This document shows positions 1 through 64,000 of a stretch of DNA of 64,000 nucleotides, piece by piece. Under the pieces are notes generated by a model. It saw only the letters and a program-made list of their open reading frames with translations. It was not told the origin of the DNA and made no database searches. The DNA comes from Janthinobacterium sp. PC23-8 (lineage in GTDB: Bacteria > Pseudomonadota > Gammaproteobacteria > Burkholderiales > Burkholderiaceae_D), in the NCBI RefSeq assembly GCF_002250505.1, contig NZ_NJGY01000001.1:1298489-1362488 (forward strand). Reading direction: 5' to 3'. The translations under genes and the position numbers were made by a program. How positions within the stretch are numbered: position 1 is the stretch's first letter; each line of letters opens with the position of its first letter.

Positions 1-2578
1 CGGCGCGCATCTGGGTCTGCAGGGCCGGCAGGTAACGGCGCCAGCGGTCCATCGAGCGGGCCAGGCGGGCGGCCACTTGCGGGTTCAGGGCGTCGAGCGC
101 GATCACCTGCTCGGCCCAGAAGGCGTAGCCGCTGCCGTCGGGCGCATGGAACTGCGACGGATTGCCGTTGGTGAAATTGAAGATCAGGCTGCGCGCGCGG
201 TTCGGGTTTTTCAGGGTGAAGGCGGGATGCGTCATCAGCTTGCGCACGCCCGCCAGGTCGGTGCTCGGGGCGGCCGCCTGCATGGCGAACCATTTGTCAA
301 CCACCAGCGCCTCGCCCTGGAAGTCGCTGTAGAAGCTGGCCAGGGCCGCTTGCGCCGCTTCCTGGGCGCCAGAGTGTATCAGGGCGCCCAGCGCGGCGGC
401 GCGGTCGGTCATGTTGCCGGCGCTGTCGAACTGCTGCTGCGCCAGCGCCAGGTCGTCCGCTCCGGGCGCAATCAGCAGGTAAGAGAGCGCCAGGTTTTTC
501 AGCGCGCGCTTGCCGGCCGACAGGGCGTCGGGGCTGTAGTCGCCCGGCGTCAGGTTGGCGTGGTATTGCGCCAGCAGTTCCGGTTTGAGGGCGCTGGCAA
601 TCGTGCGGCGCATGAACTGGCGCGCCGCGTGGATCGCTTGCGGGTCGACCTGCGCCAGGCGCTCGGCGATGATGGTCTCGGACGGCAGGATCAGGGCCAG
701 CTCGCGGAAGGCCGGGTCCAGCGTGTCGTCAGCCAGCAGGACGCGCTGCGCTTCGATAAAGGTGTCGTCCAGGCTCAAGTCTGTGCCGGCGGCCACCGCG
801 CTGGTAAGCATCAACAGGCGCGCCATGGCCAGGCGCTGGCCCGCTTCCCAACGGTTCACCGGGTCGCTGTCGTGGCGGAACAGGTGCAGCAGTTCGGCGT
901 CGGTGTACGCATATTCCAGCACCACCGGCGCGGAAAAGTCGCGCAGCAGCGACGGCACGGGCAGCTCTGCCACATTGATGAAGCGGAAGGTCTGCCAGCC
1001 TTCAGTCAGTTCCAGCACGGCGCTGGTGCCGGTGATGGCGTCGCCACTTTCCAACTGCAGCGGCAGGTCGCGGCCATCGGCGCCCAACAGGCCCACGGTG
1101 ACGGGAATATGGAAAGGCAGCTTGTGCGACTGGCCGGGCGTGGCCGGGCAGCTTTGCCGCAGGGTCAGTTCAAACGTTTTGGCTGCGGCGTCGTAGCGCG
1201 ATTCGGCTTGCACCACGGGCGTGCCGGCCTGGCTGTACCAGCGCTCGAACTGGGTAAAGTCGCGGCCATTGGCGTCGGCCATGGCGGCGCGGAAGTCGTC
1301 GCACTGCACGGCCTGGCCATCGTGTCGTTCGAAATACAGGTCCATGCCCTTGCGAAAACCTTCGCGGCCCACCAGGGTCTGGTACATGCGCACCACTTCG
1401 GCGCCTTTTTCGTAAATCGTGACGGTGTAAAAATTATTAATCTCGACGAACGAGTCGGGACGCACCGGGTGCGCCATCGGGCCTGCGTCTTCGGGGAACT
1501 GCGCCTGGCGCAGGGTGCGCACCTGGTCGATGCGGGTCACGGCGCGGCCGGTGTCGGTGCCGATCATGTCGGCCGAGAATTCCTGGTCGCGAAACACCGT
1601 CAGGCCTTCTTTCAGCGACAGCTGGAACCAGTCGCGGCAGGTCACGCGGTTGCCGGTCCAGTTATGGAAATATTCATGGCCCACCACCGCTTCGATGCCG
1701 GCGTAATCGACGTCGGTGGCCACGCGCGCATTGGCCAGCACGTACTTGGTGTTGAAGATGTTCAGGCCCTTGTTTTCCATCGCGCCCATATTGAAGTCGC
1801 CGACGGCGACGATCATGAAGCGGTCCAGGTCCAGCTCCAGGCCGAAGCGTTCTTCGTCCCAGCGGATCGAGTTTTTCAGCGACTGCATGGCGTAGTCGGT
1901 CTTGTCGAGGTTGCCCTCTTCGACCCACACCTGCAGCAGCACTTCGCGGCCCGATTGCAGGGTGTAGCGCTCTTCCTGGCAGACCAGGCGCGCGGCGACC
2001 AGCGCGAACAGGTAGGACGGCTTCTTGAACGGGTCTTCCCACTTGGCGTAATGGCGGCCATCCCCCAGGTCGCCCTCTTCGATCAGATTACCATTCGACA
2101 ACAGCACCGGATATTGCTCCTTGTCGGCGCGCAGCATGACGGTGTACTTGGCCATCACGTCCGGGCGGTCCGGGAAGAAGGTAATGCGGCGAAAGCCTTC
2201 GGCTTCGCACTGGGTGAAGAAGTTATGGTTCGACACGTACAGGCCGGACAGCGAGGTATTATCCTGCGGCGCGAGGATGGTTTCGATATCGAGTTCAACC
2301 TCGTCGGGCGCCTTCGGGATCGTCAGCATGCCGGACGTCAGCTTGTATTGCGAGGGTTTGAGCAGCTTGCCGTTCAGGCGTAGCTGTACCAGCTCGATAT
2401 GCTCGCCGTGCAGTTCGATGCTGCGGCTGGTGCTGTCGGGATTGCGATGCATGCGGATCCGGCTCGCCACGATGGTGCGGGCGGGATCGAGATCGAAACC
2501 CAGTTCCACGGTATCGACCAGATAGCTGGGCGGCGTGTAATCCTGGCGGTAAATCGTCTGAGGGCTGTCTGTGCGCAT
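1..2578 (-). CDS. pepN: Aminopeptidase N, M1 family (C-terminus cut by window edge)
   Basis: Zinc metallopeptidase that removes N-terminal residues from peptides in the cytoplasm. On the minus strand the frame starts MRTDSPQTIYRQDY and shows the M1 exopeptidase motif GAMEN (about residue 262) and the zinc site HEYFHNWTGNRVTCRDW (about 296-312), followed by the LKEGLTVFRDQEFS segment with the third zinc ligand. About 859 codons are visible; the family is near 880, so roughly 20-25 C-terminal residues lie beyond position 1. The length and order fit the E. coli-type PepN rather than the eukaryotic-like M1 enzymes. It is divergent from the DUF4136 lipoprotein gene. A long open frame on the opposite strand (77-2383) is only a high-GC antisense shadow. 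Confidence 0.96.
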   Translation of the reverse strand, partial: MRTDSPQTIYRQDYTPPSYLVDTVELGFDLDPARTIVASRIRMHRNPDSTSRSIELHGEHIELVQLRLNGKLLKPSQYKLTSGMLTIPKAPDEVELDIETILAPQDNTSLSGLYVSNHNFFTQCEAEGFRRITFFPDRPDVMAKYTVMLRADKEQYPVLLSNGNLIEEGDLGDGRHYAKWEDPFKKPSYLFALVAARLVCQEERYTLQSGREVLLQVWVEEGNLDKTDYAMQSLKNSIRWDEERFGLELDLDRFMIVAVGDFNMGAMENKGLNIFNTKYVLANARVATDVDYAGIEAVVGHEYFHNWTGNRVTCRDWFQLSLKEGLTVFRDQEFSADMIGTDTGRAVTRIDQVRTLRQAQFPEDAGPMAHPVRPDSFVEINNFYTVTIYEKGAEVVRMYQTLVGREGFRKGMDLYFERHDGQAVQCDDFRAAMADANGRDFTQFERWYSQAGTPVVQAESRYDAAAKTFELTLRQSCPATPGQSHKLPFHIPVTVGLLGADGRDLPLQLESGDAITGTSAVLELTEGWQTFRFINVAELPVPSLLRDFSAPVVLEYAYTDAELLHLFRHDSDPVNRWEAGQRLAMARLLMLTSAVAAGTDLSLDDTFIEAQRVLLADDTLDPAFRELALILPSETIIAERLAQVDPQAIHAARQFMRRTIASALKPELLAQYHANLTPGDYSPDALSAGKRALKNLALSYLLIAPGADDLALAQQQFDSAGNMTDRAAALGALIHSGAQEAAQAALASFYSDFQGEALVVDKWFAMQAAAPSTDLAGVRKLMTHPAFTLKNPNRARSLIFNFTNGNPSQFHAPDGSGYAFWAEQVIALDALNPQVAARLARSMDRWRRYLPALQTQMRA

Positions 2579-2748
2579 GGGATGGAATGGGGGCGGAGGC
2601 AAAAGCCTATTTTACCAATACCAGCACAGAGCGGGCCTGATTTGGGCTTGATTCAGGCCATTTACTTCAATCAATAGCGGCAACCGCGCGCCAGCGCACA
2701 CACAGGGTAACAAACTGTAATAATCATCAGCACTGGAATAACGTAGTC

Positions 2749-2759
2749 TTACACTGTAA
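2749..2759. promoter_or_regulatory. Short perfect palindrome in the pepN/lipoprotein divergent gap
   Basis: TTACACTGTAA is a perfect 11-bp palindrome lying 54 bases before the lipoprotein start, in the 234-base gap between divergent genes. It could be half of an operator or overlap a promoter. No regulator can be named from it and an 11-bp palindrome can arise by chance. Confidence 0.2.
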
Positions 2760-2812
2760 AGCGATACATTTCGTCCGCCAGGTGGCGGATTGCATATTGA
2801 GGAGATTCGGCA

Positions 2813-3439
2813 ATGAAATACCTGGCCATATTCATGACCGCGCTGACGGTGCTGCTGACCGGCTGCGCCACCACCATCCGCAGCGACGTCACGGTGTTCC
2901 ACGACTGGCCGGCCCAGCAGAATGATAAATCGTATGTCTTCGTGGCGCCGCCCGCCGAGGAAGACACCCTCGAATACCGCAGCTACCAGAACCTGGTGCG
3001 CGCCGAACTGGCCAAGCATGGCTTCGGCGAAGCGTCGGGTCCGGACAGCGCCAAATTGCGCGTCGCCATGCGCTTTGCCACGATGGATGTGCCTGAACGC
3101 GTGCTGCAGGCCACCGACCCGTTCTGGTACGGCCCCGGCTACTGGCCCGGCCGGTACGGCTACCGCTACGGCGCCTGGCCCGGCTACGGCCGCTTCGGCT
3201 ACAGCCCGTTCTGGGGCGGTCCGATGGCGGTGGAAGAAACCGTGCATCATCAATTCGAACGCGAACTGCGCGTGACGATCAATGAAAATACGGGCAAGAA
3301 GCTGTACGACGTGACCGTGCATTCGAGCAGCGGCAAGCGCGCCACGCCGCAAGTGATGCCGGCCATGGTGGCCAGCGCCTTTGCCGACTTCCCGGGCCGT
3401 AGCGGCGTGCCGCGCCAGGTGGAAGTGAAGGTCGAATAA
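2813..3439 (+). CDS. DUF4136-family lipoprotein
   Basis: A 208-residue predicted lipoprotein. The N-terminus is a short signal peptide ending in the lipobox LLTGC, with the lipidated cysteine at residue 18. The mature part fits the DUF4136 pattern: an early segment with the strand FVFDWP-like VFHDWPAQQ, an LE..Y.NLVR..L...GF motif, and a central Tyr/Gly/Trp/Pro-rich stretch (about 105-140), then a C-terminal beta-rich part. Function is not known for the family; an envelope location is inferred from the lipobox. The start is chosen because it opens the signal peptide and follows GGAG. It is a single-gene unit, divergent from pepN and closed by a strong terminator. Confidence 0.85.
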   Translation: MKYLAIFMTALTVLLTGCATTIRSDVTVFHDWPAQQNDKSYVFVAPPAEEDTLEYRSYQNLVRAELAKHGFGEASGPDSAKLRVAMRFATMDVPERVLQATDPFWYGPGYWPGRYGYRYGAWPGYGRFGYSPFWGGPMAVEETVHHQFERELRVTINENTGKKLYDVTVHSSSGKRATPQVMPAMVASAFADFPGRSGVPRQVEVKVE

Positions 3440-3454
3440 ATCATCGTACCCATG

Positions 3455-3494
3455 AAAAACCGGCTGGTGCGCGCAAGCGGCCAGCCGGTTTTTT
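3455..3494 (+). terminator. Rho-independent terminator after the DUF4136 lipoprotein
   Basis: A 13-bp stem (AAAAACCGGCTGG pairing with CCAGCCGGTTTTT) with a 13-base loop and a six-T run, 15 bases after the stop codon. The A-rich left arm means it may also stop transcription arriving from the minus-strand genes to the right. Confidence 0.9.
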
Positions 3495-3506
3495 GTCGTC
3501 CGCAGA

Positions 3507-3620
3507 TTAGCTGTAGAACGCTTCGGTGGCAAACGTGATCACGCCCACCAGGGCCACGGCCAGCACCAGCACGATCAATAGCCGGCCGAATTTCGGATTG
3601 CCGTCGTCGCCGCCGCTCAT
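3507..3620 (-). CDS. Small single-span membrane protein coupled to the quinone oxidoreductase
   Basis: A 37-residue frame, MSGGDDGNPKFGRL followed by a hydrophobic span LIVLVLAVALVGVITF and a short tail ATEAFYS. Its ATG overlaps the oxidoreductase stop codon by 4 nt (ATGA), so it is probably translated by coupling. Its stop lies just before the terminator arm of the convergent lipoprotein gene. The charged N-terminus, single membrane segment and overlap support a real small gene; no function can be assigned. It is too short for most automatic gene callers. Confidence 0.6.
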   Translation of the reverse strand: MSGGDDGNPKFGRLLIVLVLAVALVGVITFATEAFYS

Positions 3621-4606
3621 GGCACGATAATCGTCGAGCCGGACGTCTTGCGCCCTTCCAGGTCACGGTGGGCCTGGACGATATCGGCCAGCTTGTAGCG
3701 CTGGCGCACTTCCACCTGCACTTCGCCGCTGCCGACCACGCCGAACAGCGAGGCGGCCATCTCTTCGAGCCTGGCGCGGTCCGAGGCATAGCTGAACAGC
3801 GACGGGCGCGTGATGAACAGCGAACCGCGCGAGCCGAGTTCGGTCAGCGAAAACGGCGGCACCGGGCCGGAGGCATTGCCGAAGCTGACCATCATGCCCA
3901 GCGGCGCCAGGCAGTCGAGCGAACCCGTAAACGTATCCTTGCCGATCGAGTCGTAGACCACCGAGACACCCTTGCCGCCGGTGATGTCGCGCACGCGCTC
4001 GACAAAATTGTCGGTGTTGTAGTTGATGACGTGGGCCGCGCCGTGGGCCAGCGCCAGCTGCGCCTTTTCGTCCGAGCCGACCGTGCCGATCAGGTTGACG
4101 CCCATCACTTTCGCCCACTGGCAGGCGATCAGGCCGACGCCGCCGGCGGCCGCGTGGAACAGTATCGTGTCGCCCGCTTTCAGCGCCACCGTGCGGTGCA
4201 GCAGGTATTGCACCGTCAGGCCCTGCAGCATCATGGCGGCGGCCGTGTCGAAACCGATACGATCGGGCAGCGCCAGCAAGGCCGAGGCGGGGATATTGCG
4301 CTGCTCGGCATACGCGCCATTGATGCGCGCCGCATAAGCGACCCGGTCGCCCACCTTGACATCGGTGACGCCCTCGCCCACCGCTTCGACCACGCCCGCG
4401 CCTTCCACGCCCAAACCGGCCGGCAGCAGCTGCGGATACAGGCCGGTGCGGAAATACACGTCGATGAAATTGAGGCCGATCGCCTCGTGTTTCACGCGCG
4501 CTTCGCCGGGGCCGGGCGGCGCCAGCTCCATGTCGACATACTCCATCACTTCGGGGCCGCCCGTGCGCTGCATGCGGATGGCCTTGGTCGTTATCATGTC
4601 CGTCAT
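3617..4606 (-). CDS. qor: NADPH:quinone oxidoreductase (zinc-free MDR family)
   Basis: A 329-residue medium-chain reductase that uses NADPH to reduce quinones or enone electrophiles. The N-terminal GroES-like domain (about 1-130) has GPGEARVKHEAIGLNFIDVY; the Rossmann domain carries the AAAGGVGLIACQWAK nucleotide motif (about 155-170). The catalytic zinc ligands of alcohol dehydrogenases are absent, as in Qor. The start at 4606 follows AGGAG at good spacing; a longer upstream open frame lacks homology. It lies downstream of mgsA on the same strand with a 23-nt gap and overlaps the small membrane gene. Pairing with methylglyoxal synthase suggests a role around reactive carbonyls, but this is inference. 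Confidence 0.93.
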   Translation of the reverse strand: MTDMITTKAIRMQRTGGPEVMEYVDMELAPPGPGEARVKHEAIGLNFIDVYFRTGLYPQLLPAGLGVEGAGVVEAVGEGVTDVKVGDRVAYAARINGAYAEQRNIPASALLALPDRIGFDTAAAMMLQGLTVQYLLHRTVALKAGDTILFHAAAGGVGLIACQWAKVMGVNLIGTVGSDEKAQLALAHGAAHVINYNTDNFVERVRDITGGKGVSVVYDSIGKDTFTGSLDCLAPLGMMVSFGNASGPVPPFSLTELGSRGSLFITRPSLFSYASDRARLEEMAASLFGVVGSGEVQVEVRQRYKLADIVQAHRDLEGRKTSGSTIIVP

Positions 4607-4629
4607 CGTCGTCTCCTGGAGGGGGTGAT

Positions 4630-5025
4630 TCAGGCCGCAGCCAGAGCGTCGGCCTGGGTTTGCAGTTGCGACAGTACCAGATGGGCCGTCGACAGATTGG
4701 TGGCGCACGCCACATTGTGCACGTCGCAGGCGCGCACCAAGGCGTTGATGTCCGGTTCGTGCGGCTGCGGCGTCATCGGGTCGCGCAGGAAGATCACGCA
4801 ATCGATCATGCCTTCGACCAGTAGCGAGCCGATCTGCAAGTCGCCGCCGAACGGCCCCGAATGCTTGCGCTCGACCGTCAAGCCCAGCTCGTTGATCAGG
4901 CGCCCGCCCGTGGTGCCGGTGGCGGACAAGTCGCACGTCTTGAGAAAATCGAGGTACTCGCCTGCCAGGGTGATCATGTCATCTTTTTTCTTGTCGTGGG
5001 CAATCAGGGCGATGCGTGTTTTCAT
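4630..5025 (-). CDS. mgsA: Methylglyoxal synthase
   Basis: A 131-residue enzyme that converts dihydroxyacetone phosphate to methylglyoxal and phosphate, bypassing lower glycolysis when phosphate is limiting. Family hallmarks are the start [14 protein letters not shown], the phosphate-binding [20 protein letters not shown] with the catalytic aspartate, and [12 protein letters not shown]. Length is as expected from bacterial MgsA, which is usually 130-155 residues. It lies between the EamA transporter (27-nt gap upstream) and qor downstream, all on the minus strand, so the three may be cotranscribed. Confidence 0.95.
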
Positions 5026-5052
5026 GGTGAACCGTCTCAGTGGGTGGGTGGG

Positions 5053-5967
5053 TTATTTTTTCTTTGAAAGCAGATAGATACCGGCCAGTACCAGGCCGGT
5101 GCCGGCCAGCTGCCAGCCGGTGATCGGCTCGCCGAGGATGATGGCGCCCAAAAACAGGGTCGACACGGGGCCGATCATGCCGGCCTGCGAAGCGACGGGT
5201 GCGCCGATGCGCTCGACGGCGATCATGGTCATGAATACCGGCAGCACGGTGCAAAAAATACCGTTGACCAGCGACCAGCCATACACGGGCATGGGCTGGC
5301 TCAGCATGCCGACCGGGCGCAGGATCAAGAACTGGGCGATGCAGGCAAAGCTGGCCACGCACATCGCATACGACACCAGCCGCGTGGCGCCGATGCGTTT
5401 CACCAGTTCGCCCGAACCGAGCAGGTAGACCGCATAGGAACAGGCCGAGCCCAGCACCAGGGTCGAACCGAGCACGATATTGCTGGCGCCCGAGCGCAGG
5501 TCATGCACGAACACCAGCACGATGCCGCAATACGAGATGAGCAGCGCCAGCCACTGCAGGCGGCTGATGGTGTGCTTGAGAAAGACGGTACTGATCAACA
5601 ACACGAAGGTCGGTGTCAGGAACAGTATCAATCGTTCCAGGCCGACGGAGATATATTGCAGGCCAAGAAAGTCCAGATAGCTCGACAGGTAATAACCGAC
5701 CAGCCCCAGCCCCACCAGCTGCCAGCGGTCGCGCCACGCCAGAGGCGGCTCGGTGCGCATCTGCCAGCAGGCGATGACGGCAAACACGGGGACGGAAAAA
5801 ATCATGCGAAAAGCGATGACCGTGACCGCATCGACCGGATATTGGTACAACAGCTTGGCGACGATGGCCTTGGTGGAAAACAGCACCGCGCCGCCCACGG
5901 CGATGGCCAGGCCACCGAGGTAGACGGCGCGGGGAGTGGCGGATGCGGACAAGGGGCTGGTGCTCAT
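5053..5967 (-). CDS. EamA/DMT-family transporter
   Basis: A 304-residue inner-membrane protein of the drug/metabolite transporter superfamily: about ten hydrophobic helices in two EamA repeats, the first near residues 14-145 and the second near 155-300, ending in a KKK tail. These proteins export metabolites or amino acids; the substrate cannot be read from the sequence. The ATG at 5967 (MSTSPLSASATP) is preferred over a TTG six codons earlier. It is the first gene of a minus-strand run into mgsA and qor. Confidence 0.88.
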   Translation of the reverse strand: MSTSPLSASATPRAVYLGGLAIAVGGAVLFSTKAIVAKLLYQYPVDAVTVIAFRMIFSVPVFAVIACWQMRTEPPLAWRDRWQLVGLGLVGYYLSSYLDFLGLQYISVGLERLILFLTPTFVLLISTVFLKHTISRLQWLALLISYCGIVLVFVHDLRSGASNIVLGSTLVLGSACSYAVYLLGSGELVKRIGATRLVSYAMCVASFACIAQFLILRPVGMLSQPMPVYGWSLVNGIFCTVLPVFMTMIAVERIGAPVASQAGMIGPVSTLFLGAIILGEPITGWQLAGTGLVLAGIYLLSKKK

Positions 5968-6013
5968 GACCAGATTGTAAGGCAATTTCGGGGTCAGCCC
6001 CCAACCCCGGCCA

Positions 6014-8491
6014 TCAGGCTATCACGACCCCCGCCGTTCCCGCCGTCACCGTCGCCGTCGTTACCCGCGCAATCACATTCGCCGGCGCGCTGGCCCCCAC
6101 CAGTTTATTGACCTGCTTGAACTGCGCCACCAGCTTGCCCGGCGTGAGCGTCACCACCGTGTAGCCTTGCGCATCGGTATTGAGGTGCTTGAGCCACGGG
6201 TTGTTGCCCAGGCTTGATAACTGCTGCGCCAGAGCCAGCAAGGTCACGCTGAAGTCGGTGCTGGCCTTCAGGGCCGCCTGCACGGCAGTGACGGTCGCGT
6301 CGAGCTGCGCTTCGGGCACGCCCCTGGCGCCCAGGGCGCCGCGCAGTTGCACGCGCAGTTGTTCCAGCAGGCTGTCGAGGGTCGGCGCCGCCTTGCCCAT
6401 GGTGTAGTCGAGCAGGTTGATGGCCAGGTTGACCGTGCCCACGCCCGGCACGGGAATGGCCAGCGGGTAGCTGACCAGGGTGCCGATATCGCCCTGCGCG
6501 GCCGAATTCATGTAGCTGAAGAAGGAGTCGGAACTCACGCCCGCCGACACCAGATCCACCATCACCGGCGTGCCGCCACCGGCGGCGTCGAAATCGTCGT
6601 TGACCGTGCCGGCAAAGAAGGAGTGAATGTCGCCGGTGATCGCCACCACGTTGCCGATGGCATTGGTTTTCAGGTGCGCCATCAGCGCCTTGCGCTCGCT
6701 GTTGTAGCCGTCCCACTGGTCGCAATTGAGCAGGAAACGGTTGAAGAACGGCGCCAGCGCTGCGGCCTGGCCGGAGCTTTTCACGAATGCGGATTGAGCC
6801 TGTTTGGCCTGCACGTCGGGCTTGATCCAGCCAAAGGCAATCACTTGCGCGCCAGCCGTGGCCGAGCCGCTGTTGTAGGCCGCCACCGTCATGCCGGCCT
6901 GCGCGTTTGACAAGCCCGCGCCGACGGCGGCTGCGGCCTGCGCCGCAGTATTGCCGCCGGCGCCGGCAATCGCCATCGCCGCCGCCTGCGCCATCGCACT
7001 GGTCGCGCCGGCCGTCGAGGCCGCCACGATAGCCGAGGCCAGCGGCACGCTGCCGCCGACCAGCGGCAAGGTCGAGGCGATCGCCGCGCCGATCTTGCTC
7101 ACGCTGCCCAGCGCTACCAGGGTGGCGATGGCGTCGATGCCGTTCAGGCCCATGCGCAGCAGGGACACTTCATTGCCCCACAGTTTCCAGGTGGACGTCG
7201 CGGCCTTCATCTTGCCCTTCCACCATTCGCGCTGGGTGGTGCCCAGCATGCCGACGGCGGCCAACGGATCGGTTCCGGCCTTGGTGGCGGCCGCCATCTT
7301 TTGCGCCTCCACGCTGTCGAACAGCTGCTGCGGCACCAGGTAGCGGCTGCCGATGCTGCCCAGCGGCTTGCCGGTGGCCGGGTTGATGGTCGCTTCGGCA
7401 ATCGCATGGTCGGCGCGGTACAGGCGCTCGTCCGTCATGATGAGTTGCATCAGCTTGCCGAACTGGAAATCGCGGTAGATCTGGATATTCTGGAAGCTGG
7501 TGGCGGCGGCGTCGAAGGAGACGTCGGCCGGCATGTATTCGAACCAGGCCTGGTTGGCGCTGCGCCGGCGCGAGGGCTGGTGCAAATCGCTGCCATCAAG
7601 CGCCACGATGCCTTCGTAGGTGGACGCGTCCTGCCAGGCGTCGTCGGTGAATTCATGGTCGTCCCAGATGGCGATCAAGGCGAAGCGCTCGTGCACGGCC
7701 TGCAGGCGGGCGTCGGTGCGGTATTTTTTGTACAGATAGCGGTAGTCGGCGGTGCTGGTGGCGTATTTGGCGCCGGCGCTGCCGCTCTTGAAGGTGCCGT
7801 CGGGCAGCTTCAACTGGTCGTGGCGGCTTTCCACGGCGCCGCTCTGGAACGCTTCGCCCACCGTTTCGTAGATGTAGTCGCCCAGGTGGACGATAAAGTC
7901 GAGATTTTCATTGGCGGCGATATGGCCGAGCGCGCCCCAGTGGTTGATGCTCCAGTCCTGGCAGGTCAGGTAGGCGAACTGCAGTTGCGCCACGTCGGCG
8001 GTGGCGGCCGGCGCCGTCTTGAAGCGGCCCACGTTGGAGCGCACGTCGCCGGCGATGAACTGGTAAAAATACGTTTGCCCCGGCTGCAGGCCGGTGACCT
8101 TGTGGCGCAGGGTATTGTCAAAGTCCGCCTTCAGGGGCAATTTGGCGTCGACGATGGTGGTGCCCGCCAGGGCCTTGTTGCTGCCGAGGGAAGAGGAATT
8201 ATCAAGCGCGCTGACGATCAGGCGCACCGCCACCTGCACGCCGGCGGCCGGCGCTGGTGCGACAGCGTCCAGGCTGGCGGGCACCACGCGCGTCCACAGC
8301 ATGACGCTGTCCGGGCGCGGATCGCCGGACGCCACGCTTTGCGGGAACTGCCAGTCGCCGCCCATGGCGAGCGGCACGCTGGCGTCGCTGTGGTCGCTGC
8401 CGCCGCAGGCGGCGAGGCCGGCAGTGGCGACAGAAACGGTTATAAAGCCACCCAATTTGAGGAATTGACGCCGGTTGATCTGACTTGCCAT
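6014..8491 (-). CDS. PhoD-like phosphatase/phosphodiesterase, Tat-exported, with Ala/Gly-rich insertion
   Basis: An 825-residue secreted metallophosphoesterase of the PhoD family. The N-terminus has a twin-arginine signal (INRRQFLKLGG) and LAACGG, so it may be a Tat-exported lipoprotein. A PhoD N-terminal domain follows (GGDWQFPQSVASGDPRPDSVMLWTR region, about 43-145), then the metal-binding core with LGDYIYE, WDDHEFTDD and ITGDIHSFFAG. PhoD enzymes are usually 500-600 residues; here an Ala/Gly-rich, low-complexity block of about 110 residues (about 455-570) splits the catalytic core. The C-terminal 150 residues are also extra. It is divergent from yebC. Substrate is unknown; phosphate diester or monoester release in the periplasm is inferred from the family. 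Confidence 0.88.
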   Translation of the reverse strand: MASQINRRQFLKLGGFITVSVATAGLAACGGSDHSDASVPLAMGGDWQFPQSVASGDPRPDSVMLWTRVVPASLDAVAPAPAAGVQVAVRLIVSALDNSSSLGSNKALAGTTIVDAKLPLKADFDNTLRHKVTGLQPGQTYFYQFIAGDVRSNVGRFKTAPAATADVAQLQFAYLTCQDWSINHWGALGHIAANENLDFIVHLGDYIYETVGEAFQSGAVESRHDQLKLPDGTFKSGSAGAKYATSTADYRYLYKKYRTDARLQAVHERFALIAIWDDHEFTDDAWQDASTYEGIVALDGSDLHQPSRRRSANQAWFEYMPADVSFDAAATSFQNIQIYRDFQFGKLMQLIMTDERLYRADHAIAEATINPATGKPLGSIGSRYLVPQQLFDSVEAQKMAAATKAGTDPLAAVGMLGTTQREWWKGKMKAATSTWKLWGNEVSLLRMGLNGIDAIATLVALGSVSKIGAAIASTLPLVGGSVPLASAIVAASTAGATSAMAQAAAMAIAGAGGNTAAQAAAAVGAGLSNAQAGMTVAAYNSGSATAGAQVIAFGWIKPDVQAKQAQSAFVKSSGQAAALAPFFNRFLLNCDQWDGYNSERKALMAHLKTNAIGNVVAITGDIHSFFAGTVNDDFDAAGGGTPVMVDLVSAGVSSDSFFSYMNSAAQGDIGTLVSYPLAIPVPGVGTVNLAINLLDYTMGKAAPTLDSLLEQLRVQLRGALGARGVPEAQLDATVTAVQAALKASTDFSVTLLALAQQLSSLGNNPWLKHLNTDAQGYTVVTLTPGKLVAQFKQVNKLVGASAPANVIARVTTATVTAGTAGVVIA

Positions 8492-8636
8492 GATTTTCTT
8501 ACCCCGAAGTAACCCGAAAGCGCGTCACTTTAGCAACACAATATGTCGGCTTCATGACCGGGACAGCCGGCGGCCGGGGGGGCCGCTATGCTAAAATGTC
8601 CGCCACAATTGAACACCCGTCTAAGGAAGATTCGAC

Positions 8637-9362
8637 ATGGCAGGACATAGCAAATGGGCCAACATCAAGCATAAAAAGGCTGCCACGGATGCCAAGCGCG
8701 GCAAAATCTGGACCCGCCTGATCAAGGAAATCACGGTCGCGGCCCGCATGGGCGGCGCCGACGCCATCACCAATCCGCGCCTGCGCCTGGCGGTCGACAA
8801 GGCGGCTGACGCCAATATGCCGAAAGATAACGTGCAGCGCGCGATCAACCGCGGCAGCGGCGGCGTCGATGGCGCCAACTACGAAGAAGTACGCTACGAA
8901 GGCTACGGCGTGGGCGGCGCGGCCGTGATCGTCGAATGCATGACCGACAATAAAGTACGCACGGTGGCCGAAGTACGCAACGCCTTCAACAAGAACGGCG
9001 GCAACATGGGCAACGAAGGCTCGGTTGCCTTCATGTTCCAGCACTGCGGCCAGCTGCTGTTCGCGCCGGGCACCGACGAAGACAAATTGATGGAAGCGGC
9101 CCTGGAAGCGGGCGCCGACGACGTGATCGCCGACGACGAAGGCGGCTTCGAAGTGGTGACGCCGGTGCACGATTTCGCCGCCGTCAAGGAAGCGCTGGAA
9201 GCGGCAGGCTTCAAGGCCGAAGTGGCCGAAGTAATCATGAAACCGGCCACCGAAACCGTCTATTCCGGCGACGACGCGATCAAGATGCAAAAGCTGATCG
9301 ATGCGCTGGAGTTGCTCGACGACGTGCAGGAAGTGTTCACCAACGCACTCATTGAAAACTGA
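8637..9362 (+). CDS. yebC: YebC/PmpR-family protein (TACO1 family)
   Basis: A 241-residue member of the YebC family, beginning with the diagnostic [23 protein letters not shown] and containing [15 protein letters not shown]. Members have been described as transcriptional regulators (PmpR, quorum sensing) and, more recently, as factors that help ribosomes through proline-rich stretches. Length matches the family exactly. It is divergent from the PhoD-like gene and is followed 74 nt later by purD, with a GC hairpin between them. Confidence 0.95.
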
Positions 9363-9387
9363 TTCGAGAATAAATCACACGCACTCA

Positions 9388-9407
9388 AGGGCGGCCTCCC
9401 CCGCCCT
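9388..9407 (+). other. GC-rich hairpin between yebC and purD
   Basis: AGGGCGG and CCGCCCT form a perfect 7-bp stem with a 6-base loop, 25 bases after the yebC stop. There is no T-run, so it is not a classic intrinsic terminator; it may attenuate or stabilise the message. Confidence 0.35.
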
Positions 9408-9436
9408 GCAACCCCCACACTGAACGAACGGTCCCT

Positions 9437-10705
9437 ATGAAAATTCTGGTAGTCGGCTCTGGCGGCCGCGAACATGCCCTGGCCTGGAAACTGGCGCAGT
9501 CCGAACGCATACAGATGGTGTATGTCGCTCCGGGCAACGGCGGCACCGCGCGCGACGCGCGCCTGGTCAATCTCGACATCAGCGACCCGCAATTGCTGGC
9601 CGATTTCGTTGTGCGGGAACATATCAGCCTGACCGTGGTCGGCCCGGAAGTGCCGCTGGCCGCCGGCATCGTCAACCTGTTCCGCTCGCGCGGCCTGAAG
9701 ATCTTCGGCCCGACCAAAGAAGCGGCGCAACTGGAGTCGTCGAAAGACTTCGCCAAGGCCTTCATGCAGCGCCACGGCATTCCGACGGCGGCCTACCAGA
9801 CGTTCTCGGAAGTGGCGCCGGCCCACGCCTATATCGACAGCATGGGCGCGCCGATCGTCATCAAGGCCGACGGCCTGGCCGCCGGCAAGGGCGTGGTGGT
9901 GGCAATGACGCTGGAAGAAGCGCACCAGGCGGTCGACAACATGCTCGCTGACAACCAGTTCGGCGACGCCGGCGCGCGCATCGTCATCGAAGAATTTTTG
10001 GCCGGCGAAGAGGCGAGCTTTATCGTCATGTGCGACGGCAAGAACATCCTGCCGCTGGCCACCAGCCAGGACCACAAGCGCCTCAAGGACCACGACCTGG
10101 GTCCGAACACGGGCGGCATGGGCGCCTATTCGCCGGCGCCGATCGTCACGCCGGCCATGCATGCGCGCGTGATGCGCGAGATCATTGTGCCAACCATTAC
10201 CGGCATGGCGAAGGACGGCATCACGTTTACGGGCTTTCTGTACGCCGGCCTGATGATCGACGACAAGGGCACACCGAAAACGCTGGAATTCAACTGCCGC
10301 ATGGGCGACCCGGAAACCCAGCCCATCATGGCGCGCCTGAAAACCGATCTGGTCACCGTGATGGAACACGCCGTCAACGGCACGCTCGACACGGTGGAGC
10401 TGGAATGGGACCGCCGCACGGCCGTGGGCGTGGTGATGGCCGCCGCCGGCTATCCGGACGACCCGCTCAAGGGTACGCCGATCGGCGACATCCCCGCTGA
10501 AACCCATGACTCGGTGACCTTCCATGCGGGCACCCGCATCGAGGGCGAGCGCCTGGTTACCAATGGCGGGCGCGTGCTGTGCGTGGTGGGCCTGGGCGAC
10601 AGCGTCAAGATGGCGCAGAAGCAGGCTTATGAAACCCTGGAAAAAATCCACTTCGACGGCGCGCAGTACCGCCGCGATATCGGCTGGCGCGGCTTGAAGC
10701 ACTGA
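9437..10705 (+). CDS. purD: Phosphoribosylamine-glycine ligase
   Basis: A 422-residue ATP-grasp enzyme of de novo purine synthesis: it joins glycine to 5-phosphoribosylamine using ATP to give GAR. Visible landmarks are the start MKILVVGSGGREHALAWKL, the ATP-grasp segment IKADGLAAGKGVVVA (about 138-152), the HKRLKDHDLGPNTGGMGAYSP loop region and the metal site LEFNCRMGDPETQ. Length equals the family norm. The next gene on the strand, hemF, is 280 nt away, so purD probably ends its own transcript near the inverted repeat at 10712-10750. Confidence 0.97.
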   Translation: MKILVVGSGGREHALAWKLAQSERIQMVYVAPGNGGTARDARLVNLDISDPQLLADFVVREHISLTVVGPEVPLAAGIVNLFRSRGLKIFGPTKEAAQLESSKDFAKAFMQRHGIPTAAYQTFSEVAPAHAYIDSMGAPIVIKADGLAAGKGVVVAMTLEEAHQAVDNMLADNQFGDAGARIVIEEFLAGEEASFIVMCDGKNILPLATSQDHKRLKDHDLGPNTGGMGAYSPAPIVTPAMHARVMREIIVPTITGMAKDGITFTGFLYAGLMIDDKGTPKTLEFNCRMGDPETQPIMARLKTDLVTVMEHAVNGTLDTVELEWDRRTAVGVVMAAAGYPDDPLKGTPIGDIPAETHDSVTFHAGTRIEGERLVTNGGRVLCVVGLGDSVKMAQKQAYETLEKIHFDGAQYRRDIGWRGLKH

Positions 10706-10711
10706 TGGCAC

Positions 10712-10750
10712 GTTGATCGCACGATAAAGATCAACTATCATGCGATCAAC
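10712..10750. repeat. 10-bp perfect inverted repeat with an internal alternative arm
   Basis: GTTGATCGCA at 10712-10721 pairs perfectly with TGCGATCAAC at 10741-10750. A third copy of the arm, GATCAAC, lies inside the loop at 10729-10735, so the left arm can pair with either of two partners. It sits 6 bases after the purD stop and lacks a T-run. It may be an RNA 3-prime hairpin or an operator in the purD-hemF gap. Confidence 0.5.
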
Positions 10751-10985
10751 CATCAGGACAGACAAGCCGGGCCTCCCCTGAACAGGAGCGGCCCCACCGG
10801 GCAACGATGCTCTGGCCGCTCCCCCGGCCTCGCTGAAGCGGCTGCAACAGCTTGGCAAGGCGCTGCGGCGCCCTGGCGCCATACAGCCCGGGAAACGAGC
10901 CCATCGTCAGTTTTGCTATCACAAAAATCCGTTACGGGGTACAATCCGTCCTCAATTTTTTATTTCGGCCTCGTCGGCCCACGCG

Positions 10986-11900
10986 ATGTCGTCCACTCCC
11001 TCCCCTTCGGCCGTAAAGGCCTATTTGCTCGATTTGCAAAGCCGTATCGTGCAGGCGCTCGAAGCGCAGGATGGCAAGCCCTTCCTGACCGACAGCTGGC
11101 AGCGGCCCGAAGGCGGCGGCGGCATTTCGCGCCTGATCGAGGAAGGCCATGTATTCGAGCGCGGCGGCGTGAATTTTTCGCACGTCACCGGCGCCGCCTT
11201 GCCACCATCGGCGGCCGCAGCGCGCCCTGAACTGGGTGGCAAGCCATGGGAAGCGATGGGCGTGTCGCTGGTGCTCCATCCGCGCAATCCGTACGCGCCG
11301 ACGGTGCACATGAATGTGCGTTTTTTCAGTACGGTGAACGCCGACAATGAGCCGGTATGGTGGTTCGGCGGCGGCATGGACCTGACGCCGTATTACGGCA
11401 ACGCAGATGACGTCAAACACTTTCACCAGGTCTGCCACGATGCGCTGGCGCCCTTTGGCGGCGAGCTGCATCCGAAGTTCAAGGCCTGGTGCGACGAGTA
11501 TTTTTACCTGAAGCACCGCAAGGAGCCGCGCGGCGTGGGCGGCATCTTTTTCGACGACTTCAACGCCCTGGGCTTTGACGACAGTTTCGCCATGATGCGC
11601 AGCGCCGGCGATGGCTTCATCGACGCCTATGTGCCGATCCTGGCGCGACGCAAGGATACGCCGTATGGCGAGCGCGAACGCGATTTCCAGGCCTACCGGC
11701 GCGGCCGCTATGTCGAGTTCAACCTGGTGTTCGACCGTGGCACGCATTTCGGCCTGCAGTCGGGCGGACGCACCGAGGCGATCCTGATGTCGATGCCGCC
11801 CATCGTCAAGTGGCGCTACGACTGGCATCCGCAAGAAAATAGCCCTGAAGCGGCGCTGTACACCGATTTTCTCGTGCATCGCGACTGGCTGCAGGCGTGA
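10986..11900 (+). CDS. hemF: Coproporphyrinogen III oxidase, oxygen-dependent
   Basis: A 304-residue enzyme of heme synthesis that uses O2 to decarboxylate coproporphyrinogen III to protoporphyrinogen IX. HemF motifs visible: [66 protein letters not shown] and the C-terminal YEFNLV-like [21 protein letters not shown] region with SMPP. Length is normal. It opens a compact block: the stop overlaps the GTG start of nadD by 4 nt. A TACAAT at 10940-10945 is the best -10 candidate upstream. Confidence 0.97.
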
Positions 11901-12568
11901 GTCAAAGTGGTACGGCATGCGTGGCGCTGCTCGGCGGCAGCTACGATCCGGTGCACACGGGCCATGTCGCGCTGGGATCGTACTTCTCCCGTTTGCTGCA
12001 GGCCGATGCGCTGCGCGTGATCCCGGCCGGCGCGCCATGGCAAAAGGGGCGCCTGGGCGCCACCTGCGAGCAGCGCGCCGAGATGACCCGGCTGGCTTTC
12101 TCCGGCCTGCCGCTGCCGGTGATGATCGACCGCCAGGAAATCGAACGCAGCGACCAGGGGCAACCCAGCTACACCATCGATACCCTGCGCCAGGTGCGCG
12201 CCGAACTGGGGCCGCAAGCGTCCATCGTGTTCCTGATGGGGGCCGACCAGCTGCAGCGCCTGGACACCTGGCGCGAGTGGCGGCAGTTATTTGAATACGC
12301 CCATATCTGCGTCGCGGCCCGCCCCGGCTTCGCGTTGAATGGCACGGCAATGCCGCAGGCAGTGGCGCAGGAATTCACGCGCCGCCTGGGCACGCTCAGC
12401 AGCATCCGCAACACGCCGCACGGTCTGACTTATCTGGCACAGGACTTCGCGGTGGATATCTCCGCCACCGAAATACGTGCGGCATTACAACGGGGGGTTC
12501 CGGCAAACGAGCTGGTTTCCCCGCTAGTGCTAGACTATATTGAACAACATAATTTATACAAAAGCTAA
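11897..12568 (+). CDS. nadD: Nicotinate-nucleotide adenylyltransferase
   Basis: A 223-residue nucleotidyltransferase that makes deamido-NAD from nicotinate mononucleotide and ATP. The class signature is [11 protein letters not shown] near the N-terminus (HxGH), and the second signature, ISATEIR, is near the C-terminus. The GTG start at 11897 overlaps the hemF stop (GTGA), and the stop codon abuts the rsfS ATG directly (TAAATG). The nadD-rsfS-rlmH order is widely conserved in proteobacteria. Confidence 0.96.
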
Positions 12569-13258
12569 ATGGATATCAAAAAACTGCAAACCCTCGTCGT
12601 TGACGCACTTGAAGACGTCAAAGGCCAAGACATCGCCGTATTCGACACGGTGCACCTGACCAGCCTGTTCGACCGCATCGCCATCGTTTCCGGCACCTCG
12701 AACCGCCAGACCAAGGCGCTGGCCGCCTCGGTGCGCGACAAGGTCAAGGAAGCCGGCGGCGAGATCATCGGCATGGAAGGTGAAGACACCGGCGAATGGG
12801 TACTGGTCGATCTGGGCGACATGATCGTGCACATCATGCAAGCGCCGATCCGCGCCTACTACCGCCTGGAAGAAATCTGGGGCGACAAGCCGGTCAAGCT
12901 GGGCGCTGCCAAACGCGCGCCTAAAAAAGCCGCCGGCGACGAGCCGAAAAAGGTCAGCGGCCACCTGGCGGCAAGCAAGGCCAAGGTAGAAGCGTCGCCC
13001 GTGATCGAGAAAAAAGCACCGGCCAAAAAAGCCACGGCAGCCACCGCCGCCAAGAAAGCCCCGGCCAAGAAAGCCGTCGCTTCCAAAGCCGTCGGCAAGA
13101 CCGTGAAAGTCGCGCCCACCAAGACCGAGGCGGCCGCCGTCAAGGCCTTGAAAGCGCTGCCGGAGAAAAAAGTCCGTGCGCCACGCGCAGCCAAACCGGC
13201 GGCCGATGCAGCACCGGCGAAAACCGTCATCAAGCGTATCAAAAAAGTCGAAGAGTAA
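12569..13258 (+). CDS. rsfS: Ribosomal silencing factor RsfS with histone-like Lys/Ala tail
   Basis: The first 115 residues are a complete RsfS/Iojap protein, which binds ribosomal protein L14 and blocks joining of the subunits in starvation; landmarks are DIAVFDTV, IVSGTSNRQTKALA and GEWVLVDLGDMIVHIM. About 115 further residues (about 116-229) form a tail made almost wholly of Ala, Lys, Pro and Val with repeated APAKK/KKA units, like the C-termini of histone H1-like bacterial proteins. RsfS is normally 105-130 residues, so the tail is an addition. Some Burkholderiales carry such tails; its role (RNA or rRNA contact) is inference. Six bases separate it from rlmH. Confidence 0.93.
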   Translation: MDIKKLQTLVVDALEDVKGQDIAVFDTVHLTSLFDRIAIVSGTSNRQTKALAASVRDKVKEAGGEIIGMEGEDTGEWVLVDLGDMIVHIMQAPIRAYYRLEEIWGDKPVKLGAAKRAPKKAAGDEPKKVSGHLAASKAKVEASPVIEKKAPAKKATAATAAKKAPAKKAVASKAVGKTVKVAPTKTEAAAVKALKALPEKKVRAPRAAKPAADAAPAKTVIKRIKKVEE

Positions 13259-13264
13259 GCGTCG

Positions 13265-13735
13265 ATGCAGCTTATCATCGCTGCGGTCGGCCATAAAATG
13301 CCGGCCTGGATCGAGACGGGCTTCGCCGAATACGCGAAGCGCATGCCGCCGGAATTGCGCATCGTGCTGAAAGAAATCAAGCCCGTCGAGCGTTCCGGCA
13401 GCAAGACCGCCGCCACCGCGATGGCGCTGGAACGCGAACGCATCGAAGCGGCCCTGCCCAAGGGCGTGCGCATCATCGCCCTCGACGAACGCGGCAAGGA
13501 CCTGACCAGTGTCGGCCTGTCGCAGCAGTTGATGGCGTGGCAGCAGGATGGCCGCGACACGGCCTTCCTGATCGGCGGCGCCGATGGCCTCGACCCTGTC
13601 CTGAAAGCGCGTGCCGAAGGCATGCTGCGCATCTCCAGCATGACCCTGCCGCACGGCGTGGTGCGCGTGATCCTGGCCGAGCAGCTGTACCGCGCCTGGT
13701 CGATCACGCAAAACCATCCCTACCATCGCGTCTGA
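13265..13735 (+). CDS. rlmH: 23S rRNA pseudouridine-1915 N3-methyltransferase
   Basis: A 156-residue SPOUT methyltransferase that methylates pseudouridine 1915 in helix 69 of 23S rRNA. It has the family start [15 protein letters not shown], the [10 protein letters not shown] segment, the SAM-binding [11 protein letters not shown] knot region and the C-terminal [16 protein letters not shown] ending. Length matches exactly. It follows rsfS by 6 nt and precedes maf by 13 nt. Confidence 0.97.
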
Positions 13736-13748
13736 CTTTTATCTCTCC

Positions 13749-14369
13749 ATGAAACCGGCTGACAACAAGATCTACCTGGCATCCAAGAGCCCGCGCCGGC
13801 GCGAACTGCTGCGCCAGATCGGCATCGAATTCGAACTGCTGCTGCTGCGCAGCGACGGCCCGCGCGGCGCCGACGTCACCGAAGAAGTGCTGCCTGGCGA
13901 ATCGGCGCTGGCCTACGTGGCGCGGGTCGCCAATGAAAAGGCAGCCTTTGCCTGGAACATGGTGCACCGCCGCCACCTCACGCCGCGCCCGGTGCTGGCG
14001 GCCGACACCACCGTCACCATCGACGGCGCCATCCTCGGCAAACCGGCCGACCGGGCAGAAGCAGTGGCCATGCTGGAGCAACTGTCAGGCCGCACGCATC
14101 AGGTGCTGACCTCGATCGCCGTGCATGGCGATGGCATCGCCGAACAGCGCACGCAGATCTCGCAAGTGCGCTTTGGCGTCTTGTCCGCCGCCTCGATCGC
14201 CGCCTATTGCGCGACGCCCGAACCGTACGACAAGGCCGGCGGCTACGGCATCCAGGGCAGCGCCGCGCTGTTCGTCGAGCACATCGAAGGCAGCCATTCC
14301 GGCATCATGGGCCTGCCCCTGTACGAGACGGCGCAATTGCTGCGGCAAGCAGGTTTGCCCCTGCCCTGA
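13749..14369 (+). CDS. Maf-family nucleoside triphosphate pyrophosphatase (dTTP/UTP type)
   Basis: A 206-residue house-cleaning enzyme that hydrolyses modified or canonical nucleotides to the monophosphate. It shows SKSPRRRELLRQIG at the N-terminus, VLAADTTV with the catalytic aspartate, and KAGGYGIQG...GLPLYE at the C-terminus; the last two favour the YhdE (dTTP/UTP) subgroup over YceF. It lies between rlmH and rng, an order common in beta- and gammaproteobacteria. Confidence 0.93.
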   Translation: MKPADNKIYLASKSPRRRELLRQIGIEFELLLLRSDGPRGADVTEEVLPGESALAYVARVANEKAAFAWNMVHRRHLTPRPVLAADTTVTIDGAILGKPADRAEAVAMLEQLSGRTHQVLTSIAVHGDGIAEQRTQISQVRFGVLSAASIAAYCATPEPYDKAGGYGIQGSAALFVEHIEGSHSGIMGLPLYETAQLLRQAGLPLP

Positions 14370-14412
14370 TACCGCGTATGATGTCATTCGTTGCCTCCAC
14401 TTTTGCGCCTCC

Positions 14413-15876
14413 ATGAACGAAGACATCCTGATCAATATCACGCCGCAAGAAACCCGCGTCGCCCTCATCTTGCAAGGCGCAGTGCAGGAACTGCACATCG
14501 AGCGCACGCTGACGCGCGGCCTGGCCGGCAATGTCTATTCCGGCAAAGTGGTGCGCGTCTTGCCGGGCATGCAGTCGGCCTTTATCGACATCGGCCTGGA
14601 ACGCGCCGCCTTCCTGCACGTGGCCGACATCTGGGAGGCGCGCGGCCACGACGGCCAGAACGCCAGCCCTGCCCCGATTGAAAAAATCCTGTTCGACGGC
14701 CAGGTGCTGACGGTACAGGTGATCAAGGACCCGATCGGCACCAAGGGTGCGCGATTGTCGACGCAGATCTCGATCGCCGGGCGCATGCTGGTGTATCTGC
14801 CGCAGGACAAGCATATCGGCATCTCGCAAAAAATCGAAAAGGAATCGGAGCGCGAACTGCTGCGCACGCGCCTGCAAAGCCTGCTGCCAGCGGACGAAAA
14901 AGGCGGCTACATCGTGCGCACCATGGCCGAAGACGCCTCCGACGCCGATCTGAAGGCCGATGTCGATTATCTGCGCAAGACCTGGAGCACCATCGTCCAC
15001 GGCGCCCGCACGCGCCCGGCCACCAGCCTGCTGCACCAGGATCTGAACCTGGCGCAGCGCGTGCTGCGCGACTTCGTCGGCGACGAAACGGCCACCATCC
15101 AGGTCGACTCGCGCGAGAACTACGTCAAGCTGCGCGAATTTGCCGAAATCTACACCCCCAGCGAACTGACGCGCCTGCAGCACTACACGGGCGAGCGCCC
15201 TCTGTTCGATTTATATGGCGTGGAAGAAGAGATTCTGCGCGCGCTGGGCCGCAGGGTCGACCTGAAATCCGGCGGCTACCTGATCGTCGACCAGACCGAA
15301 GCGATGACCACCATCGACGTCAACACGGGCGGCTTTGTTGGCGGACGCAACTTTGCCGACACCATCTTCAAGACCAACCTGGAAGCGGCCCACGCCATCG
15401 CCCGCCAGTTGCGCCTGCGCAACCTGGGCGGCATCATCATCCTCGACTTCATCGACATGGACAACGCCGAGCACCGCAACGCCGTGCTGGCCGAGTTGAA
15501 GCGCACGCTGTCACGCGACCGCACCAAGGTTTCGGTCAGCAACTTCTCGCCGCTGGGCCTGGTCGAAATGACCCGCAAGCGCACCCGCGAGTCGCTGGCC
15601 CATATCCTGTGCGAACCGTGCCCGGCCTGCGCCGGCAAGGGACAAGTAAAAACCTCGCGCACCATCTGCTATGAAATTTTGCGCGAACTGCTGCGCGAAG
15701 CGAAGCAGTTCAACCCGCGCGAGTTCCGCATCCTGGCCTCGCAGGAAGTGGTCGATCTGTTCCTGGAAGAAGAATCGCAGCACCTGGCGATGCTGGGCGA
15801 CTTTATCGGCAAGAAGATTTCATTGCAGGTGGAGAGTACTTATCATCAGGAGCAGTACGACGTGATTTTGATGTGA
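14413..15876 (+). CDS. rng: Ribonuclease G
   Basis: A 487-residue single-strand endoribonuclease that matures the 5-prime end of 16S rRNA and starts mRNA decay. It begins MNEDILINITPQETRVAL, has an S1 domain (about 38-125), the RNase H-like catalytic part with IDVNTGGFVGG and IILDFIDMD, and the zinc-link CEPCPACAGKG. Length equals that of E. coli RNase G and lacks the long RNase E C-terminal region. The ATG at 14413 is the family start; the frame stays open further upstream inside maf. It closes the hemF block; the AT-rich insertion begins immediately after its stop. Confidence 0.97.
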   Translation: MNEDILINITPQETRVALILQGAVQELHIERTLTRGLAGNVYSGKVVRVLPGMQSAFIDIGLERAAFLHVADIWEARGHDGQNASPAPIEKILFDGQVLTVQVIKDPIGTKGARLSTQISIAGRMLVYLPQDKHIGISQKIEKESERELLRTRLQSLLPADEKGGYIVRTMAEDASDADLKADVDYLRKTWSTIVHGARTRPATSLLHQDLNLAQRVLRDFVGDETATIQVDSRENYVKLREFAEIYTPSELTRLQHYTGERPLFDLYGVEEEILRALGRRVDLKSGGYLIVDQTEAMTTIDVNTGGFVGGRNFADTIFKTNLEAAHAIARQLRLRNLGGIIILDFIDMDNAEHRNAVLAELKRTLSRDRTKVSVSNFSPLGLVEMTRKRTRESLAHILCEPCPACAGKGQVKTSRTICYEILRELLREAKQFNPREFRILASQEVVDLFLEEESQHLAMLGDFIGKKISLQVESTYHQEQYDVILM

Positions 15877-16008
15877 TCATTTTTACGGTCTTCGTGATCT
15901 CAAGGGTACAGGGGAGAATCATTGCCATATACTTCCCTCCTCATTCAATCAAGTGATACATTGCATATCTCAATTATGGATTGATTGAAAAAATGCTCAG
16001 GAAATAAC

Positions 16009-17046
16009 ATGTTAAAAATAGCCAGATTCCAAAATTTCACTACAGTACCAAATGCTGTGTGGAAATTTTCACCCGGATTGAATATCATCGTGGGGGAAAA
16101 CGGCTTGGGCAAGTCACACATGCTCAAGGCAATTTACTCTCTGCTCAAGGTTCAAACAGGGAAAGAATTTTCCAAATCTTTTCTTGAAAAAGCCTATGCT
16201 GAAAAATTGGTCGCCGTTATGCGTCCGGAATCGATCGGCCGTTTGGTAAAGAGAAAGCAAGGCCGTGATCGCTGTGAAATTGAGCTGATCATGAAGGACG
16301 ATGAAAAAAGCTGCACGATTGCCTTTGCAACAAATGCAAAGTCTCAGGTTGAGGTCATTCATGCCCCTCGTGAAGGTTTGACTCGATCTCCCGTTTATTT
16401 ACCCACCAGAGAATTGGCCACACTATGTCCTTGGTTTGTTCCCTTATATGACAATTATCATCTTGAATTCGAAGAGGCGTGGCGTGACACTGTTTCATTG
16501 CTTGGAGCTCCGTCAATAAAAGGTCCCCGGGCGAGCAAAGTTGCTAACCTGCTTAAGCCATTGGAGGAGGCGATGGGCGGAAAAGTTATTGTTGATTCAG
16601 CCAATGGCCGGTTTTATCTTCAAGTTACGAGTGAAGGACGAATGGAAATGCCGCTCGTGGCTGAGGGATTAAGGAAAATAGCAATGCTGGCTCGCCTGAT
16701 AAGCACCGGTGTTTTGCTGGATAAAGGTTATTTATTCTGGGATGAACCGGAGACGAATTTAAATCCAAAACTTATCAAGGTTCTTGCAAAAAGCATCGTA
16801 CATCTGGCGTCCGAAGGCATTCAGATCTTCATCGCCACCCATTCGCTTTTCCTGCTCCGGGAACTGGAAATATTGACGGAAGAAAATATCTACAAGAAAC
16901 TGGCATCCAGATATTTCTCACTTAAAATTGAGGAAAATACTGTCCTGTTGGAGCAAGGCGACAAAATAGATGACCTACAAACCATTGCTTCCTTGGATGA
17001 GGAACTCATGCAGTCCGATCGCTTTCTTGCATCCGAGGAAACTTAA
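16009..17046 (+). CDS. OLD/AAA_21-type ABC ATPase, first gene of a candidate defence pair
   Basis: A 345-residue ATPase of the RecF/OLD-like class. Walker A is GENGLGKSH (residues 29-37); Walker B is LFWDEPETNLNP (about 243-254), followed by the switch histidine in FIATHSLFLLREL. An AEGLRKIAMLARL segment ahead of Walker B occupies the signature-motif position. No Toprim nuclease domain follows, so it is a free ATPase module, shorter than true OLD proteins. The ATG at 16009 is preceded by CAGGAA; a TTG eight codons earlier is less likely. Codon use and base composition are clearly more AT-rich than rng or the gene to the right. Its stop overlaps the next ATG by one base (TAATG). Function is inferred by analogy to ATPase-nuclease defence modules. 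Confidence 0.8.
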   Translation: MLKIARFQNFTTVPNAVWKFSPGLNIIVGENGLGKSHMLKAIYSLLKVQTGKEFSKSFLEKAYAEKLVAVMRPESIGRLVKRKQGRDRCEIELIMKDDEKSCTIAFATNAKSQVEVIHAPREGLTRSPVYLPTRELATLCPWFVPLYDNYHLEFEEAWRDTVSLLGAPSIKGPRASKVANLLKPLEEAMGGKVIVDSANGRFYLQVTSEGRMEMPLVAEGLRKIAMLARLISTGVLLDKGYLFWDEPETNLNPKLIKVLAKSIVHLASEGIQIFIATHSLFLLRELEILTEENIYKKLASRYFSLKIEENTVLLEQGDKIDDLQTIASLDEELMQSDRFLASEET

Positions 17047-17564
17047 TGCCAGTTATACAGTCGATCATCGCTGAAGGAAACCTGACATTCACTTTCCCTG
17101 CCAACAGCATGTCAAGCAAATATGATGAATGGTCTCATTATCGCAATCAGTCTCAAAAAATTTGCGGCGCCAGTAAAGCTGCTGACATCGTCTTTGCAGA
17201 ATCCGGCATCGCCTGGCTAATCGAGATAAAAGATTTCCGGCAACATGCAAGAACAAAAACAATTGACTTAGGCGAAGAAATAGCCATAAAAATCCGAGAC
17301 ACGATTGCAGGACTTGTCAGCGCAAAATGCGAAGCAATAGACAAAGACGAAAAGCGGTGTGCGAAAAAATTAATCGCGGCAAGTAAAATTCGTGTTGTGT
17401 GTCATTTGGAGCAGCCGGCCAAACATTCAAAGTTGCGTCCCAGAGCAATTGACCCAAGCCACCTCGCACTCAAGCTAAGAACCTTGCTCAAAGCGATTGA
17501 CCCTCACCCTTTTGTCGTCGACTCCAACTCATTACACCCGTCAATGAACTGGATCGTCACCTGA
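17046..17564 (+). CDS. PD-(D/E)XK-like protein, partner of the ATPase
   Basis: A 172-residue protein of no family I can name. A segment AADIVFAESGIAWLIEIKDFR (residues 45-65) has the spacing of a PD-(D/E)XK nuclease core: Asp47, then Glu60-x-Lys62 at the end of a hydrophobic strand, followed by a helix rich in charged residues (EEIAIKIRDTIAGL). The rest shows a possible second half with Cys/His residues but no clear motif. Its ATG shares one base with the ATPase stop, so the two are translationally coupled. It is AT-rich like the ATPase and unlike the flanks. A nuclease role is an inference from a short motif; a plain partner protein is also possible. Confidence 0.72.
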   Translation: MPVIQSIIAEGNLTFTFPANSMSSKYDEWSHYRNQSQKICGASKAADIVFAESGIAWLIEIKDFRQHARTKTIDLGEEIAIKIRDTIAGLVSAKCEAIDKDEKRCAKKLIAASKIRVVCHLEQPAKHSKLRPRAIDPSHLALKLRTLLKAIDPHPFVVDSNSLHPSMNWIVT

Positions 17565-17627
17565 TCTCTTCATCTTGATGATACTGAACGGTGACGCATA
17601 TCGAACATCGGGCTGGGACGATCTTAG

Positions 17628-18161
17628 TCAGGCTGGATCGAGGTAAAACACCGCATACACTTTCAACGGCGACGTTTCGGTGGCTTTTTCCGAACGCACC
17701 ACCGAACAGTCGTCGGCGGCCAGGCTGCGCCAGTTCTGGATGCCGGCCTTGGCGAACATGGCGTGCGCCGGGGCGTTGGCCGCCAGGTCCAGCACCAGGC
17801 AGGCGTTGCGCGGGCCGGCGCCGTAGTTGACGGCGCGGATCTCGATGCCGAAGGTGCTCATCCATGGTTCCCACAGGCCTTTTTCCTTGCCGGCCGCGAT
17901 GCGCTCGAGCATCTCGCCAAAATTCAAGCCTTTTTTGACCGTATCGCGCAGTGTCTGCAGCGACGGCGCCAGGCGCGGGTCGGGCTGCTTGTTGCCGGCG
18001 CGAATTTCCGCGATCGCCTTCAGTTCCTTGATGATGGCCGCGTCGCGTTCCGTGTAGTCGCGCATGCGCGCGTAGAAGTCGGCGTCCAGGAAGGGATTGA
18101 CGGTCAGCTTGGCAACGCCCTCTTCGCGGCGTTTCGGGGAAGGCGTGTTGGTTTTGGTCAT
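17628..18161 (-). CDS. Hypothetical protein, about 177 residues
   Basis: I do not recognise this family. The protein is soluble with no signal peptide: a Lys/Arg-rich start (MTKTNTPSPKRREEG), a helical, charged middle (FYARMRDYTERDAAIIKEL to about residue 110) and a more beta-like C-terminal half with DDCSVVRSEKATETSPLKVYAVFYLD. The base composition is that of the chromosome, not of the AT-rich pair beside it, so it is probably a resident gene that marks the right border of the insertion. It is convergent with the PD-(D/E)XK-like gene and lies downstream of the lacI-type gene on the same strand with a 64-nt gap. Confidence 0.7.
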   Translation of the reverse strand: MTKTNTPSPKRREEGVAKLTVNPFLDADFYARMRDYTERDAAIIKELKAIAEIRAGNKQPDPRLAPSLQTLRDTVKKGLNFGEMLERIAAGKEKGLWEPWMSTFGIEIRAVNYGAGPRNACLVLDLAANAPAHAMFAKAGIQNWRSLAADDCSVVRSEKATETSPLKVYAVFYLDPA

Positions 18162-18225
18162 GGCGATGAGGGCAGGAAATCAGGGAGGGCCGCCAGTGTA
18201 CCACCTTGCGGCCCCGCCCAGCGCA

Positions 18226-19251
18226 TCAGGCACGCGGTGGCGCCGTCGATTCGCGCACCACCAGTTCCGGTTTCAGGCGCACGTCGAGCACCGACGAGCC
18301 GGGCGCGTCGATGGTTTGCAGGATCAGCCGCGCCGCTTCGGCACCGATGCCGTGGTGGCGGATGCGGATGGTGGTCAGCGGCGGGCGGATCAGGTCCATA
18401 TACGGCATGTCGTTGTGGCCCACCACCGAGATGTCCTGCGGGCAGTTCAGGCCCAGCTCGCGGATGGCATCGTAGCAGCCGATGGCCACCAGGTCGCTGC
18501 CGGTGACCACGGCCGTGGTCTGCGGCGACTGGCGCAGCAATTCCAGCAGGGCCGCCTTGCCGCATTCACGCGAATAGCCGCTGCTTTCGAACACAAAGGC
18601 CTGCGAGGCATCGAGTTCGCTCGCTTCGATGGCGGCCAGGAAACCCATGCGCCGCACATGGCCGGTGGACAGGTTTTCCGGGCCGGCGATATGGGCGATA
18701 TGGCGATGGCCCAGCGCCAGCAGGTGGCCGACGGCCAGGCGCATGCCGACCACGTCGTCGCTGACCACGCAGGATGCGACGCCGTTTTCATCGCTGCGGT
18801 TGACGGTGACCACCGGCACGTTCTGGTCGATGCACATCTTGATGACGGGGTCGTCGCGCCGCGCGGTGGCCAGAATCAGGCCGTCGACCTGCTGGCCCAG
18901 CAGGCGGTTGATGACAAACAGTTGTTCTTCCTCGTCGGCGCCGACATTGGCGACGATGGCCAGGTAGCCATGCTTGCGCAAGCCTTCCTCGATGCCCAGC
19001 AGAATCGGCGGAAACACGGCGTTGGTAATGTCGGGCAAGACCACGCCGATAATGCGCGACTTGCGCGTCACCAACGTGGAGGCGGCGCGGTTCGGGCGAT
19101 AGCCCAGACGGGCGGCTTCGGCCAGCACCCGCTTGGCGACCTCGGCGCTGACTTTTTGCCGGGTTGCCGGGTTCATCACGCGCGAGACGGTGGAAAAATG
19201 CACGCCGGTGGCCCGCGCTACGTCGCTTAAGGTGGGGTTCTTGTTTGTCAT
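18226..19251 (-). CDS. LacI-family transcriptional regulator
   Basis: A 341-residue repressor-type protein. The N-terminal helix-turn-helix and hinge are clear (LSDVARATGVHFSTVSRVMN, residues about 8-27, then LGYRPNRAASTLVT), followed by a periplasmic-binding-protein-like effector domain (about 62-335) with IIGVVLPDITNAVFPPIL and the DGLILATAR segment. LacI regulators of this size bind a sugar or sugar-like ligand and repress a nearby gene. It is divergent from malic enzyme, and two identical LacI-type palindromes lie in the gap, so malic enzyme and its own gene are the likely targets. The open frame continues upstream on this strand across the gap and maeB, but only as antisense; the HTH fixes the start. 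Confidence 0.93.
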   Translation of the reverse strand: MTNKNPTLSDVARATGVHFSTVSRVMNPATRQKVSAEVAKRVLAEAARLGYRPNRAASTLVTRKSRIIGVVLPDITNAVFPPILLGIEEGLRKHGYLAIVANVGADEEEQLFVINRLLGQQVDGLILATARRDDPVIKMCIDQNVPVVTVNRSDENGVASCVVSDDVVGMRLAVGHLLALGHRHIAHIAGPENLSTGHVRRMGFLAAIEASELDASQAFVFESSGYSRECGKAALLELLRQSPQTTAVVTGSDLVAIGCYDAIRELGLNCPQDISVVGHNDMPYMDLIRPPLTTIRIRHHGIGAEAARLILQTIDAPGSSVLDVRLKPELVVRESTAPPRA

Positions 19252-19314
19252 GGGCTTCCCGGATCGCAATGGTGTGATTTTATCGCATAAATGGCGTATT
19301 TCGTGGAAAACCGA

Positions 19315-19328
19315 GCAAACGCTTGCAT
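19315..19328. promoter_or_regulatory. LacI-type operator, copy 1
   Basis: GCAAACGCTTGCAT contains the near-palindrome GCAAACG/CTTGC with a central CG, typical of LacI-family operators. An identical 14-mer lies 78 bp to the right. This copy is 64 bp from the regulator start codon, well placed for autoregulation. Confidence 0.7.
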
Positions 19329-19382
19329 TCGTGCTTACCCCTGATTCAAAGCGCTTTTCACGGGAATATCCCAAATTGAGGC

Positions 19383-19411
19383 TTGACATCGTGCAAACGC
19401 TTGCATACCAT
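19383..19411 (+). promoter_or_regulatory. Malic enzyme promoter with LacI-type operator in its spacer
   Basis: TTGACA at 19383-19388 is a perfect -35; 17 bases later TACCAT (19406-19411) is a four-of-six -10. The second operator copy, GCAAACGCTTGCAT (19393-19406), fills the spacer, so a bound regulator would block RNA polymerase. The malic enzyme ATG lies 47 bases further on. Confidence 0.65.
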
Positions 19412-19458
19412 GGCTCGGACTTACCACTCGGGCCTGCCTGGCCCTCCCGAGAATTCTT

Positions 19459-20712
19459 ATGTCTACTGCCCAAAGCAAGCATGCCGAGCACACCGGCGAA
19501 GCCTTCAACCTCAAGGAAGCCGCCCTCGCCTATCACGCCGAGCCCCGCGCCGGCAAGATTTCCGTCACACCCACCAAACCGCTGGGCGATGCCCGCGCCC
19601 TGACCCTGGCCTATTCGCCGGGCGTGGCGTTTGCGTGCGAAGCCATCGTGGAAGATCCGCGCTCGGCCGGCATCTACACCTCGCGCAGCAACCTGGTGGC
19701 AGTGATCACCAACGGCACGGCCGTGCTGGGCCTGGGCGATATCGGCCCGCTGGCCAGCAAACCGGTGATGGAAGGCAAGGCCTGCCTGTTCAAGCAGTTC
19801 GCCGACGTCGATGTGTTCGACATCGAACTGGCCGAAAACGATCCCGACCTGTTCATCGACACCGTGGTGCGCATGGAGCCGACCTTCGGCGGCATCAATC
19901 TGGAAGACATCAAGGCGCCGGACTGCTTCTATATCGAGCAGCAATTGCGCAAGCGCATGAACATTCCCGTCTTCCATGACGACCAGCACGGCACCGCCAT
20001 CATCGTCGCGGCCGGCATCCTGAACGGCCTGGAACTGGTCGGCAAGGACATCGGCAAGGTCAAGGTCGCCGTCTCGGGCGCCGGCGCCGCCTCGATCGCC
20101 TGCCTGGACCTGCTGGTCTCGCTGGGCCTGAACAAATCCCTGCTCAAAGTGTGCGACAGCCAGGGCGTGATCTACCCGGGCCGCGACGCCAACATGGAAG
20201 AGAACAAGGCGCGCTACGCCAATGACACCAGCGACCGCGACCTGGCCGAGGCCATGGTTGGCGCCGACATTTTCATCGGCGTATCGAAAGGTGGCGTGGT
20301 CAGCGCGCAGATGGTCGAAGCGATGGCCGCCAAACCCCTGATCTTCGCCCTGGCCAATCCGCACCCGGAAATCGCGCCAGAGAAAGTGCACGCCGTGCGC
20401 GACGATGCCATCGTCGCCACCGGCCGCTCGGATTACCCGAACCAGATCAACAATGTGCTGTGCTTCCCCTACATCTTCCGTGGCGCGCTCGACGTCGGCG
20501 CCACCACCATCAATGAAGAGATGAAGCTGGCCTGCGTGCGCGCCATCGCCGCGCTGGCCAAGGAGCCGCTGCCGGGACATGAAAGCAGCGCCTTGAGCCC
20601 GTTGCAACTGATTCCGTCGCCATTCGACGAGCGCCTGCGCAGCTGGGTCGCGCCAGCCGTGTCGCAAGCGGCAATCGACAGCGGCGTGGCCACGCGCGCA
20701 CCGGCAAAGTAA
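19459..20712 (+). CDS. NAD(P)-dependent malic enzyme, short form
   Basis: A 417-residue enzyme that oxidatively decarboxylates malate to pyruvate, feeding gluconeogenesis and NAD(P)H. Motifs include [40 protein letters not shown] (the latter split over about residues 90-113), [16 protein letters not shown] and the Rossmann [10 protein letters not shown]. MaeB proteins of proteobacteria often carry a C-terminal phosphotransacetylase-like domain to about 760 residues; here it is absent. The gene is alone on its transcript, with a LacI-controlled promoter and a strong terminator. NADP use versus NAD use cannot be decided by eye. Confidence 0.93.
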
Positions 20713-20740
20713 GCCAGGGCGGCCAGTTACTATTGCTTAC

Positions 20741-20774
20741 AAAAAAGAACCATGGTGCAAACCATGGTTTTTTG
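20741..20774 (+). terminator. Rho-independent terminator after malic enzyme
   Basis: AACCATGGT and ACCATGGTT form a stem around a short GCAA loop, followed by TTTT and preceded by an A-run, 28 bases after the stop codon. The matching A and T runs make it potentially bidirectional. Confidence 0.85.
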
Positions 20775-20919
20775 CGTTATGCCAGAGGGGACACCGTCAA
20801 GCCGTGATGCTTTGACAAGCTCCGGACACCCTGTCAACACCGCGCTTTCGTCTACAATGGCGCCTGCCTTGATGTTGTTACAGTAATCACCTTTTCACCG
20901 GGATGTCCAGGAACCTGCG

Positions 20920-22134
20920 ATGCTGCGTTTAACTTCTGTTTGTGTTTTCCTTTTTTCAGCCTTGTCGGTGTCGGTTGACAGCGGCTATTCGTTCGGTGCG
21001 GTGCTGTTGTTGCTCAGCAGTACCTGCCTGCTGTGGCAACGTCCCCGGCTGGGACTGGAACGCCAGGACTGGCTGCTGATCGCCGCGCTGCTCGTCTATT
21101 TCTCGGTGCTGGTCGCCAACATGCTGTATCACGGCGATCCCGCGCGCGAATTCGACATGCCGCTGCGCGCCTTGCTGGTGGTGCCGGTGCTGCTGCTGCT
21201 GCTGGCGTATCCGCCGCAGCCTGCGGCATGGTGGAGCGGCGTGGCGGTGGGCGCCATCGCCGGCGCCGCGCTGGCGCTGTGGCAATTCACGATGCAGGAC
21301 ATGGTGCGCCCGCAAGGCTCGACCAGCAATGCCATTCATTACGGCAATGTCAGCATGCTGCTGGGCATGCTGTCGCTGGCCGGCCTGGAATGGGCCAGGA
21401 CGCAGCGGCGCGCGCGGCCCTGGAGCGCCTTGCTGCTGGCCGGCTGTCTGGCTGGCGTGTTCGGTTCCATCCTCAGCGGCAGCCGCGGCGGCTGGATCGC
21501 CTTGCCGGTGTGCGTGCTGCTCATCGCCATGCACAATGCCCGCGCGCATGGCAAGCGCTACCTGGTCATCGCCGTGTCAACCATGGCCGTGCTGATGGTA
21601 ACTGCCTATTACGTACCGCATTCGCCGATCCGCGAACGCACCGCCATGGCCGTGACGGAAGTGGAAAAGATGAACGACCCCGCCAATGCCACCACCTCGA
21701 TCGGCCAACGCTTCGAAGCGTGGCACACGGCGCTGCTGCTGTCGTGCGAGCATCCCTTGCTGGGCATCGGGCGCAACGGTTACATGGACGAAAAGAAGCA
21801 ATGGGTCAGGGAGGGCAAGATGGGGCCCGACACCAGCGACGCCACCAATGCCCACAACGACTATCTCGACGTGCTCGTCAAGCGCGGCGCAAGCGGCCTG
21901 CTGGCGCTGTTCGGGCTGTTTTTTGTACCGTTGTGCCTGTTTGCCCGCGCCCTGCGCCGCCGTGCCGCCAACGCCCATCCGTTTGCGCTGGGCGGCGTGG
22001 TGCTGTGCACCTGCTACCTGATCTTCGGCCTGACCACCAGTTCGCTCACCTTGAATATCGGCATCATCATGCTGGTGTTCCCGATGGCCATGCTATGGGC
22101 GCTGCTGCGCCATGCACAGCACGGCGCGCGATGA
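20920..22134 (+). CDS. O-antigen ligase/Wzy-like membrane protein
   Basis: A 404-residue polytopic inner-membrane protein with about 11 hydrophobic spans. The periplasmic loop carries the O-antigen ligase/polymerase features GIGRNGYMDEK and NAHNDYLDVLVKRG (about 290-330), the H/D pattern seen in WaaL and Wzy_C proteins, and an SGSRGGWIALP segment. It would join undecaprenyl-linked O-antigen to lipid A-core in the periplasm (WaaL) or polymerise repeats. The start follows CAGGAA at 6 bases. The next gene encodes a GT9 heptosyltransferase-type enzyme, which favours a core/LPS role and hence WaaL, since the exporter in this window is of ABC type and needs no Wzy. Confidence 0.85.
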   Translation: MLRLTSVCVFLFSALSVSVDSGYSFGAVLLLLSSTCLLWQRPRLGLERQDWLLIAALLVYFSVLVANMLYHGDPAREFDMPLRALLVVPVLLLLLAYPPQPAAWWSGVAVGAIAGAALALWQFTMQDMVRPQGSTSNAIHYGNVSMLLGMLSLAGLEWARTQRRARPWSALLLAGCLAGVFGSILSGSRGGWIALPVCVLLIAMHNARAHGKRYLVIAVSTMAVLMVTAYYVPHSPIRERTAMAVTEVEKMNDPANATTSIGQRFEAWHTALLLSCEHPLLGIGRNGYMDEKKQWVREGKMGPDTSDATNAHNDYLDVLVKRGASGLLALFGLFFVPLCLFARALRRRAANAHPFALGGVVLCTCYLIFGLTTSSLTLNIGIIMLVFPMAMLWALLRHAQHGAR

Positions 22135-22273
22135 GCGGGCGCGCCGGCGCGCCCCCATTGAGTGTGCGCCCTGAGTCGTGGTATTGTCCCATCGGCAAAT
22201 ACTGCCAGTCACAGCCATCGCATGACGCCGGCCGCATGGCTCGCCCGATTCACTCCATACACCGCATTGCACC

Positions 22274-23374
22274 ATGACCCCATTGATCCCCGCCGCACTG
22301 CTCGCCCAGTCGGACAAGATCCTCTTTGTCGCCCACCTGGCGCTGGGAGACTATACCTACATGCAAAACGGCTTTCGCGCCTTTGCCGCCGCCTATCCGC
22401 ACCTGAAGATCCACCTGTGGATCGATGAAGTGCGGCGCACCGACGATGCGGCGCAATGGGAAAGCCTGCGCACCTATTCGCTGTACGACTGGGTCGAGCA
22501 ATCGGGGCTGTTCGCCAAGGTGTACCGCAAGACGTACAGCCCGGCGCTGTACGAGGAAAGCGTGCGCGAGGCACAGGCCGAACATTACCCGCTGGTGGTG
22601 TCGCTGGCGCATATCCGCCCGCAGCGCTACGCCCACCTGGCGCGCGCGATCAGCCCGGATGGCCTGGTGATCGGCATGCGCAAGCGCGTGACCATCTTGC
22701 GGCCGATGCACTATTTTGCCTACCGCAAACTCGATGCCCTGTTGACTCCCTATGCGGGCCAGGATGCGGGCGCACACCATATCAGCGCCGTGTATGCGGA
22801 CTGGTTCCGCCAGCTGACAGGGCTGGAGATACCCCTGGCCGAGCGCTACCCGTACGTGCATCTGCCCGAAGACGCCTTGCAACAGGCACGGCAGCAATTG
22901 GCCGCCTGGGGATTTGACCAGCGCCAGGGGCCGCTGGTACTGCTCAACCCATTCGCCAAGTCGCACAAGCGCGGCTGGCCACTGGAACGTATCTGCGAGC
23001 TGATCGAGCGCATGCGGCAGCAGCCCAAATGGGCCGGCGCCTGCTTCCTGATCAACGCCATGCCGCATGACCTGGCCAAGGTCAACGCTGTCGTGACCAC
23101 CGCCGGCCTGGCGCGCACGCAGGCGTTCAGCGCGGTCGACCATTTCTTCCAGCTACCGGCCATGCTGGCGCAGTGCGACCTGATCATTTCAGTGGAAACC
23201 TCGATCATGCACCTGGCCAATGCCGTGCACGTGCCGGTGGTGGCGCTGATGCGCAAGAAGAATCCGGAATGGGCGCCGTTCGACAGCGCCAGCAGCACCG
23301 TGCTGACGGTGGCAAAACGCAACGACTGGGTCGATGCGATCACGGTCGAGCAGGTACTGCAGGCCATCGAGTAA
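22274..23374 (+). CDS. GT9-family glycosyltransferase (heptosyltransferase-like)
   Basis: A 366-residue GT-B enzyme of the family that adds heptose and related sugars to the LPS inner core. The N-terminal half begins at DKILFVAHLALGDYTY; the C-terminal half has the donor-binding LLNPFAKSHKRGWPLE segment (about 222-237), QCDLIISVETSIMHLANAV and PVVALMRKKNPEW, typical of WaaC/F/Q-like proteins. It follows the ligase-like gene by 139 nt. The acceptor and sugar cannot be told from the sequence. Confidence 0.88.
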   Translation: MTPLIPAALLAQSDKILFVAHLALGDYTYMQNGFRAFAAAYPHLKIHLWIDEVRRTDDAAQWESLRTYSLYDWVEQSGLFAKVYRKTYSPALYEESVREAQAEHYPLVVSLAHIRPQRYAHLARAISPDGLVIGMRKRVTILRPMHYFAYRKLDALLTPYAGQDAGAHHISAVYADWFRQLTGLEIPLAERYPYVHLPEDALQQARQQLAAWGFDQRQGPLVLLNPFAKSHKRGWPLERICELIERMRQQPKWAGACFLINAMPHDLAKVNAVVTTAGLARTQAFSAVDHFFQLPAMLAQCDLIISVETSIMHLANAVHVPVVALMRKKNPEWAPFDSASSTVLTVAKRNDWVDAITVEQVLQAIE

Positions 23375-23388
23375 GATCACGAGGGGGG

Positions 23389-23997
23389 TTAATCGCTTCC
23401 CAGCATGCTGATGCGCACCAGGTCGGCCACGTTGTCGACTCCCAGCTTGTCCATCAGGCGCGCCTTGTGCACTTCCACCGTGCGCACGGAAATGCCCAGC
23501 GCGGGGGCGATATCGCGGTTGTGGCGGCCGGTCACCACCAGTTGCATCACTTCGCGCTCGCGCGGCGTCAGGCTGCGCAGCGCATCGAGCCCGTCCTGCT
23601 GGCGCCGCAGCTGGCCGCGCGTGGCCGCCTCGCGCGAAAACGCCTCATCGATGGCCGCCAACAATTTATCGTGGTCGAACGGTTTTTCCAGGAAATCGCT
23701 TGCCTGCGCCTTGAAAGCCTGGCGCGCCAGCGCCACGTCGCCATGGCCGGTAACGATAATCACCGGCAGCAGGCAGCCGAGCTCCTGCAGGCGGCGCTGC
23801 AGCGAGAGCCCGTCCATGCCAGACATGCGGATATCGATCAGCACGCAGCCGGCCCACGCGCGCTGCCAGCCCTGCAAGAAATCCTCGGCGCAGGAAAACA
23901 GCGCCGTGCGATAGCCGCGCACGCCCAGCAGCAAGCCCAGCGCATCGCGCACGGCGGGATCGTCATCGACGATAAACACAGTCAGGTTACTGGTCAT
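23389..23997 (-). CDS. FixJ/NarL-type response regulator
   Basis: A 202-residue two-domain regulator: a receiver domain (about 5-120) with FIVDDDPAVRD, phosphoacceptor Asp55 in LIDIRMSGMDG and the lysine in LEKPFD, then a LuxR-type helix-turn-helix (about 138-198) with LTPREREVMQLV and NRDIAPALGISVRTVEVHKARLM, the FixJ subgroup pattern. Its ATG overlaps the stop of the histidine kinase by 4 nt (ATGA), so the pair is coupled. It is convergent with the GT9 gene. Confidence 0.95.
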   Translation of the reverse strand: MTSNLTVFIVDDDPAVRDALGLLLGVRGYRTALFSCAEDFLQGWQRAWAGCVLIDIRMSGMDGLSLQRRLQELGCLLPVIIVTGHGDVALARQAFKAQASDFLEKPFDHDKLLAAIDEAFSREAATRGQLRRQQDGLDALRSLTPREREVMQLVVTGRHNRDIAPALGISVRTVEVHKARLMDKLGVDNVADLVRISMLGSD

Positions 23998-25583
23998 GCA
24001 GACTCTCCGGGCGATGGCGCGCTGGCACGCGCCAGCGGCAGGACAAAACGAAAAATACCGTGGCTGCCGACTTCGGCCCACAGCTGGCCGCCATGCGCCT
24101 CGACAATGCTGCGGCTGAGCACCAACCCCAGGCCCAGGCCGCTGGCCTTGCTCGACACAAACGGCTCGAACAAGCGCGAGGCCAGGCTGCTGGAAATGCC
24201 GGGGCCGCTGTCTTCCACCGACAGGCGCAGCCGGCCGCCGTCGAGCCGCTCGGCGACGACGGTAATGCGGCGTCGGCCGCGCGGCTGGGCCAGCACCGCG
24301 TCCTGGGCATTGGCCAGCAGGTTGCGCAGCACCAGTTCCAGTTGCAGCCGGTCGGCGTTGATGGCCAGCGACTGCGGCGGCGCCAGCACCAGTTCGATGC
24401 CGTGTTCGTGAAACTGCTGCGTGAACTGGCGCGCGATGCCGGCGATCAGGGCGCTGGCCTCGACCACTTCGAGCTGCATCGCGCCGGTGCGGAAAAAGTC
24501 GCGCAGGCGGCGCACCACCTCGGCCGCGCGGCCCGATTCGACGATCATGTGGCCGATGGCGTTTTGCAGCAGGGGGCCGCTCTCGCCCCGTTCCAGCAAG
24601 TATTCGCAGGCCTTGCCATAGGTCGACAGGGCCGTGAGCGGCTGGTTCAGCTCGTGCGCCAGGGCGGCCGCCATTTCACCGGCGGCGGCCAGGCGCATGG
24701 TGTGCTTGAGTTCATGCGAGACCTGGCGCACTTCATCGACCACGATGCCGATAAAAAAGCCCACCAGCGCCAGCATGGCGTCGAGCAGTTGCAGTTCATA
24801 AAACTGGATATGCACCAAGGGCGACCATTTCACCAGCGTGATAATGCACAACTGCAAGGCGAACACGGTCAGCATGGCGCCCTGCAGGCCCTGGCGCGAG
24901 GCGGCCCAGATCACCGGCAGGAACAGGAAATAGAAATGCTTGTAGTCGCAGCGCAGGATAGAGCCGAACACGCTCCACAGCACGATGCCGCCCAGCGCCA
25001 GGTAGGCCAGGGTTTCCCAGCGCCAGACGGCCTTGCGCAGGCGTTCTCGGCCGCGTTCGCTCACCAGCACCCAGATCAGCGGCATCGACACCAGCATGCC
25101 CACCGCGTCGCCGACACCGAAGCGCAGCAGCGCCGTCGCCCATTCGCCAGCCGGAATGCGTCCCGTAAACGACAGCAGCGACATATAGCCGAGGGCATTG
25201 AACAGGGTGCCGGCCATGACGATGGCGGCCCAGGTCAGCAAACGGCGGCGGTTGTCGAACATATTGCTGCGACTGAAACGGCGGCGCAGGGCCGCGCCGA
25301 TGGCGCCATAACCGAGCACCAGCCAGGCCGAGCAGAGCAATGTCAAATGCAGGCCGGCCGGCATGCCGCGCACCAGCACTTCGGCGCTCATCAAGGCAAC
25401 AAACCAGGGCAGCGCCGCCTTGCGACCATGGATCAGCCAGAATACCAGGCCCAGCGCCGGGTCGGGATTCCAGGGCGTGATGTTCAGGCCATACATCGGA
25501 TCGATGTAGGTGGCCCAGTCGAACAGCAGGTACAGGCCGACAAAGGCGGGATACTGCAGATAGCGGAACAGGGATGGGCGCAT
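23994..25583 (-). CDS. MASE1-like membrane sensor histidine kinase
   Basis: A 529-residue kinase. The first about 270 residues form eight or so hydrophobic spans resembling the MASE1 integral sensor domain. A HisKA-type dimerisation segment follows with AALAHELNQPLTALSTYGKA (phospho-His about 310), then the ATPase domain with the N box LVLRNLLANAQDAV and the G boxes VEDSGPGIS and GLGLGLVLSRSIVEAHGG. The HELNQPL form of the H box is typical of FixL/DctB-like kinases that pair with FixJ-like regulators, matching its neighbour. No PAS domain is visible, so the signal is probably sensed in or at the membrane. Confidence 0.92.
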   Translation of the reverse strand: MRPSLFRYLQYPAFVGLYLLFDWATYIDPMYGLNITPWNPDPALGLVFWLIHGRKAALPWFVALMSAEVLVRGMPAGLHLTLLCSAWLVLGYGAIGAALRRRFSRSNMFDNRRRLLTWAAIVMAGTLFNALGYMSLLSFTGRIPAGEWATALLRFGVGDAVGMLVSMPLIWVLVSERGRERLRKAVWRWETLAYLALGGIVLWSVFGSILRCDYKHFYFLFLPVIWAASRQGLQGAMLTVFALQLCIITLVKWSPLVHIQFYELQLLDAMLALVGFFIGIVVDEVRQVSHELKHTMRLAAAGEMAAALAHELNQPLTALSTYGKACEYLLERGESGPLLQNAIGHMIVESGRAAEVVRRLRDFFRTGAMQLEVVEASALIAGIARQFTQQFHEHGIELVLAPPQSLAINADRLQLELVLRNLLANAQDAVLAQPRGRRRITVVAERLDGGRLRLSVEDSGPGISSSLASRLFEPFVSSKASGLGLGLVLSRSIVEAHGGQLWAEVGSHGIFRFVLPLARASAPSPGESA

Positions 25584-25669
25584 AACGGTGTTTTTTAACG
25601 TCCCGTATTATGCATCGGGGCGGCGCGCAATACCATCATATGTTGCACTTCAAGCATAAATAATGTAAT

Positions 25670-27091
25670 TCATGCAATCAATTCAGACTTTAAGGCCAAC
25701 GGCAGGCGTACTTCCACCAGCAAACCCTGGCCACCATCGGCATGGTGCAACGCAATACTGCCGCCTTGCCGCGCCACCACCGAAGCGACAATGGCCAGGC
25801 CCAGACCGCTGCCGGGCTGGTGTTGCTGGGGTGCGCGGAAAAACCGGTCGAACACGCGCGCATGCAGGGCGGCCGGAATGCCGGGTCCCTGGTCGGCCAC
25901 GTGCAGCACGGCTTGCCCGCCCTGCGCATGCAGCGACACCGTCACGCTGCCGCCGCGCGGGCTGTACTTGATGGCGTTTTCCACCAGGTTATCAACCAGC
26001 GACACCAGGCTCTCGCGCTGGCCCGGCACGCACAAGGGCACGGCGGCCTGCAATTCGAGCTCGATGCCGCCGGCCCGCGCCAGGCCGGACAGGGCCGCCA
26101 GCCGGTCTTGCAGCAAGGCATCGAGCGCCTGCGGCACCGCCGGTTGACCGGCTTCGGCCGGCACGTCGTTGCGCGTAAGCTGCAGCAACTGCCCCACCAG
26201 CCGCGCCGCGCGGCTGTTGCTGTTCAGGATGCCATCGAGCAGTTCCTGCTGGCGCGGGTCGTGCGCCTGCCCTTGCAAGGCCTCGACATTGACGCGCATC
26301 GCCGCCAGCGGCGTGCGCAGCTCGTGCGTAGCGTCGGCGATGAAACTGCGTTCGCGCGCGGCGCTGGTGTCGACCCGCTGCAACAGAGCATTGATGCTGT
26401 CGACCAGCGCCGCCAGTTCGCCATGCGGCGGCTTGAAGGCCAGCGGGCGCAGGTCGCGCGGGCCGCGCGCCGACACCTCCTGCGCCACCTTGCGCCACGG
26501 CCGCATGGCCAGGCGAATCGACAGCCAGGCCGGCAGCAGCAAAAATGGCAGGCTGATCAGCAGAGGCAACAAATAATAGCCGCGCGAATTGATGGTGATG
26601 AAAACCTGCCACGGTCCGCCCGCTTCCAGGACCGTCACGCGGGTGGCGCCCTCGACCACGGTGCGCGTGCGCCACACCTGGCCCTTGATATCGAGCATTT
26701 CGGCATCGACCGGCCCGGCGCTGCGGATGCCCGCCGGCGCATCGGCCGAGCGATAAATCAGCTGGCCATCGCGCCAGACCAGGGTGCGCGGCGCCAGCTC
26801 GGGCATGCCGCCAGAGAAAAAATCCTCGCGCAGCGCCTCGTCCATCGCGCGCAGGCTGTCATGCTGGCGCTGCGGCTGGTCGGCCAGGTTGTCGGCGACG
26901 GTGGCGATGGCGCGCAGCACACCATGGCTGATGCTGCTGTCTTCGTCGGTGCCGTCGATCATCACGAAGGCCACCGCCATGCTCCACAGCACGGTCAGCA
27001 TCAGCACCTGGGCCAGCATCAGGCGGCGTACCAGAGTCGGCCTGCGCAGCAGATGCCAGCTCCGCAGCAGCATGTCGCTCAGCCGCTTCAT
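25670..27091 (-). CDS. QseC-like sensor histidine kinase
   Basis: A 473-residue two-pass kinase: a transmembrane segment near residues 22-44, a periplasmic sensor of about 125 residues, a second span near 170-190, then HisKA with ATHELRTPLAAMRVN (phospho-His about 257) and an HATPase domain with LVDNLVENAIKYSP, VADQGPGIP and GSGLGLAIVASVVARQGG. This layout matches the QseC/PmrB group. Its start overlaps the regulator stop by 4 nt. The pair faces the mipA gene across a short intergenic region with an OmpR-family-type direct repeat. Confidence 0.93.
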   Translation of the reverse strand: MKRLSDMLLRSWHLLRRPTLVRRLMLAQVLMLTVLWSMAVAFVMIDGTDEDSSISHGVLRAIATVADNLADQPQRQHDSLRAMDEALREDFFSGGMPELAPRTLVWRDGQLIYRSADAPAGIRSAGPVDAEMLDIKGQVWRTRTVVEGATRVTVLEAGGPWQVFITINSRGYYLLPLLISLPFLLLPAWLSIRLAMRPWRKVAQEVSARGPRDLRPLAFKPPHGELAALVDSINALLQRVDTSAARERSFIADATHELRTPLAAMRVNVEALQGQAHDPRQQELLDGILNSNSRAARLVGQLLQLTRNDVPAEAGQPAVPQALDALLQDRLAALSGLARAGGIELELQAAVPLCVPGQRESLVSLVDNLVENAIKYSPRGGSVTVSLHAQGGQAVLHVADQGPGIPAALHARVFDRFFRAPQQHQPGSGLGLAIVASVVARQGGSIALHHADGGQGLLVEVRLPLALKSELIA

Positions 27092-27753
27092 GCCGGCTCA
27101 CCGTGCTGGTCGATCACATAGCCGACGCCGCGCACGGTGCGGATATAACCCTCGCCTATCTTGCGGCGCAAATTGCCCATGTGCACGTCGAGCGTATTGC
27201 TGGCATTGGCCAGGCCGCCCGGCAAAATGTGCTCTTCCAGGATGCGGCGCGTGATGACACGGTTGGCGCGCATCAGCAGCGCTTTCAGCAAGGCGTATTC
27301 GCTGGCCGTCAGTTCCACCGCCCGCCCGTGCACGCTGACCTTGCGCGTGGGCACTTGCAGCAGCAGGCCGCGCAGCTCGATGGTGTCGCCGTCAAAACCA
27401 TAGCTGCGGCGCGCCAGCGCCCGTACCCGCGACAGCAGCTCGGCCAGCACGAACGGCTTGACCAGGTAATCATCGGCGCCGCCATCGAGGCCGCGCAGGC
27501 GTTGCTCGACCGTATCGCGGGCGCTGAGGATCAGCACCGGCAGGCGCGCCGCGCGCAGCCGCGCCAGCAAGTCCAGGCCATCGCCGTCAGGCAGGCCCAG
27601 GTCCAGCAGCACCAGTTCGCAACTGTCGTGGGCGATGCTGCGCGCCGCGTCGTCCAGGGTGCGCACCCAGACCACCTGAAAGCCCTGGTCGCGCAAGGCA
27701 ATGCGCACGCCGTTGCCCAGGTCCATGTCGTCTTCGATCAGCAATATTTTCAT
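27088..27753 (-). CDS. OmpR-family response regulator (QseB-like)
   Basis: A 221-residue regulator with a receiver domain (MKILLIEDDMDLGNGV, phosphoacceptor Asp51 in LLDLGLPDGDGLDLL, Lys in YLVKPFVLAEL) and a winged-helix C-terminal domain (ELTASEYALLKALLMRAN, then NTLDVHMGNLRRKIGEG and RTVRGVGYVID). It is most like QseB/PmrA. The start at 27753 is the family start. It is first in an operon with the QseC-like kinase. Likely targets are its own operon and the divergent mipA, through the TTCATGYAATC tandem repeat at 27802-27823. Confidence 0.94.
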   Translation of the reverse strand: MKILLIEDDMDLGNGVRIALRDQGFQVVWVRTLDDAARSIAHDSCELVLLDLGLPDGDGLDLLARLRAARLPVLILSARDTVEQRLRGLDGGADDYLVKPFVLAELLSRVRALARRSYGFDGDTIELRGLLLQVPTRKVSVHGRAVELTASEYALLKALLMRANRVITRRILEEHILPGGLANASNTLDVHMGNLRRKIGEGYIRTVRGVGYVIDQHGEPA

Positions 27754-27801
27754 GTTGGATATTAGACCACCGCAAACTGAAGAACAGGTAAAGAACGACT
27801 G

Positions 27802-27823
27802 TTCATGCAATCTTCATGTAATC
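27802..27823. promoter_or_regulatory. Tandem 11-bp direct repeat, candidate response-regulator box
   Basis: TTCATGCAATC (27802-27812) is followed directly by TTCATGTAATC (27813-27823), 10 of 11 identical, with a weaker third unit after it. Head-to-tail half-sites at an 11-bp period are what OmpR-family dimers bind. The site lies 17 bp upstream of the mipA -35. Confidence 0.6.
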
Positions 27824-27840
27824 CTCAGTCAACGCTCAGC

Positions 27841-27868
27841 TTTACATCCACACAACGTTTCATACTAT
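27841..27868 (+). promoter_or_regulatory. Candidate mipA promoter
   Basis: TTTACA (27841-27846) and TACTAT (27863-27868) are separated by 16 bp, close to sigma-70 consensus. The direct-repeat box just upstream is placed for activation. The mipA ATG is 54 bases after the -10. Confidence 0.55.
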
Positions 27869-27921
27869 GCACTGTCAATCGAGCCATACGGGACTCGGTT
27901 CTCCACCTGAAGGAAACTACC

Positions 27922-28728
27922 ATGCAACACTCCACCGTGCTGGCCCTGGCCGGCCTGCTGTGCTTCCCCCTGTCCGCGCTGGCGGCCGACGACACCAGCG
28001 GCAACGTGCTCACTGTCGGCGCCGGCGTGGCCGCAGGCAGCCCCTATGCGGGCGACGACAGCATCCGCGCCATGCCCATCGTCGTGCTCGACTACAGCAT
28101 GGCCAACGGCTTTTTTGCCAGCACCATGCGCGGCCTCGGCTATGGCGGCCAGGCCGGCCCCTTCAGCTACAGCGTCGCGCTCGGCTACCGTGGCGAACGC
28201 GATGACCACCGGCGCAAGGGCCTGCGCGGCCTGGCCGGCAGCGATTATCTGAAGGGCATGGGCAAGGTCGAAGGCAATGCCAGCGCCTTGCTGAACCTGA
28301 GCTACTCGCCGCTGCCGGGCGTGCAGCTGAGCGTGGCCAGCGATATCCCGCTGACCCACCGCGAGAACGGCGCCACCGTGCAGTTCGGCGCCAGCGGCCA
28401 GGTCTACAGCCGCAAGGACAGCCGCGGCGTGCCGCAAGACAGCATCAGCCTGGGCCTGCAAGCGGGCTGGGGCGAAAAGAAATACCTGCAAACCATGTAT
28501 GGCGTGACTCAGGCCCAGGCGGCCAGGACGGCGTTCCGGCAATACACGCCCAAGGGTGGCTTTTACGAGGCGCAAGCGAGCGTCAGCTGGGAACACCGCA
28601 TCGATGCGCGCTGGAGCCTGAACAGCGTGCTGGGCGTGGAACGGCGCCTCGGCGACGCCGCCAACAGCCCCATCGTGCAGCGCAAGCATGCGCCGATGGG
28701 CGCGGTGTATGCCACCTACAGTTACTGA
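27922..28728 (+). CDS. MipA/OmpV-family outer-membrane protein
   Basis: A 268-residue outer-membrane beta-barrel protein. The signal peptide ends ALA-AD at about residue 21; the mature chain has the family opening VGAGVAAGSPYAGDD, PIVVLDYSMANGFFAS, a series of alternating amphipathic strands, and the terminal aromatic residue of YATYSY needed for barrel assembly. MipA/OmpV proteins act as scaffold or envelope proteins and are often under two-component control. The ATG at 27922 follows GAAGGAAA. The QseBC-like genes are divergent and the shared gap carries a direct-repeat box, so regulation by that system is likely. Confidence 0.9.
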   Translation: MQHSTVLALAGLLCFPLSALAADDTSGNVLTVGAGVAAGSPYAGDDSIRAMPIVVLDYSMANGFFASTMRGLGYGGQAGPFSYSVALGYRGERDDHRRKGLRGLAGSDYLKGMGKVEGNASALLNLSYSPLPGVQLSVASDIPLTHRENGATVQFGASGQVYSRKDSRGVPQDSISLGLQAGWGEKKYLQTMYGVTQAQAARTAFRQYTPKGGFYEAQASVSWEHRIDARWSLNSVLGVERRLGDAANSPIVQRKHAPMGAVYATYSY

Positions 28729-28829
28729 AAAAAACCGACCATAAGGGAAACCCTTACGCCATTTCGCCAATTTACAGGGTCCATGGTGCTGGCTAAGATG
28801 GGGCCGTTTTCCTGACAAAGGTCCCTTCC

Positions 28830-29375
28830 ATGCACGCTGCACACCCTGTTTCGCCACGCCATGCGCACGCCACCGAGCGCGCCAAGGAACGTGCAAGCGG
28901 TGCGCCTGGCACGGACCAGGCGGCGACCTTGCAACTGCTGCTGCCGGTCAAGCGCGTCAGCGACATCGTCTACGGCGCGCGCTATGCCCGGCGCCTGCGC
29001 GAGTGGGGCATCGATGTGCACGTCCACCTGCTGCATGTGACGCCGCCGCTGGCGCAGCACGCCGACGGTATGGTGCGCCAAGGCCAGCTCGACAACGGCG
29101 AGGCCGCCGCGCAACTGATGCGCGAAGCGGGCCTGTACCTGAGCCGTTCCGATCTGTCCTTCAGTACCCATATTTTCTCCGGCGAACGCCTGTTCATCAT
29201 TCTCGACACCGCCGAGCTGCTCGGTTGCCAGGAAATCGTCCTGCCGGCACTGAAAAGCCGCTCCTGGCAGCGTCACTTCGCCGACACCCTGGCGCACAAG
29301 CTGGCGCGCGCCACGCGCAGCGCCATCGTGCTGCTGGCCGACGCCGACGGCATCGGCGGCCCGCCGGCGGCCTGA
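28830..29375 (+). CDS. Universal stress protein-like protein
   Basis: A 181-residue protein with a Usp-type fold. After a 32-residue polar N-terminus comes the first strand LQLLLPVKRVSDIVYGARYA, a helix, then the strand VHVHLLHVTPPL; the C-terminal part has EIVLPALKSRSW and a helix-strand LARATRSAIVLLAD like the end of UspA. The ATP-binding GxxG motif is replaced, so nucleotide binding is doubtful. It precedes the VirK/YbjX gene by 42 nt and is probably cotranscribed with it. Assignment rests on pattern only. Confidence 0.6.
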   Translation: MHAAHPVSPRHAHATERAKERASGAPGTDQAATLQLLLPVKRVSDIVYGARYARRLREWGIDVHVHLLHVTPPLAQHADGMVRQGQLDNGEAAAQLMREAGLYLSRSDLSFSTHIFSGERLFIILDTAELLGCQEIVLPALKSRSWQRHFADTLAHKLARATRSAIVLLADADGIGGPPAA

Positions 29376-29417
29376 CATTTTCGCCGCCGCCTTCCGCTCT
29401 CTTTATATGGACTGTCT

Positions 29418-30404
29418 ATGACACAAGCAATTACCCTGCATGCCGGCCTGAGCAATATGCCGCCCGGCTTTGCGCGCCTGCGCGAACTGCTCAAGCTGCA
29501 ATTGCGGGCCCGCCTGCGGCAGCGCGAAACGCGCGTCTGGCTACAACTGCTCAATTCCCATCCCGTATTCCCGGAGCTGCTGCGCGCCTATCCGCGCATG
29601 ATGCACAAGGTGTACCGCCATTACCTGAGCAAGAGCCTGTCCTGCGCCCAGCGCGTGGCCTTGCTGGTCGACCACTACCGCTTCATCCTGCAACAGGGCT
29701 GGGGCAAGCTGATGGTGGACGCGGCGTACCAGCCGGTGCTGCTCGGTTCGGTGGCAGGCAAGTCCGGCGAGCTGTACCACCTGCATTTGACGTCGCTGTC
29801 ACGCATGGACCGCGAAGGCGAGATGGTGCTGCAACTGATGCACGGCGGCGAGATGCTGTATGCGGTGGTGTTTACCTTTTTCGGCTGCCGCACGCGCGCA
29901 CCGATGGAGATGGGCGTGCGCATCGGCTGCCTCCAGGGCCCCAAGGGCGAGGACAGCTTGCGCCGCGTGCGCGAAGCCACGCGCGACCTGCACGGCATGC
30001 GTCCCAAGTTCCTGATGCTGCGCCTGGTGCGCCAGCTGGCCTGGGAGCATGGTTGCCGCAACATGATTTTGGTCGGCAATGACAATCGCACGGTACACCA
30101 TTCGGCCAAGAAATATGGCCGTCTGATGGCCGACTACAACGGCGTCTGGCTGGAACTGGGCGCGCGGCTGCGCAGCGATGGCGATTTCGACCTGCCATGC
30201 GAAAACCTGCCGGAATTGATGCTCGAAGAGATCGCCTCGAAAAAACGCTCGGAAGCGCGCAAGCGCCATGAACTGACGCTGACCATGATAGCGACCTTGC
30301 GTAGCGGCCTCGACAATAACAGCGTGCCCGCCTCCCTGCCTGGCGTCGCCCCCGCCGCCAACGATTGCCAGCATCGCCTCGCGCCGGCCATCGCCGTTGC
30401 CTGA
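29418..30404 (+). CDS. VirK/YbjX family protein (DUF535)
   Basis: A 328-residue soluble protein matching the DUF535/VirK-YbjX family. The diagnostic middle and C-terminal parts are present: YRFILQQGW, LTSLSRMDREGEMVLQL, GCLQGPKGEDSLRRVREATRDLHGMRPKFLM, and ILVGNDNRTVHHSAKKYG. VirK of Shigella and Salmonella is needed for virulence factor display and resistance to antimicrobial peptides, but the biochemical role is unknown. The last 35 residues are variable. The neighbours, an envelope-type two-component system and MipA, suggest an envelope stress context. Confidence 0.87.
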   Translation: MTQAITLHAGLSNMPPGFARLRELLKLQLRARLRQRETRVWLQLLNSHPVFPELLRAYPRMMHKVYRHYLSKSLSCAQRVALLVDHYRFILQQGWGKLMVDAAYQPVLLGSVAGKSGELYHLHLTSLSRMDREGEMVLQLMHGGEMLYAVVFTFFGCRTRAPMEMGVRIGCLQGPKGEDSLRRVREATRDLHGMRPKFLMLRLVRQLAWEHGCRNMILVGNDNRTVHHSAKKYGRLMADYNGVWLELGARLRSDGDFDLPCENLPELMLEEIASKKRSEARKRHELTLTMIATLRSGLDNNSVPASLPGVAPAANDCQHRLAPAIAVA

Positions 30405-30575
30405 GTGGTTCCCCGGCCAGCCAGCGCCCCGCGCCCAGCCACGCCAATCCCCTCCTGCACACTTTTCGCCGCGCCACGCAGACAAAAAGCATGCTCCCGG
30501 CATTCCTGTTACGCTAGCAAGATCGGTTGGCACACCAGTGCGCCGTTTTCCCTAACGCTTACAAGGAGGCAAGTT

Positions 30576-30806
30576 ATGCGCGTCGATATCTACCGTCGAG
30601 CCGAACATGATGGCATTTTTTCCTATCTCGCCGTGCCAGAAGGAAAGATCATTCCCGAAGAAGTCACGAGCACCGACTGGCAACTGGAAACGCAGGCCAG
30701 CGAAGTGGCCGACGATGCCCAGGCCTTGCCCGACTACCATATCGAACACCCGCTGCAGCAGATCGCCGCCAAAGGTTATGCGATCACCAGCCTCAAGGAT
30801 ATGTAA
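30576..30806 (+). CDS. Small conserved protein (DUF6139-like), 76 residues
   Basis: A 76-residue acidic protein starting MRVDIYRRAEHDGIFSYLAVPEGK. It resembles the short DUF6139 proteins of Burkholderiales; no function is known. The start is supported by a full AGGAGG Shine-Dalgarno 7 bases upstream; the longer frame to 30405 is not coding. It is flanked upstream by a 171-nt non-coding stretch and closed by a strong terminator, so it seems a well-expressed single gene. Confidence 0.75.
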   Translation: MRVDIYRRAEHDGIFSYLAVPEGKIIPEEVTSTDWQLETQASEVADDAQALPDYHIEHPLQQIAAKGYAITSLKDM

Positions 30807-30830
30807 AGCGCCTCCATAGCGTCTTGCGTC

Positions 30831-30857
30831 AAAGCCAGACCGTCGGTCTGGCTTTTT
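30831..30857. terminator. Bidirectional terminator between the small DUF gene and dnaE
   Basis: AAAGCCAGACC and GGTCTGGCTTT form an 11-bp stem around GTC, followed by more T. The A-run on the left side allows it to end the minus-strand dnaE transcript as well. Confidence 0.9.
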
Positions 30858-30875
30858 GCCTCAGGGCACAGCGCC

Positions 30876-33800
30876 TCAGTATTCCACTTCCACTTCCTTC
30901 GCGCCCAGTTCCCGCACCAGCGCCGTCTGCAATTCGTCCGATGGCGCGACCCGCCACTCATCGCCGAACTGCAGCACGCAACTGACGCCTTGCGGGCTGA
31001 CCTTGGCCGCGATCGGCAAGCCCGATTCGGCGCGAAACGGCATCAGCACGTCGCGGATACGGCGCGCGTCGAGGGTAGTCGGCAAGGTCAAGCCCAGCTG
31101 GCGGCCATATTGCACGCGCGCCGAGATAATGTCGAAGGCGCTCTCGGCCATGATGCGCAGGCCGCCCGAAAAACGGTCTTCCGACACCTTGCCCACCACG
31201 GCCAGGAATTCGTCTTCCTTGAAGATTTTCTTGTTCTGCTCGAACAGTTCGCTGTACACCGTCACTTCCACCGTAGCGCTCTTGTCGTCGAGCGTGACGA
31301 TGACGATCTTGCCGCGCTGCGTCATCTGCGTGCGCAAGCCCGTGATGACGCCGGCCATCATGCGCGGCTCGCGCGACGGCGACAGGTCCGACAATTTGGT
31401 GCGGGCAAAGCGGCGCGCTTCGGGCGCATACGAATCGAACAAGTGGCCGGACAAATAAAAGCCCAGGGCAATTTTTTCTTCCGTCAAACGCTGCTTGTCG
31501 GTCCATGGCTGGGCCTTGACATACTCGGGCGGCGCCACCATGTCGCTGTCGTCGCCGCCAAACAGGCTGACCTGATTGGCCGCCTTGGCGGCCTGGTCGG
31601 CGCACTCCATGGCGAAGGCGACCGAGGCGAGCAGAATCGCGCGGTCGACCTTCAGACAGTCGAACGCGCCGCTGCGGATCAGCGACTCGATGGTGCGGCG
31701 GTTGATCTGCTTTTTATCGACCCGCTTGCAAAAATCGAACAGGCTGGAAAACGGACCGCCAGCCGTGCGCGCGGCGATAATCGCCTCGATCGCATTCTGG
31801 CCCGAGCCTTTCACGGCGCCCAGGCCGTAGCGGATCTGCGTGACTTGCTTGCCGCTCACCGACGGCGCTTCGCCGCTCGGCGTAAAGCGGTAATCGGATT
31901 GGTTGATATCCGGCGGCAACAAGGTCAGCTTGCAGATTTCCAGCGAGTCTTCCACCAGGATCTTGATCTTGTCGGTGTCGTCCATGGCCAGCGACAAGTT
32001 GGCGGCCATAAAGGCGGCCGTGTGGTGCGCTTTCAGATAGGCCGTGTGATACGACAGCAAGGCGTAGGCGGCGGCGTGCGATTTGTTGAAACCGTAGCCG
32101 GCGAACTTTTCCATCAAGTCGAAGATCTCGTCGGCTTTTTCCGCCGTCAGGCCGTCTTTCGCCGCGCCGGCGCGGAAGATCGCGCGGTGCTCGGCCATCT
32201 CCTCGGCCTTCTTCTTGCCCATCGCGCGGCGCAACATGTCGGCGCCGCCGAGCGAGTAGCCGCCGACGATCTGCGCCATCTGCATTACCTGCTCCTGATA
32301 CACCATGATGCCGTAGGTTTCGGACAGAATCGATTCGGTGCGCGGATCGGGGTAGTCAAACCGTTCGCCGTGCTTGCGCTTGCAAAAGTCGGGAATCAGG
32401 TCCATCGGGCCCGGACGATACAGGGCGACGAGCGCGATAATGTCTTCGAAGCGGTCGGGACGCGCGTCTTTCAGCATGCCCTGCATGCCGCGCGACTCGA
32501 GCTGGAACACGGCCACGGTCTTGGCCTTGGTCAGGAGGTCATACGAGGGCTTGTCGTTCAGCGGCAAGGTCGCCAGGTCAAAGTTCGCCTGGGCCGGATC
32601 GAGCTGCTTGATGTAGCGCACGGCGCGGTCAAGGATGGTGAGCGTGGTCAGACCCAAAAAGTCGAATTTCACCAGGCCGACGGCTTCGACGTCATCCTTG
32701 TCGTACTGCGAGACGACGCCCGAGTCGCCGCCCTGCGTGTACAGCGGGCAAAAGTCCGTCAGTTTTCCAGGCGCGATCAGCACGCCGCCGGCGTGCATGC
32801 CGATATTGCGGGTGATGCCCTCGACCTGCTGCGCCAGTTCCAGCAGCTGCCTGACCTCTTCCTCGTTTTCCTGGCGCTCCTTGAGCAGCGGTTCCTCCTC
32901 GATGGCGTCGGCGATGCTGACCGGCTTGCCGGGCTTGAACGGGATCAGCTTCGAGATGCCGTCGCAGAAGTTATAGCCGAAGTCCATCACGCGGCCGACA
33001 TCGCGGATCGCGCCCTTGGCCGCCATGGTGCCGAAGGTGGCGATCTGCGAGACCGCCTCCTTGCCGTACAAATCCTTGACGTGCTGGATCACGCGATCGC
33101 GCCCTTCCTGGCAAAAGTCGATATCGAAGTCGGGCATCGAGACGCGTTCGGGATTCAAGAACCGTTCGAACAGCAGGTTGTACTGCAACGGGTCCAGATC
33201 GGTGATCAGCAGCGAATAGGCCACCAGCGAACCGGCACCCGAACCGCGGCCCGGCCCCACCGGCACGCCGTTTTCCTTGGCCCACTGAATGAACTCGGCC
33301 ACGATCAGGAAGTAGCCTGGGAACTTCATGTTGCAGATGGTATCGGTTTCGAATTTCAACCGCGCCTCGTAGCGCGGGCGTTCCTTCTCGCGCCGCTCTT
33401 CATTCGGATACAGCTGCAGCAAGCGCTTTTCCAGGCCGGCCTTCGACTCGGCGACGAGAAATTCGTCGATCGTCATGCCGGGCGGCGTGGGGAAATTCGG
33501 CAACTGCGGCTTGCCCAATGTCAATGTCAGGTTGCAGCGTTTGGCAATCTCGACGGAATTGGCCAGCGCGGCCGGCAAGTCGGCAAACAAGGCCTGCATT
33601 TCCGCCTGCGACATGAAGCGCTGGCTGTCATTGAAACGTTTGACGCGCTTGGCATTGGCCAGCATCTCGCCTTCGGCGATACAGGTGCGCGCCTCGTGGG
33701 CAATGAATTCTTCGGGTGAAATGAATTGCACCGGATGCGTGGCCACCACCGGCAAGCCCAGCTTGGAGGCCAGCGCCACCGCATGGCGCACCTGGGCTTC

Positions 33801-34424
33801 CTGGTTGGCCTGGCCGCCGCGCTGGATTTCGATATAAAAATGGCCAGGGAAAATGCTGGCCCAGCGCTGGGCGTTGCGTTCCGCCAACGCCAGGTTGCCG
33901 TTTTCAATCGCGATGCCGACGTCGCCGAAATGCGCGCCCGACAACACGATCAGGCCATCGGCCGCACTGTCGCCCGGATATAAATCATAGGTATTGGTGG
34001 CCAGCGCCTGCAGCCATTCGATGCGCACTTCGGCGCGGCCCTTGTACTGGTTGGTGAGCCAGGCGGTCGACAGCAGTTCGCACAGCTGCAGATAGCCCAT
34101 GCGGTTCTTTGCCAGCAACAGCAGGCGCGACGGTTTTTCGCGGTTGTCGTCGTTGCTAATCCACACATCGACACCGACCACCGGCTTGATGCCCTTGCCG
34201 CGCGCGGCCTTGTAGAACTTGACCATGCCGAACAAATTGGACAAATCGGTGACAGCCAGCGCCGCCTGCTGGTCCTTGGCGGCGGCGCCCACCACGTCGT
34301 CGATACGCACCAGGCCGTCGACGATCGAGTACTCCGAGTGCACGCGCAAATGCACAAATCCGGGCCCTTGCGCAGCGGGGCGCGCCACCGCCGCAGTGGC
34401 GGCCTCTTGCATTACCATTTCCAT
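30876..34424 (-). CDS. dnaE: DNA polymerase III subunit alpha
   Basis: About 1182 residues: the replicative polymerase. Domains in order are PHP ([15 protein letters not shown] near residue 20), the C-family polymerase core with catalytic aspartates in [15 protein letters not shown] (about 428-432) and [14 protein letters not shown] (about 588), the fingers, a helix-hairpin-helix region near 830-900, and a C-terminal OB fold ([14 protein letters not shown] near 1000). It is DnaE1 type, not the shorter ImuC/DnaE2. The first ATG (34424) is used; two more ATGs follow within 12 bases and a TTG lies upstream, so the exact start is uncertain. It is divergent from trhO. A 909-codon antisense open frame over it is a shadow. 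Confidence 0.97.
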
Positions 34425-34512
34425 CTTTGTGTACCCATCGTGCAAAATTCAATGGGGTCTATTCTACCGCGTCGCGGGCATCGGCCGGGTATCGTGGCCG
34501 GCCCGGCGGGCT

Positions 34513-34518
34513 TATAAT
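34513..34518 (+). promoter_or_regulatory. Candidate -10 of trhO
   Basis: A perfect TATAAT lies 32 bases before the trhO ATG; no good -35 is seen at 16-18 bp upstream. Confidence 0.45.
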
Positions 34519-34549
34519 ATCGGCTGTTCAGTTCAAGCCGATCGCCATC

Positions 34550-35440
34550 ATGCAAGCTACTCCCGTCGTTTCCACCGCTGCCAGCGCGCTGGCCGCCACA
34601 CCTGCTGTCACTTTTGTCAATATTGCAGCGTATAAATTCATCACGCTCGACAACACGGAAGCCATGCGCCCCTTGTACCAGGAACAATGCCTGGCTTTGG
34701 CGCTGAAAGGCACCATTTTGCTCACCCCCGAGGGCATCAATATGTTCCTGTCAGGCACGCGCGAACATATCGATGCGTTCCTGGGCTGGGTGCGCTCTGA
34801 CTCCCGCCTGGCGGACCTGGAGTGGAAGGAAAGTTTATCCAATGAGCAATCGCACAAGCGCATGCTGGTGAAGCTGAAAAAAGAAATCATCACCATGCGC
34901 ATGCCCTTGATCAAGCCGGAACTGGGCCGCGCGCCATCGGTGGACGCGCACACGCTCAAGCGCTGGCTGGACGCCGGCGTCGACGATGCCGGCAAACCGG
35001 TGGTGATGATGGAAACGCGCAACGCCTTCGAAGTGGACGTGGGCACCTTCAATAACACGTTAGATTATCGCATCGACAAGTTTACGGAGTTCCCGGCCGT
35101 CGCCGCCGCACACAAGGCTGAGCTCGAAGGCAAGACCGTGGTCACTTTCTGCACCGGCGGCATCCGCTGCGAAAAAGCCGCCATCCACATGAAGGAAATC
35201 GGCTACGACAGCGTGTACCAGCTCGACGGCGGCATTTTGAAATATTTTGAAGAGGTGGGCGGCGAGCATTACACCGGCGACTGCTTCGTGTTCGACTACC
35301 GCACCGCCCTGAATCCGAAGCTGGAGCCGACCGAAACGGTGCAGTGTTTTGTCTGCCGCGCCGTCGTCACGCCGCGCCAGCAACTGGCGCCCGAGTATGT
35401 GTACGAGGTGTCTTGCCCGCATTGCTGTGGCAAGGCCTGA
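34550..35440 (+). CDS. trhO: tRNA uridine-34 hydroxylase, rhodanese family (TrhO/YceA)
   Basis: A 296-residue rhodanese-fold enzyme that makes 5-hydroxyuridine at tRNA position 34 with O2. The N-terminal domain has [17 protein letters not shown] (about 50-67); the rhodanese domain carries the active cysteine in [14 protein letters not shown] (about 197-210) and [12 protein letters not shown]; the C-terminus has Cys pairs (CFVCRA and CPHCCGK) that could bind a metal. The ATG at 34550 fits the family start after a variable Ala/Thr-rich leader. It is convergent with the last polysaccharide gene. Confidence 0.93.
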
Positions 35441-35450
35441 ACCTGTCGTC

Positions 35451-37385
35451 CTAGCGCGGCGGCCAGGCGTACGAGAAATCCTCGTCATACGCCGTCAGGT
35501 TGGGACTGTAAGCCGGATCGCTCTGCAGTTGCTTGCCCCAGCGCTGCTGCACAAAAGCGATTTCCGCTGAGAAACGCGCCAGCTTGTCCGGCGCATGGTC
35601 GTCACCGCGCGTGGCCGATTCGTGATGAACCATCTCGGCGTACGGCGTCCAGACGTTGCGGTAGCCGGCTGCGCGCACTTTCAGGCAGAAATCGACATCA
35701 TTGAAGGCGACGCCCAGTTGCTCTTCCATGCCGCCGACCAGCTCGAACACCTCACGCCGCACCACCAGGCAAGCAGCCGTGACGGCACTGAACGACTGAT
35801 GCAGCAGGGCGCGTCCGAAATAGCCGGCCTGACCGCGCTGCACATAGCGGTGCGCATGGCTGGCCACGCCGCCCACGCCCAGGATGCAGCCGGCATGCTG
35901 CAGCCGCCCGTCCGGATACCACAGGCGCGCGCCCACGCAGCCGATCTCGTCACGGATGGCAAATGACACCATTTCCTCGAGCCAGTCGGGCGTCAGGATT
36001 TCGATATCATTGTTCATCAGGCACAACAGGCTGCCGCGTGCCATCTTTGCCGCGCGATTGTTCAGGGCGGCAAAGTTAAACGGGGATTCATCGCGAATAA
36101 CCTGGACCCGCTCGGCCGGCAGGCGCGCAAATAGCTGCCGCGTGGCCTCTTCAGTACTGCCGTTATCGATGATGATCACTTCGAAGTTGCCGTAGCTGCT
36201 GCGCGCAAACAGCGAGTCGAGGCACATGCCCAGCAGGTCGGCGCGGTCGCGCGTGGGGATCAGGATGCTGACCAGCGGCAACGGCGAGGGACGCGCAAAG
36301 CGTACCCGGTTCATGCTCGGCACCTCGGGCGCCTCCAGCACGTCGGCCGCGATGCCCTTGCGCGCCAGATGTTCCCTGACCGCCCTGCGTCCGGCTTCGG
36401 CGGCATAATTCTTTTCACCGGCGTCAAGCGCCGTACTGCCGCTGATGGCGCGCCAGTGATACAGTACCTTGGGCACGTGCACCACCTGCTCCGGCCTCAG
36501 TTGTTCGATCACGCGCAATGCCAGGTCGTGATCCTGAGCGCCATTGAAGCCTTCCCGAAAGCCACCCAGCTCGCGCACCAGCGCGGTACGGTACACGCCC
36601 AGATGGCACACCATGTTCTGTGCCAGCAGCAGTTCAGGATTGAGATCGGGCTTGAAATTCGGATCGAAGCGGCGGTTGGCCGCATCGACCTTGTCCTCGT
36701 CGGAATACACCAGGCCCACGTCGGGCTGCCGGTTGATGGCTTCGGCGATCCACCACAGCGCATGCTCGGCCAGCAGGTCGTCGTGATCGAACAGGGCGAC
36801 AAATTCACCGCCGGCCAGCGCCAGCGCCGAATTGGTGGACGCCGCGATATGTCCGTTCTGTTGACGATAGACGATACGGATGCGGCTGTCCAGGCTGCGG
36901 TAGCGCTCCAGCAAATCTCGCACGCCCGGATTGGTCGATGCATCGTCGGCAATGCACAGTTCCCAGTGCGGGTAAATCTGCATGCGCACCGATTCGATCG
37001 CCTGCTCCAGAAAGGCCAGTGGCGGATCAAACACCGGCAACACCACCGAGATCAGCGGCCGTAGCGCAAAGCCTTGCATGTCGGTGCATAACTGCGCGCG
37101 CGTCGCCTCATCGAGTGAGCCATAGCGGCGTACCCATTCGGCATAATCGTTGCGTCCAAACTGCGCGGCGCTGGCGACCTTGCCAAAGCCGAGCCGCACG
37201 CCGGCCAGTCCCTCGCGCCGATACAGGCGGCACGCCTTGCGCACGACGCCGGCCACGCCGCCGCCACGCTGCAGCGCCAGGCGCAGCACGGCGGCGGCGC
37301 GCGCCGGATGGCGCAACCAGGAAAGGAAGCGGCCAGGCTGGCGGCACGAGTGCGCAGGGGTTTGCTGTGGCATTTTTGGGGACAT
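35451..37385 (-). CDS. Tandem GT2 glycosyltransferase
   Basis: A 644-residue protein with two GT-A domains. A basic N-terminal segment (about 1-75) precedes the first domain (about 110-350: PLISVVLPVFDPPLAFL, LFDHDDLL, YSDEDKVD, WRAISGSTA) and the second (about 370-620: PLVSILIPTRDRADLL, LMNNDIEIL, GVAFNDVDFCLKVRAAGYRNV). Such double proteins often build repeat units of cell-surface polymers, each domain making one linkage. It closely resembles, in layout and in C-terminal motif (SPNLTAYDEDFSYAWPPR), the C-terminal half of the fusion at 45953-49219, so the two look like paralogues. It is the last gene of the locus, 30 nt after the GtrA gene. Confidence 0.9.
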   Translation of the reverse strand: MSPKMPQQTPAHSCRQPGRFLSWLRHPARAAAVLRLALQRGGGVAGVVRKACRLYRREGLAGVRLGFGKVASAAQFGRNDYAEWVRRYGSLDEATRAQLCTDMQGFALRPLISVVLPVFDPPLAFLEQAIESVRMQIYPHWELCIADDASTNPGVRDLLERYRSLDSRIRIVYRQQNGHIAASTNSALALAGGEFVALFDHDDLLAEHALWWIAEAINRQPDVGLVYSDEDKVDAANRRFDPNFKPDLNPELLLAQNMVCHLGVYRTALVRELGGFREGFNGAQDHDLALRVIEQLRPEQVVHVPKVLYHWRAISGSTALDAGEKNYAAEAGRRAVREHLARKGIAADVLEAPEVPSMNRVRFARPSPLPLVSILIPTRDRADLLGMCLDSLFARSSYGNFEVIIIDNGSTEEATRQLFARLPAERVQVIRDESPFNFAALNNRAAKMARGSLLCLMNNDIEILTPDWLEEMVSFAIRDEIGCVGARLWYPDGRLQHAGCILGVGGVASHAHRYVQRGQAGYFGRALLHQSFSAVTAACLVVRREVFELVGGMEEQLGVAFNDVDFCLKVRAAGYRNVWTPYAEMVHHESATRGDDHAPDKLARFSAEIAFVQQRWGKQLQSDPAYSPNLTAYDEDFSYAWPPR

Positions 37386-37415
37386 GATGATCGACGATAA
37401 AGGGAAAGCCAGGCG

Positions 37416-37817
37416 CTAGCGGAACGACCAGCGCTTGTGTCCGAGGTAGCTGGTAAATACCGGCACGACCACGCCGACGGCATGCGCGATCTCCTTGCCC
37501 CAGCTTGTCACGCCCATGGCTGGCAGCACGTAGTAGGCCAGCGCCATGCTGATGGCCCAGGTTTGCGCGACCGCCACCAGGTTGACCAAGGTAAAGAACA
37601 AGGCGGAGCGGCCCATCGATTGCGCGCTGTCCTTGAACACAAACAACTTTGCCAGGACAAACGCCGTCACCATGCCCGTCAGGTAAGCGAGGATGACGGC
37701 GCCGGAAAACGGCAGCCACTGGTTATAGACGATGCGCGAGCCAAAATTGACGGCCGCGGCGGTGCCGCCGGTCACCAGGAAGACAACAAACTGGCGCGAT
37801 GCAAAATGCCTGATCAT
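37416..37817 (-). CDS. GtrA-family membrane protein
   Basis: A 133-residue protein with four hydrophobic spans and the GtrA pattern [19 protein letters not shown]...[19 protein letters not shown]. GtrA proteins are thought to flip or present polyprenyl-linked sugars; the mycobacterial relative Rv3789 sits beside dprE1/dprE2 and is linked to arabinan synthesis. Here too it shares a locus with DprE1- and DprE2-like genes. Its ATG overlaps the stop of the FAD oxidoreductase by 4 nt. A role in moving or presenting lipid-linked pentofuranose is inferred. Confidence 0.85.
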
Positions 37818-39100
37818 GCGGCCGCATCTTTCGCCATCTGACGGCCAAAACCGATGCTTTCGGAAATGCCGCGGTCTTCCGGGTAGTAATACGAGGTGTC
37901 GGCTACCCACAGGCCCTGCACCGGCAAGGACACGGGCGGCAGGCGCGACAGGTAGCCAGGCTCGCAAATGGGCTGCGCATGGCGGTAACGGCTGGCGCGC
38001 ATGTCGATAAAGTCGGCGTCGCTCAAGGCGGGGTTGATCTTCTTGAAGTAACGGCGCACCTTGTCGAGGAAAGCCTGGTCCGGTTCTGCAAACTTGGGAT
38101 GCTCGCCAGGCATGTAAAACGGCACGTACACGATATGCTCGTCCATCGGACGCAGATTGGAATACTCGACCAGGCCGGGGATATCCATGTCGGGGTCATT
38201 GGTGTTGAGCCAGAAATTGTCGGTCAGGCGCTGGCGCAGCTTGACGATCACGCAGACCACCGCGATATTGTTGAGCGCGCGAAATTGCGACAACACCTGC
38301 TCAGGTAAATCCGGCATCAGGCGCGGCACATACGGCAACGGTACTGTACTGATCACCTTGTCAAACACTTCGAACTGGCCAGCCACTTCCAGGCCGCGCA
38401 CCTTGCCGTCCTCGATCAGCACCTTGCCGACGGGCGAACTGAGGCGTACCTCGCCACCATGACGCACGATATCGGCGTGCATACCCTGCAGCAGGGTCGA
38501 CGAACCGCCGTCGAGATAGCCGAGCTTCTCCTTGAACAGGCTGTAGCGCGAACGGCCAATGCGGCGGATGCGGCTCCAGATCCAGGCGGCGGACAGATTG
38601 TCCGTGTAATCATAAAACTTGTAGTCGAACAGGCGCCGCCACAGCACTTCATAGGCTTCCTTGCCAACCCAGCGGCGTATCCAGGCCACCGCATCGACAT
38701 TGTCCAGCGGCTTCCAGTCATCGCGCTTGGTCGACAAAAAGGCATGCAGGCCATAGCGGAACTTGGCCACGAAACCCAGTCCCTTGAATTTCAGCAGCGC
38801 CACCGGATTGCCCCATTCCTGCAAGCGGTCCTGGTACCAGTAGCCCATGCGGGTGGCAACCCAATGCATCTTGTCCTGCAGTCCCAGTTCGTCAAGTACC
38901 GTCAGGAAGGCATGGTCGGAGATGGCGTGAAAATGATAATAGCGTTCGATCGACAAGCCGGAAAAATCGAATGCGGCCGTCATGCCGCCGACCCGGTCGT
39001 CGGCCTCGAAGACCACCGGCGTGTGGCCGTCGCGCGCCAGCTGATACGCCACAGCCAGTCCCATCGGACCGGCTCCCAGCACTGCAATACGTTGACCCAT
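37814..39100 (-). CDS. FAD/NAD(P)-dependent oxidoreductase (amine oxidase/UGM-like fold)
   Basis: A 428-residue flavoprotein with an N-terminal dinucleotide site [21 protein letters not shown], a GG doublet in DRVGGM and a C-terminal FAD-binding ending ([30 protein letters not shown]). The fold is that of amine oxidases, phytoene desaturases and UDP-galactopyranose mutases. In sugar clusters such proteins may act as mutase or sugar oxidase; the substrate cannot be given. It starts with an ATG at 39100 (MGQRIAV) rather than ten codons earlier. Confidence 0.82.
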
Positions 39101-39163
39101 GTTGATACTCCACTGTGTTAATTTGAACAAAGGCGTTGACCGACGTCGCTACGCCTTCTGCTG

Positions 39164-41275
39164 CTATTCTGATTTCAGCGCCAGCGCCGACCATTCGCCC
39201 CAGCCATCGCCGTTGTCGCTGATCCGCAGCACCAGTTCACCCGATGGCAAGGCGGCGCTGTCGAGCACGAGTTGCGTCCATTCCGGCAGCACCGGCATGA
39301 CCACGCTCAACTGCGGATATCCTTCCACTGTCATCACCTGGTGTCCGGCGGTGGGCCCGGAGCGGTAAAAAAACCGGTCGCCGCGTTTGAGCCGCAGGGA
39401 AATAGTTCCCGTATCCTGGTCACCGTGGATTGAACTGCCATAGACCCGCATGCCGTCGATCTTCGATCGATGGAAATCCGCACCCAGCCATTGATTGCCC
39501 GCCAGGACGCTGGCGCTGCCCAGGCTCGCCAACTGCGGCGATGGCGCGATGGGTTGCGCGGAAAACAGCGGTGCCGACACATGGACAGGCAGGAAACATG
39601 CTGGATGCTCACCTTGCAGTACCATGTCGCCGCCCAGCGCCACAGCTTTGGCGTAGCCGGCAAAGCCGGTCTGCGTCGCCGGCGCGCCTGGCGTCGGAGC
39701 GCCGGTTGCCGCATAACCGACCACGTGGCCTGCGACGACCAGCCGCACGAAAGTGGGCGCCTGCGCACTGCCGGGCGCATGCAAGGCACCTTCGATGCGC
39801 ACATAAGCAGGATCGCCAACGACAGGAACCACGGCCGACACGCCGCCATCGCAGCGCACGCCAGACTGTGGCAAGGACTGCCCCATACGGGCCGCCACAC
39901 CCTGCAGCGGATAATGGCCGAAGATCGACAAGTCTTTTTGCACCGCCCGCGCGGCCAGCGCCAGCGCCCTTGACGGTTCCGGATAGACCTGCATGATCTG
40001 CGCCTTGTCCTGCACCCCCATCGCCAGCGCCAATGCGGCAACGCGCTTGCCGAACAAGGCCGTCTCGTTCGCCGGCTTCAAGGCCTGCACCTGCAACAGC
40101 AGCATGGCCGCGCCCAGTACGCCCAGCGCCAGCACCGACACGCCGCGCCAGGCTTTGGCGCGCTCGCGCAGCAACGGAAAATACAGCACCGCCAATGCCG
40201 CCCAGGCCATCACCGCCGGCGTGGTATACCGGCTTGAGAAGGCTTGTTCAGGCCCGAGCGACATACGCCCGCTTGCCGTCAGCACGGCCGTCATGACGAT
40301 ATACGCGATAAAAAACAGCAGCGCCAGCGCCGGACCGCGCCGCGGCGATGACAGCTCGCGCCAGAGCCGGTAGAGCGCACAGGTCACCAGCAACAGGCCG
40401 GCCACCAAGGCGAGCTGGCTGGCCCAGGAAGCGCCGCGCGCCAGGTAAAAAAATGGCCCGCCCAGGTAGCGCAAGCTGTAGGACAGCATGCCCAGCGGAT
40501 GCTCGAGCAGCACCTTGTGGATCGGTGCACGGCCGCCGATCATATTGTAGTGATAAAAGAAGACCGACAAGCCCAGTACGGTAAAAAAGGCCAGGAAGAC
40601 AATCTTGAAGCGGCCCAGGCGCACCACGATCGCATACACCAGCATCAACGGCAGGGCAAGAATACCGTTGGCCATCGCCACCATGCTGCCCAGTCCGAAC
40701 ACGGTGGCCATCATGCAATGACGCCCCGCCAGAGCGCCATATTGCGCCCGCGACAGCCAATACAAGGCGCACAGCGGCAACAACTGGGCCAGGAAAAACT
40801 GACTCTGGAAGCCCCACGTCAGGTTCTCCTGCTGCGACCATAAAAACAGCCATGCCGTCAGGAACAGCATCGCCGCCCATTCGCCGGCAGTGGCGCGGGC
40901 GGTGCCGGCGAGCTGGCGCAAGATGCGGCAAAACAGCAGCGCCGCGCAGGCCACCAGCAGGTAATTGCAGATGATCAGGAACACGCTGGTCCCGCCGAAC
41001 CATTTCAGGTCCAGCCAGAAAAGCACTTTTGCCAGCACGATGCGGTGCTCGTTCTGCTGAAACCACCAGATGCTGCTGTCGCCAGCCTGCTGGAACAGGA
41101 AGAAATCGAGATAACCGTCCCACATGTCCCAGAATGGCACCGGAGACCAGGCCAGCACGCCGCCCGCTATCGCCAGTCCCACCATGCAGATGGCAAACAG
41201 GGCGCTGGCCAGCAACAGCCAGCGGCCACCCGATACGGCCCAGGCTTTGCGCCCGCTTATGGTATCGGTAGCCAT
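39164..41275 (-). CDS. Large polytopic membrane protein, GT-C-like, with periplasmic C-terminal domain
   Basis: A 703-residue protein. The first about 430 residues hold roughly 11 hydrophobic spans; the first extracytoplasmic loop has an acidic/aromatic motif SPVPFWDMWDGYLDFF (about 44-59) and NEHRIVLAKVLFW, in the place where GT-C glycosyltransferases carry catalytic acids. The last about 260 residues are soluble and beta-rich, predicted outside the membrane, with GDRFFYRSG and a possible carbohydrate-binding-type fold. This plan resembles polyprenyl-phosphosugar-dependent arabinosyl- and mannosyltransferases, but I do not recognise the family. The ATG shares one base with the stop of the epimerase gene, so they are coupled. 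Its place among DprE-like genes supports a sugar-transfer role. Confidence 0.7.
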   Translation of the reverse strand: MATDTISGRKAWAVSGGRWLLLASALFAICMVGLAIAGGVLAWSPVPFWDMWDGYLDFFLFQQAGDSSIWWFQQNEHRIVLAKVLFWLDLKWFGGTSVFLIICNYLLVACAALLFCRILRQLAGTARATAGEWAAMLFLTAWLFLWSQQENLTWGFQSQFFLAQLLPLCALYWLSRAQYGALAGRHCMMATVFGLGSMVAMANGILALPLMLVYAIVVRLGRFKIVFLAFFTVLGLSVFFYHYNMIGGRAPIHKVLLEHPLGMLSYSLRYLGGPFFYLARGASWASQLALVAGLLLVTCALYRLWRELSSPRRGPALALLFFIAYIVMTAVLTASGRMSLGPEQAFSSRYTTPAVMAWAALAVLYFPLLRERAKAWRGVSVLALGVLGAAMLLLQVQALKPANETALFGKRVAALALAMGVQDKAQIMQVYPEPSRALALAARAVQKDLSIFGHYPLQGVAARMGQSLPQSGVRCDGGVSAVVPVVGDPAYVRIEGALHAPGSAQAPTFVRLVVAGHVVGYAATGAPTPGAPATQTGFAGYAKAVALGGDMVLQGEHPACFLPVHVSAPLFSAQPIAPSPQLASLGSASVLAGNQWLGADFHRSKIDGMRVYGSSIHGDQDTGTISLRLKRGDRFFYRSGPTAGHQVMTVEGYPQLSVVMPVLPEWTQLVLDSAALPSGELVLRISDNGDGWGEWSALALKSE

Positions 41276-42222
41276 CAGAATTCCAGAATTACTTTGTTAT
41301 AACGCGCATCGTTGAACGTTTCATCGATGGCACGGGCAAATGGGGTGTACGGCACGCCGAACATGCCGGGCCAGTCGATCACTTCGAACTCATCTTTCGC
41401 GCTCAGCGCGGCGAGCTGCTGCGTGGTAAACGGCGGATTCTTGTCGAACACCGACCACAGCCAGATCAAGCCATAAAACAGGTGATACGGAATCCTGACA
41501 ATCGGCGTGCGTGCGCCGGTGGCGCGCTTGATGGTGCGGATGATATCGATGTAGTCGACTTTTTCGTGGCCGGAAATATTGTAGATGCCGGCGCCACGGC
41601 GGTGCTCGATGCAACTGATGATGATATTGGAAAAATCGCCGACATACAGCGGCTGGCGCATGTAGCGGCCATGGCCCGGGATCGGGAACACCGGCACTTT
41701 TTTCATGAAACGCGACAACCAGCCCAGATGCTTGCGGTCGAACCAGCCAAACATCAGCGTCGGCCGCAGCACCGGGCAGGCGATGCCGCTGGCCAGCACC
41801 ATCTGCTCCTGCTCCTTCTTGCTGCGCGTATAGAAATCGTCAGCCACCGATTCCACCACCGAAGAGCTGATATGCACCAGGTAGGGCTGGCGCGGGCTGG
41901 ACTTGATCTGTTCCAGTATCAAACGCGAGGCGTCGACGTTATTGCGCACAAAGTCCTGGTAGTCGATGCCGCCAATTTGCGCCTGCAGCATGACCACCAC
42001 ATCGGCGTCAAGCACATGGCGCTGCCAGTCGCCCGGCTCGGCCAGGTCGGCATATTCGCAGACGATATCGGGCTGGACTTTTTGCAAAATCGCCAGATTG
42101 CTGCGATGCTTGTCCAACACCACCAGATTGGTATAGCCCTTGGCTTTCAGGCGCGCCACCAGGTTTTGCCCGACCAGCCCGGCACCGCCCGGAAGGACAA
42201 TTTTTTGATTGCGATGGTTCAT
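41275..42222 (-). CDS. NAD-dependent epimerase/dehydratase (extended SDR)
   Basis: A 315-residue extended short-chain dehydrogenase with the nucleotide motif LPGGAGLVGQNLVARL near the N-terminus and HISSSVVESVADDFYTRSK, where the usual active-site YxxxK appears as YTRSK. These enzymes alter nucleotide sugars or related polyols; the substrate is unknown. The ATG at 42222 is chosen over a GTG three codons earlier because GGGAG lies 10 bases upstream. Stop and next start share one base. Confidence 0.85.
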   Translation of the reverse strand: MNHRNQKIVLPGGAGLVGQNLVARLKAKGYTNLVVLDKHRSNLAILQKVQPDIVCEYADLAEPGDWQRHVLDADVVVMLQAQIGGIDYQDFVRNNVDASRLILEQIKSSPRQPYLVHISSSVVESVADDFYTRSKKEQEQMVLASGIACPVLRPTLMFGWFDRKHLGWLSRFMKKVPVFPIPGHGRYMRQPLYVGDFSNIIISCIEHRRGAGIYNISGHEKVDYIDIIRTIKRATGARTPIVRIPYHLFYGLIWLWSVFDKNPPFTTQQLAALSAKDEFEVIDWPGMFGVPYTPFARAIDETFNDARYNKVILEF

Positions 42223-42264
42223 ACGTAACACACTCCCATTATTATGCTTTAAACAGTACCGCCG

Positions 42265-43020
42265 TCAGATATCCATTTTATTAAAGACAAACCGTGGCAG
42301 GTGGCGAATCACCTGCATGATCACGGCCCATTTGCCCGGCGTATAAATGGTCTGCGCACCACGGGCGATCCCGGCCACAATCTCGCGCGCCACCTGCTCG
42401 ACCGGCGCCATCTTGCCCTGTCCCGGCAGGTGCGCCGTCATCGGCGTGGCGGTCGGTCCCGGCTTGATCAGCACCACCGTCAGGCCACTCGACGCCAGGC
42501 GGTGCTGCAGGCCTTGCGCATAGCGCGTCACGAGGCCCTTGGCGGCGCCATACACATAATTGGATTTGCGGCCACGATCACCGGCGACCGAGCCGATGAT
42601 GGCCAGTGTGCCCCGTTCGCTACGCTGCATGTGTTCGACAAACGCTTCGGCAAACAGCACCGGGGAGATGGCGTTGACCTCGAGGGCCTCGCGGCATTGC
42701 GCCAGGTTGGTCTGGCATTGAGCCTGGTCTGGCAAGGAGCCATGGGCAATCAGCACCACGTCCAGTTGCCCTTGGGCAGCCAGTTCCGCAGCCATCGCAG
42801 CGATGCCATCGGCGTCCATGAAGTCGGCCTCGCGCACGCTGATGCGCGACTGCGGGCTGCGTACCTGCAGGTCATCGGCCACCTGCTGCGTACGTTGCAC
42901 GCTGCGCCCCACCAGTGTCAGGTGCACCGTGGTGTCGCTCACCCACAGCCTGGCGCAATGCTCGGCGATGGCCGAGGTTGCTCCGATAATGACGATACGT
43001 TGTGGCTTGTTCGGCGGCAT
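42265..43020 (-). CDS. DprE2-like short-chain dehydrogenase
   Basis: A 251-residue classical SDR: the cofactor site IVIIGATSAIAEHCARLW, NVI/NAISP segment, catalytic Ser in IGSVAGDRGRKSNYVYGAAKGLV with YxxxK (YGAAK), and TPMTAHLPGQGKM. The pattern matches DprE2, which reduces the 2-keto intermediate made by DprE1 to decaprenyl-phosphoryl-D-arabinofuranose in mycobacteria. It lies 74 nt downstream of the DprE1-like gene, the same pairing and order as in Mycobacterium. The ATG at 43020 has AAGGA at 7-8 bases; ATG 43026 is too close to it. Confidence 0.85.
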   Translation of the reverse strand: MPPNKPQRIVIIGATSAIAEHCARLWVSDTTVHLTLVGRSVQRTQQVADDLQVRSPQSRISVREADFMDADGIAAMAAELAAQGQLDVVLIAHGSLPDQAQCQTNLAQCREALEVNAISPVLFAEAFVEHMQRSERGTLAIIGSVAGDRGRKSNYVYGAAKGLVTRYAQGLQHRLASSGLTVVLIKPGPTATPMTAHLPGQGKMAPVEQVAREIVAGIARGAQTIYTPGKWAVIMQVIRHLPRFVFNKMDI

Positions 43021-43094
43021 ACGCATTTCCTTGCTTAAAATTGATTGGATGTGAGTGGCAGCGCTACGCTGGCCACGCATTGATAGTGCGGATG

Positions 43095-44399
43095 CTAGCT
43101 GCCCATCAGGCGGCGCGACATGGCCGAACTGATGCCCGGATCGCGGTAAGGCAGAAACTCGGGCAGGCGCGGATAGCCGGCTTCAAACAAGGCACGCGGC
43201 ATGCGCGCATCCTTGGCAGGATACAACCTGCCGCCGGCTTCAGCCACGATACTGTCCAGCCGCGAAAACAATGCCAGCGTACCGTCTCCCCGGTTCGGGA
43301 AGTCCAGCGCCAGGGTCACCCCAGGCTGCGGAAAACTCAGCATGCCTGCCGACTGGCGCTCGCCAAAGGTCTTGAGCACGGCCAGGAACGAGCCCTCGCC
43401 GGCGCGCGCAATCGCCGCGAGCATCGCTTGCACCGCATCCTGGCCCACCGCGCGCGGCACCACGCTTTGATACTGATAAAAACCGCGCGGGCCATACATG
43501 CGGTTCCAGTCGAGCACATTATCGAGCGGATAATTAAACGTTTCGTAATGCACGGTGCGCCGGGGCACTTTCCATTTATTCAAATGATAATAGGCCGTAT
43601 TCAATACCGGCAACGACCAGCGGTTCATCAGCGACACCGGCGGCACGAATGGCATCTGATGCTTGCGGCCCGAAGGAGCGGCAGCCAGGCTTGCAGCCCC
43701 GAGCTTGCCGCGCATGAACAGGCCACGCGCGCCGCCGCCGGCCATGCAGTCGATCCAGGAGACCGTATGTTCCCACTGCGCCTCCGACTCGTCCGACAGC
43801 GCGAAAAACTGCGCGAGGTTTTCATAGGGCAGTGTTTCCGTTTCCAGCCAAGGGCCGGCAACGCGGCGCAATTGCAACTGCACCCGCATGATGACGCCGG
43901 TCAGGCCCATGCCGCCTATGGTGGCGGCCAGCCATTGCGGTAACAGGTGCGGACCGCAGTCGATCACGCTGCCATCGGTACGCAGCAATTGCAGCGCCAG
44001 CACATGGTCGCCAAACGAGCCATGCACATGGTGGTTTTTTCCATGCACGTCATTGGCGATTGCACCGCCGACGGTCACCATCTGCGTGCCTGGCGTGACC
44101 GGCAGCATCCAGCCGCGCGGCACCGCCATCTTCTGGATATCACGCAACAGGACGCCGCTTTCACAGGTCAGGCGGCCGTTAACGGGATCAAAACCGAGGA
44201 AACGATCCATGCTGGTCGTGCGCCATAGCGAACCGCCCGGGTTGAGGCAAACATCGCCATAGCTGCGTCCCATGCCATGCGCCACGCCCGGCCGGGCACC
44301 AGGCAAACCCTGCAATGCGCGCGCCGCATCGGCCAGCGCGAAGACCTCGTGCTCGTCAGCTGTCAAGCGCCCCCAGGATGACACTGTCACCATGACCAT
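43095..44399 (-). CDS. DprE1-like FAD-dependent oxidoreductase
   Basis: A 434-residue flavoprotein of the vanillyl-alcohol-oxidase/BBE class. The N-terminal FAD domain has ARPGVAHGMGRSYGDVCLNPGG and LPVTPGTQMVTVGGAIANDVHGKNHH (the GGAIANDVHGKN motif is typical of DprE1), plus GSFGDHVLALQLL. The C-terminal half has YYHLNKWK, the DNVLDWNRMYGPRGFYQYQ segment and SFPQPGVTLALDFPNRG, as in DprE1. In mycobacteria this enzyme oxidises decaprenyl-phosphoryl-ribose at C2. The start overlaps the UbiA-HAD gene by 13 nt. Function here is inferred from the family and from the neighbouring DprE2-like and UbiA-like genes. Confidence 0.87.
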   Translation of the reverse strand: MVMVTVSSWGRLTADEHEVFALADAARALQGLPGARPGVAHGMGRSYGDVCLNPGGSLWRTTSMDRFLGFDPVNGRLTCESGVLLRDIQKMAVPRGWMLPVTPGTQMVTVGGAIANDVHGKNHHVHGSFGDHVLALQLLRTDGSVIDCGPHLLPQWLAATIGGMGLTGVIMRVQLQLRRVAGPWLETETLPYENLAQFFALSDESEAQWEHTVSWIDCMAGGGARGLFMRGKLGAASLAAAPSGRKHQMPFVPPVSLMNRWSLPVLNTAYYHLNKWKVPRRTVHYETFNYPLDNVLDWNRMYGPRGFYQYQSVVPRAVGQDAVQAMLAAIARAGEGSFLAVLKTFGERQSAGMLSFPQPGVTLALDFPNRGDGTLALFSRLDSIVAEAGGRLYPAKDARMPRALFEAGYPRLPEFLPYRDPGISSAMSRRLMGS

Positions 44400-45820
44400 C
44401 CGACGGTGCCGCTCACCAGCACCAGCGCGAACACCAGGCCGGCCACGATGCTGACCTTGTCCTTGACAGCGAATACCAGCGGGTCGTCATGCATGTCGCC
44501 GCGGTGCGCCCGCAGCCAGATCCAGCTGACCCAGAACAGCATCACCGGCACCGCCCCCCATACAAACTCGGGCGTACGGTACAGCTGCAACACCGCCGCG
44601 CTGTTCAGGTACAAGGCCAGCACGACCACCGAGGCGTAACCGGAAGTAATGCCCAGCATTTGAATCAGGGGCGCATCACTGGTCAGATAACCACGGCCGT
44701 GCACTTTTTCTTTGCCACTGAGCATCTGTACCTGCAACTCCGCATAGCGCTTCACAAACGCCAGCGACAAGAACAGGAATACGGAAAAAGCCAGCAGCCA
44801 GAATGACAAGGGCATCTCGGCCGCAGCCGCGCCGGCAATGATGCGCAGCGTATACAAAATGGCCAGGGTCACGCAGTCGACCAGCACCAGGCGTTTCAAG
44901 CCCCACGAATAGATGCAGGTGAGCAGGAAGTAGACGACCATGCAGGCCAGGAACGCGCTGCCGACATAGTTGGCCAACAAGATGCTCACGGCCAGCAGTA
45001 CCGGCGCGAGCAGCACCCCCATCCAGGCGGGCACCACGCCAGAGGCAAACGGCCGCGTGCATTTGCGCGGATGCTGACGGTCGCTCTCCAGGTCCAGCAG
45101 GTCGTTGGCGATATAGACGGACGAAGCACACAGGCTGAAGGCGACAAAGGCCAGCGTCAACATCAGCAAGGTATCGATTTCGCTCAGCAGATGAGCTGCC
45201 ACCAGCGGCACGAACAGCAGCAGGTTCTTCATCCACTGGTGGACCCGCAGGACGCGGCGCCATGCGCTCAGGCCGGCGGCAGGGGCGGCGAACACGCGCT
45301 CGACCTCGCACTGCGCAGCCGCCTTCGTGGCCAGGTCGGCCGAAGCATTCACCACCACCGCCCGCCGCGCCCGCTCCCATACCGCCAGGTCGGCATATGA
45401 ATTGCCCGCGTAATCAAAACCGGCGCGTCCAAAGCGCTGCTCCAGGGCCGCAGCCTTGTTCTGCCCGGCCAGATTAACCACGCCATCGCTGGCCATCACG
45501 GTATCGAAGATATCGAGGTGCGCCGCAACTGCGTTGGCGATCGACATATCGGACGCGGTGCACAGGACCAATTGCCGTCCCTGTGCCTTTTGCAGTTTCA
45601 GCCAGGCCAGCAAGTCTGGCGCATACGGCAGCGAACTGGCATCGACACTGGCGCCTTGTGCCAATCGCTGCTTGAGGACAGCCTTGCCCTGAGACAGCCA
45701 GTAAGGAATGCGCACGGCATCCCATGGCCTGTCGCGCAAGGTGCGCAAGGCCGATTCATGCAGCATGTCGGTACGGATCAAAGTCCCGTCGAGATCAACG
45801 ACCAGTGGCAGCAAACTCAA
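44387..45820 (-). CDS. HAD phosphatase-UbiA prenyltransferase fusion (DPPR synthase-like)
   Basis: About 477 residues. The N-terminal part (about 1-190) is a HAD hydrolase with VVDLDGTLIRTD and CTASDMSIA; the C-terminal part (about 205-477) is a polytopic UbiA enzyme with YIANDLLDLESDRQHPRKC..RPFASG, the form of the NDxxD motif seen in decaprenyl-phosphate phosphoribosyltransferase (Rv3806c). The expected chemistry is transfer of phosphoribose from PRPP to polyprenyl phosphate, then removal of the 5-phosphate by the HAD domain, which would replace a separate phosphatase. The start is probably TTG at 45820, since AAGGG lies 7 bases upstream; TTG 45835 is the alternative. Its product would feed DprE1 and DprE2. 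Confidence 0.85.
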   Translation of the reverse strand: MSLLPLVVDLDGTLIRTDMLHESALRTLRDRPWDAVRIPYWLSQGKAVLKQRLAQGASVDASSLPYAPDLLAWLKLQKAQGRQLVLCTASDMSIANAVAAHLDIFDTVMASDGVVNLAGQNKAAALEQRFGRAGFDYAGNSYADLAVWERARRAVVVNASADLATKAAAQCEVERVFAAPAAGLSAWRRVLRVHQWMKNLLLFVPLVAAHLLSEIDTLLMLTLAFVAFSLCASSVYIANDLLDLESDRQHPRKCTRPFASGVVPAWMGVLLAPVLLAVSILLANYVGSAFLACMVVYFLLTCIYSWGLKRLVLVDCVTLAILYTLRIIAGAAAAEMPLSFWLLAFSVFLFLSLAFVKRYAELQVQMLSGKEKVHGRGYLTSDAPLIQMLGITSGYASVVVLALYLNSAAVLQLYRTPEFVWGAVPVMLFWVSWIWLRAHRGDMHDDPLVFAVKDKVSIVAGLVFALVLVSGTVGWSW

Positions 45821-45952
45821 AATAAAACCCTTCAAAAGTAAACATCCAGGACAACAGCATTTTTAAAATATGCCGTACCCGGCTTTGCCGGCACCTGTGC
45901 GAACGTCTTCATGGGCAGGGCCGGAGCGTCGGCCACCCTGCCCTGCGCCAGG

Positions 45953-48900
45953 CTAGGCCGCGTGAGGCGCCGCCGAACGCGGCGGCCACGCCAGGCTGAA
46001 GTCACTGTACAGCAACGACAGATTCGGACTGTACGCCGGATCATGCTGCAACAATGGCTCCCAGCGCCGCTTCATGTACTCCACTTCACGGTTGAAACGC
46101 GCACTCTTTTCGGGCGTGTCATCAAGTCCCCGCGTGGCCGACTCGTAGTGATACAGCTCGGCATACGGCGTGAGCATGTTGGTGTAGCCGAGCTCACGTA
46201 CGCGCAGGCAAAAATCGACGTCGTTGAAGGCCACTGCCAGGTCGGTCTCATTGAGCCCGTCCACTTCCTGGAAGATGCTTTTGCGGATCACCAGGCAAGC
46301 TGCCGTCACGGCAGAAAAAGCGCTGAGCAGGCTGGTGCGACCGAAATACCCATCATGCTGGCGCGCCATGTGGACGTGTGCATGACCGGCTACGCCACCG
46401 AGACCGACAATGACACCGCCGTGCTGCAAGGTGTTATCCGGGTACCACAGACGGGCGCCCACGGCGCCAATGCCGGGTTGCAGCGCATGGCTGACCATTT
46501 CGTCAAGCCAGTCGGGCGTGATGACTTCAAGGTCGTTGTTGAGCAAACCGAGCAGCTCGCCGCGGGCATGCCGCACCGCGCCATTGTTAAGCGCCGAATA
46601 GTTGAACGGACGGTCATCGCGCAGCACCCGCACGCGCTGGTCGCCTTGCACGTCGCGCAGCCAGTCCAGGGTAGCCGGGTCGTCCGAACCGTTATCGACG
46701 ATCAGTATTTCGTAGTTCGGATACGTCGTCAACGCGAGGACACTCTGCACGCAAGTGCGCAGCAGTTCGAGTCCATTACGGGTCGGAATGATCAGGCTGA
46801 CCAGCGGCGGATGGTCCGGCAGCGCGTAACGCACACGGTAACTATCTTTCACGCGCTCGACAGTGGCGTTCACGCCACGGCGGGCAAAATGGGCGGTCAG
46901 CGCCCGTTCGCCAGCCATTTGCGCGTACGGCTTGGCGTCGCTGGACATGGCCGTGCTCTCCTGGTGGACTCGCCAGTGGTACAGGACACGCGCAATATGG
47001 TGGATCTGGTGATCTTCGATACGTTCTATGCAGCGCAACGCCAGGTCATAGTCCTGCGAGCCTTCCATGCCCACCTGGAAACCGCCGACCTCGCGCACCA
47101 ACGCCGCGTGGTACACGCCCAGATGCGAAATCATGTTTTGCGAATAGAACAGCGGACGGTTCCAGTCGGTCTTGAAGTAGGCACCGAAACGTACGCCATC
47201 CGCATCGATCTTGTCTTCATCGGAATAGATCAGGCGTGCATCGGGCTTCTGGTTGATCGCCTCGGCAACCCAGAACAGGGCTTGCTCGCTGAGCAGGTCG
47301 TCATGGTCGAGCAGCGCGATCCAGTCACCGGTGGCGACTTCGATGGCGCTGTTCGATGCCGCCGAAATATGGCCGTTCTTGGGCCGGAACACGACCTTGA
47401 TGCGGCTGTCCTCGCGCTGGTAACGCTCGAGGATCGTACGGATCTCCGCATTGCTGGAGCAGTCGTCGGCGATGCACAGTTCCCAGTGCGGATAAATCTG
47501 CTGGCGCACCGATTCGATCACCTCGACCAGCCAGCCAGGTTTCGGATTGTAGGTCGGCATCACCACGCTGATCAGAGGCTGGACGGCAAAAAATTCCTGG
47601 CGCGTGCGTAGCGCGGCGCGCCGTTCATCGTCCAACACGTCATAGCGGTGCAGCCATGCCGCGTAGTCATTACGGTCGGGCTCGCCGGCAGCCACCGGCA
47701 CGCCGGACGGATTGCCCGACTGCACAGCTTCGACCAGCGCAGCACCACGTTGCAAACCGGCAATACCATCACGGCGGTAGGCCTCTGCGGCCTTGGCGGC
47801 GGTCGCCGGCAGGCCACCACCCATGCGAACCGCCGACCGGACCAGCCGCACCGCGCGCTTGGCCCGCAACACTTGCGTACCAACAAAACGCAGCCCGGCC
47901 GTCGCGCGCCAGCTGCTGGAGCTGCGCAGGGCGGCAATCTCGATATCGCGCTGGGTCAGTGTTTGCTGCACATCAGCAACACGTTCATCGCGCTGTACCA
48001 GGATCTGCTGGATTTCGGCTACCCGTTCTTCGCTCTGCGCCAGGGCTTGCTGCAGAGTGGCAATCTGTTCTTCTTTCTGCACCAAAACTTGTTGCAAGGC
48101 GGCAGCGCGCTCGTCGCGCTGCGCCACTTCCTGCCGCACGGCGGTAGTCTGGCTGATGCTGGTCGACAGTTGCTGGCGCAAGGTAGCGATCTGCTGTCGT
48201 TGCGATGCCGCATACTGATGTTGCACAGCGACCTGGTCGGCGTGGCGTTGCTGCAAGCCGCTGTGACGTTGCTGCAAGTCCGTCTGGCTTTGCTGCAGGT
48301 CGGCGTAACTTTGCTGCAGGTCGGCGTAACTTTGCTGCAGATCGGCGTAACTTTGCTGCAATGCGGACAGTTGCTGTTCGACCGCGGGCAAGGCCTCGTC
48401 GGGCGCCTGCAGCCGCAGGCTCCATGGATTGGCGCTCTGGTCAAACGCCACGCCATGCACATATTCCGTATTATGCAGCTGCAAAATACCAGGCACGACC
48501 CGCTCGTCGCTGCCGGTAACGATACGCCGTCCCAGCACGTTTTCTTCTGCCGGCGCCTTGCGTACGATACACAGCGAATTGATGAACTCGACGGAATGAA
48601 TACTGGTCAGCACCGCCTCGTCGATATCGCAGCCGTAATGGCCGAAAATACCCTGCAAGATGGCCTTGCGTTCGCGTGCGATGCCCCAGTGCTGGTGGCT
48701 GATCACGTCGGACAGGCGCTTGAAAAATGACAACGACGAATACGGGTCGTACAAGCCCCCCTGGTATTGTTCCCAATAACTACAGTGCAAATCTTCCGCG
48801 ACAAACAGGCCGCCGTCGGCCAAATGCTGGAAATACAGCGTGAAGGTCTTCACGATATCGCCCGAGGTGTGCGAACCGTCGTCGATGATCAGATCGAATA

Positions 48901-49219
48901 CCGGCGCGCGCCGCAGCACCTGTTCCACCACGGCAGGGTCATTGGCATCGCCCAGAATGAAACTGATGGCCGGATTGTCATATACCAGTGCCGCGCAGTC
49001 AGGATTGATGTCGCATCCGACCAGGGTACTGCCGGGCGCAAAATAATCGGCCCATATGTCGAGCGAGCCGCCGTTCTGGATGCCGATTTCAAGCAGCCGC
49101 AGCGGTGCTGTCCGGTAAGCGCTGAACAGGCGGTCATACTCCCTTAAATACAGATCCCATTTATCGGACACTTTGCCCTGGTGACTGGTGAATATTTCAA
49201 ACAACGTAGGCTTACTCAT
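45953..49219 (-). CDS. Methyltransferase, coiled-coil and double GT2 fusion (WbdD-like plan)
   Basis: A 1088-residue fusion. Residues about 1-225 are a class I methyltransferase of the macrocin/CmcI type (LLEIGIQNGGSLDIWADYF, GCDINPD, DLIIDDGSHTSGD). Residues about 270-440 are a Gln-rich coiled coil containing three LQQSYAD heptads in a row and several QRDER(V) units, ended by SSSSWRATAG. Then come two GT-A domains (about 545-800: PLISVVMPTYNPKPGWL, LDHDDLL, YSDEDKID; about 805-1075: PLVSLIIPTRNGLELL, LLNNDLEV, VAFNDVDFCLRV). Methyltransferase plus coiled coil beside an ABC exporter recalls WbdD, which caps and measures O9a chains, but here the capping and chain-building domains are one protein. 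The start overlaps the wzt stop by 8 nt. Confidence 0.87.
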   Translation of the reverse strand: MSKPTLFEIFTSHQGKVSDKWDLYLREYDRLFSAYRTAPLRLLEIGIQNGGSLDIWADYFAPGSTLVGCDINPDCAALVYDNPAISFILGDANDPAVVEQVLRRAPVFDLIIDDGSHTSGDIVKTFTLYFQHLADGGLFVAEDLHCSYWEQYQGGLYDPYSSLSFFKRLSDVISHQHWGIARERKAILQGIFGHYGCDIDEAVLTSIHSVEFINSLCIVRKAPAEENVLGRRIVTGSDERVVPGILQLHNTEYVHGVAFDQSANPWSLRLQAPDEALPAVEQQLSALQQSYADLQQSYADLQQSYADLQQSQTDLQQRHSGLQQRHADQVAVQHQYAASQRQQIATLRQQLSTSISQTTAVRQEVAQRDERAAALQQVLVQKEEQIATLQQALAQSEERVAEIQQILVQRDERVADVQQTLTQRDIEIAALRSSSSWRATAGLRFVGTQVLRAKRAVRLVRSAVRMGGGLPATAAKAAEAYRRDGIAGLQRGAALVEAVQSGNPSGVPVAAGEPDRNDYAAWLHRYDVLDDERRAALRTRQEFFAVQPLISVVMPTYNPKPGWLVEVIESVRQQIYPHWELCIADDCSSNAEIRTILERYQREDSRIKVVFRPKNGHISAASNSAIEVATGDWIALLDHDDLLSEQALFWVAEAINQKPDARLIYSDEDKIDADGVRFGAYFKTDWNRPLFYSQNMISHLGVYHAALVREVGGFQVGMEGSQDYDLALRCIERIEDHQIHHIARVLYHWRVHQESTAMSSDAKPYAQMAGERALTAHFARRGVNATVERVKDSYRVRYALPDHPPLVSLIIPTRNGLELLRTCVQSVLALTTYPNYEILIVDNGSDDPATLDWLRDVQGDQRVRVLRDDRPFNYSALNNGAVRHARGELLGLLNNDLEVITPDWLDEMVSHALQPGIGAVGARLWYPDNTLQHGGVIVGLGGVAGHAHVHMARQHDGYFGRTSLLSAFSAVTAACLVIRKSIFQEVDGLNETDLAVAFNDVDFCLRVRELGYTNMLTPYAELYHYESATRGLDDTPEKSARFNREVEYMKRRWEPLLQHDPAYSPNLSLLYSDFSLAWPPRSAAPHAA
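48282..48365. repeat. In-frame 21-bp tandem repeat in the coiled-coil region
   Basis: Four head-to-tail 21-bp units, the first and last imperfect, with the plus-strand core GCGTAACTTTGCTGCAGGTCG at 48303, 48324 and 48345. On the coding strand each unit gives one heptad (LQQSYAD), so gain or loss of a unit lengthens or shortens the coil by exactly seven residues with no frame change. Confidence 0.85.
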
Positions 49220-50555
49220 GAATGACCTCAAGCTCCGCACGGGTGAACGGCAAACCGACCAGGCCGTAACGGATTTTACTAGATGAAATGTTAATGATCA
49301 GAGCATCGTGCAACCAGTGATGCTGTACGTGGTTCTGCAGGTCGCCGTCCGCCACCGACGCCATGACGGCATATTGCCCATTGGGCAGCATCGGCAGGCG
49401 GAACTCGAACACTCCTTCGAACAGGGCGCCGGCGGCAACCGGGGTCGGCCGCAAGCCGGTGAAATGCAGGGTATTTTCGCCGAACAGATCCTGCCCCAGG
49501 CGGTCGCGCACGAGGAAACCAAGAATCGGCCGCTCAAGTGCCTGATGTGCCCGTGCCCGCACCGTCATGCGTACCCGTTCGTCGCCCTCGAACACCGCGT
49601 CGGTCTCGTCGGAGAGTTTGGTCAGCGCCACCGAAACAATGTCGGCATGGCCGGTTTTCCAGCCATTGGCGTCACTCAGATTGTCGCGCACCGACGCTTG
49701 CGTACCATAGTCGCTGGCCAGGGGTGGCGCTGAGGTGGCGTCGCCCGCTTCGGCGCCGCCTACCGAGGTCAGCTTCGACTCGGCACCGTAGATCTCCTGC
49801 AGCGTGTATTGCAGGTAGGCTTCGGAAACGGCCTTGGCCGTGCCCAGTTGCTCCACCCGCCCATGCTTGAGCCAGATCCCCGAGCGGCACAGGTTCTGCA
49901 CCGATGCGGTGTCGTGGCTGACAAAAATCAGCGTGCCGCGTTCCTGGAACTTGCGGATGAAGCGCATGCATTTCTGGGTAAACACGGCGTCGCCCACCGC
50001 CAGCGCTTCGTCGACGACGAGAATATCGGCATCGACATGGGCGATCACGGCAAAGGCCAGGCGCAAATACATGCCGCTGGAATAGGTCTTGACGGGCTGC
50101 TCGACAAACTGTCCGATGTCGGCAAAAGCGACGATGTCATCATATCTGGCGTCGATTTCTTCGACCGACAGGCCCAGCACGGACGCATTCATGTAAATGT
50201 TTTCACGGCCCGTGAACTCCGGGTTGAAACCCGACCCCAGTTCCAGCAGCGCGGCGATGCGGCCGCTGGTTTCAATGCTGCCCGAGGTGGGCGTGAGGGT
50301 GCCGCAGATCATTTGCAGCAAGGTCGACTTGCCGCTGCCATTACGGCCGATGACACCCACGGTTTCACCGCGCCGGATTTCAAACGACACATCGTTCAAG
50401 GCCCAGAATTCGCGGAAATACTGGCCGGTTGGACGGCCGAGCAGGCGCTGCGCGCGCGGCAGCATGAACTGTTTCAGGCGATCGCGCGGCGTGTCGTAGA
50501 TTTCATAACGCTTGCTCAGGTTGCTGACGCGGATAGCGATTTCATCAGAGGACAT
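49212..50555 (-). CDS. wzt: ABC transporter ATP-binding protein with C-terminal sugar-binding domain
   Basis: A 447-residue ATPase of polysaccharide ABC exporters. The ABC domain (about 1-245) has Walker A GRNGSGKSTLLQMI, TSGRIAALLELGSGFNPEFTGRENIY (the ABC-2 polysaccharide pattern), signature TYSSGMYLRLAFA and Walker B ADILVVDEAL. Residues about 270-447 match the Wzt C-terminal beta-sandwich, which binds the modified end of the chain before export. Presence of that domain implies that export depends on a terminal cap, which fits the methyltransferase in the next gene. The ATG at 50555 has AAAGGA upstream and overlaps the permease gene by 11 nt. Confidence 0.93.
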   Translation of the reverse strand: MSSDEIAIRVSNLSKRYEIYDTPRDRLKQFMLPRAQRLLGRPTGQYFREFWALNDVSFEIRRGETVGVIGRNGSGKSTLLQMICGTLTPTSGSIETSGRIAALLELGSGFNPEFTGRENIYMNASVLGLSVEEIDARYDDIVAFADIGQFVEQPVKTYSSGMYLRLAFAVIAHVDADILVVDEALAVGDAVFTQKCMRFIRKFQERGTLIFVSHDTASVQNLCRSGIWLKHGRVEQLGTAKAVSEAYLQYTLQEIYGAESKLTSVGGAEAGDATSAPPLASDYGTQASVRDNLSDANGWKTGHADIVSVALTKLSDETDAVFEGDERVRMTVRARAHQALERPILGFLVRDRLGQDLFGENTLHFTGLRPTPVAAGALFEGVFEFRLPMLPNGQYAVMASVADGDLQNHVQHHWLHDALIINISSSKIRYGLVGLPFTRAELEVIHE

Positions 50556-51399
50556 CGGCAAATCCTTTCCGGGTTTTCTGGAACCAGACAAAACCGGCCC
50601 AGGCAAACACCAGCGCCAGCAGCGTGTACAAGCCGAGGCCGGACCAGTCCGGCAAATGCCCCCACAGCAATACGTCGCGCGACTGTTCGATGATGAAGGT
50701 CAAAGGATTGGCCATGATAAAGACCCGCGCCGCTTCCGGCACGGCGGAAACCGGATAAAAGATCGGCGACAAGAAAGTCAGGACGGTGGTCAGAATGGTG
50801 ACGAATTGCCCCACATCGCGCAGAAACACGCCCAGCGAGGCGAGTATCCACGCCAGACCCATGATCAGTATCATCAAGGGCAGCAGCACCAGCGGCAGCA
50901 GCAAGGCGGTCCAGTGCAGGTAGCCATTGAGCAGGAAGAATGCGCTGAGGAGCACGACCAGGCTGATCATCGCATGAAACAGCGCGGCGCCCATCGCGAT
51001 CAGCGGCAGTACTTCAAGCGGAAACACCACTTTCTTGACATAGTTGACATTGGCCAGCACCAGCGTGGGCGCGCGGTTGATCACCTCGCTGAACAGGCCG
51101 AGCACGATCATGCCGACAAACAGGACAATCGCAAACTGGGTTTTGCTTTCCTCCACGCCAGCACCGCCCCAGCGTGATTTAAAAATCTCGGAAAACACGA
51201 AGGTGTACACCACCAGCATGAAAACCGGATTGAAAAAAGACCATGCCAGGCCCAGGATAGAGCCCTTGTAACGGCCCACGACTTCGCGTTTGCTCATCTG
51301 GGCAATCAGGCTGCGGTTATGCCACAGGCTGCGTCCGAGCGCCAGCAGCGACGTTGGCTGGGCGGCATGCGGATTGATTGCCGCGACATGCTGCCTCAC
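50545..51399 (-). CDS. wzm: Polysaccharide ABC exporter permease
   Basis: A 284-residue ABC-2 type inner-membrane protein with six hydrophobic spans. Landmarks are MSKREVVGRYKGSILGLAWSFFNPVFMLVVYTF, NYVKKVVFPLEVLP and FLSPIFYPVSAVP, all typical of Wzm/KpsM/TagG permeases. It forms the channel that moves undecaprenyl-linked chains to the periplasm with Wzt. The start is GTG, overlapping the rfbC stop by 4 nt (GTGA). Confidence 0.92.
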   Translation of the reverse strand: MRQHVAAINPHAAQPTSLLALGRSLWHNRSLIAQMSKREVVGRYKGSILGLAWSFFNPVFMLVVYTFVFSEIFKSRWGGAGVEESKTQFAIVLFVGMIVLGLFSEVINRAPTLVLANVNYVKKVVFPLEVLPLIAMGAALFHAMISLVVLLSAFFLLNGYLHWTALLLPLVLLPLMILIMGLAWILASLGVFLRDVGQFVTILTTVLTFLSPIFYPVSAVPEAARVFIMANPLTFIIEQSRDVLLWGHLPDWSGLGLYTLLALVFAWAGFVWFQKTRKGFADVL

Positions 51400-51941
51400 G
51401 CAAACGTCTCCGCATCGGCCAGCAGCTTGCCCAACTGGTCCTTGCCCGACAAGGCAGGCAAGCCGTCCAGCGGCCAGGCGATGTTGAGCGTCGGGTCGTT
51501 CCAGGCCAGGCAGCGCTCGAACTCGGGATACCAGTAATCGGTGGTTTTATACAGAAATTCGGCACTGTCGGACAGCACCAGGAAACCGTGAGCGAAACCG
51601 GGCGGCACCCATAACACCTGTTTATTCTCGGCCGACAGTTCGACAGCGACGTGCTGGCCAAAGCTGGCGGAACTGCGGCGCAGATCGACGGCCACATCAA
51701 GGACGCGCCCCTGGGTGACGCGCACCAGCTTGCCCTGAGGATGCTGGATCTGGTAGTGCAGGCCGCGCAACACGTTCTTCGCCGAGCGGCTGTGGTTATC
51801 CTGGACAAACCCAAGCTGGCAGCCTATTGCCTCTTCAAACTGGCGCTGATTGAAACTTTCATAGAAAAACCCGCGCGCGTCGCCAAACACCTTCGGTTCG
51901 ATGATCAGCAGATCGGGAATTGCCGTCGTTATCACCTTCAT
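51396..51941 (-). CDS. rfbC: dTDP-4-dehydrorhamnose 3,5-epimerase
   Basis: A 181-residue RmlC cupin that epimerises dTDP-4-keto-6-deoxyglucose at C3 and C5, the third step to dTDP-L-rhamnose. Family features: [39 protein letters not shown] with the catalytic His, [11 protein letters not shown], and [15 protein letters not shown] with the catalytic Tyr downstream. Length is normal. Its ATG overlaps the stop of the rfbA remnant by 4 nt, showing that the remnant stop is the native one. Confidence 0.97.
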
Positions 51942-52278
51942 CCCTGTACCTTTTCCTTTAATAAGCGCTGCAAGTACTGGCCATAGCCATTCTTCGCCAG
52001 CGGTGCGGCCAGCTGTTCGAGCTGGGCTGCGGTAATGTAGCCTCTACGGAATGCAATTTCTTCCGGGCAGGCCACTTTCAATCCCTGGCGATGTTCGATC
52101 GTCCGGATGAACTTACTGGCCTCGTTCAGGCTTTCATGGGTGCCGGTATCGAGCCAGGCATAGCCACGGCCAAGAATTTCCACATTCAATTCATGGCGTT
52201 CAAGATAAATACGATTGATATCGGTCATTTCCAGTTCGCCGCGCGCCGATGGAGAATGCCTTTACCTTGATCCATCAT
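51938..52278 (-). pseudogene. rfbA: rfbA (glucose-1-phosphate thymidylyltransferase) with internal deletion
   Basis: Two pieces of rfbA are joined. The 5-prime piece (ATG at 52275, or 52278) reads MDQGKGIL, the native start of RmlA, overlapping the end of rfbD as in other rml operons. It then runs out of frame into [17 protein letters not shown] (from about 52252), the start of the last third of RmlA, which continues intact for about 100 residues to the native stop ([28 protein letters not shown]). Some 180 codons with the nucleotide-binding GGxGTRL and catalytic residues are missing, and the join is not in frame (start frame ends in TGA at once). An ATG at 52228 could yield a 96-residue tail with no enzyme activity. 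Either a real deletion or an assembly error; dTDP-glucose would then need another RmlA. Confidence 0.85.
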
Positions 52279-53173
52279 TATTTTCTAGAATCTCACTGAG
52301 CATGCGCGCCACGCCACGCTGCCAGTCCGGCAGCGTGAGCGAGAAGGCCGATTGCAGTTTTGCGGTATCGAGCCTGGAGTTTTTCGGCCGTGCGGCAGGG
52401 GCGGGAAACGCTTCGCTGCCGACGGCGGCGATCGCCTCGTTTGCCACCGTGATCCGGGCGCCTGCCTGGCGCGCAAAATCGATCACGTAACGGGCATAGC
52501 CGTGCCAGGAGGTTTCGCCGGCGGCGGCCAGATGATAGATACCCGACAGTTCTGGCTGCGCGCGCGCTGAACGGATGGCGTGCGCGGTCACATCGGCAAT
52601 CAGCTCGGCGCCAGTCGGCGCACCGATCTGATCGGCCACCACGGACAGACGCTCACGCTCGCCGGCCAGGCGCAGCATGGTCTTGGCAAAATTGCCGCCG
52701 CGCGCGGCATATACCCAGCTGGTGCGGAAAATCAGGTACTGGCAGCCGCTGCGGGCAATCGCCTGCTCGCCATCGAGCTTGGTGCTGCCATAGACGCTCA
52801 AGGGTCCGGTCGGCGCCGATTCATCGCGTGGCGCTTCGCCACTGCCGTCAAACACATAGTCGGTCGAGTAATGCACCAGCAAGGCGCCGGTTTCGGCGGC
52901 CACTGCGGCCAGCACGCCGGGCGCCCGGGCATTGACCGTAGCGCAGGCATCCGCATCGCTCTCGGCCTTGTCGACCGCCGTATAGGCGGCCGCATTGACG
53001 ATCACATCGGGGGCGATGGCCCGCACCGTGGCCTCAATCCCCGCCAGATCCTGGAAATTGCCACACCATTGCACGCTGTCGCTGCCCAGCGCAATGACCT
53101 CGCCCAAGGGCGCCAGGCTGCGCTGCAGCTCCCAGCCGACCTGGCCGTTCTTTCCTAACAGTAAAATTTTCAT
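52262..53173 (-). CDS. rfbD: dTDP-4-dehydrorhamnose reductase
   Basis: A 303-residue RmlD that reduces dTDP-4-keto-L-rhamnose to dTDP-L-rhamnose with NAD(P)H. Motifs: [53 protein letters not shown] (YxxxK) and [18 protein letters not shown]. Length is normal. It overlaps rfbB by 4 nt at its start, and its last codons overlap the former rfbA start, so the rfbBDAC order was native. Confidence 0.97.
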
Positions 53174-54237
53174 GGTGTCCGCTCGCTATAGTTTTTTGCC
53201 ACCCAGTTCTGATAAGTTCCCGACTGCACGTTGACCACCCAATCCTGGTGATCCAGATACCACTGCACCGTCTTGCGGATGCCGGTATCAAATGTTTCGG
53301 CCGGCTTCCAGCCCAGCTCGCGCTGCAGTTTGCTCGCGTCGATGGCGTAGCGGCGGTCATGGCCCGGCCGGTCGGTCACATAGGTGATCTGTGCGCTGTA
53401 AGGACGGCCGTCGGCGCGCGGACGCAATTCGTCGAGCAGGGCGCAGATCGTGTGCACGATCTCGATATTCGGCTTTTCATTCCAGCCGCCAACGTTATAC
53501 ACCTCACCCACGGTGCCTGCGTCCAGCACGCGGCGAATTGCGCTGCAATGATCCTTCACATACAGCCAATCGCGAATCTGTTGACCATCCCCATATACTG
53601 GCAGCGATTTGCCAGCCAGGGCATTGACGATCATCAACGGGATCAGCTTCTCCGGGAAATGATAAGGGCCGTAATTATTCGAACAATTGGTAGTAAGTAC
53701 CGGCAAGCCATACGTGTGGTGATAAGCGCGCACCAGATGGTCGCTGGCGGCCTTGCTGGCTGAATAAGGACTGTTGGGCTCGTAGCGGTGGGTCTCGGTG
53801 AAAGCTGGCTCGTCTTTGGCCAGCGAACCATAGACTTCGTCGGTCGACACATGCAGCATGCGCAACTGCTGGCGCGCATCGTCTTCGAGCGCCCCCCAGT
53901 AGGCGCGCACGGCTTCCAACAGATGGAAGGTGCCGACGATATTGGTTTGAATGAAGTCGCCTGGGCCATGGATGGAGCGGTCGACATGGCTTTCCGCTGC
54001 GAAATTGACGATAGCGCGTGGCTGGTGCTCGGCCAGCAATTTGGCCATCAGGGCGCTATCGCCGATGTCACCATGGACAAACAGGTGGCGCCGGTCGCCC
54101 TCGAGCGTGGATAAGGTATCGAGATTGCCCGCGTAGGTCAGGACATCAAGATTGACGACTGGTTCATCAGATTGAGCAAGCCAGTCCAAAACAAAATTTG
54201 CGCCAATAAATCCCGCGCCCCCCGTTACCAGTATCAT
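53170..54237 (-). CDS. rfbB: dTDP-glucose 4,6-dehydratase
   Basis: A 355-residue RmlB that converts dTDP-glucose to dTDP-4-keto-6-deoxyglucose. It starts [19 protein letters not shown] and shows [20 protein letters not shown] (TDE catalytic triad member), [12 protein letters not shown] (YxxxK), [19 protein letters not shown] and DHCSAI. Length is as expected. It heads the rml part of the locus; the 213-nt gap upstream holds a possible TACAAT -10 on the minus strand near 54343-54348 but no clear -35. Confidence 0.97.
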
Positions 54238-54450
54238 TTTAAATCCTCAATATTGCCCATATTTCATCAAACCGACCAGAAACCGCAGCGACCAACCGCA
54301 ACACCAAAAAAGGTTTTCACTTTAGCATCACTGGTTTGGCAGATTGTATCGTATCAGCCGTGTTTTAACGACCCCGACATACTCGCGGCTTGCCATTGTT
54401 CAGGCAAAGCGCCAGCGGAAGCGATATCAGGGCAGCAAACGCTGGAATAC

Positions 54451-55233
54451 TCATCGTTTCCCGAAAAAGCGCCGCATCAGGATTTTCAGATACACACTTG
54501 ACACAAAAAATTTCAGTGCGCTGCCCAGGTGCCACAGCATGAAGCGCAACTGGCGGTGGCTATCGCGCTGGGCTTCATGAATCACGCGGATCTCCGTATT
54601 GACCAGGGTTTGAAATCCGGCCAGGCGCGCCCGCGCACAAAAATCCACATCTTCAAAATATAAAAAATAACGTTCGCTGAAACCATGCAAGGCCACATAA
54701 ACAGCGCGCGGCACGGCCAGGAACATCCCTGCGGCCCAGTCAGGCACCAGCATGGGACCCACCTGCGGCACCACTTCACGCGGCCGCTGCAGATGCAACA
54801 GGCGTCCGACGATCCTGCGCAGCAGATGATAAGGCGATGGGAAATTGCGCGCACTGTCTTCGACCTGGCCACTGCCACTGACGATCAGCGGCGCACAGAT
54901 GGCCGATGCCGACTGCTCCAGCATGGCGAGCAGTGCCGGAAAAGGATCGTCCATCAAGCGTATATCGGGATTCAATACGACGAAATGATCACTATTAGAC
55001 AACATAAAGGCAGCATTATGGTTGGCCGCAAAACCGCGCGGTGACGGATTTACAATCAGATACACTTTGAACGGCAGGGCCTCGAGATCGATCGCCAGTT
55101 CTTCCCTGATATTGAGCGTCAGGATGACGTCGAACGGGCGCTCCCGCAGGGCCGCCAGTTGATGCAACAACGGCTCGATATAGGCGCGGTGTCCGTGACT
55201 GACGATAGACAGCGAAAATTTTTGACGACTCAT
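54451..55233 (-). CDS. GT2-family glycosyltransferase (rhamnosyltransferase-like)
   Basis: A 260-residue GT-A enzyme. It begins FSLSIVSHGHRAYIEPLL and has VNPSPRGFAANHNAAF, the metal-site FVVLNPDIRL, WAAGMFLAVPRAVYV and ERYFLYFEDVDFCARARLAGF, the pattern of rhamnosyl- and related transferases of O-antigen clusters. A short amphipathic tail ends RRFFGKR. The ATG at 55233 opens the domain directly. It lies 55 nt downstream of the next GT2 gene and 213 nt upstream of rfbB. The link made is unknown. Confidence 0.88.
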   Translation of the reverse strand: MSRQKFSLSIVSHGHRAYIEPLLHQLAALRERPFDVILTLNIREELAIDLEALPFKVYLIVNPSPRGFAANHNAAFMLSNSDHFVVLNPDIRLMDDPFPALLAMLEQSASAICAPLIVSGSGQVEDSARNFPSPYHLLRRIVGRLLHLQRPREVVPQVGPMLVPDWAAGMFLAVPRAVYVALHGFSERYFLYFEDVDFCARARLAGFQTLVNTEIRVIHEAQRDSHRQLRFMLWHLGSALKFFVSSVYLKILMRRFFGKR

Positions 55234-55288
55234 AAACCAGGATCCAGTGATAAAAAGCGGCGTGCACGCCACAACGGTCTTCAACAGC

Positions 55289-56197
55289 TCAGCCTCGCCA
55301 CAGCGCGCCGAGCCCATCGCGCACGCCACGCAGAAAGTATCTCAGCTGCAGCAGCCTGTTTTTCTGTGTCGCCAGCAGAATGCACTGATACACCATGTTG
55401 ATCATGACTTCGCGCAACGCCAGCAGTTTGGGCACATGGGACAGGCGCAGCAGCAAAAAGCCATTGCGGATGCGGTAATAACGCCGCGCCTCCGAATGAA
55501 TCGGCAAGCGCCACTTCAGGAAGGCAATCGAACGCTCGCCGATCGAATGGACCATGCACACCGAGGGAATGGCAAACAGCACGTAACCGGCATTCACGGC
55601 CCGCAAGCACCATTCGATATCGACATAATCGATAAAGAAATCGCTGCGCATCGCGCCCACCTGGTCCATCACGGCCATGCTGGTGAAGGAGCCCGACGAA
55701 ATGGCGATGGAAACGGGAATGGCGCTGGTTTCCTGACCGGTAGGAAAGATTTTTCGACGCGTACCATGCCGGCTGAACCAGACCAGAGGATAAAAAAACC
55801 CCTTCTGTTCATCCTTGAACACCGGCGCGACCAGGGCAACCCTGCGGGTTTGCGACAGCGCGAGAAAAGCGGCTTTCAACGACGCGACGAAGCACTGCGT
55901 GATGCTGCTGTCCTGGTCGAAATAGATCAGGTACTGGGCACCGGCCAGGCGCGCCCGGTCATTCCCCACATTTTGTGCGTAGGCAATACCCATGTTCTGC
56001 GGCAGCGCGATCAGTTCAATCTCGGCACAAGCCTCGCAGCCGGCGCGCAACAGCGCGATATTGGCACTGCCGTTGTCGACCACGATGATTTTTTCGACCT
56101 GGCCGGCCAGACAGGAAGTCAGCCGCCACAGATGGTCCGGCGTCGGGTTGTAGGTAACAACAATGGCATACACACTGCCAGTGGAAATATCATGCAT
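55289..56197 (-). CDS. GT2-family dTDP-rhamnosyltransferase-like protein
   Basis: A 302-residue GT-A enzyme starting AIVVTYNPTPDHLWRL, with IIVVDNGSAN, LPQNMGIAYAQNVGND, IYFDQDSSI, SGSFTSM and DFFIDYVDIEWCLRAVNAGY. The DQDS and IDYVDIEW motifs are typical of the RfbF/WbbL-type rhamnosyltransferase group. It is the first gene of the minus-strand polysaccharide locus. With rfbBDC nearby, dTDP-rhamnose is the likely donor. Upstream lies the helicase gene, also on the minus strand, 116 nt away. Confidence 0.9.
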   Translation of the reverse strand: MHDISTGSVYAIVVTYNPTPDHLWRLTSCLAGQVEKIIVVDNGSANIALLRAGCEACAEIELIALPQNMGIAYAQNVGNDRARLAGAQYLIYFDQDSSITQCFVASLKAAFLALSQTRRVALVAPVFKDEQKGFFYPLVWFSRHGTRRKIFPTGQETSAIPVSIAISSGSFTSMAVMDQVGAMRSDFFIDYVDIEWCLRAVNAGYVLFAIPSVCMVHSIGERSIAFLKWRLPIHSEARRYYRIRNGFLLLRLSHVPKLLALREVMINMVYQCILLATQKNRLLQLRYFLRGVRDGLGALWRG

Positions 56198-56312
56198 GAA
56201 GCGACTCCAGGCGCAAACACCGGCGGCAGGCGATCCACCGGCGTCCGATCTGCGCCTGTCTATGATGGGATGAGGAGCGTGGTGGATGCCGACATGCGCG
56301 CCGGCGCGGTGA

Positions 56313-57923
56313 TTACTTGCTCAAGCCGCCGAGCAGGGCTGCCAACTTTGGCTTGGGCTTGCTGGCAGGCGTATTGACCACCGCCGCTGGCGCCGCCTTG
56401 GCCGGCTCATATGGCTTGAGGAACCAGGGATCGACCTTCTCGCGGCGCGCGCCGGGACTGAAAGGCGGCCGGCTCGAGCGTTCAGGCGGACGGGTGGACG
56501 AGCGCACGTCGGCGTCGGACGCGCGCGGTGGACGCATGTCGCCTTCGGCGCGGCGCGGCGGACGGCGCTCGCGGTCGCTGTCGGCCGAGCGTGCCGGCAC
56601 CGGCGAAAAGCCGCCCAGTTCGCCACGCTTGACGGTTTGCTTGATCAGCCTTTCGATATCGGCCAGCAAGCGCTCGTCCTTGTCGGAATAGATCGAAATC
56701 GCGTCGCCCGAGGCGCCGGCGCGGCCGGTGCGGCCGATGCGGTGCACATAGTCTTCGGCGTTATATGGCAAGTCGAAATTGATGACGCAGGGCAGGTCGG
56801 AAATGTCGAGGCCGCGCGCGGCCACGTCGGTTGCCACCAGTACATCGATCTCGCCCTTCTTGAACGATTCGAGCGCGGCCATGCGCTCCTGCTGGCTCTT
56901 GTCGCCGTGAATCGCGGTGGCACTCATGCCTTCCTGTTCCAGCACGCGCGCCAGGCGCGAGGCGCCGATTTTCGTGTTCGAGAACACGATCACCTGTTTC
57001 AGGTCGCGCTGGCGCAACAAGTGCACCACCAGGGCGTGCTTCTGGTCTTCCGGCACTTTATAGACCACTTGCGTGACCTTGTCGGCGGTCTGGTTGCTGC
57101 GCGCCACTTCAATCGTCAGCGGATCGTTGAGAAAGGTGGCAGCCAGCTTCTTGATTTCCGGCGAGAACGTGGCCGAGAACATCAGGTTCTGGCGCTGTTT
57201 CGGCAGCAAGTTGATAATGCGCTGCAAGTCCGGCAGGAAACCCATGTCCAGCATGCGGTCGGCTTCGTCCATCACCAGCATCTGCACCTGGCCCAGGCTG
57301 ATGTTCTTCTGCTCGATATGGTCGAGCAGGCGGCCCGGCGTGGCGATGACGATTTCCACGCCGCCGCGCAGGATCACCGTTTGCGGCTTCATGTCCATGC
57401 CGCCGAACACCACGGTCGAGCGCAGCGGGGTGTGCTTGGCGTAGGCCTTGACGTTTTCGGCCACCTGCACCGCCAGCTCGCGCGTGGGGGTGAGGATCAG
57501 CGCGCGCACCGGGTGGCGCGCCGGCGACATGCTGCCGCTGGCGTGGGCCAGCAGCAACTGGATGATCGGCAGCGAGAAGCCGGCCGTCTTGCCGGTGCCG
57601 GTCTGCGCGGCGCCCATCACATCGCGCCCTTGCAGCACCACCGGAATGGCCTGTTCCTGGATCGGCGTTGGATGCGTATAGCCCTGCTCGGTCAGCGCGC
57701 GCAGGATATCGGGCGCCAGGCCGAAATCGGCAAAGCTGAAGGCAGGAGCGGCAACGGCGGGAGCGGGAATGACAGCGGAGGTGACGGCGGGAGTGGCAGT
57801 GGCAACAACAGCGACAGGCGTGGCGGTAACGGCGGTAACAGCAGGAGCGTCGGTGGCGGCGACAGGCGCCGCGGCTGGGGCGAGCGCCGGATCGGGCGTA
57901 GGAGTCGTTTCGGTTTCAGACAT
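56313..57923 (-). CDS. DEAD-box RNA helicase, RhlE type
   Basis: A 536-residue ATP-dependent RNA helicase. The core holds Q motif FGLAPDILRALTEQGYTHPTPIQ, Walker A AAQTGTGKT, PTRELAVQV, ATPGRLLDH, DEAD in MDEADRMLD, SAT, DVAARGLDIS and HRIGRTGRAG. Residues about 8-60 are a low-complexity Ala/Val/Thr/Pro stretch unusual for the family; the last 110 residues are the usual basic Arg/Pro-rich RNA-binding tail. RhlE proteins act in ribosome assembly and RNA decay, often in cold. The start at 57923 (MSETETT) follows the long 603-nt non-coding region. Confidence 0.94.
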   Translation of the reverse strand: MSETETTPTPDPALAPAAAPVAATDAPAVTAVTATPVAVVATATPAVTSAVIPAPAVAAPAFSFADFGLAPDILRALTEQGYTHPTPIQEQAIPVVLQGRDVMGAAQTGTGKTAGFSLPIIQLLLAHASGSMSPARHPVRALILTPTRELAVQVAENVKAYAKHTPLRSTVVFGGMDMKPQTVILRGGVEIVIATPGRLLDHIEQKNISLGQVQMLVMDEADRMLDMGFLPDLQRIINLLPKQRQNLMFSATFSPEIKKLAATFLNDPLTIEVARSNQTADKVTQVVYKVPEDQKHALVVHLLRQRDLKQVIVFSNTKIGASRLARVLEQEGMSATAIHGDKSQQERMAALESFKKGEIDVLVATDVAARGLDISDLPCVINFDLPYNAEDYVHRIGRTGRAGASGDAISIYSDKDERLLADIERLIKQTVKRGELGGFSPVPARSADSDRERRPPRRAEGDMRPPRASDADVRSSTRPPERSSRPPFSPGARREKVDPWFLKPYEPAKAAPAAVVNTPASKPKPKLAALLGGLSK

Positions 57924-58526
57924 AGTTTTCTGGTGTGCCTCCGCACTGCGGAAGCCATGCTTTCTCAATAAACAACATTTCAGGGCGCAGCAGCTACGTT
58001 TTGCAAGCCCGATGATTGTTCTTACGGCACCTCTGTGCTCCGAGGCAGGCTGTGCGGCGAGTGCGGTAGCGTCAGGAAGGTGTACGGACGATGGCGGCGG
58101 AGATTGCGCCGGCGGAACATCGCGCGCAGAAGATACAATATCAGTGCTGTAAACGATACCCTAATTCACTGCAACTGTACACGGAAACCGTGATTTTCCG
58201 GCAAAAACCATCAAGAACCAGCCCCGCCGCCCCATCGAGCGCCACCAGCGCCGCGCATCCCTAGCGATCACTGCCAGCCCCGCCTGTGCCGCCTGTGCCA
58301 CGCTCCATCAGCGCCTGCGGACGACCTTGCCATGCCGGCAAGTTGACGACGTAGGAATGGGATGACACGGGGCAATGTTCCTAGCCTACATAAGCGCGTC
58401 GGCTCATCCGATGCCGGCGGCGGCACCATCGTCTTATAGTGGAGTCATTGCAGAACACAACGCAGCACAGAATACAAAACAACAGCAATAACGCCAATCA
58501 ACAAGATCAGAAGACGAGGCCATATC
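57924..58526. other. 603-nt intergenic region between rhlE and the Crp/Fnr gene
   Basis: This is the largest gap in the window. It must hold divergent promoters for the helicase (minus) and the Crp/Fnr gene (plus). A CGGAAA/TTTCCG short hairpin is at 58182-58200 and a TTATAG at about 58432, 90 bases before the Crp/Fnr ATG, is a weak -10 candidate. The part near the helicase may be a long leader, common for cold-induced helicase genes. No credible coding frame or RNA gene was seen. Confidence 0.4.
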
Positions 58527-59342
58527 ATGTACAAAGCTTATAGCAACCTGTCCCCAGCCGTGACCAGCACCACCGCCAGCGGCGACTGGAAACCAGCGCC
58601 CGCCAAAGCCCCCGCTTCGCCCATGATCAGCATCACTGGCGCCCAGCAGAACGAACTGCTGCGGGCCCTGTCGCGCACCGACCTCGAACGCCTGTTCTGC
58701 CAACTGGAACTGGTCGCCCTGCCCGCCGGCAAGCACCTGTTCGACTTCGGCGACAAGATCGACTATACCTACTTCCCGACCAACGCCATCGTCTCCCTGC
58801 TGTATGTGATGGAAGACGGCGCCACCACCGAGATCGCCGTGATCGGCCGTGAAGGCGTGGCCGGCGTGACGCTGTACGAAGCCGAACGCGCCACCTGCAC
58901 CGCTGTCGTGCAAAGTGCCGGCTACGGCTACCGCCTGAAAACGGCCTTCCTGCGTGAAGTCTTCAACGAAGGCGGCGCCCTGGCCCAATTGCTGATGCGC
59001 TACACCAGCGCCATGTTTGCCCAGATGGCCCAGAACGTCGTCGGCGGCCGCCACTGCAGCATCGAACAAAAACTGTGCCGCTGGTTGCTGGACCGCCTGG
59101 ACCGTTCGCTGTCGAACGAACTGAAAGTAACGCAAGACACCATGGCCAACATGCTCGGCGTGCGCCGCGAAAGCATTACCGTCACGGCCCGCAAGCTGCA
59201 GGACGAAGGCCTGATTCAATATCGTCGCGGCACCGTCGAAGTGCTGGACCGCGCCGGCCTGGAAGTGGCCGCCGGCAATTGCTACAAAGCCGCCCGCGCC
59301 GGTTTCGAACAGTTCCGCAGCAGCATCAGCGCCTACAACTGA
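58527..59342 (+). CDS. Crp/Fnr-family transcriptional regulator
   Basis: A 271-residue regulator with a cyclic-nucleotide-binding fold (about 45-165: LVALPAGKHLFDFGDKIDYTYFP, AVIGREGVAGVTLY) and a C-terminal Crp-type winged helix (about 185-255: LKVTQDTMANMLGVRRESITVTARKLQDEGLI). The PxGRxxL-like cAMP pocket is not conserved and there are no Fnr cysteines at the N-terminus, so the effector is unknown. The first 40 residues are Ser/Thr/Ala/Pro-rich. It ends with a strong terminator and is probably a single-gene unit. Confidence 0.92.
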   Translation: MYKAYSNLSPAVTSTTASGDWKPAPAKAPASPMISITGAQQNELLRALSRTDLERLFCQLELVALPAGKHLFDFGDKIDYTYFPTNAIVSLLYVMEDGATTEIAVIGREGVAGVTLYEAERATCTAVVQSAGYGYRLKTAFLREVFNEGGALAQLLMRYTSAMFAQMAQNVVGGRHCSIEQKLCRWLLDRLDRSLSNELKVTQDTMANMLGVRRESITVTARKLQDEGLIQYRRGTVEVLDRAGLEVAAGNCYKAARAGFEQFRSSISAYN

Positions 59343-59373
59343 TCATTCACAGCGGCCTCCCGGCGCTCCTTCC

Positions 59374-59398
59374 AAGCACGCTGCGGCGTGCTTTTTTT
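59374..59398 (+). terminator. Rho-independent terminator after the Crp/Fnr gene
   Basis: AAGCACGC and GCGTGCTT form an 8-bp stem with a short TGCG loop and a run of seven T, 32 bases after the stop. Confidence 0.9.
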
Positions 59399-59435
59399 CG
59401 CCTGTACAATTGTGCCCTCAATTACGAAAGGCACC

Positions 59436-59927
59436 ATGGACGACTTCAACTGCGAAGACCTGCCGCATATCCGCGTACTGGCCGGCGAGAACGAAAACGG
59501 CCCGGTCTACGAATCGCTGCCCGCGCGCCAGATCGACGACGACGTCTACGAATTGCTGGCCTCGCCCGGCCTGACCCTGAACCTGGCGCGCGGCGACATC
59601 ATCAGCATCCAGGACCCGACCGTTCCCGCCGAAGTGCTCAAACGCGGCGGCAATTTCTGCATCCAGCTCTATGCCGACCAGGTACCGGACGACGCCGTGG
59701 CCAAACTCGAACGCGAGGTGCGGCAACAACTGGGCGGCACCCTCGATGGACAATACCAGGGCAACCTGACCTTCAGCGTGCCGGGCCGGCATGGCATCTA
59801 CCACGTCAACGGCCCCTTCGACGCCTTTCGCGAGGCCACCGGCGTGGAATGGTACTTCGCCAATATCTACGCCAACCTCGGCGATGACGACGACGAAACC
59901 TTGCTGGACTGGTGGCTGACGGCCTGA
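59436..59927 (+). CDS. DUF4265-like hypothetical protein
   Basis: A 163-residue acidic protein starting MDDFNCEDLPHIRVLAGE. The middle GPVYESLPARQIDDDVYELLASPGLTLNLARGDIISI resembles the DUF4265 pattern (variable head, then a YEL.ASPG...ARGD core). The C-terminus is very acidic (GDDDDETLLDWW). No signal peptide or membrane span. Function unknown. GAAAGG precedes the ATG at a good distance. Confidence 0.65.
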   Translation: MDDFNCEDLPHIRVLAGENENGPVYESLPARQIDDDVYELLASPGLTLNLARGDIISIQDPTVPAEVLKRGGNFCIQLYADQVPDDAVAKLEREVRQQLGGTLDGQYQGNLTFSVPGRHGIYHVNGPFDAFREATGVEWYFANIYANLGDDDDETLLDWWLTA

Positions 59928-59979
59928 ACAGAAAAGCGGTACATGCTAGGATGGAAGATTGATCTGTCTGTGCCTAGCC

Positions 59980-60687
59980 ATGAAACACACACTGTTCCTG
60001 TTCGACCTCGACGATACCTTGCTCGATTTCAAGGCCTCCGAAAACCTCTCCTTTGTCCGCACCATGCACGCGCTGGGCGTGGCGGGCGCCACCGAAGCGC
60101 TGTTTGGCTACTACCAGCCGATCAACGTGGCGCTCTGGCGCGCCTTCGAACAAGGCACCGTCACCCAGCATTTCCTCAAGGTTGAGCGTTTCCGCCAGAC
60201 GTTCCTGGCCGCCGGCCTGGTACTCGATCCCGAACTGGCCAGCCGCCTGTATCTCGAATCGTTGTCGGACACGGTGGTGCTGATCGACGGCGCGGTCGAA
60301 CTGTGCGCAACCTTGGCCGCGATCGGCGAAGTGGGCATCCTCACCAACGGCGTCGATGCGATCCAGAACCGCCGCATTGCCAGCTCGGGCCTGCAGCCGC
60401 ATATTTCCTTCGTCGCCACCTCCGAAGCGGCCGGCCATGCCAAGCCGGACCTGCGCTTTTTCGACTACGCGGCGAAGATGGCCGGGCCGTTCAGCAAGGA
60501 GCAGGCGATCATGATCGGCGACCGCCTCGACGCCGACATCCTTGGCGCCAACCGTTACGGCGTCGACAGCTGCTGGTACAACCCGCAGCAGAACAGCAAT
60601 ACCTCGGCGGCGGCGGTGCCGACCTTCGAGGTGGCCAGCCTGCGCGAAATCGTGGCCGCGCTCCAGGGTTTGCCGGTGGCGTCGTGA
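59980..60687 (+). CDS. HAD-superfamily hydrolase, YjjG-like 5-prime-nucleotidase
   Basis: A 235-residue HAD phosphatase with motif I LFLFDLDDTLLDFKASE, motif II LTNG (GILTNGVD), the lysine HAKPDLRFFDYA, and motif III MIGDRLDADILGANRYG. Cap size and the DDTLLDF start resemble YjjG, a pyrimidine nucleotidase that removes toxic nucleotide analogues. The start is set to the MKHTLFLF methionine. It follows the DUF4265-like gene by 52 nt on the same strand. Confidence 0.88.
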   Translation: MKHTLFLFDLDDTLLDFKASENLSFVRTMHALGVAGATEALFGYYQPINVALWRAFEQGTVTQHFLKVERFRQTFLAAGLVLDPELASRLYLESLSDTVVLIDGAVELCATLAAIGEVGILTNGVDAIQNRRIASSGLQPHISFVATSEAAGHAKPDLRFFDYAAKMAGPFSKEQAIMIGDRLDADILGANRYGVDSCWYNPQQNSNTSAAAVPTFEVASLREIVAALQGLPVAS

Positions 60688-60738
60688 CAGCGTGCGCGCT
60701 ATGTTGGTGGCCGTACAGTGAGGCAGCGTTTGCCTTGC

Positions 60739-60744
60739 TATAAT
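60739..60744 (+). promoter_or_regulatory. Candidate -10 upstream of the KaiC-like gene
   Basis: Perfect TATAAT, 99 bases before the KaiC-like ATG, with no convincing -35. It suggests a separate promoter for the kaiC/receiver pair. Confidence 0.4.
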
Positions 60745-60842
60745 CAGGACGACAAGATTGCCGGTTTTTCAAACGCGCCACGGCCCGGCGCCGCACGCCA
60801 GCCAGACCGCTACGCCGGCCCGTTGCCCATGATGAGATTGAC

Positions 60843-62285
60843 ATGAACACCAGAACCAACCCGCTAGCGCGCATTCCCCTGTTGAACACCGGCGTGGCCG
60901 GCATGGACCGTATCCTGGGCGGCGGCTTTCCGGCCCACAGTCTTTATCTGATCCAGGGCCTCGCTGGCAGCGGCAAGACCACACTGGCCTGCCAGATCGG
61001 CTTTCATCACGCGCACCAGGGCAAGAAAGTGCTGATCCTGACCCTGATCGCGGAAACCCATGACAAGATGCTCAACCACCTGAGCAGCTTTTCCTTCTTC
61101 GACGAAAGCCTGGTGGGCGAGCGCATCCTGTTCATCGGCGCCTATGCCGACCTGCTCAAAGGGGGCCTGCGCGAACTGCTCAAGTCGATCGCCACGACCC
61201 TGGCCGAAGAGCGGCCCGACATCATGATCATCGACGGCTTTCGCACCGTGCGCGACGCCAGGCCGTCCGACGTGGCGCTGTCGGAATTCATGCTCTCGCT
61301 CAATTCGCTTGTCTCGACCATGCAGTGCACCACCTTTTTGCTGTCGCCGACCGAAGGCAATGTGGCCGACTCGGAAAACACCCTGGTCGATGGCTTGATC
61401 GAACTGAGCCAGTTCGAGCATGGGCTGCAACTCCTGCGTGAAATCAAGGTCTTCAAGCTGCGTGGCAGCAAGCACTTGCTGGGCCGCCATGTATTCGAAG
61501 TGGATGAAGACGGCCTGGTGATGTATCCGCGCCTCGAAGCGATCAGCTCGACCTCGGGCGCGACGCCCGGCATGTCGCGTCAACGCCTGGGCTTCGGCAT
61601 CCAGGGCATCGATGAACTGACACTGGGCGGCATCGCCAAAGGTTCGACCACGGCGCTGCTGGGCAATCCCGGCGTGGGCAAGACACTGATGGGACTGCAT
61701 TTCATCCTTGAAGGCCTGCGGCGCGGCGAGCACTGCCTGATCGCCGGCTTCTACGAATCGCCCTCGCGGCTGATCGAAAAGGCCGCCAGCGTCGGCATCG
61801 ACCTGCAGCCCTACCATGACAGCGGCGCCCTGCAAATCATCTGGCATCCGCCATTGGAGGTGCTGGTCGACCGCCTGGCGCAGCAGGTGCTACGCAATAT
61901 CGGCGAACGCGCCGTGACGCGGCTGTTGGTCGATGGCATCGACGGCCTGCGCGACATCATCGTCCACGATGGCCGCTCGCGCTCCTTCCTGGCGGCCTTT
62001 GTCAACGAGCTGCGCTGCAGTAATGTGACTACCTTCTTCACGCAGGAACTGCCCTATTTCGGCCAGGACCAGTTGCATGGCGACATGTCGGCGTCGATGC
62101 TGTTCGAAAACATCATCCTGCTGCGCTTCGTCGATGTCAACGGCATCAACCGGCGCCAGATCGGCGTACTGAAGCTGCGCGAAAACAGCTACGACGCGGC
62201 CAACCACGTGCTGTTCATCAATGATCATGGCATGTCGGTCAAGGCGCCCGTCACCGGCCCGGTCGTGCCCGACATGGAGCTATAG
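60843..62285 (+). CDS. KaiC-like double-domain ATPase (RAD55 family)
   Basis: A 480-residue protein with two RecA-like domains: the first with Walker A GLAGSGKTTLA (about 39-49) and GVAGMDRILGGGFPAHS before it; the second with GIQGIDELTLGGIAKGS and Walker A GNPGVGKTLMG (about 275-285). Walker B strands are MIIDGF and LLVDGID. This is the KaiC duplication, but outside cyanobacteria it is used in stress or light signalling rather than as a clock. The receiver gene follows by 9 nt, forming a two-gene unit. The catalytic glutamates and phosphorylation sites were not assigned. Confidence 0.88.
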   Translation: MNTRTNPLARIPLLNTGVAGMDRILGGGFPAHSLYLIQGLAGSGKTTLACQIGFHHAHQGKKVLILTLIAETHDKMLNHLSSFSFFDESLVGERILFIGAYADLLKGGLRELLKSIATTLAEERPDIMIIDGFRTVRDARPSDVALSEFMLSLNSLVSTMQCTTFLLSPTEGNVADSENTLVDGLIELSQFEHGLQLLREIKVFKLRGSKHLLGRHVFEVDEDGLVMYPRLEAISSTSGATPGMSRQRLGFGIQGIDELTLGGIAKGSTTALLGNPGVGKTLMGLHFILEGLRRGEHCLIAGFYESPSRLIEKAASVGIDLQPYHDSGALQIIWHPPLEVLVDRLAQQVLRNIGERAVTRLLVDGIDGLRDIIVHDGRSRSFLAAFVNELRCSNVTTFFTQELPYFGQDQLHGDMSASMLFENIILLRFVDVNGINRRQIGVLKLRENSYDAANHVLFINDHGMSVKAPVTGPVVPDMEL

Positions 62286-62294
62286 CGAGCGGCC

Positions 62295-62702
62295 ATGAGC
62301 GATCACACTGCGATGATGGAAGCCCCCACGGATGGCAAGCTCGTCCTGCTTGTCGACGACGAGTTCGACATCCTGTCGACCTACTCCATGCTGTTCGAGT
62401 ACAGCGGCTTTCGCGTGGCGACCGCCGCCAACGGCCGCCTGGCCCTGGCCGCCGCCGCGCTCGAGCAACCGGCCATCGTCGTCTCCGATTTCATGATGCC
62501 CGCCATGGACGGCGCGGACCTGTGCCGCGCCTGGCGCGCCGACGACAAACTGCAAGCGATCCCCTTCATCCTGTGCAGCGCCGGCATCGTGCGCGACCAT
62601 GCCACGATTGCCTACGACAGCTTTTTCAGGAAACCCGTGCCGATCGACATGCTGATCAAGGAAGTGCGGCGACTGCTGCTCAAAGGCCGCACGCAGGAAT
62701 GA
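62295..62702 (+). CDS. Single-domain response regulator paired with the KaiC-like ATPase
   Basis: A 135-residue receiver protein: LLVDDEFDILSTY, phosphoacceptor Asp65 in IVVSDFMMPAMDG, Ser in ILCSAG and Lys in FFRKPVP. No output domain. It starts 9 bases after the KaiC-like stop, so the two are surely cotranscribed; such receivers often carry a signal from a histidine kinase to KaiC-like proteins. It is convergent with the FKBP gene. Confidence 0.92.
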   Translation: MSDHTAMMEAPTDGKLVLLVDDEFDILSTYSMLFEYSGFRVATAANGRLALAAAALEQPAIVVSDFMMPAMDGADLCRAWRADDKLQAIPFILCSAGIVRDHATIAYDSFFRKPVPIDMLIKEVRRLLLKGRTQE

Positions 62703-62721
62703 TGGCCTGCTGCGTCGAGCA

Positions 62722-63084
62722 CTAATCGCGCGTCAGCACTTCCAGCAATTCGATCTCGAATGTCAGGTTCGCATTCGGCGGTATCAGCCCCACCTGCCGC
62801 TCGCCATAGGCCAGATGCGCCGGCACCCACAGCTTGCGCGTGCCACCGACCTGCATGCCCGTCAAGCCCAGTATCCAGCCCTGTATCACCTTGTTATTGC
62901 TCAGCACGCACTGGAACGGTACACCGCGTTGATGCGACGAATCGAATTGCGTGCCGTCTTCCAGCCAGCCGCGATAGTGGGCGGTGACCAGGGCGCCACG
63001 TTCGGCGGCCTTGCCGGTGCCGGCCACGATGTCTTCAATTTTCAGCTCAGTTGTCATATTGATTTCATTGAAATTGCTGCTCAT
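62722..63084 (-). CDS. FKBP-type peptidyl-prolyl cis-trans isomerase
   Basis: A 120-residue single-domain FKBP that speeds proline isomerisation in folding. It has VTAHYRGWLEDGTQFDSSHQRGVPFQCVL (read in two parts), VIQGWILGLTGMQVGGTRKLWVPAHLAYGER and LTFEIELLEVL, all FKBP signatures. It has no signal peptide, so it is probably cytoplasmic. Two starts are possible: 63084 (MSSNF) or 63057 (MTTELKIEDIV, closer to the usual family start); neither has a good Shine-Dalgarno. Confidence 0.92.
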   Translation of the reverse strand: MSSNFNEINMTTELKIEDIVAGTGKAAERGALVTAHYRGWLEDGTQFDSSHQRGVPFQCVLSNNKVIQGWILGLTGMQVGGTRKLWVPAHLAYGERQVGLIPPNANLTFEIELLEVLTRD

Positions 63085-63411
63085 GCGACGTCTGACCGGC
63101 GCCGAGGCACGTCAGGCATTTCCGGCATTTCCGGCATTGACGTCCCCGACGCGGCCGGTAATTTGGCCAACGGCACCCGCACGAAAGTCCTGATCGCTTC
63201 GGGAAAAAAAAGGCCTTGCCATAAAGATCACCATCGATGGTCACGGTCGCTCCTTGCATCATCGATTGACGGGATATGCACCAGATTCAACATCAGGACA
63301 AGCGGCGTCACTGGCAAAAGTCGACAATGTTTGCATTACAAAAATGAAAAATGCTAGCGCAGCCAAGCCTTATATTAAAATTTGAATTACTCGCCGTAAA
63401 AGTATTGAAAA
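63085..63411. other. 327-nt non-coding stretch left of the ParA-like gene
   Basis: The left part is GC-rich and holds a 9-bp tandem repeat (63115-63138); from about 63280 the sequence becomes AT-rich and stays so into the ParA-like gene. No coding frame, tRNA or integrase site was seen. The composition change marks the probable edge of an acquired segment. Confidence 0.45.
63115..63138. repeat. 9-bp tandem repeat, about 2.7 copies
   Basis: GGCATTTCC repeats at 63115 and 63124 with a partial third copy from 63133, just upstream of the FKBP gene on its promoter side. Confidence 0.5.
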
Positions 63412-64000
63412 TTATAGCTCAATTCCAATTTTTTCTGATATTTTTTTAACCAATTCCCTAAAGTCTTTCTTTGCGTCTTGAACTGCAGCCGAATGGCTAC
63501 CTATTGCACCGTCAGCCGAAGTCAGATTGAAAATTGGTTTTCGATGCTCCTGTGCCATCGGAATTAAACTGCGGTAGTGTTTAATTGTCGCCAAACAATA
63601 AGGATCATCTTCCTGCTTTATCTTCTCCAGAAGTTTCGTATTAAGTACCGACTCTCTGTAAACAGCTGGAATACGTTGCACCCATTTATCATAGGCTTTC
63701 ACTGGCCTGTCCAACCTTACACTGTGCTGCTGACATAGATAGCCGATCGGCTGCATTTTCCCCTGCGGCAGTTTGAAGTCCGGAAAAGCACTGTTCTCAA
63801 CATTACCATCCCAATTGTCCAACCTCTTCTTCCAGAGACTTTTCCAGCTCCTCAAGGTTGGCCCAAGATTCTTCAACCCTTGCAATGAAAACAAGTCAGC
63901 ACCCAACGGAATCACGACATAATCTGTAGCAATCAATACTGATCGATTGATGGCACCCAAGTTAGGTCCAATATCAACCAGAACAATATCCGCTTGCACC
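63412..64000 (-). CDS. ParA-like ATPase, C-terminal part (cut by window edge)
   Basis: About 196 residues of a ParA/MinD-type ATPase; the N-terminal Walker A lies beyond the window. Visible are ADIVLVDIGPNLGAINRSVLIATDYVVIPLGADLFSL (split here as IVLVDIGPNLG, the Walker A-prime strand, and VVIPLGADLFSL), the typical switch of the family, then a long helical extension with LKNLGPTLRSWKSLW and LLEKIKQEDDPYCLATIK. It is AT-rich, unlike the rest of the window. Free-standing ParA proteins of this kind occur in plasmid, integrative element and some defence contexts; the neighbour to the right is needed to decide. Confidence 0.75.
   Translation of the reverse strand, partial: VQADIVLVDIGPNLGAINRSVLIATDYVVIPLGADLFSLQGLKNLGPTLRSWKSLWKKRLDNWDGNVENSAFPDFKLPQGKMQPIGYLCQQHSVRLDRPVKAYDKWVQRIPAVYRESVLNTKLLEKIKQEDDPYCLATIKHYRSLIPMAQEHRKPIFNLTSADGAIGSHSAAVQDAKKDFRELVKKISEKIGIEL

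Follow-up and report, generated by a model that had tools for sequence, protein, structure and literature searches.

A seven-gene module in a Janthinobacterium O-antigen locus links lipid-linked arabinose genes to an SDR and an FAD protein, with L-xylose as a possible product

We found that the window, a 64,000-nucleotide stretch of Janthinobacterium sp. PC23-8 DNA, carries a seven-gene module that may, as we tentatively propose, make a lipid-activated pentose and attach it to an already polymerised, rhamnose-based O antigen, with L-xylopyranose (L-Xylp) as the end product. The principle of a lipid-linked arabinose route in Gram-negative bacteria has already been published. For Citrobacter O antigens, Kelly et al. 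(2024, PMC11127046) established the pentofuranose route and connected homologues of DprE1 and DprE2 with glycans containing arabinofuranose (Araf). In the window, and likewise in numerous relatives, the route is joined by an SDR and an FAD protein, which probably turn arabinose into another sugar, perhaps L-xylose.

The seven genes are co-directional (37416-45835, minus strand) and encode a HAD-UbiA fusion, a DprE1-like protein, a DprE2-like protein, an extended SDR, a GT-C-like protein, an FAD enzyme and a GtrA protein. With gaps of -13 to +63 bp between neighbours, they plausibly form an operon. The surrounding O-antigen locus, of the ABC-transporter type, is flanked by dnaE and a DEAD-box helicase gene. 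On the same minus strand it encodes RmlB (53170..54237), RmlD (52262..53173), RmlC (51396..51941), the ABC-2 permease Wzm (50545..51399), Wzt with a C-terminal carbohydrate-binding domain (49212..50606) and GT2 proteins. Two genes of this locus adjoin the module, one on each side. The first encodes a methyltransferase followed by a Gln-rich coiled-coil-like repeat and two GT2 domains (45953..49240, minus strand), possibly a chain terminator and polymerase, and the second a two-domain GT2 protein (35451..37385, minus strand). The preliminary description had reported a mycobacterial-type gene set in a Gram-negative O-antigen setting; all the genes that it named were found, on the minus strand, and the rml, Wzm, Wzt and GT2 neighbours bear out the setting. 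The same set recurs across many proteobacteria, and thus its assembly is not due to chance.

The HAD-UbiA fusion (44387..45835, minus strand), a predicted polyprenyl-phosphate phosphoribosyltransferase with an N-terminal phosphatase, scored 668 bits against NF006088 (cut-off 351) and 152.6 bits against the narrower decaprenyl-phosphate model NF008978, under its cut-off of 207. It contains NDLLDLESDRQHPRK at residue 244. In an alignment to 8j8j, a decaprenyl-phosphate phosphoribosyltransferase of solved structure (E 1e-32), both NDxxDxxxDxxHPxK and KRYAEL were matched. The phosphatase motif DLDGT lies at residues 14-18, and a TTG start is needed because the first ATG would cut this motif. The DprE1-like FAD oxidase (43095..44399, minus strand), a predicted polyprenyl-P-ribose 2-oxidase, contains GGAIANDVHGKNHH at residue 111 and aligned with solved DprE1 at E 2e-69. 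By its sequence it is a clear DprE1 homologue, despite a score of 338.6 bits against the NCBIfam equivalog NF053785, under the curated cut-off of 500. The DprE2-like SDR reductase (42265..43080, minus strand; possible internal start at 43020) is a homologue that likewise scored under the curated cut-off of its NCBIfam equivalog (NF053786, 163.7 bits against 250). The Rv3806c-like UbiA motif, the DprE1-like flavoprotein and the DprE2-like SDR described earlier are thus all present.

The mycobacterial decaprenyl-P-arabinose pathway consists of Rv3806c, Rv3807c, DprE1, DprE2 and Rv3789. The module resembles it in the UbiA PRPP transferase motif, the DprE1 motif, the DprE2-like SDR and a small membrane protein as the proposed flippase. 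It differs in that the phosphatase is a fused HAD domain, an extra SDR and FAD protein are present, and DprE1 and DprE2 fall under the NCBI equivalog cut-offs. In addition, the DprE1-like protein has Ala (GVTLALDFP) at the position of the Cys in solved DprE1 (GWNICVDFP). We take this Cys to be Cys387, the covalent benzothiazinone target; with Ala in its place, benzothiazinone sensitivity would be a misleading probe here.

In a DprE1 tree of 95 rows, the window protein nested among proteobacterial sequences, and the sole actinobacterial row, Smaragdicoccus, had a very long branch. A recent transfer from mycobacteria is therefore not favoured, and the label "mycobacterial-type" holds for similarity but not for recent origin. 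The tree excluded 13 loci that were duplicates or fragments and used only matches of at least 360 residues. Presence of the module required 11 changes over the tree; L195 and L200 were labelled as having it since their SDR and FAD genes sit elsewhere in their genomes, and of the 17 rows without it, five (L012, L025, L048, L050 and L052) have loci of 4.8-14 kb and are possible false negatives.

The GtrA-family protein (37416..37817, minus strand), a proposed flippase for the lipid-linked sugar, was identified by its match to PF04138 (52 bits). The putative GT-C-like membrane glycosyltransferase (39164..41275, minus strand) gave 12 overlapping hydropathy peaks in a simple scan, grouped into eight separate regions. 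It has a family-conserved Asp50 after the first hydrophobic region and a large C-terminal part without hydrophobic segments. No match was found in Pfam, NCBIfam or PDB sequences.

The operon as first described named its other genes correctly but omitted two, the extended SDR (41275..42222, minus strand) and the FAD protein (37814..39100, minus strand). The SDR matched PF01370 with 58 bits (cut-off 20.9), and its residues G15, G18, G21, S122-124, Y134 and K138 showed at least 98.5% conservation across 57 loci. On this basis it has an Epimerase domain with the Ser, the YxxxK and the glycine-rich motif of GalE-type epimerases, and we propose it as a C4 epimerase of a lipid-linked pentose. The FAD protein, assigned to the amine-oxidase/UGM/phytoene-desaturase superfamily (NF005560, PRK07233) and proposed as a furanose-pyranose mutase, matched only Amino_oxidase, DAO and NAD_binding_8 in Pfam and not the GLF profile of UDP-galactopyranose mutase (UGM). 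Its alignment with E. coli UGM by hhalign had a probability of 85.6% and spanned residues 14-223 only, and its predicted fold was closer to phytoene desaturase than to UGM (VIA-align on the model). His66 was invariant in 23 aligned rows and aligned with a UGM His, but it was dropped as a UGM signature because phytoene desaturase also has a His there. Matches of the FAD protein to plasmids (21 records, in eight of which a single place gave at least 80% coverage, with 67% identity at best, in Burkholderia stagnalis) and to phages (one short match) left the picture unchanged.

The distribution of this pair was analyzed in loci anchored on the GT-C-like protein, with presence defined as a best domain score of at least 70 bits. 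Among 79 named loci, SDR and FAD occurred together in all 57 that had either, and 54 of the 60 loci with DprE1 had both, the six exceptions all being on loci of 4.8-14 kb. We also examined 20 SDR-anchored regions picked from 76 positive genomes (8 of 27 Burkholderiaceae-type, 12 of 49 Xanthomonadaceae-type). UbiA, DprE1, DprE2, SDR, FAD and GtrA were found within 15-19 kb in every one, although the UbiA score was low in L306 (93 bits) and L307 (89 bits). Among 250 genomes of the order, DprE1 was present in 27, and all seven genomes with SDR and/or FAD fell among these; the other 20 had neither at the thresholds used. DprE1 is thus often found without the pair, yet in the named loci SDR and FAD always come together, so the pair looks like an extension of the route beyond lipid-linked Araf. 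Smaragdicoccus and Pseudomonas sp. PDM16 carry the SDR-FAD genes at one site and DprE1 and DprE2 at other places in the genome, an arrangement that would suit a pair drawing on a pool of polyprenyl-P-Araf already present.

In the pathway that we propose, the HAD-UbiA protein would move ribose-5-phosphate from PRPP onto polyprenyl phosphate and then remove the 5-phosphate, and the DprE1- and DprE2-like enzymes would invert C2 to yield polyprenyl-P-D-Araf. Judged from sequence, these two steps are very probable. That the FAD and SDR proteins act on the lipid-linked sugar after Araf is also probable, if less firmly so. UGM interconverts UDP-Galf and UDP-Galp; the FAD protein would similarly turn the lipid-linked furanose into a pyranose ring, and the SDR would invert C4 of the pyranose to give L-Xylp. 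C4 inversion of a pentose is possible in the pyranose form only, and L-xylose is the C4 epimer of D-arabinose. GtrA would then flip the lipid-linked sugar, and the GT-C protein would transfer it to the exported glycan. L-Xylp as product is our preferred reading but a quite tentative one, as the fold of the FAD protein is nearer to phytoene desaturase than to UGM. It is consistent with Citrobacter youngae O2, in which one SDR by itself converts Ribf to Xylf (PMC11127046), so a flavoprotein is unneeded for simple epimerisation. It also fits beta-L-Xylp, a pyranose, as a partial side chain on the rhamnose-based O antigen in a minor repeat of R. solanacearum (PMC10450222), and the "partially L-xylosylated L-rhamnan" in the title of a paper on X. 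campestris pv. begoniae. The whole gene set is also present in X. axonopodis DSM 3585 (locus L069), and the window locus has rmlB, rmlD and rmlC with Wzm and Wzt. We suggest, as a possibility, that bacteria obtain the L-xylose of their O antigens through this module, by way of polyprenyl-P-D-Ribf, D-Araf, D-Arap and L-Xylp; among the open-licence PMC papers searched, none was found on the biosynthesis of L-xylose for O antigens.

The earlier expectation of a pentofuranose decoration from a lipid carrier agrees with an O-antigen locus whose genes suit the synthesis of polyprenyl-P-D-Araf from PRPP and include a putative flippase (GtrA) and a putative GT-C transferase. With the SDR and FAD genes present, however, the route may pass through Araf and end in a sugar that is not a pentofuranose. 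Plain decoration with D-Araf seems rather unlikely to us; here the GT-C protein would transfer D-Araf, and the SDR and FAD proteins would have their role elsewhere in the making of this glycan, for instance in supplying a second donor. In its favour, Araf-containing glycans have been matched with DprE1/E2 homologues (PMC11127046), and 4 of 10 tested DprE1 genomes without an SDR match had GT-C relatives (G288, G290, G291 and G292). Against this, the pair was missing from GT-C-anchored DprE1 loci only where these were short, and a side step would hardly account for a linkage as tight as that in the 20 SDR-anchored regions.

The constant pairing of FAD and SDR (57 of 57) recalls that of DprE1 with DprE2 and would also suit a second oxidation and reduction, at C3 of lipid-linked Araf, yielding the C2,C3 double epimer D-lyxofuranose; C. 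youngae ORF13 inverts C3 of lipid-linked Ribf (PMC11127046). We consider this product unlikely, since that lone SDR is already enough for the C3 inversion.

The FAD protein might instead modify the polyprenyl chain, much as enzymes of the phytoene desaturase type use isoprenoids as substrates, while the SDR alone epimerises the pentose. This seems improbable: a fold in common shows no function, we know of no reason for a changed lipid in SDR-bearing systems only, and 20 of the 27 DprE1-positive genomes had no strong FAD match. Transfer of the sugar to pilin or another protein, as proposed for pilin arabinosylation by DPPRS orthologues in Pseudomonas (PMC11127046), is very improbable for seven genes inside an O-antigen locus between methyltransferase-GT2 and GT2 genes, with the Xanthomonas set likewise in an LPS locus (PMC2238763).

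Returning to the proposed L-xylose pathway, the nearest known system is the three-component one of C. youngae O1/O2 (PMC11127046), which shares the HAD-UbiA polyprenyl-P-ribose synthase, an auxiliary epimerase and an ABC-transporter O antigen, and whose flippase and GT-C enzyme with a C-terminal non-membrane part have candidate counterparts in the window. For the GT-C candidate (ORF12, of family GT136, in the prototype), the features observed are the hydrophobic segments and the conserved Asp. Unlike this prototype, the window has GtrA in place of ORF14, which belongs to another transporter family, and has DprE1/DprE2, the SDR and the FAD protein. Kelly et al. mentioned more elaborate multi-epimerase systems in Xanthomonas and left them unexplained; the words flavin, FAD, mutase and pyranose are absent from the main text of PMC11127046. 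According to the passages of Patil et al. (2007, PMC2238763) on these loci, the whole gene set is common to the LPS loci of X. citri 306 and X. oryzae BXO8, annotated as prenyltransferase, oxidoreductase, short-chain dehydrogenase, NAD-dependent epimerase, "phytoene desaturase", GtrA and large hypothetical membrane proteins. The gene order there differs from that in the window, and BXO8 has an inserted methyltransferase. Section 5 and those passages propose no pathway.

Should the lipid-linked arabinose route indeed be extended by the SDR and FAD proteins, one could predict from its genes whether a strain has Ribf, Xylf, Araf or a further sugar, and the presence of DprE1/E2 would no longer make Araf a safe guess. 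If our pathway is true, an L-sugar would be made wholly on polyprenyl phosphate and no nucleotide sugar would be involved. With L-xylose as the product, an enzyme that changes the ring size of lipid-phosphate sugars would represent a novel kind of activity, and it would become possible to test directly where plant-associated bacteria obtain this rare sugar for their O antigens.

The seven-gene module (37416-45835) lies in a glycan locus that is encoded on the minus strand throughout, and is bordered by dnaE (30876-34445) and a DEAD-box helicase gene (56313-57968) in a genome of 6.39 Mb. Two GT2 genes, rmlB, rmlD, rmlC, wzm, wzt and a methyltransferase-GT2 fusion gene form the first part of the gene order; the genes for the HAD-UbiA, DprE1-like, DprE2-like, SDR, GT-C-like, FAD and GtrA proteins and for a two-domain GT2 form the rest. 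Gaps within the seven central genes were -13 to +63 bp, and rmlA was not seen among the genes scanned. The wzt product carries a Wzt_C domain. The fusion gene (45953-49240) encodes a single protein of 1095 aa with a methyltransferase domain, a Gln-rich, coiled coil-like repeat (QQSYADL repeated) and two GT2 domains; next to a Wzt that has a binding domain at its C terminus, it resembles a chain terminator/ruler and a polymerase joined in one protein. By the GT-C gene, Janthinobacterium psychrotolerans was the nearest named relative (92% identity), and its DprE1 was also nearest to the window DprE1 in the DprE1 tree. Elsewhere in the window, an AAA/SMC-type ATPase that matches the AAA_21 (AbiEii-like) domain (15985-17046), possibly a recent arrival or a defence gene, lies in a 44% G+C patch of a sequence mostly above 60%. 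A second low G+C stretch (46%) occupies 63001-64000.

The UbiA motif pointed out in the preliminary description is real, as it aligned with the solved phosphoribosyltransferase 8j8j, and the fused HAD domain has a DLDGT motif. The DprE1 and DprE2 assignments were borne out by clear homology, but the scores were under the NCBI equivalog cut-offs. In the alignment, the window DprE1 has Ala at the Cys position of ICVDFP in solved DprE1, which we take to be the Cys387 bound by benzothiazinones. Because of this replacement, benzothiazinone sensitivity, proposed earlier as a check, is a poor test here.

Kelly et al. 2024 (PMC11127046) proved for Citrobacter youngae that polyprenyl-P-Ribf is made from PRPP by a HAD-UbiA enzyme, that a single SDR (ORF13) converts Ribf to Xylf and that the pentofuranose is attached by a GT-C enzyme of family GT136. 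According to the same paper, systems for Araf glycans contain DprE1/E2 homologues, and Xanthomonas and a Bacillus have more complex systems with several epimerases or GT-C enzymes, for which it offers no explanation. Therefore, the concept behind the finding is already published. New here are the SDR (41275-42222) and the FAD protein (37814-39100).

The GT-C protein had no match in Pfam, NCBIfam or PDB sequences, and 552 relatives were found among 8000 candidates scored. D50, N75-R78, Q148, R337, R349 and Y350 were at least 98.5% conserved over 78 loci. D50 comes after the first hydrophobic segment, a position like that of the proposed catalytic Asp in several GT-C structures (PMC11127046).

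With the GT-C profile, 79 named loci were fetched (of 91 relatives, the best 80 were retained), and SDR and FAD were called present at 70 bits or more. The FAD protein was present in 57 loci, the SDR in the same 57, and neither in the other 22. DprE1 was found in 60, of which 54 had SDR and FAD; the six without were all on loci of 4.8-14 kb. Three loci had SDR and FAD without a local DprE1: in Smaragdicoccus (L037) and Pseudomonas sp. PDM16 (L077, on one and the same contig as L074), DprE1 and DprE2 were elsewhere in the genome, and in a 2.1-Mb MAG (L028) DprE1 was not found in the genome. UbiA was absent from 8 of the 57 SDR-FAD loci, in some cases where the fetched stretch starts within the module (L031, L063 and L066 have DprE1 at base 1 or 2).

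Since this set was itself anchored on GT-C, other anchors were also used. Among 250 genomes drawn from the order Burkholderiales, DprE1 was found in 27 and UbiA in 26 (E ≤1e-40), SDR in 6 (E ≤1e-60) and strong FAD (>450 bits) in 6; another genome (G077) had a weak FAD match (104 bits) adjoining its SDR. In G180, an incomplete genome, FAD was present with no SDR match. All seven genomes with SDR or FAD were DprE1-positive. Five further genomes with FAD relatives at 28-31% identity, which may belong to other families, were not. SDR was also detected in the Paraburkholderia fungorum family (27 of 398 genomes) and in the Xanthomonas axonopodis family (49 of 395). When regions around 20 of these 76 positives (8 + 12), chosen mostly on long contigs, were fetched, UbiA, DprE1, DprE2, SDR, FAD and GtrA were together in all 20, with UbiA weak in two (93 and 89 bits). 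The implication is one-way: the presence of SDR and FAD implies DprE1/DprE2, whereas DprE1/DprE2 do not imply SDR and FAD. No p-value is attached, because the counted genomes are related to one another and the thresholds were set by us.

Related systems were also observed. Another type of HAD-UbiA, sharing 43-46% identity with that of the window, occurs in 12 of 37 same-genus genomes, including the one to which the window belongs; no DprE1 match was found within the short fetched flanks (up to about 1.5 kb), and it is perhaps a ribofuranose-type system. UbiA proteins matching weakly (89-102 bits) by DprE1/DprE2 (L195-L197, L217, L218, L221, L222, L306, L307), several divergently oriented, are probably phosphoribosyltransferases without HAD phosphatase. 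One locus (L208:5879-11417) is a compact run of GtrA, DprE2, DprE1, UbiA (no HAD match), FAD and SDR, the last two being highly diverged (104 and 206 bits) although they remain side by side. Another, on a contig of an incomplete genome (L207:10086-18757), has HAD-UbiA, DprE1, DprE2, FAD and GtrA, together with a membrane protein that matched PMT_2 weakly (25.3 bits, under the cut-off of 26.1), but gave no SDR match; it could be an intermediate system, e.g. for arabinopyranose, or an assembly gap.

C4 of a pentofuranose cannot be inverted while O4 sits in the ring. DprE1/E2 acting on the HAD-UbiA product should yield polyprenyl-P-D-Araf. We propose that the FAD protein may be a flavin-dependent ring-size mutase taking the first step beyond D-Araf, and that the SDR would be a C4 epimerase acting after the ring-size change, with L-Xylp as the possible product. 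Because an SDR alone can epimerise such a donor, as ORF13 does, the flavoprotein that is regularly present should have a role other than epimerisation. L-Xylp is known to occur as a partial side chain in O antigens based on rhamnose: a minor repeat of R. solanacearum has beta-L-Xylp, every residue being pyranose (PMC10450222), and a paper title describes a 'partially L-xylosylated L-rhamnan' in X. campestris pv. begoniae. Partial substitution is typical of post-polymerisation modification (Kelly et al., PMC11127046). Xanthomonas O antigens are commonly polyrhamnans with monosaccharide side chains, irregular in some cases, and rhamnose and xylose are named for X. translucens (PMC8042644); X. 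citri 306 and X. oryzae BXO8 also carry the gene set of the module in their LPS loci (PMC2238763). The earlier reading, in which D-Araf from a lipid carrier decorates a polysaccharide or protein, is half the story: it is supported up to lipid-linked Araf, but doubtful as to the final sugar. The module is real and widespread, and represents a variant of a pathway that was described only recently.
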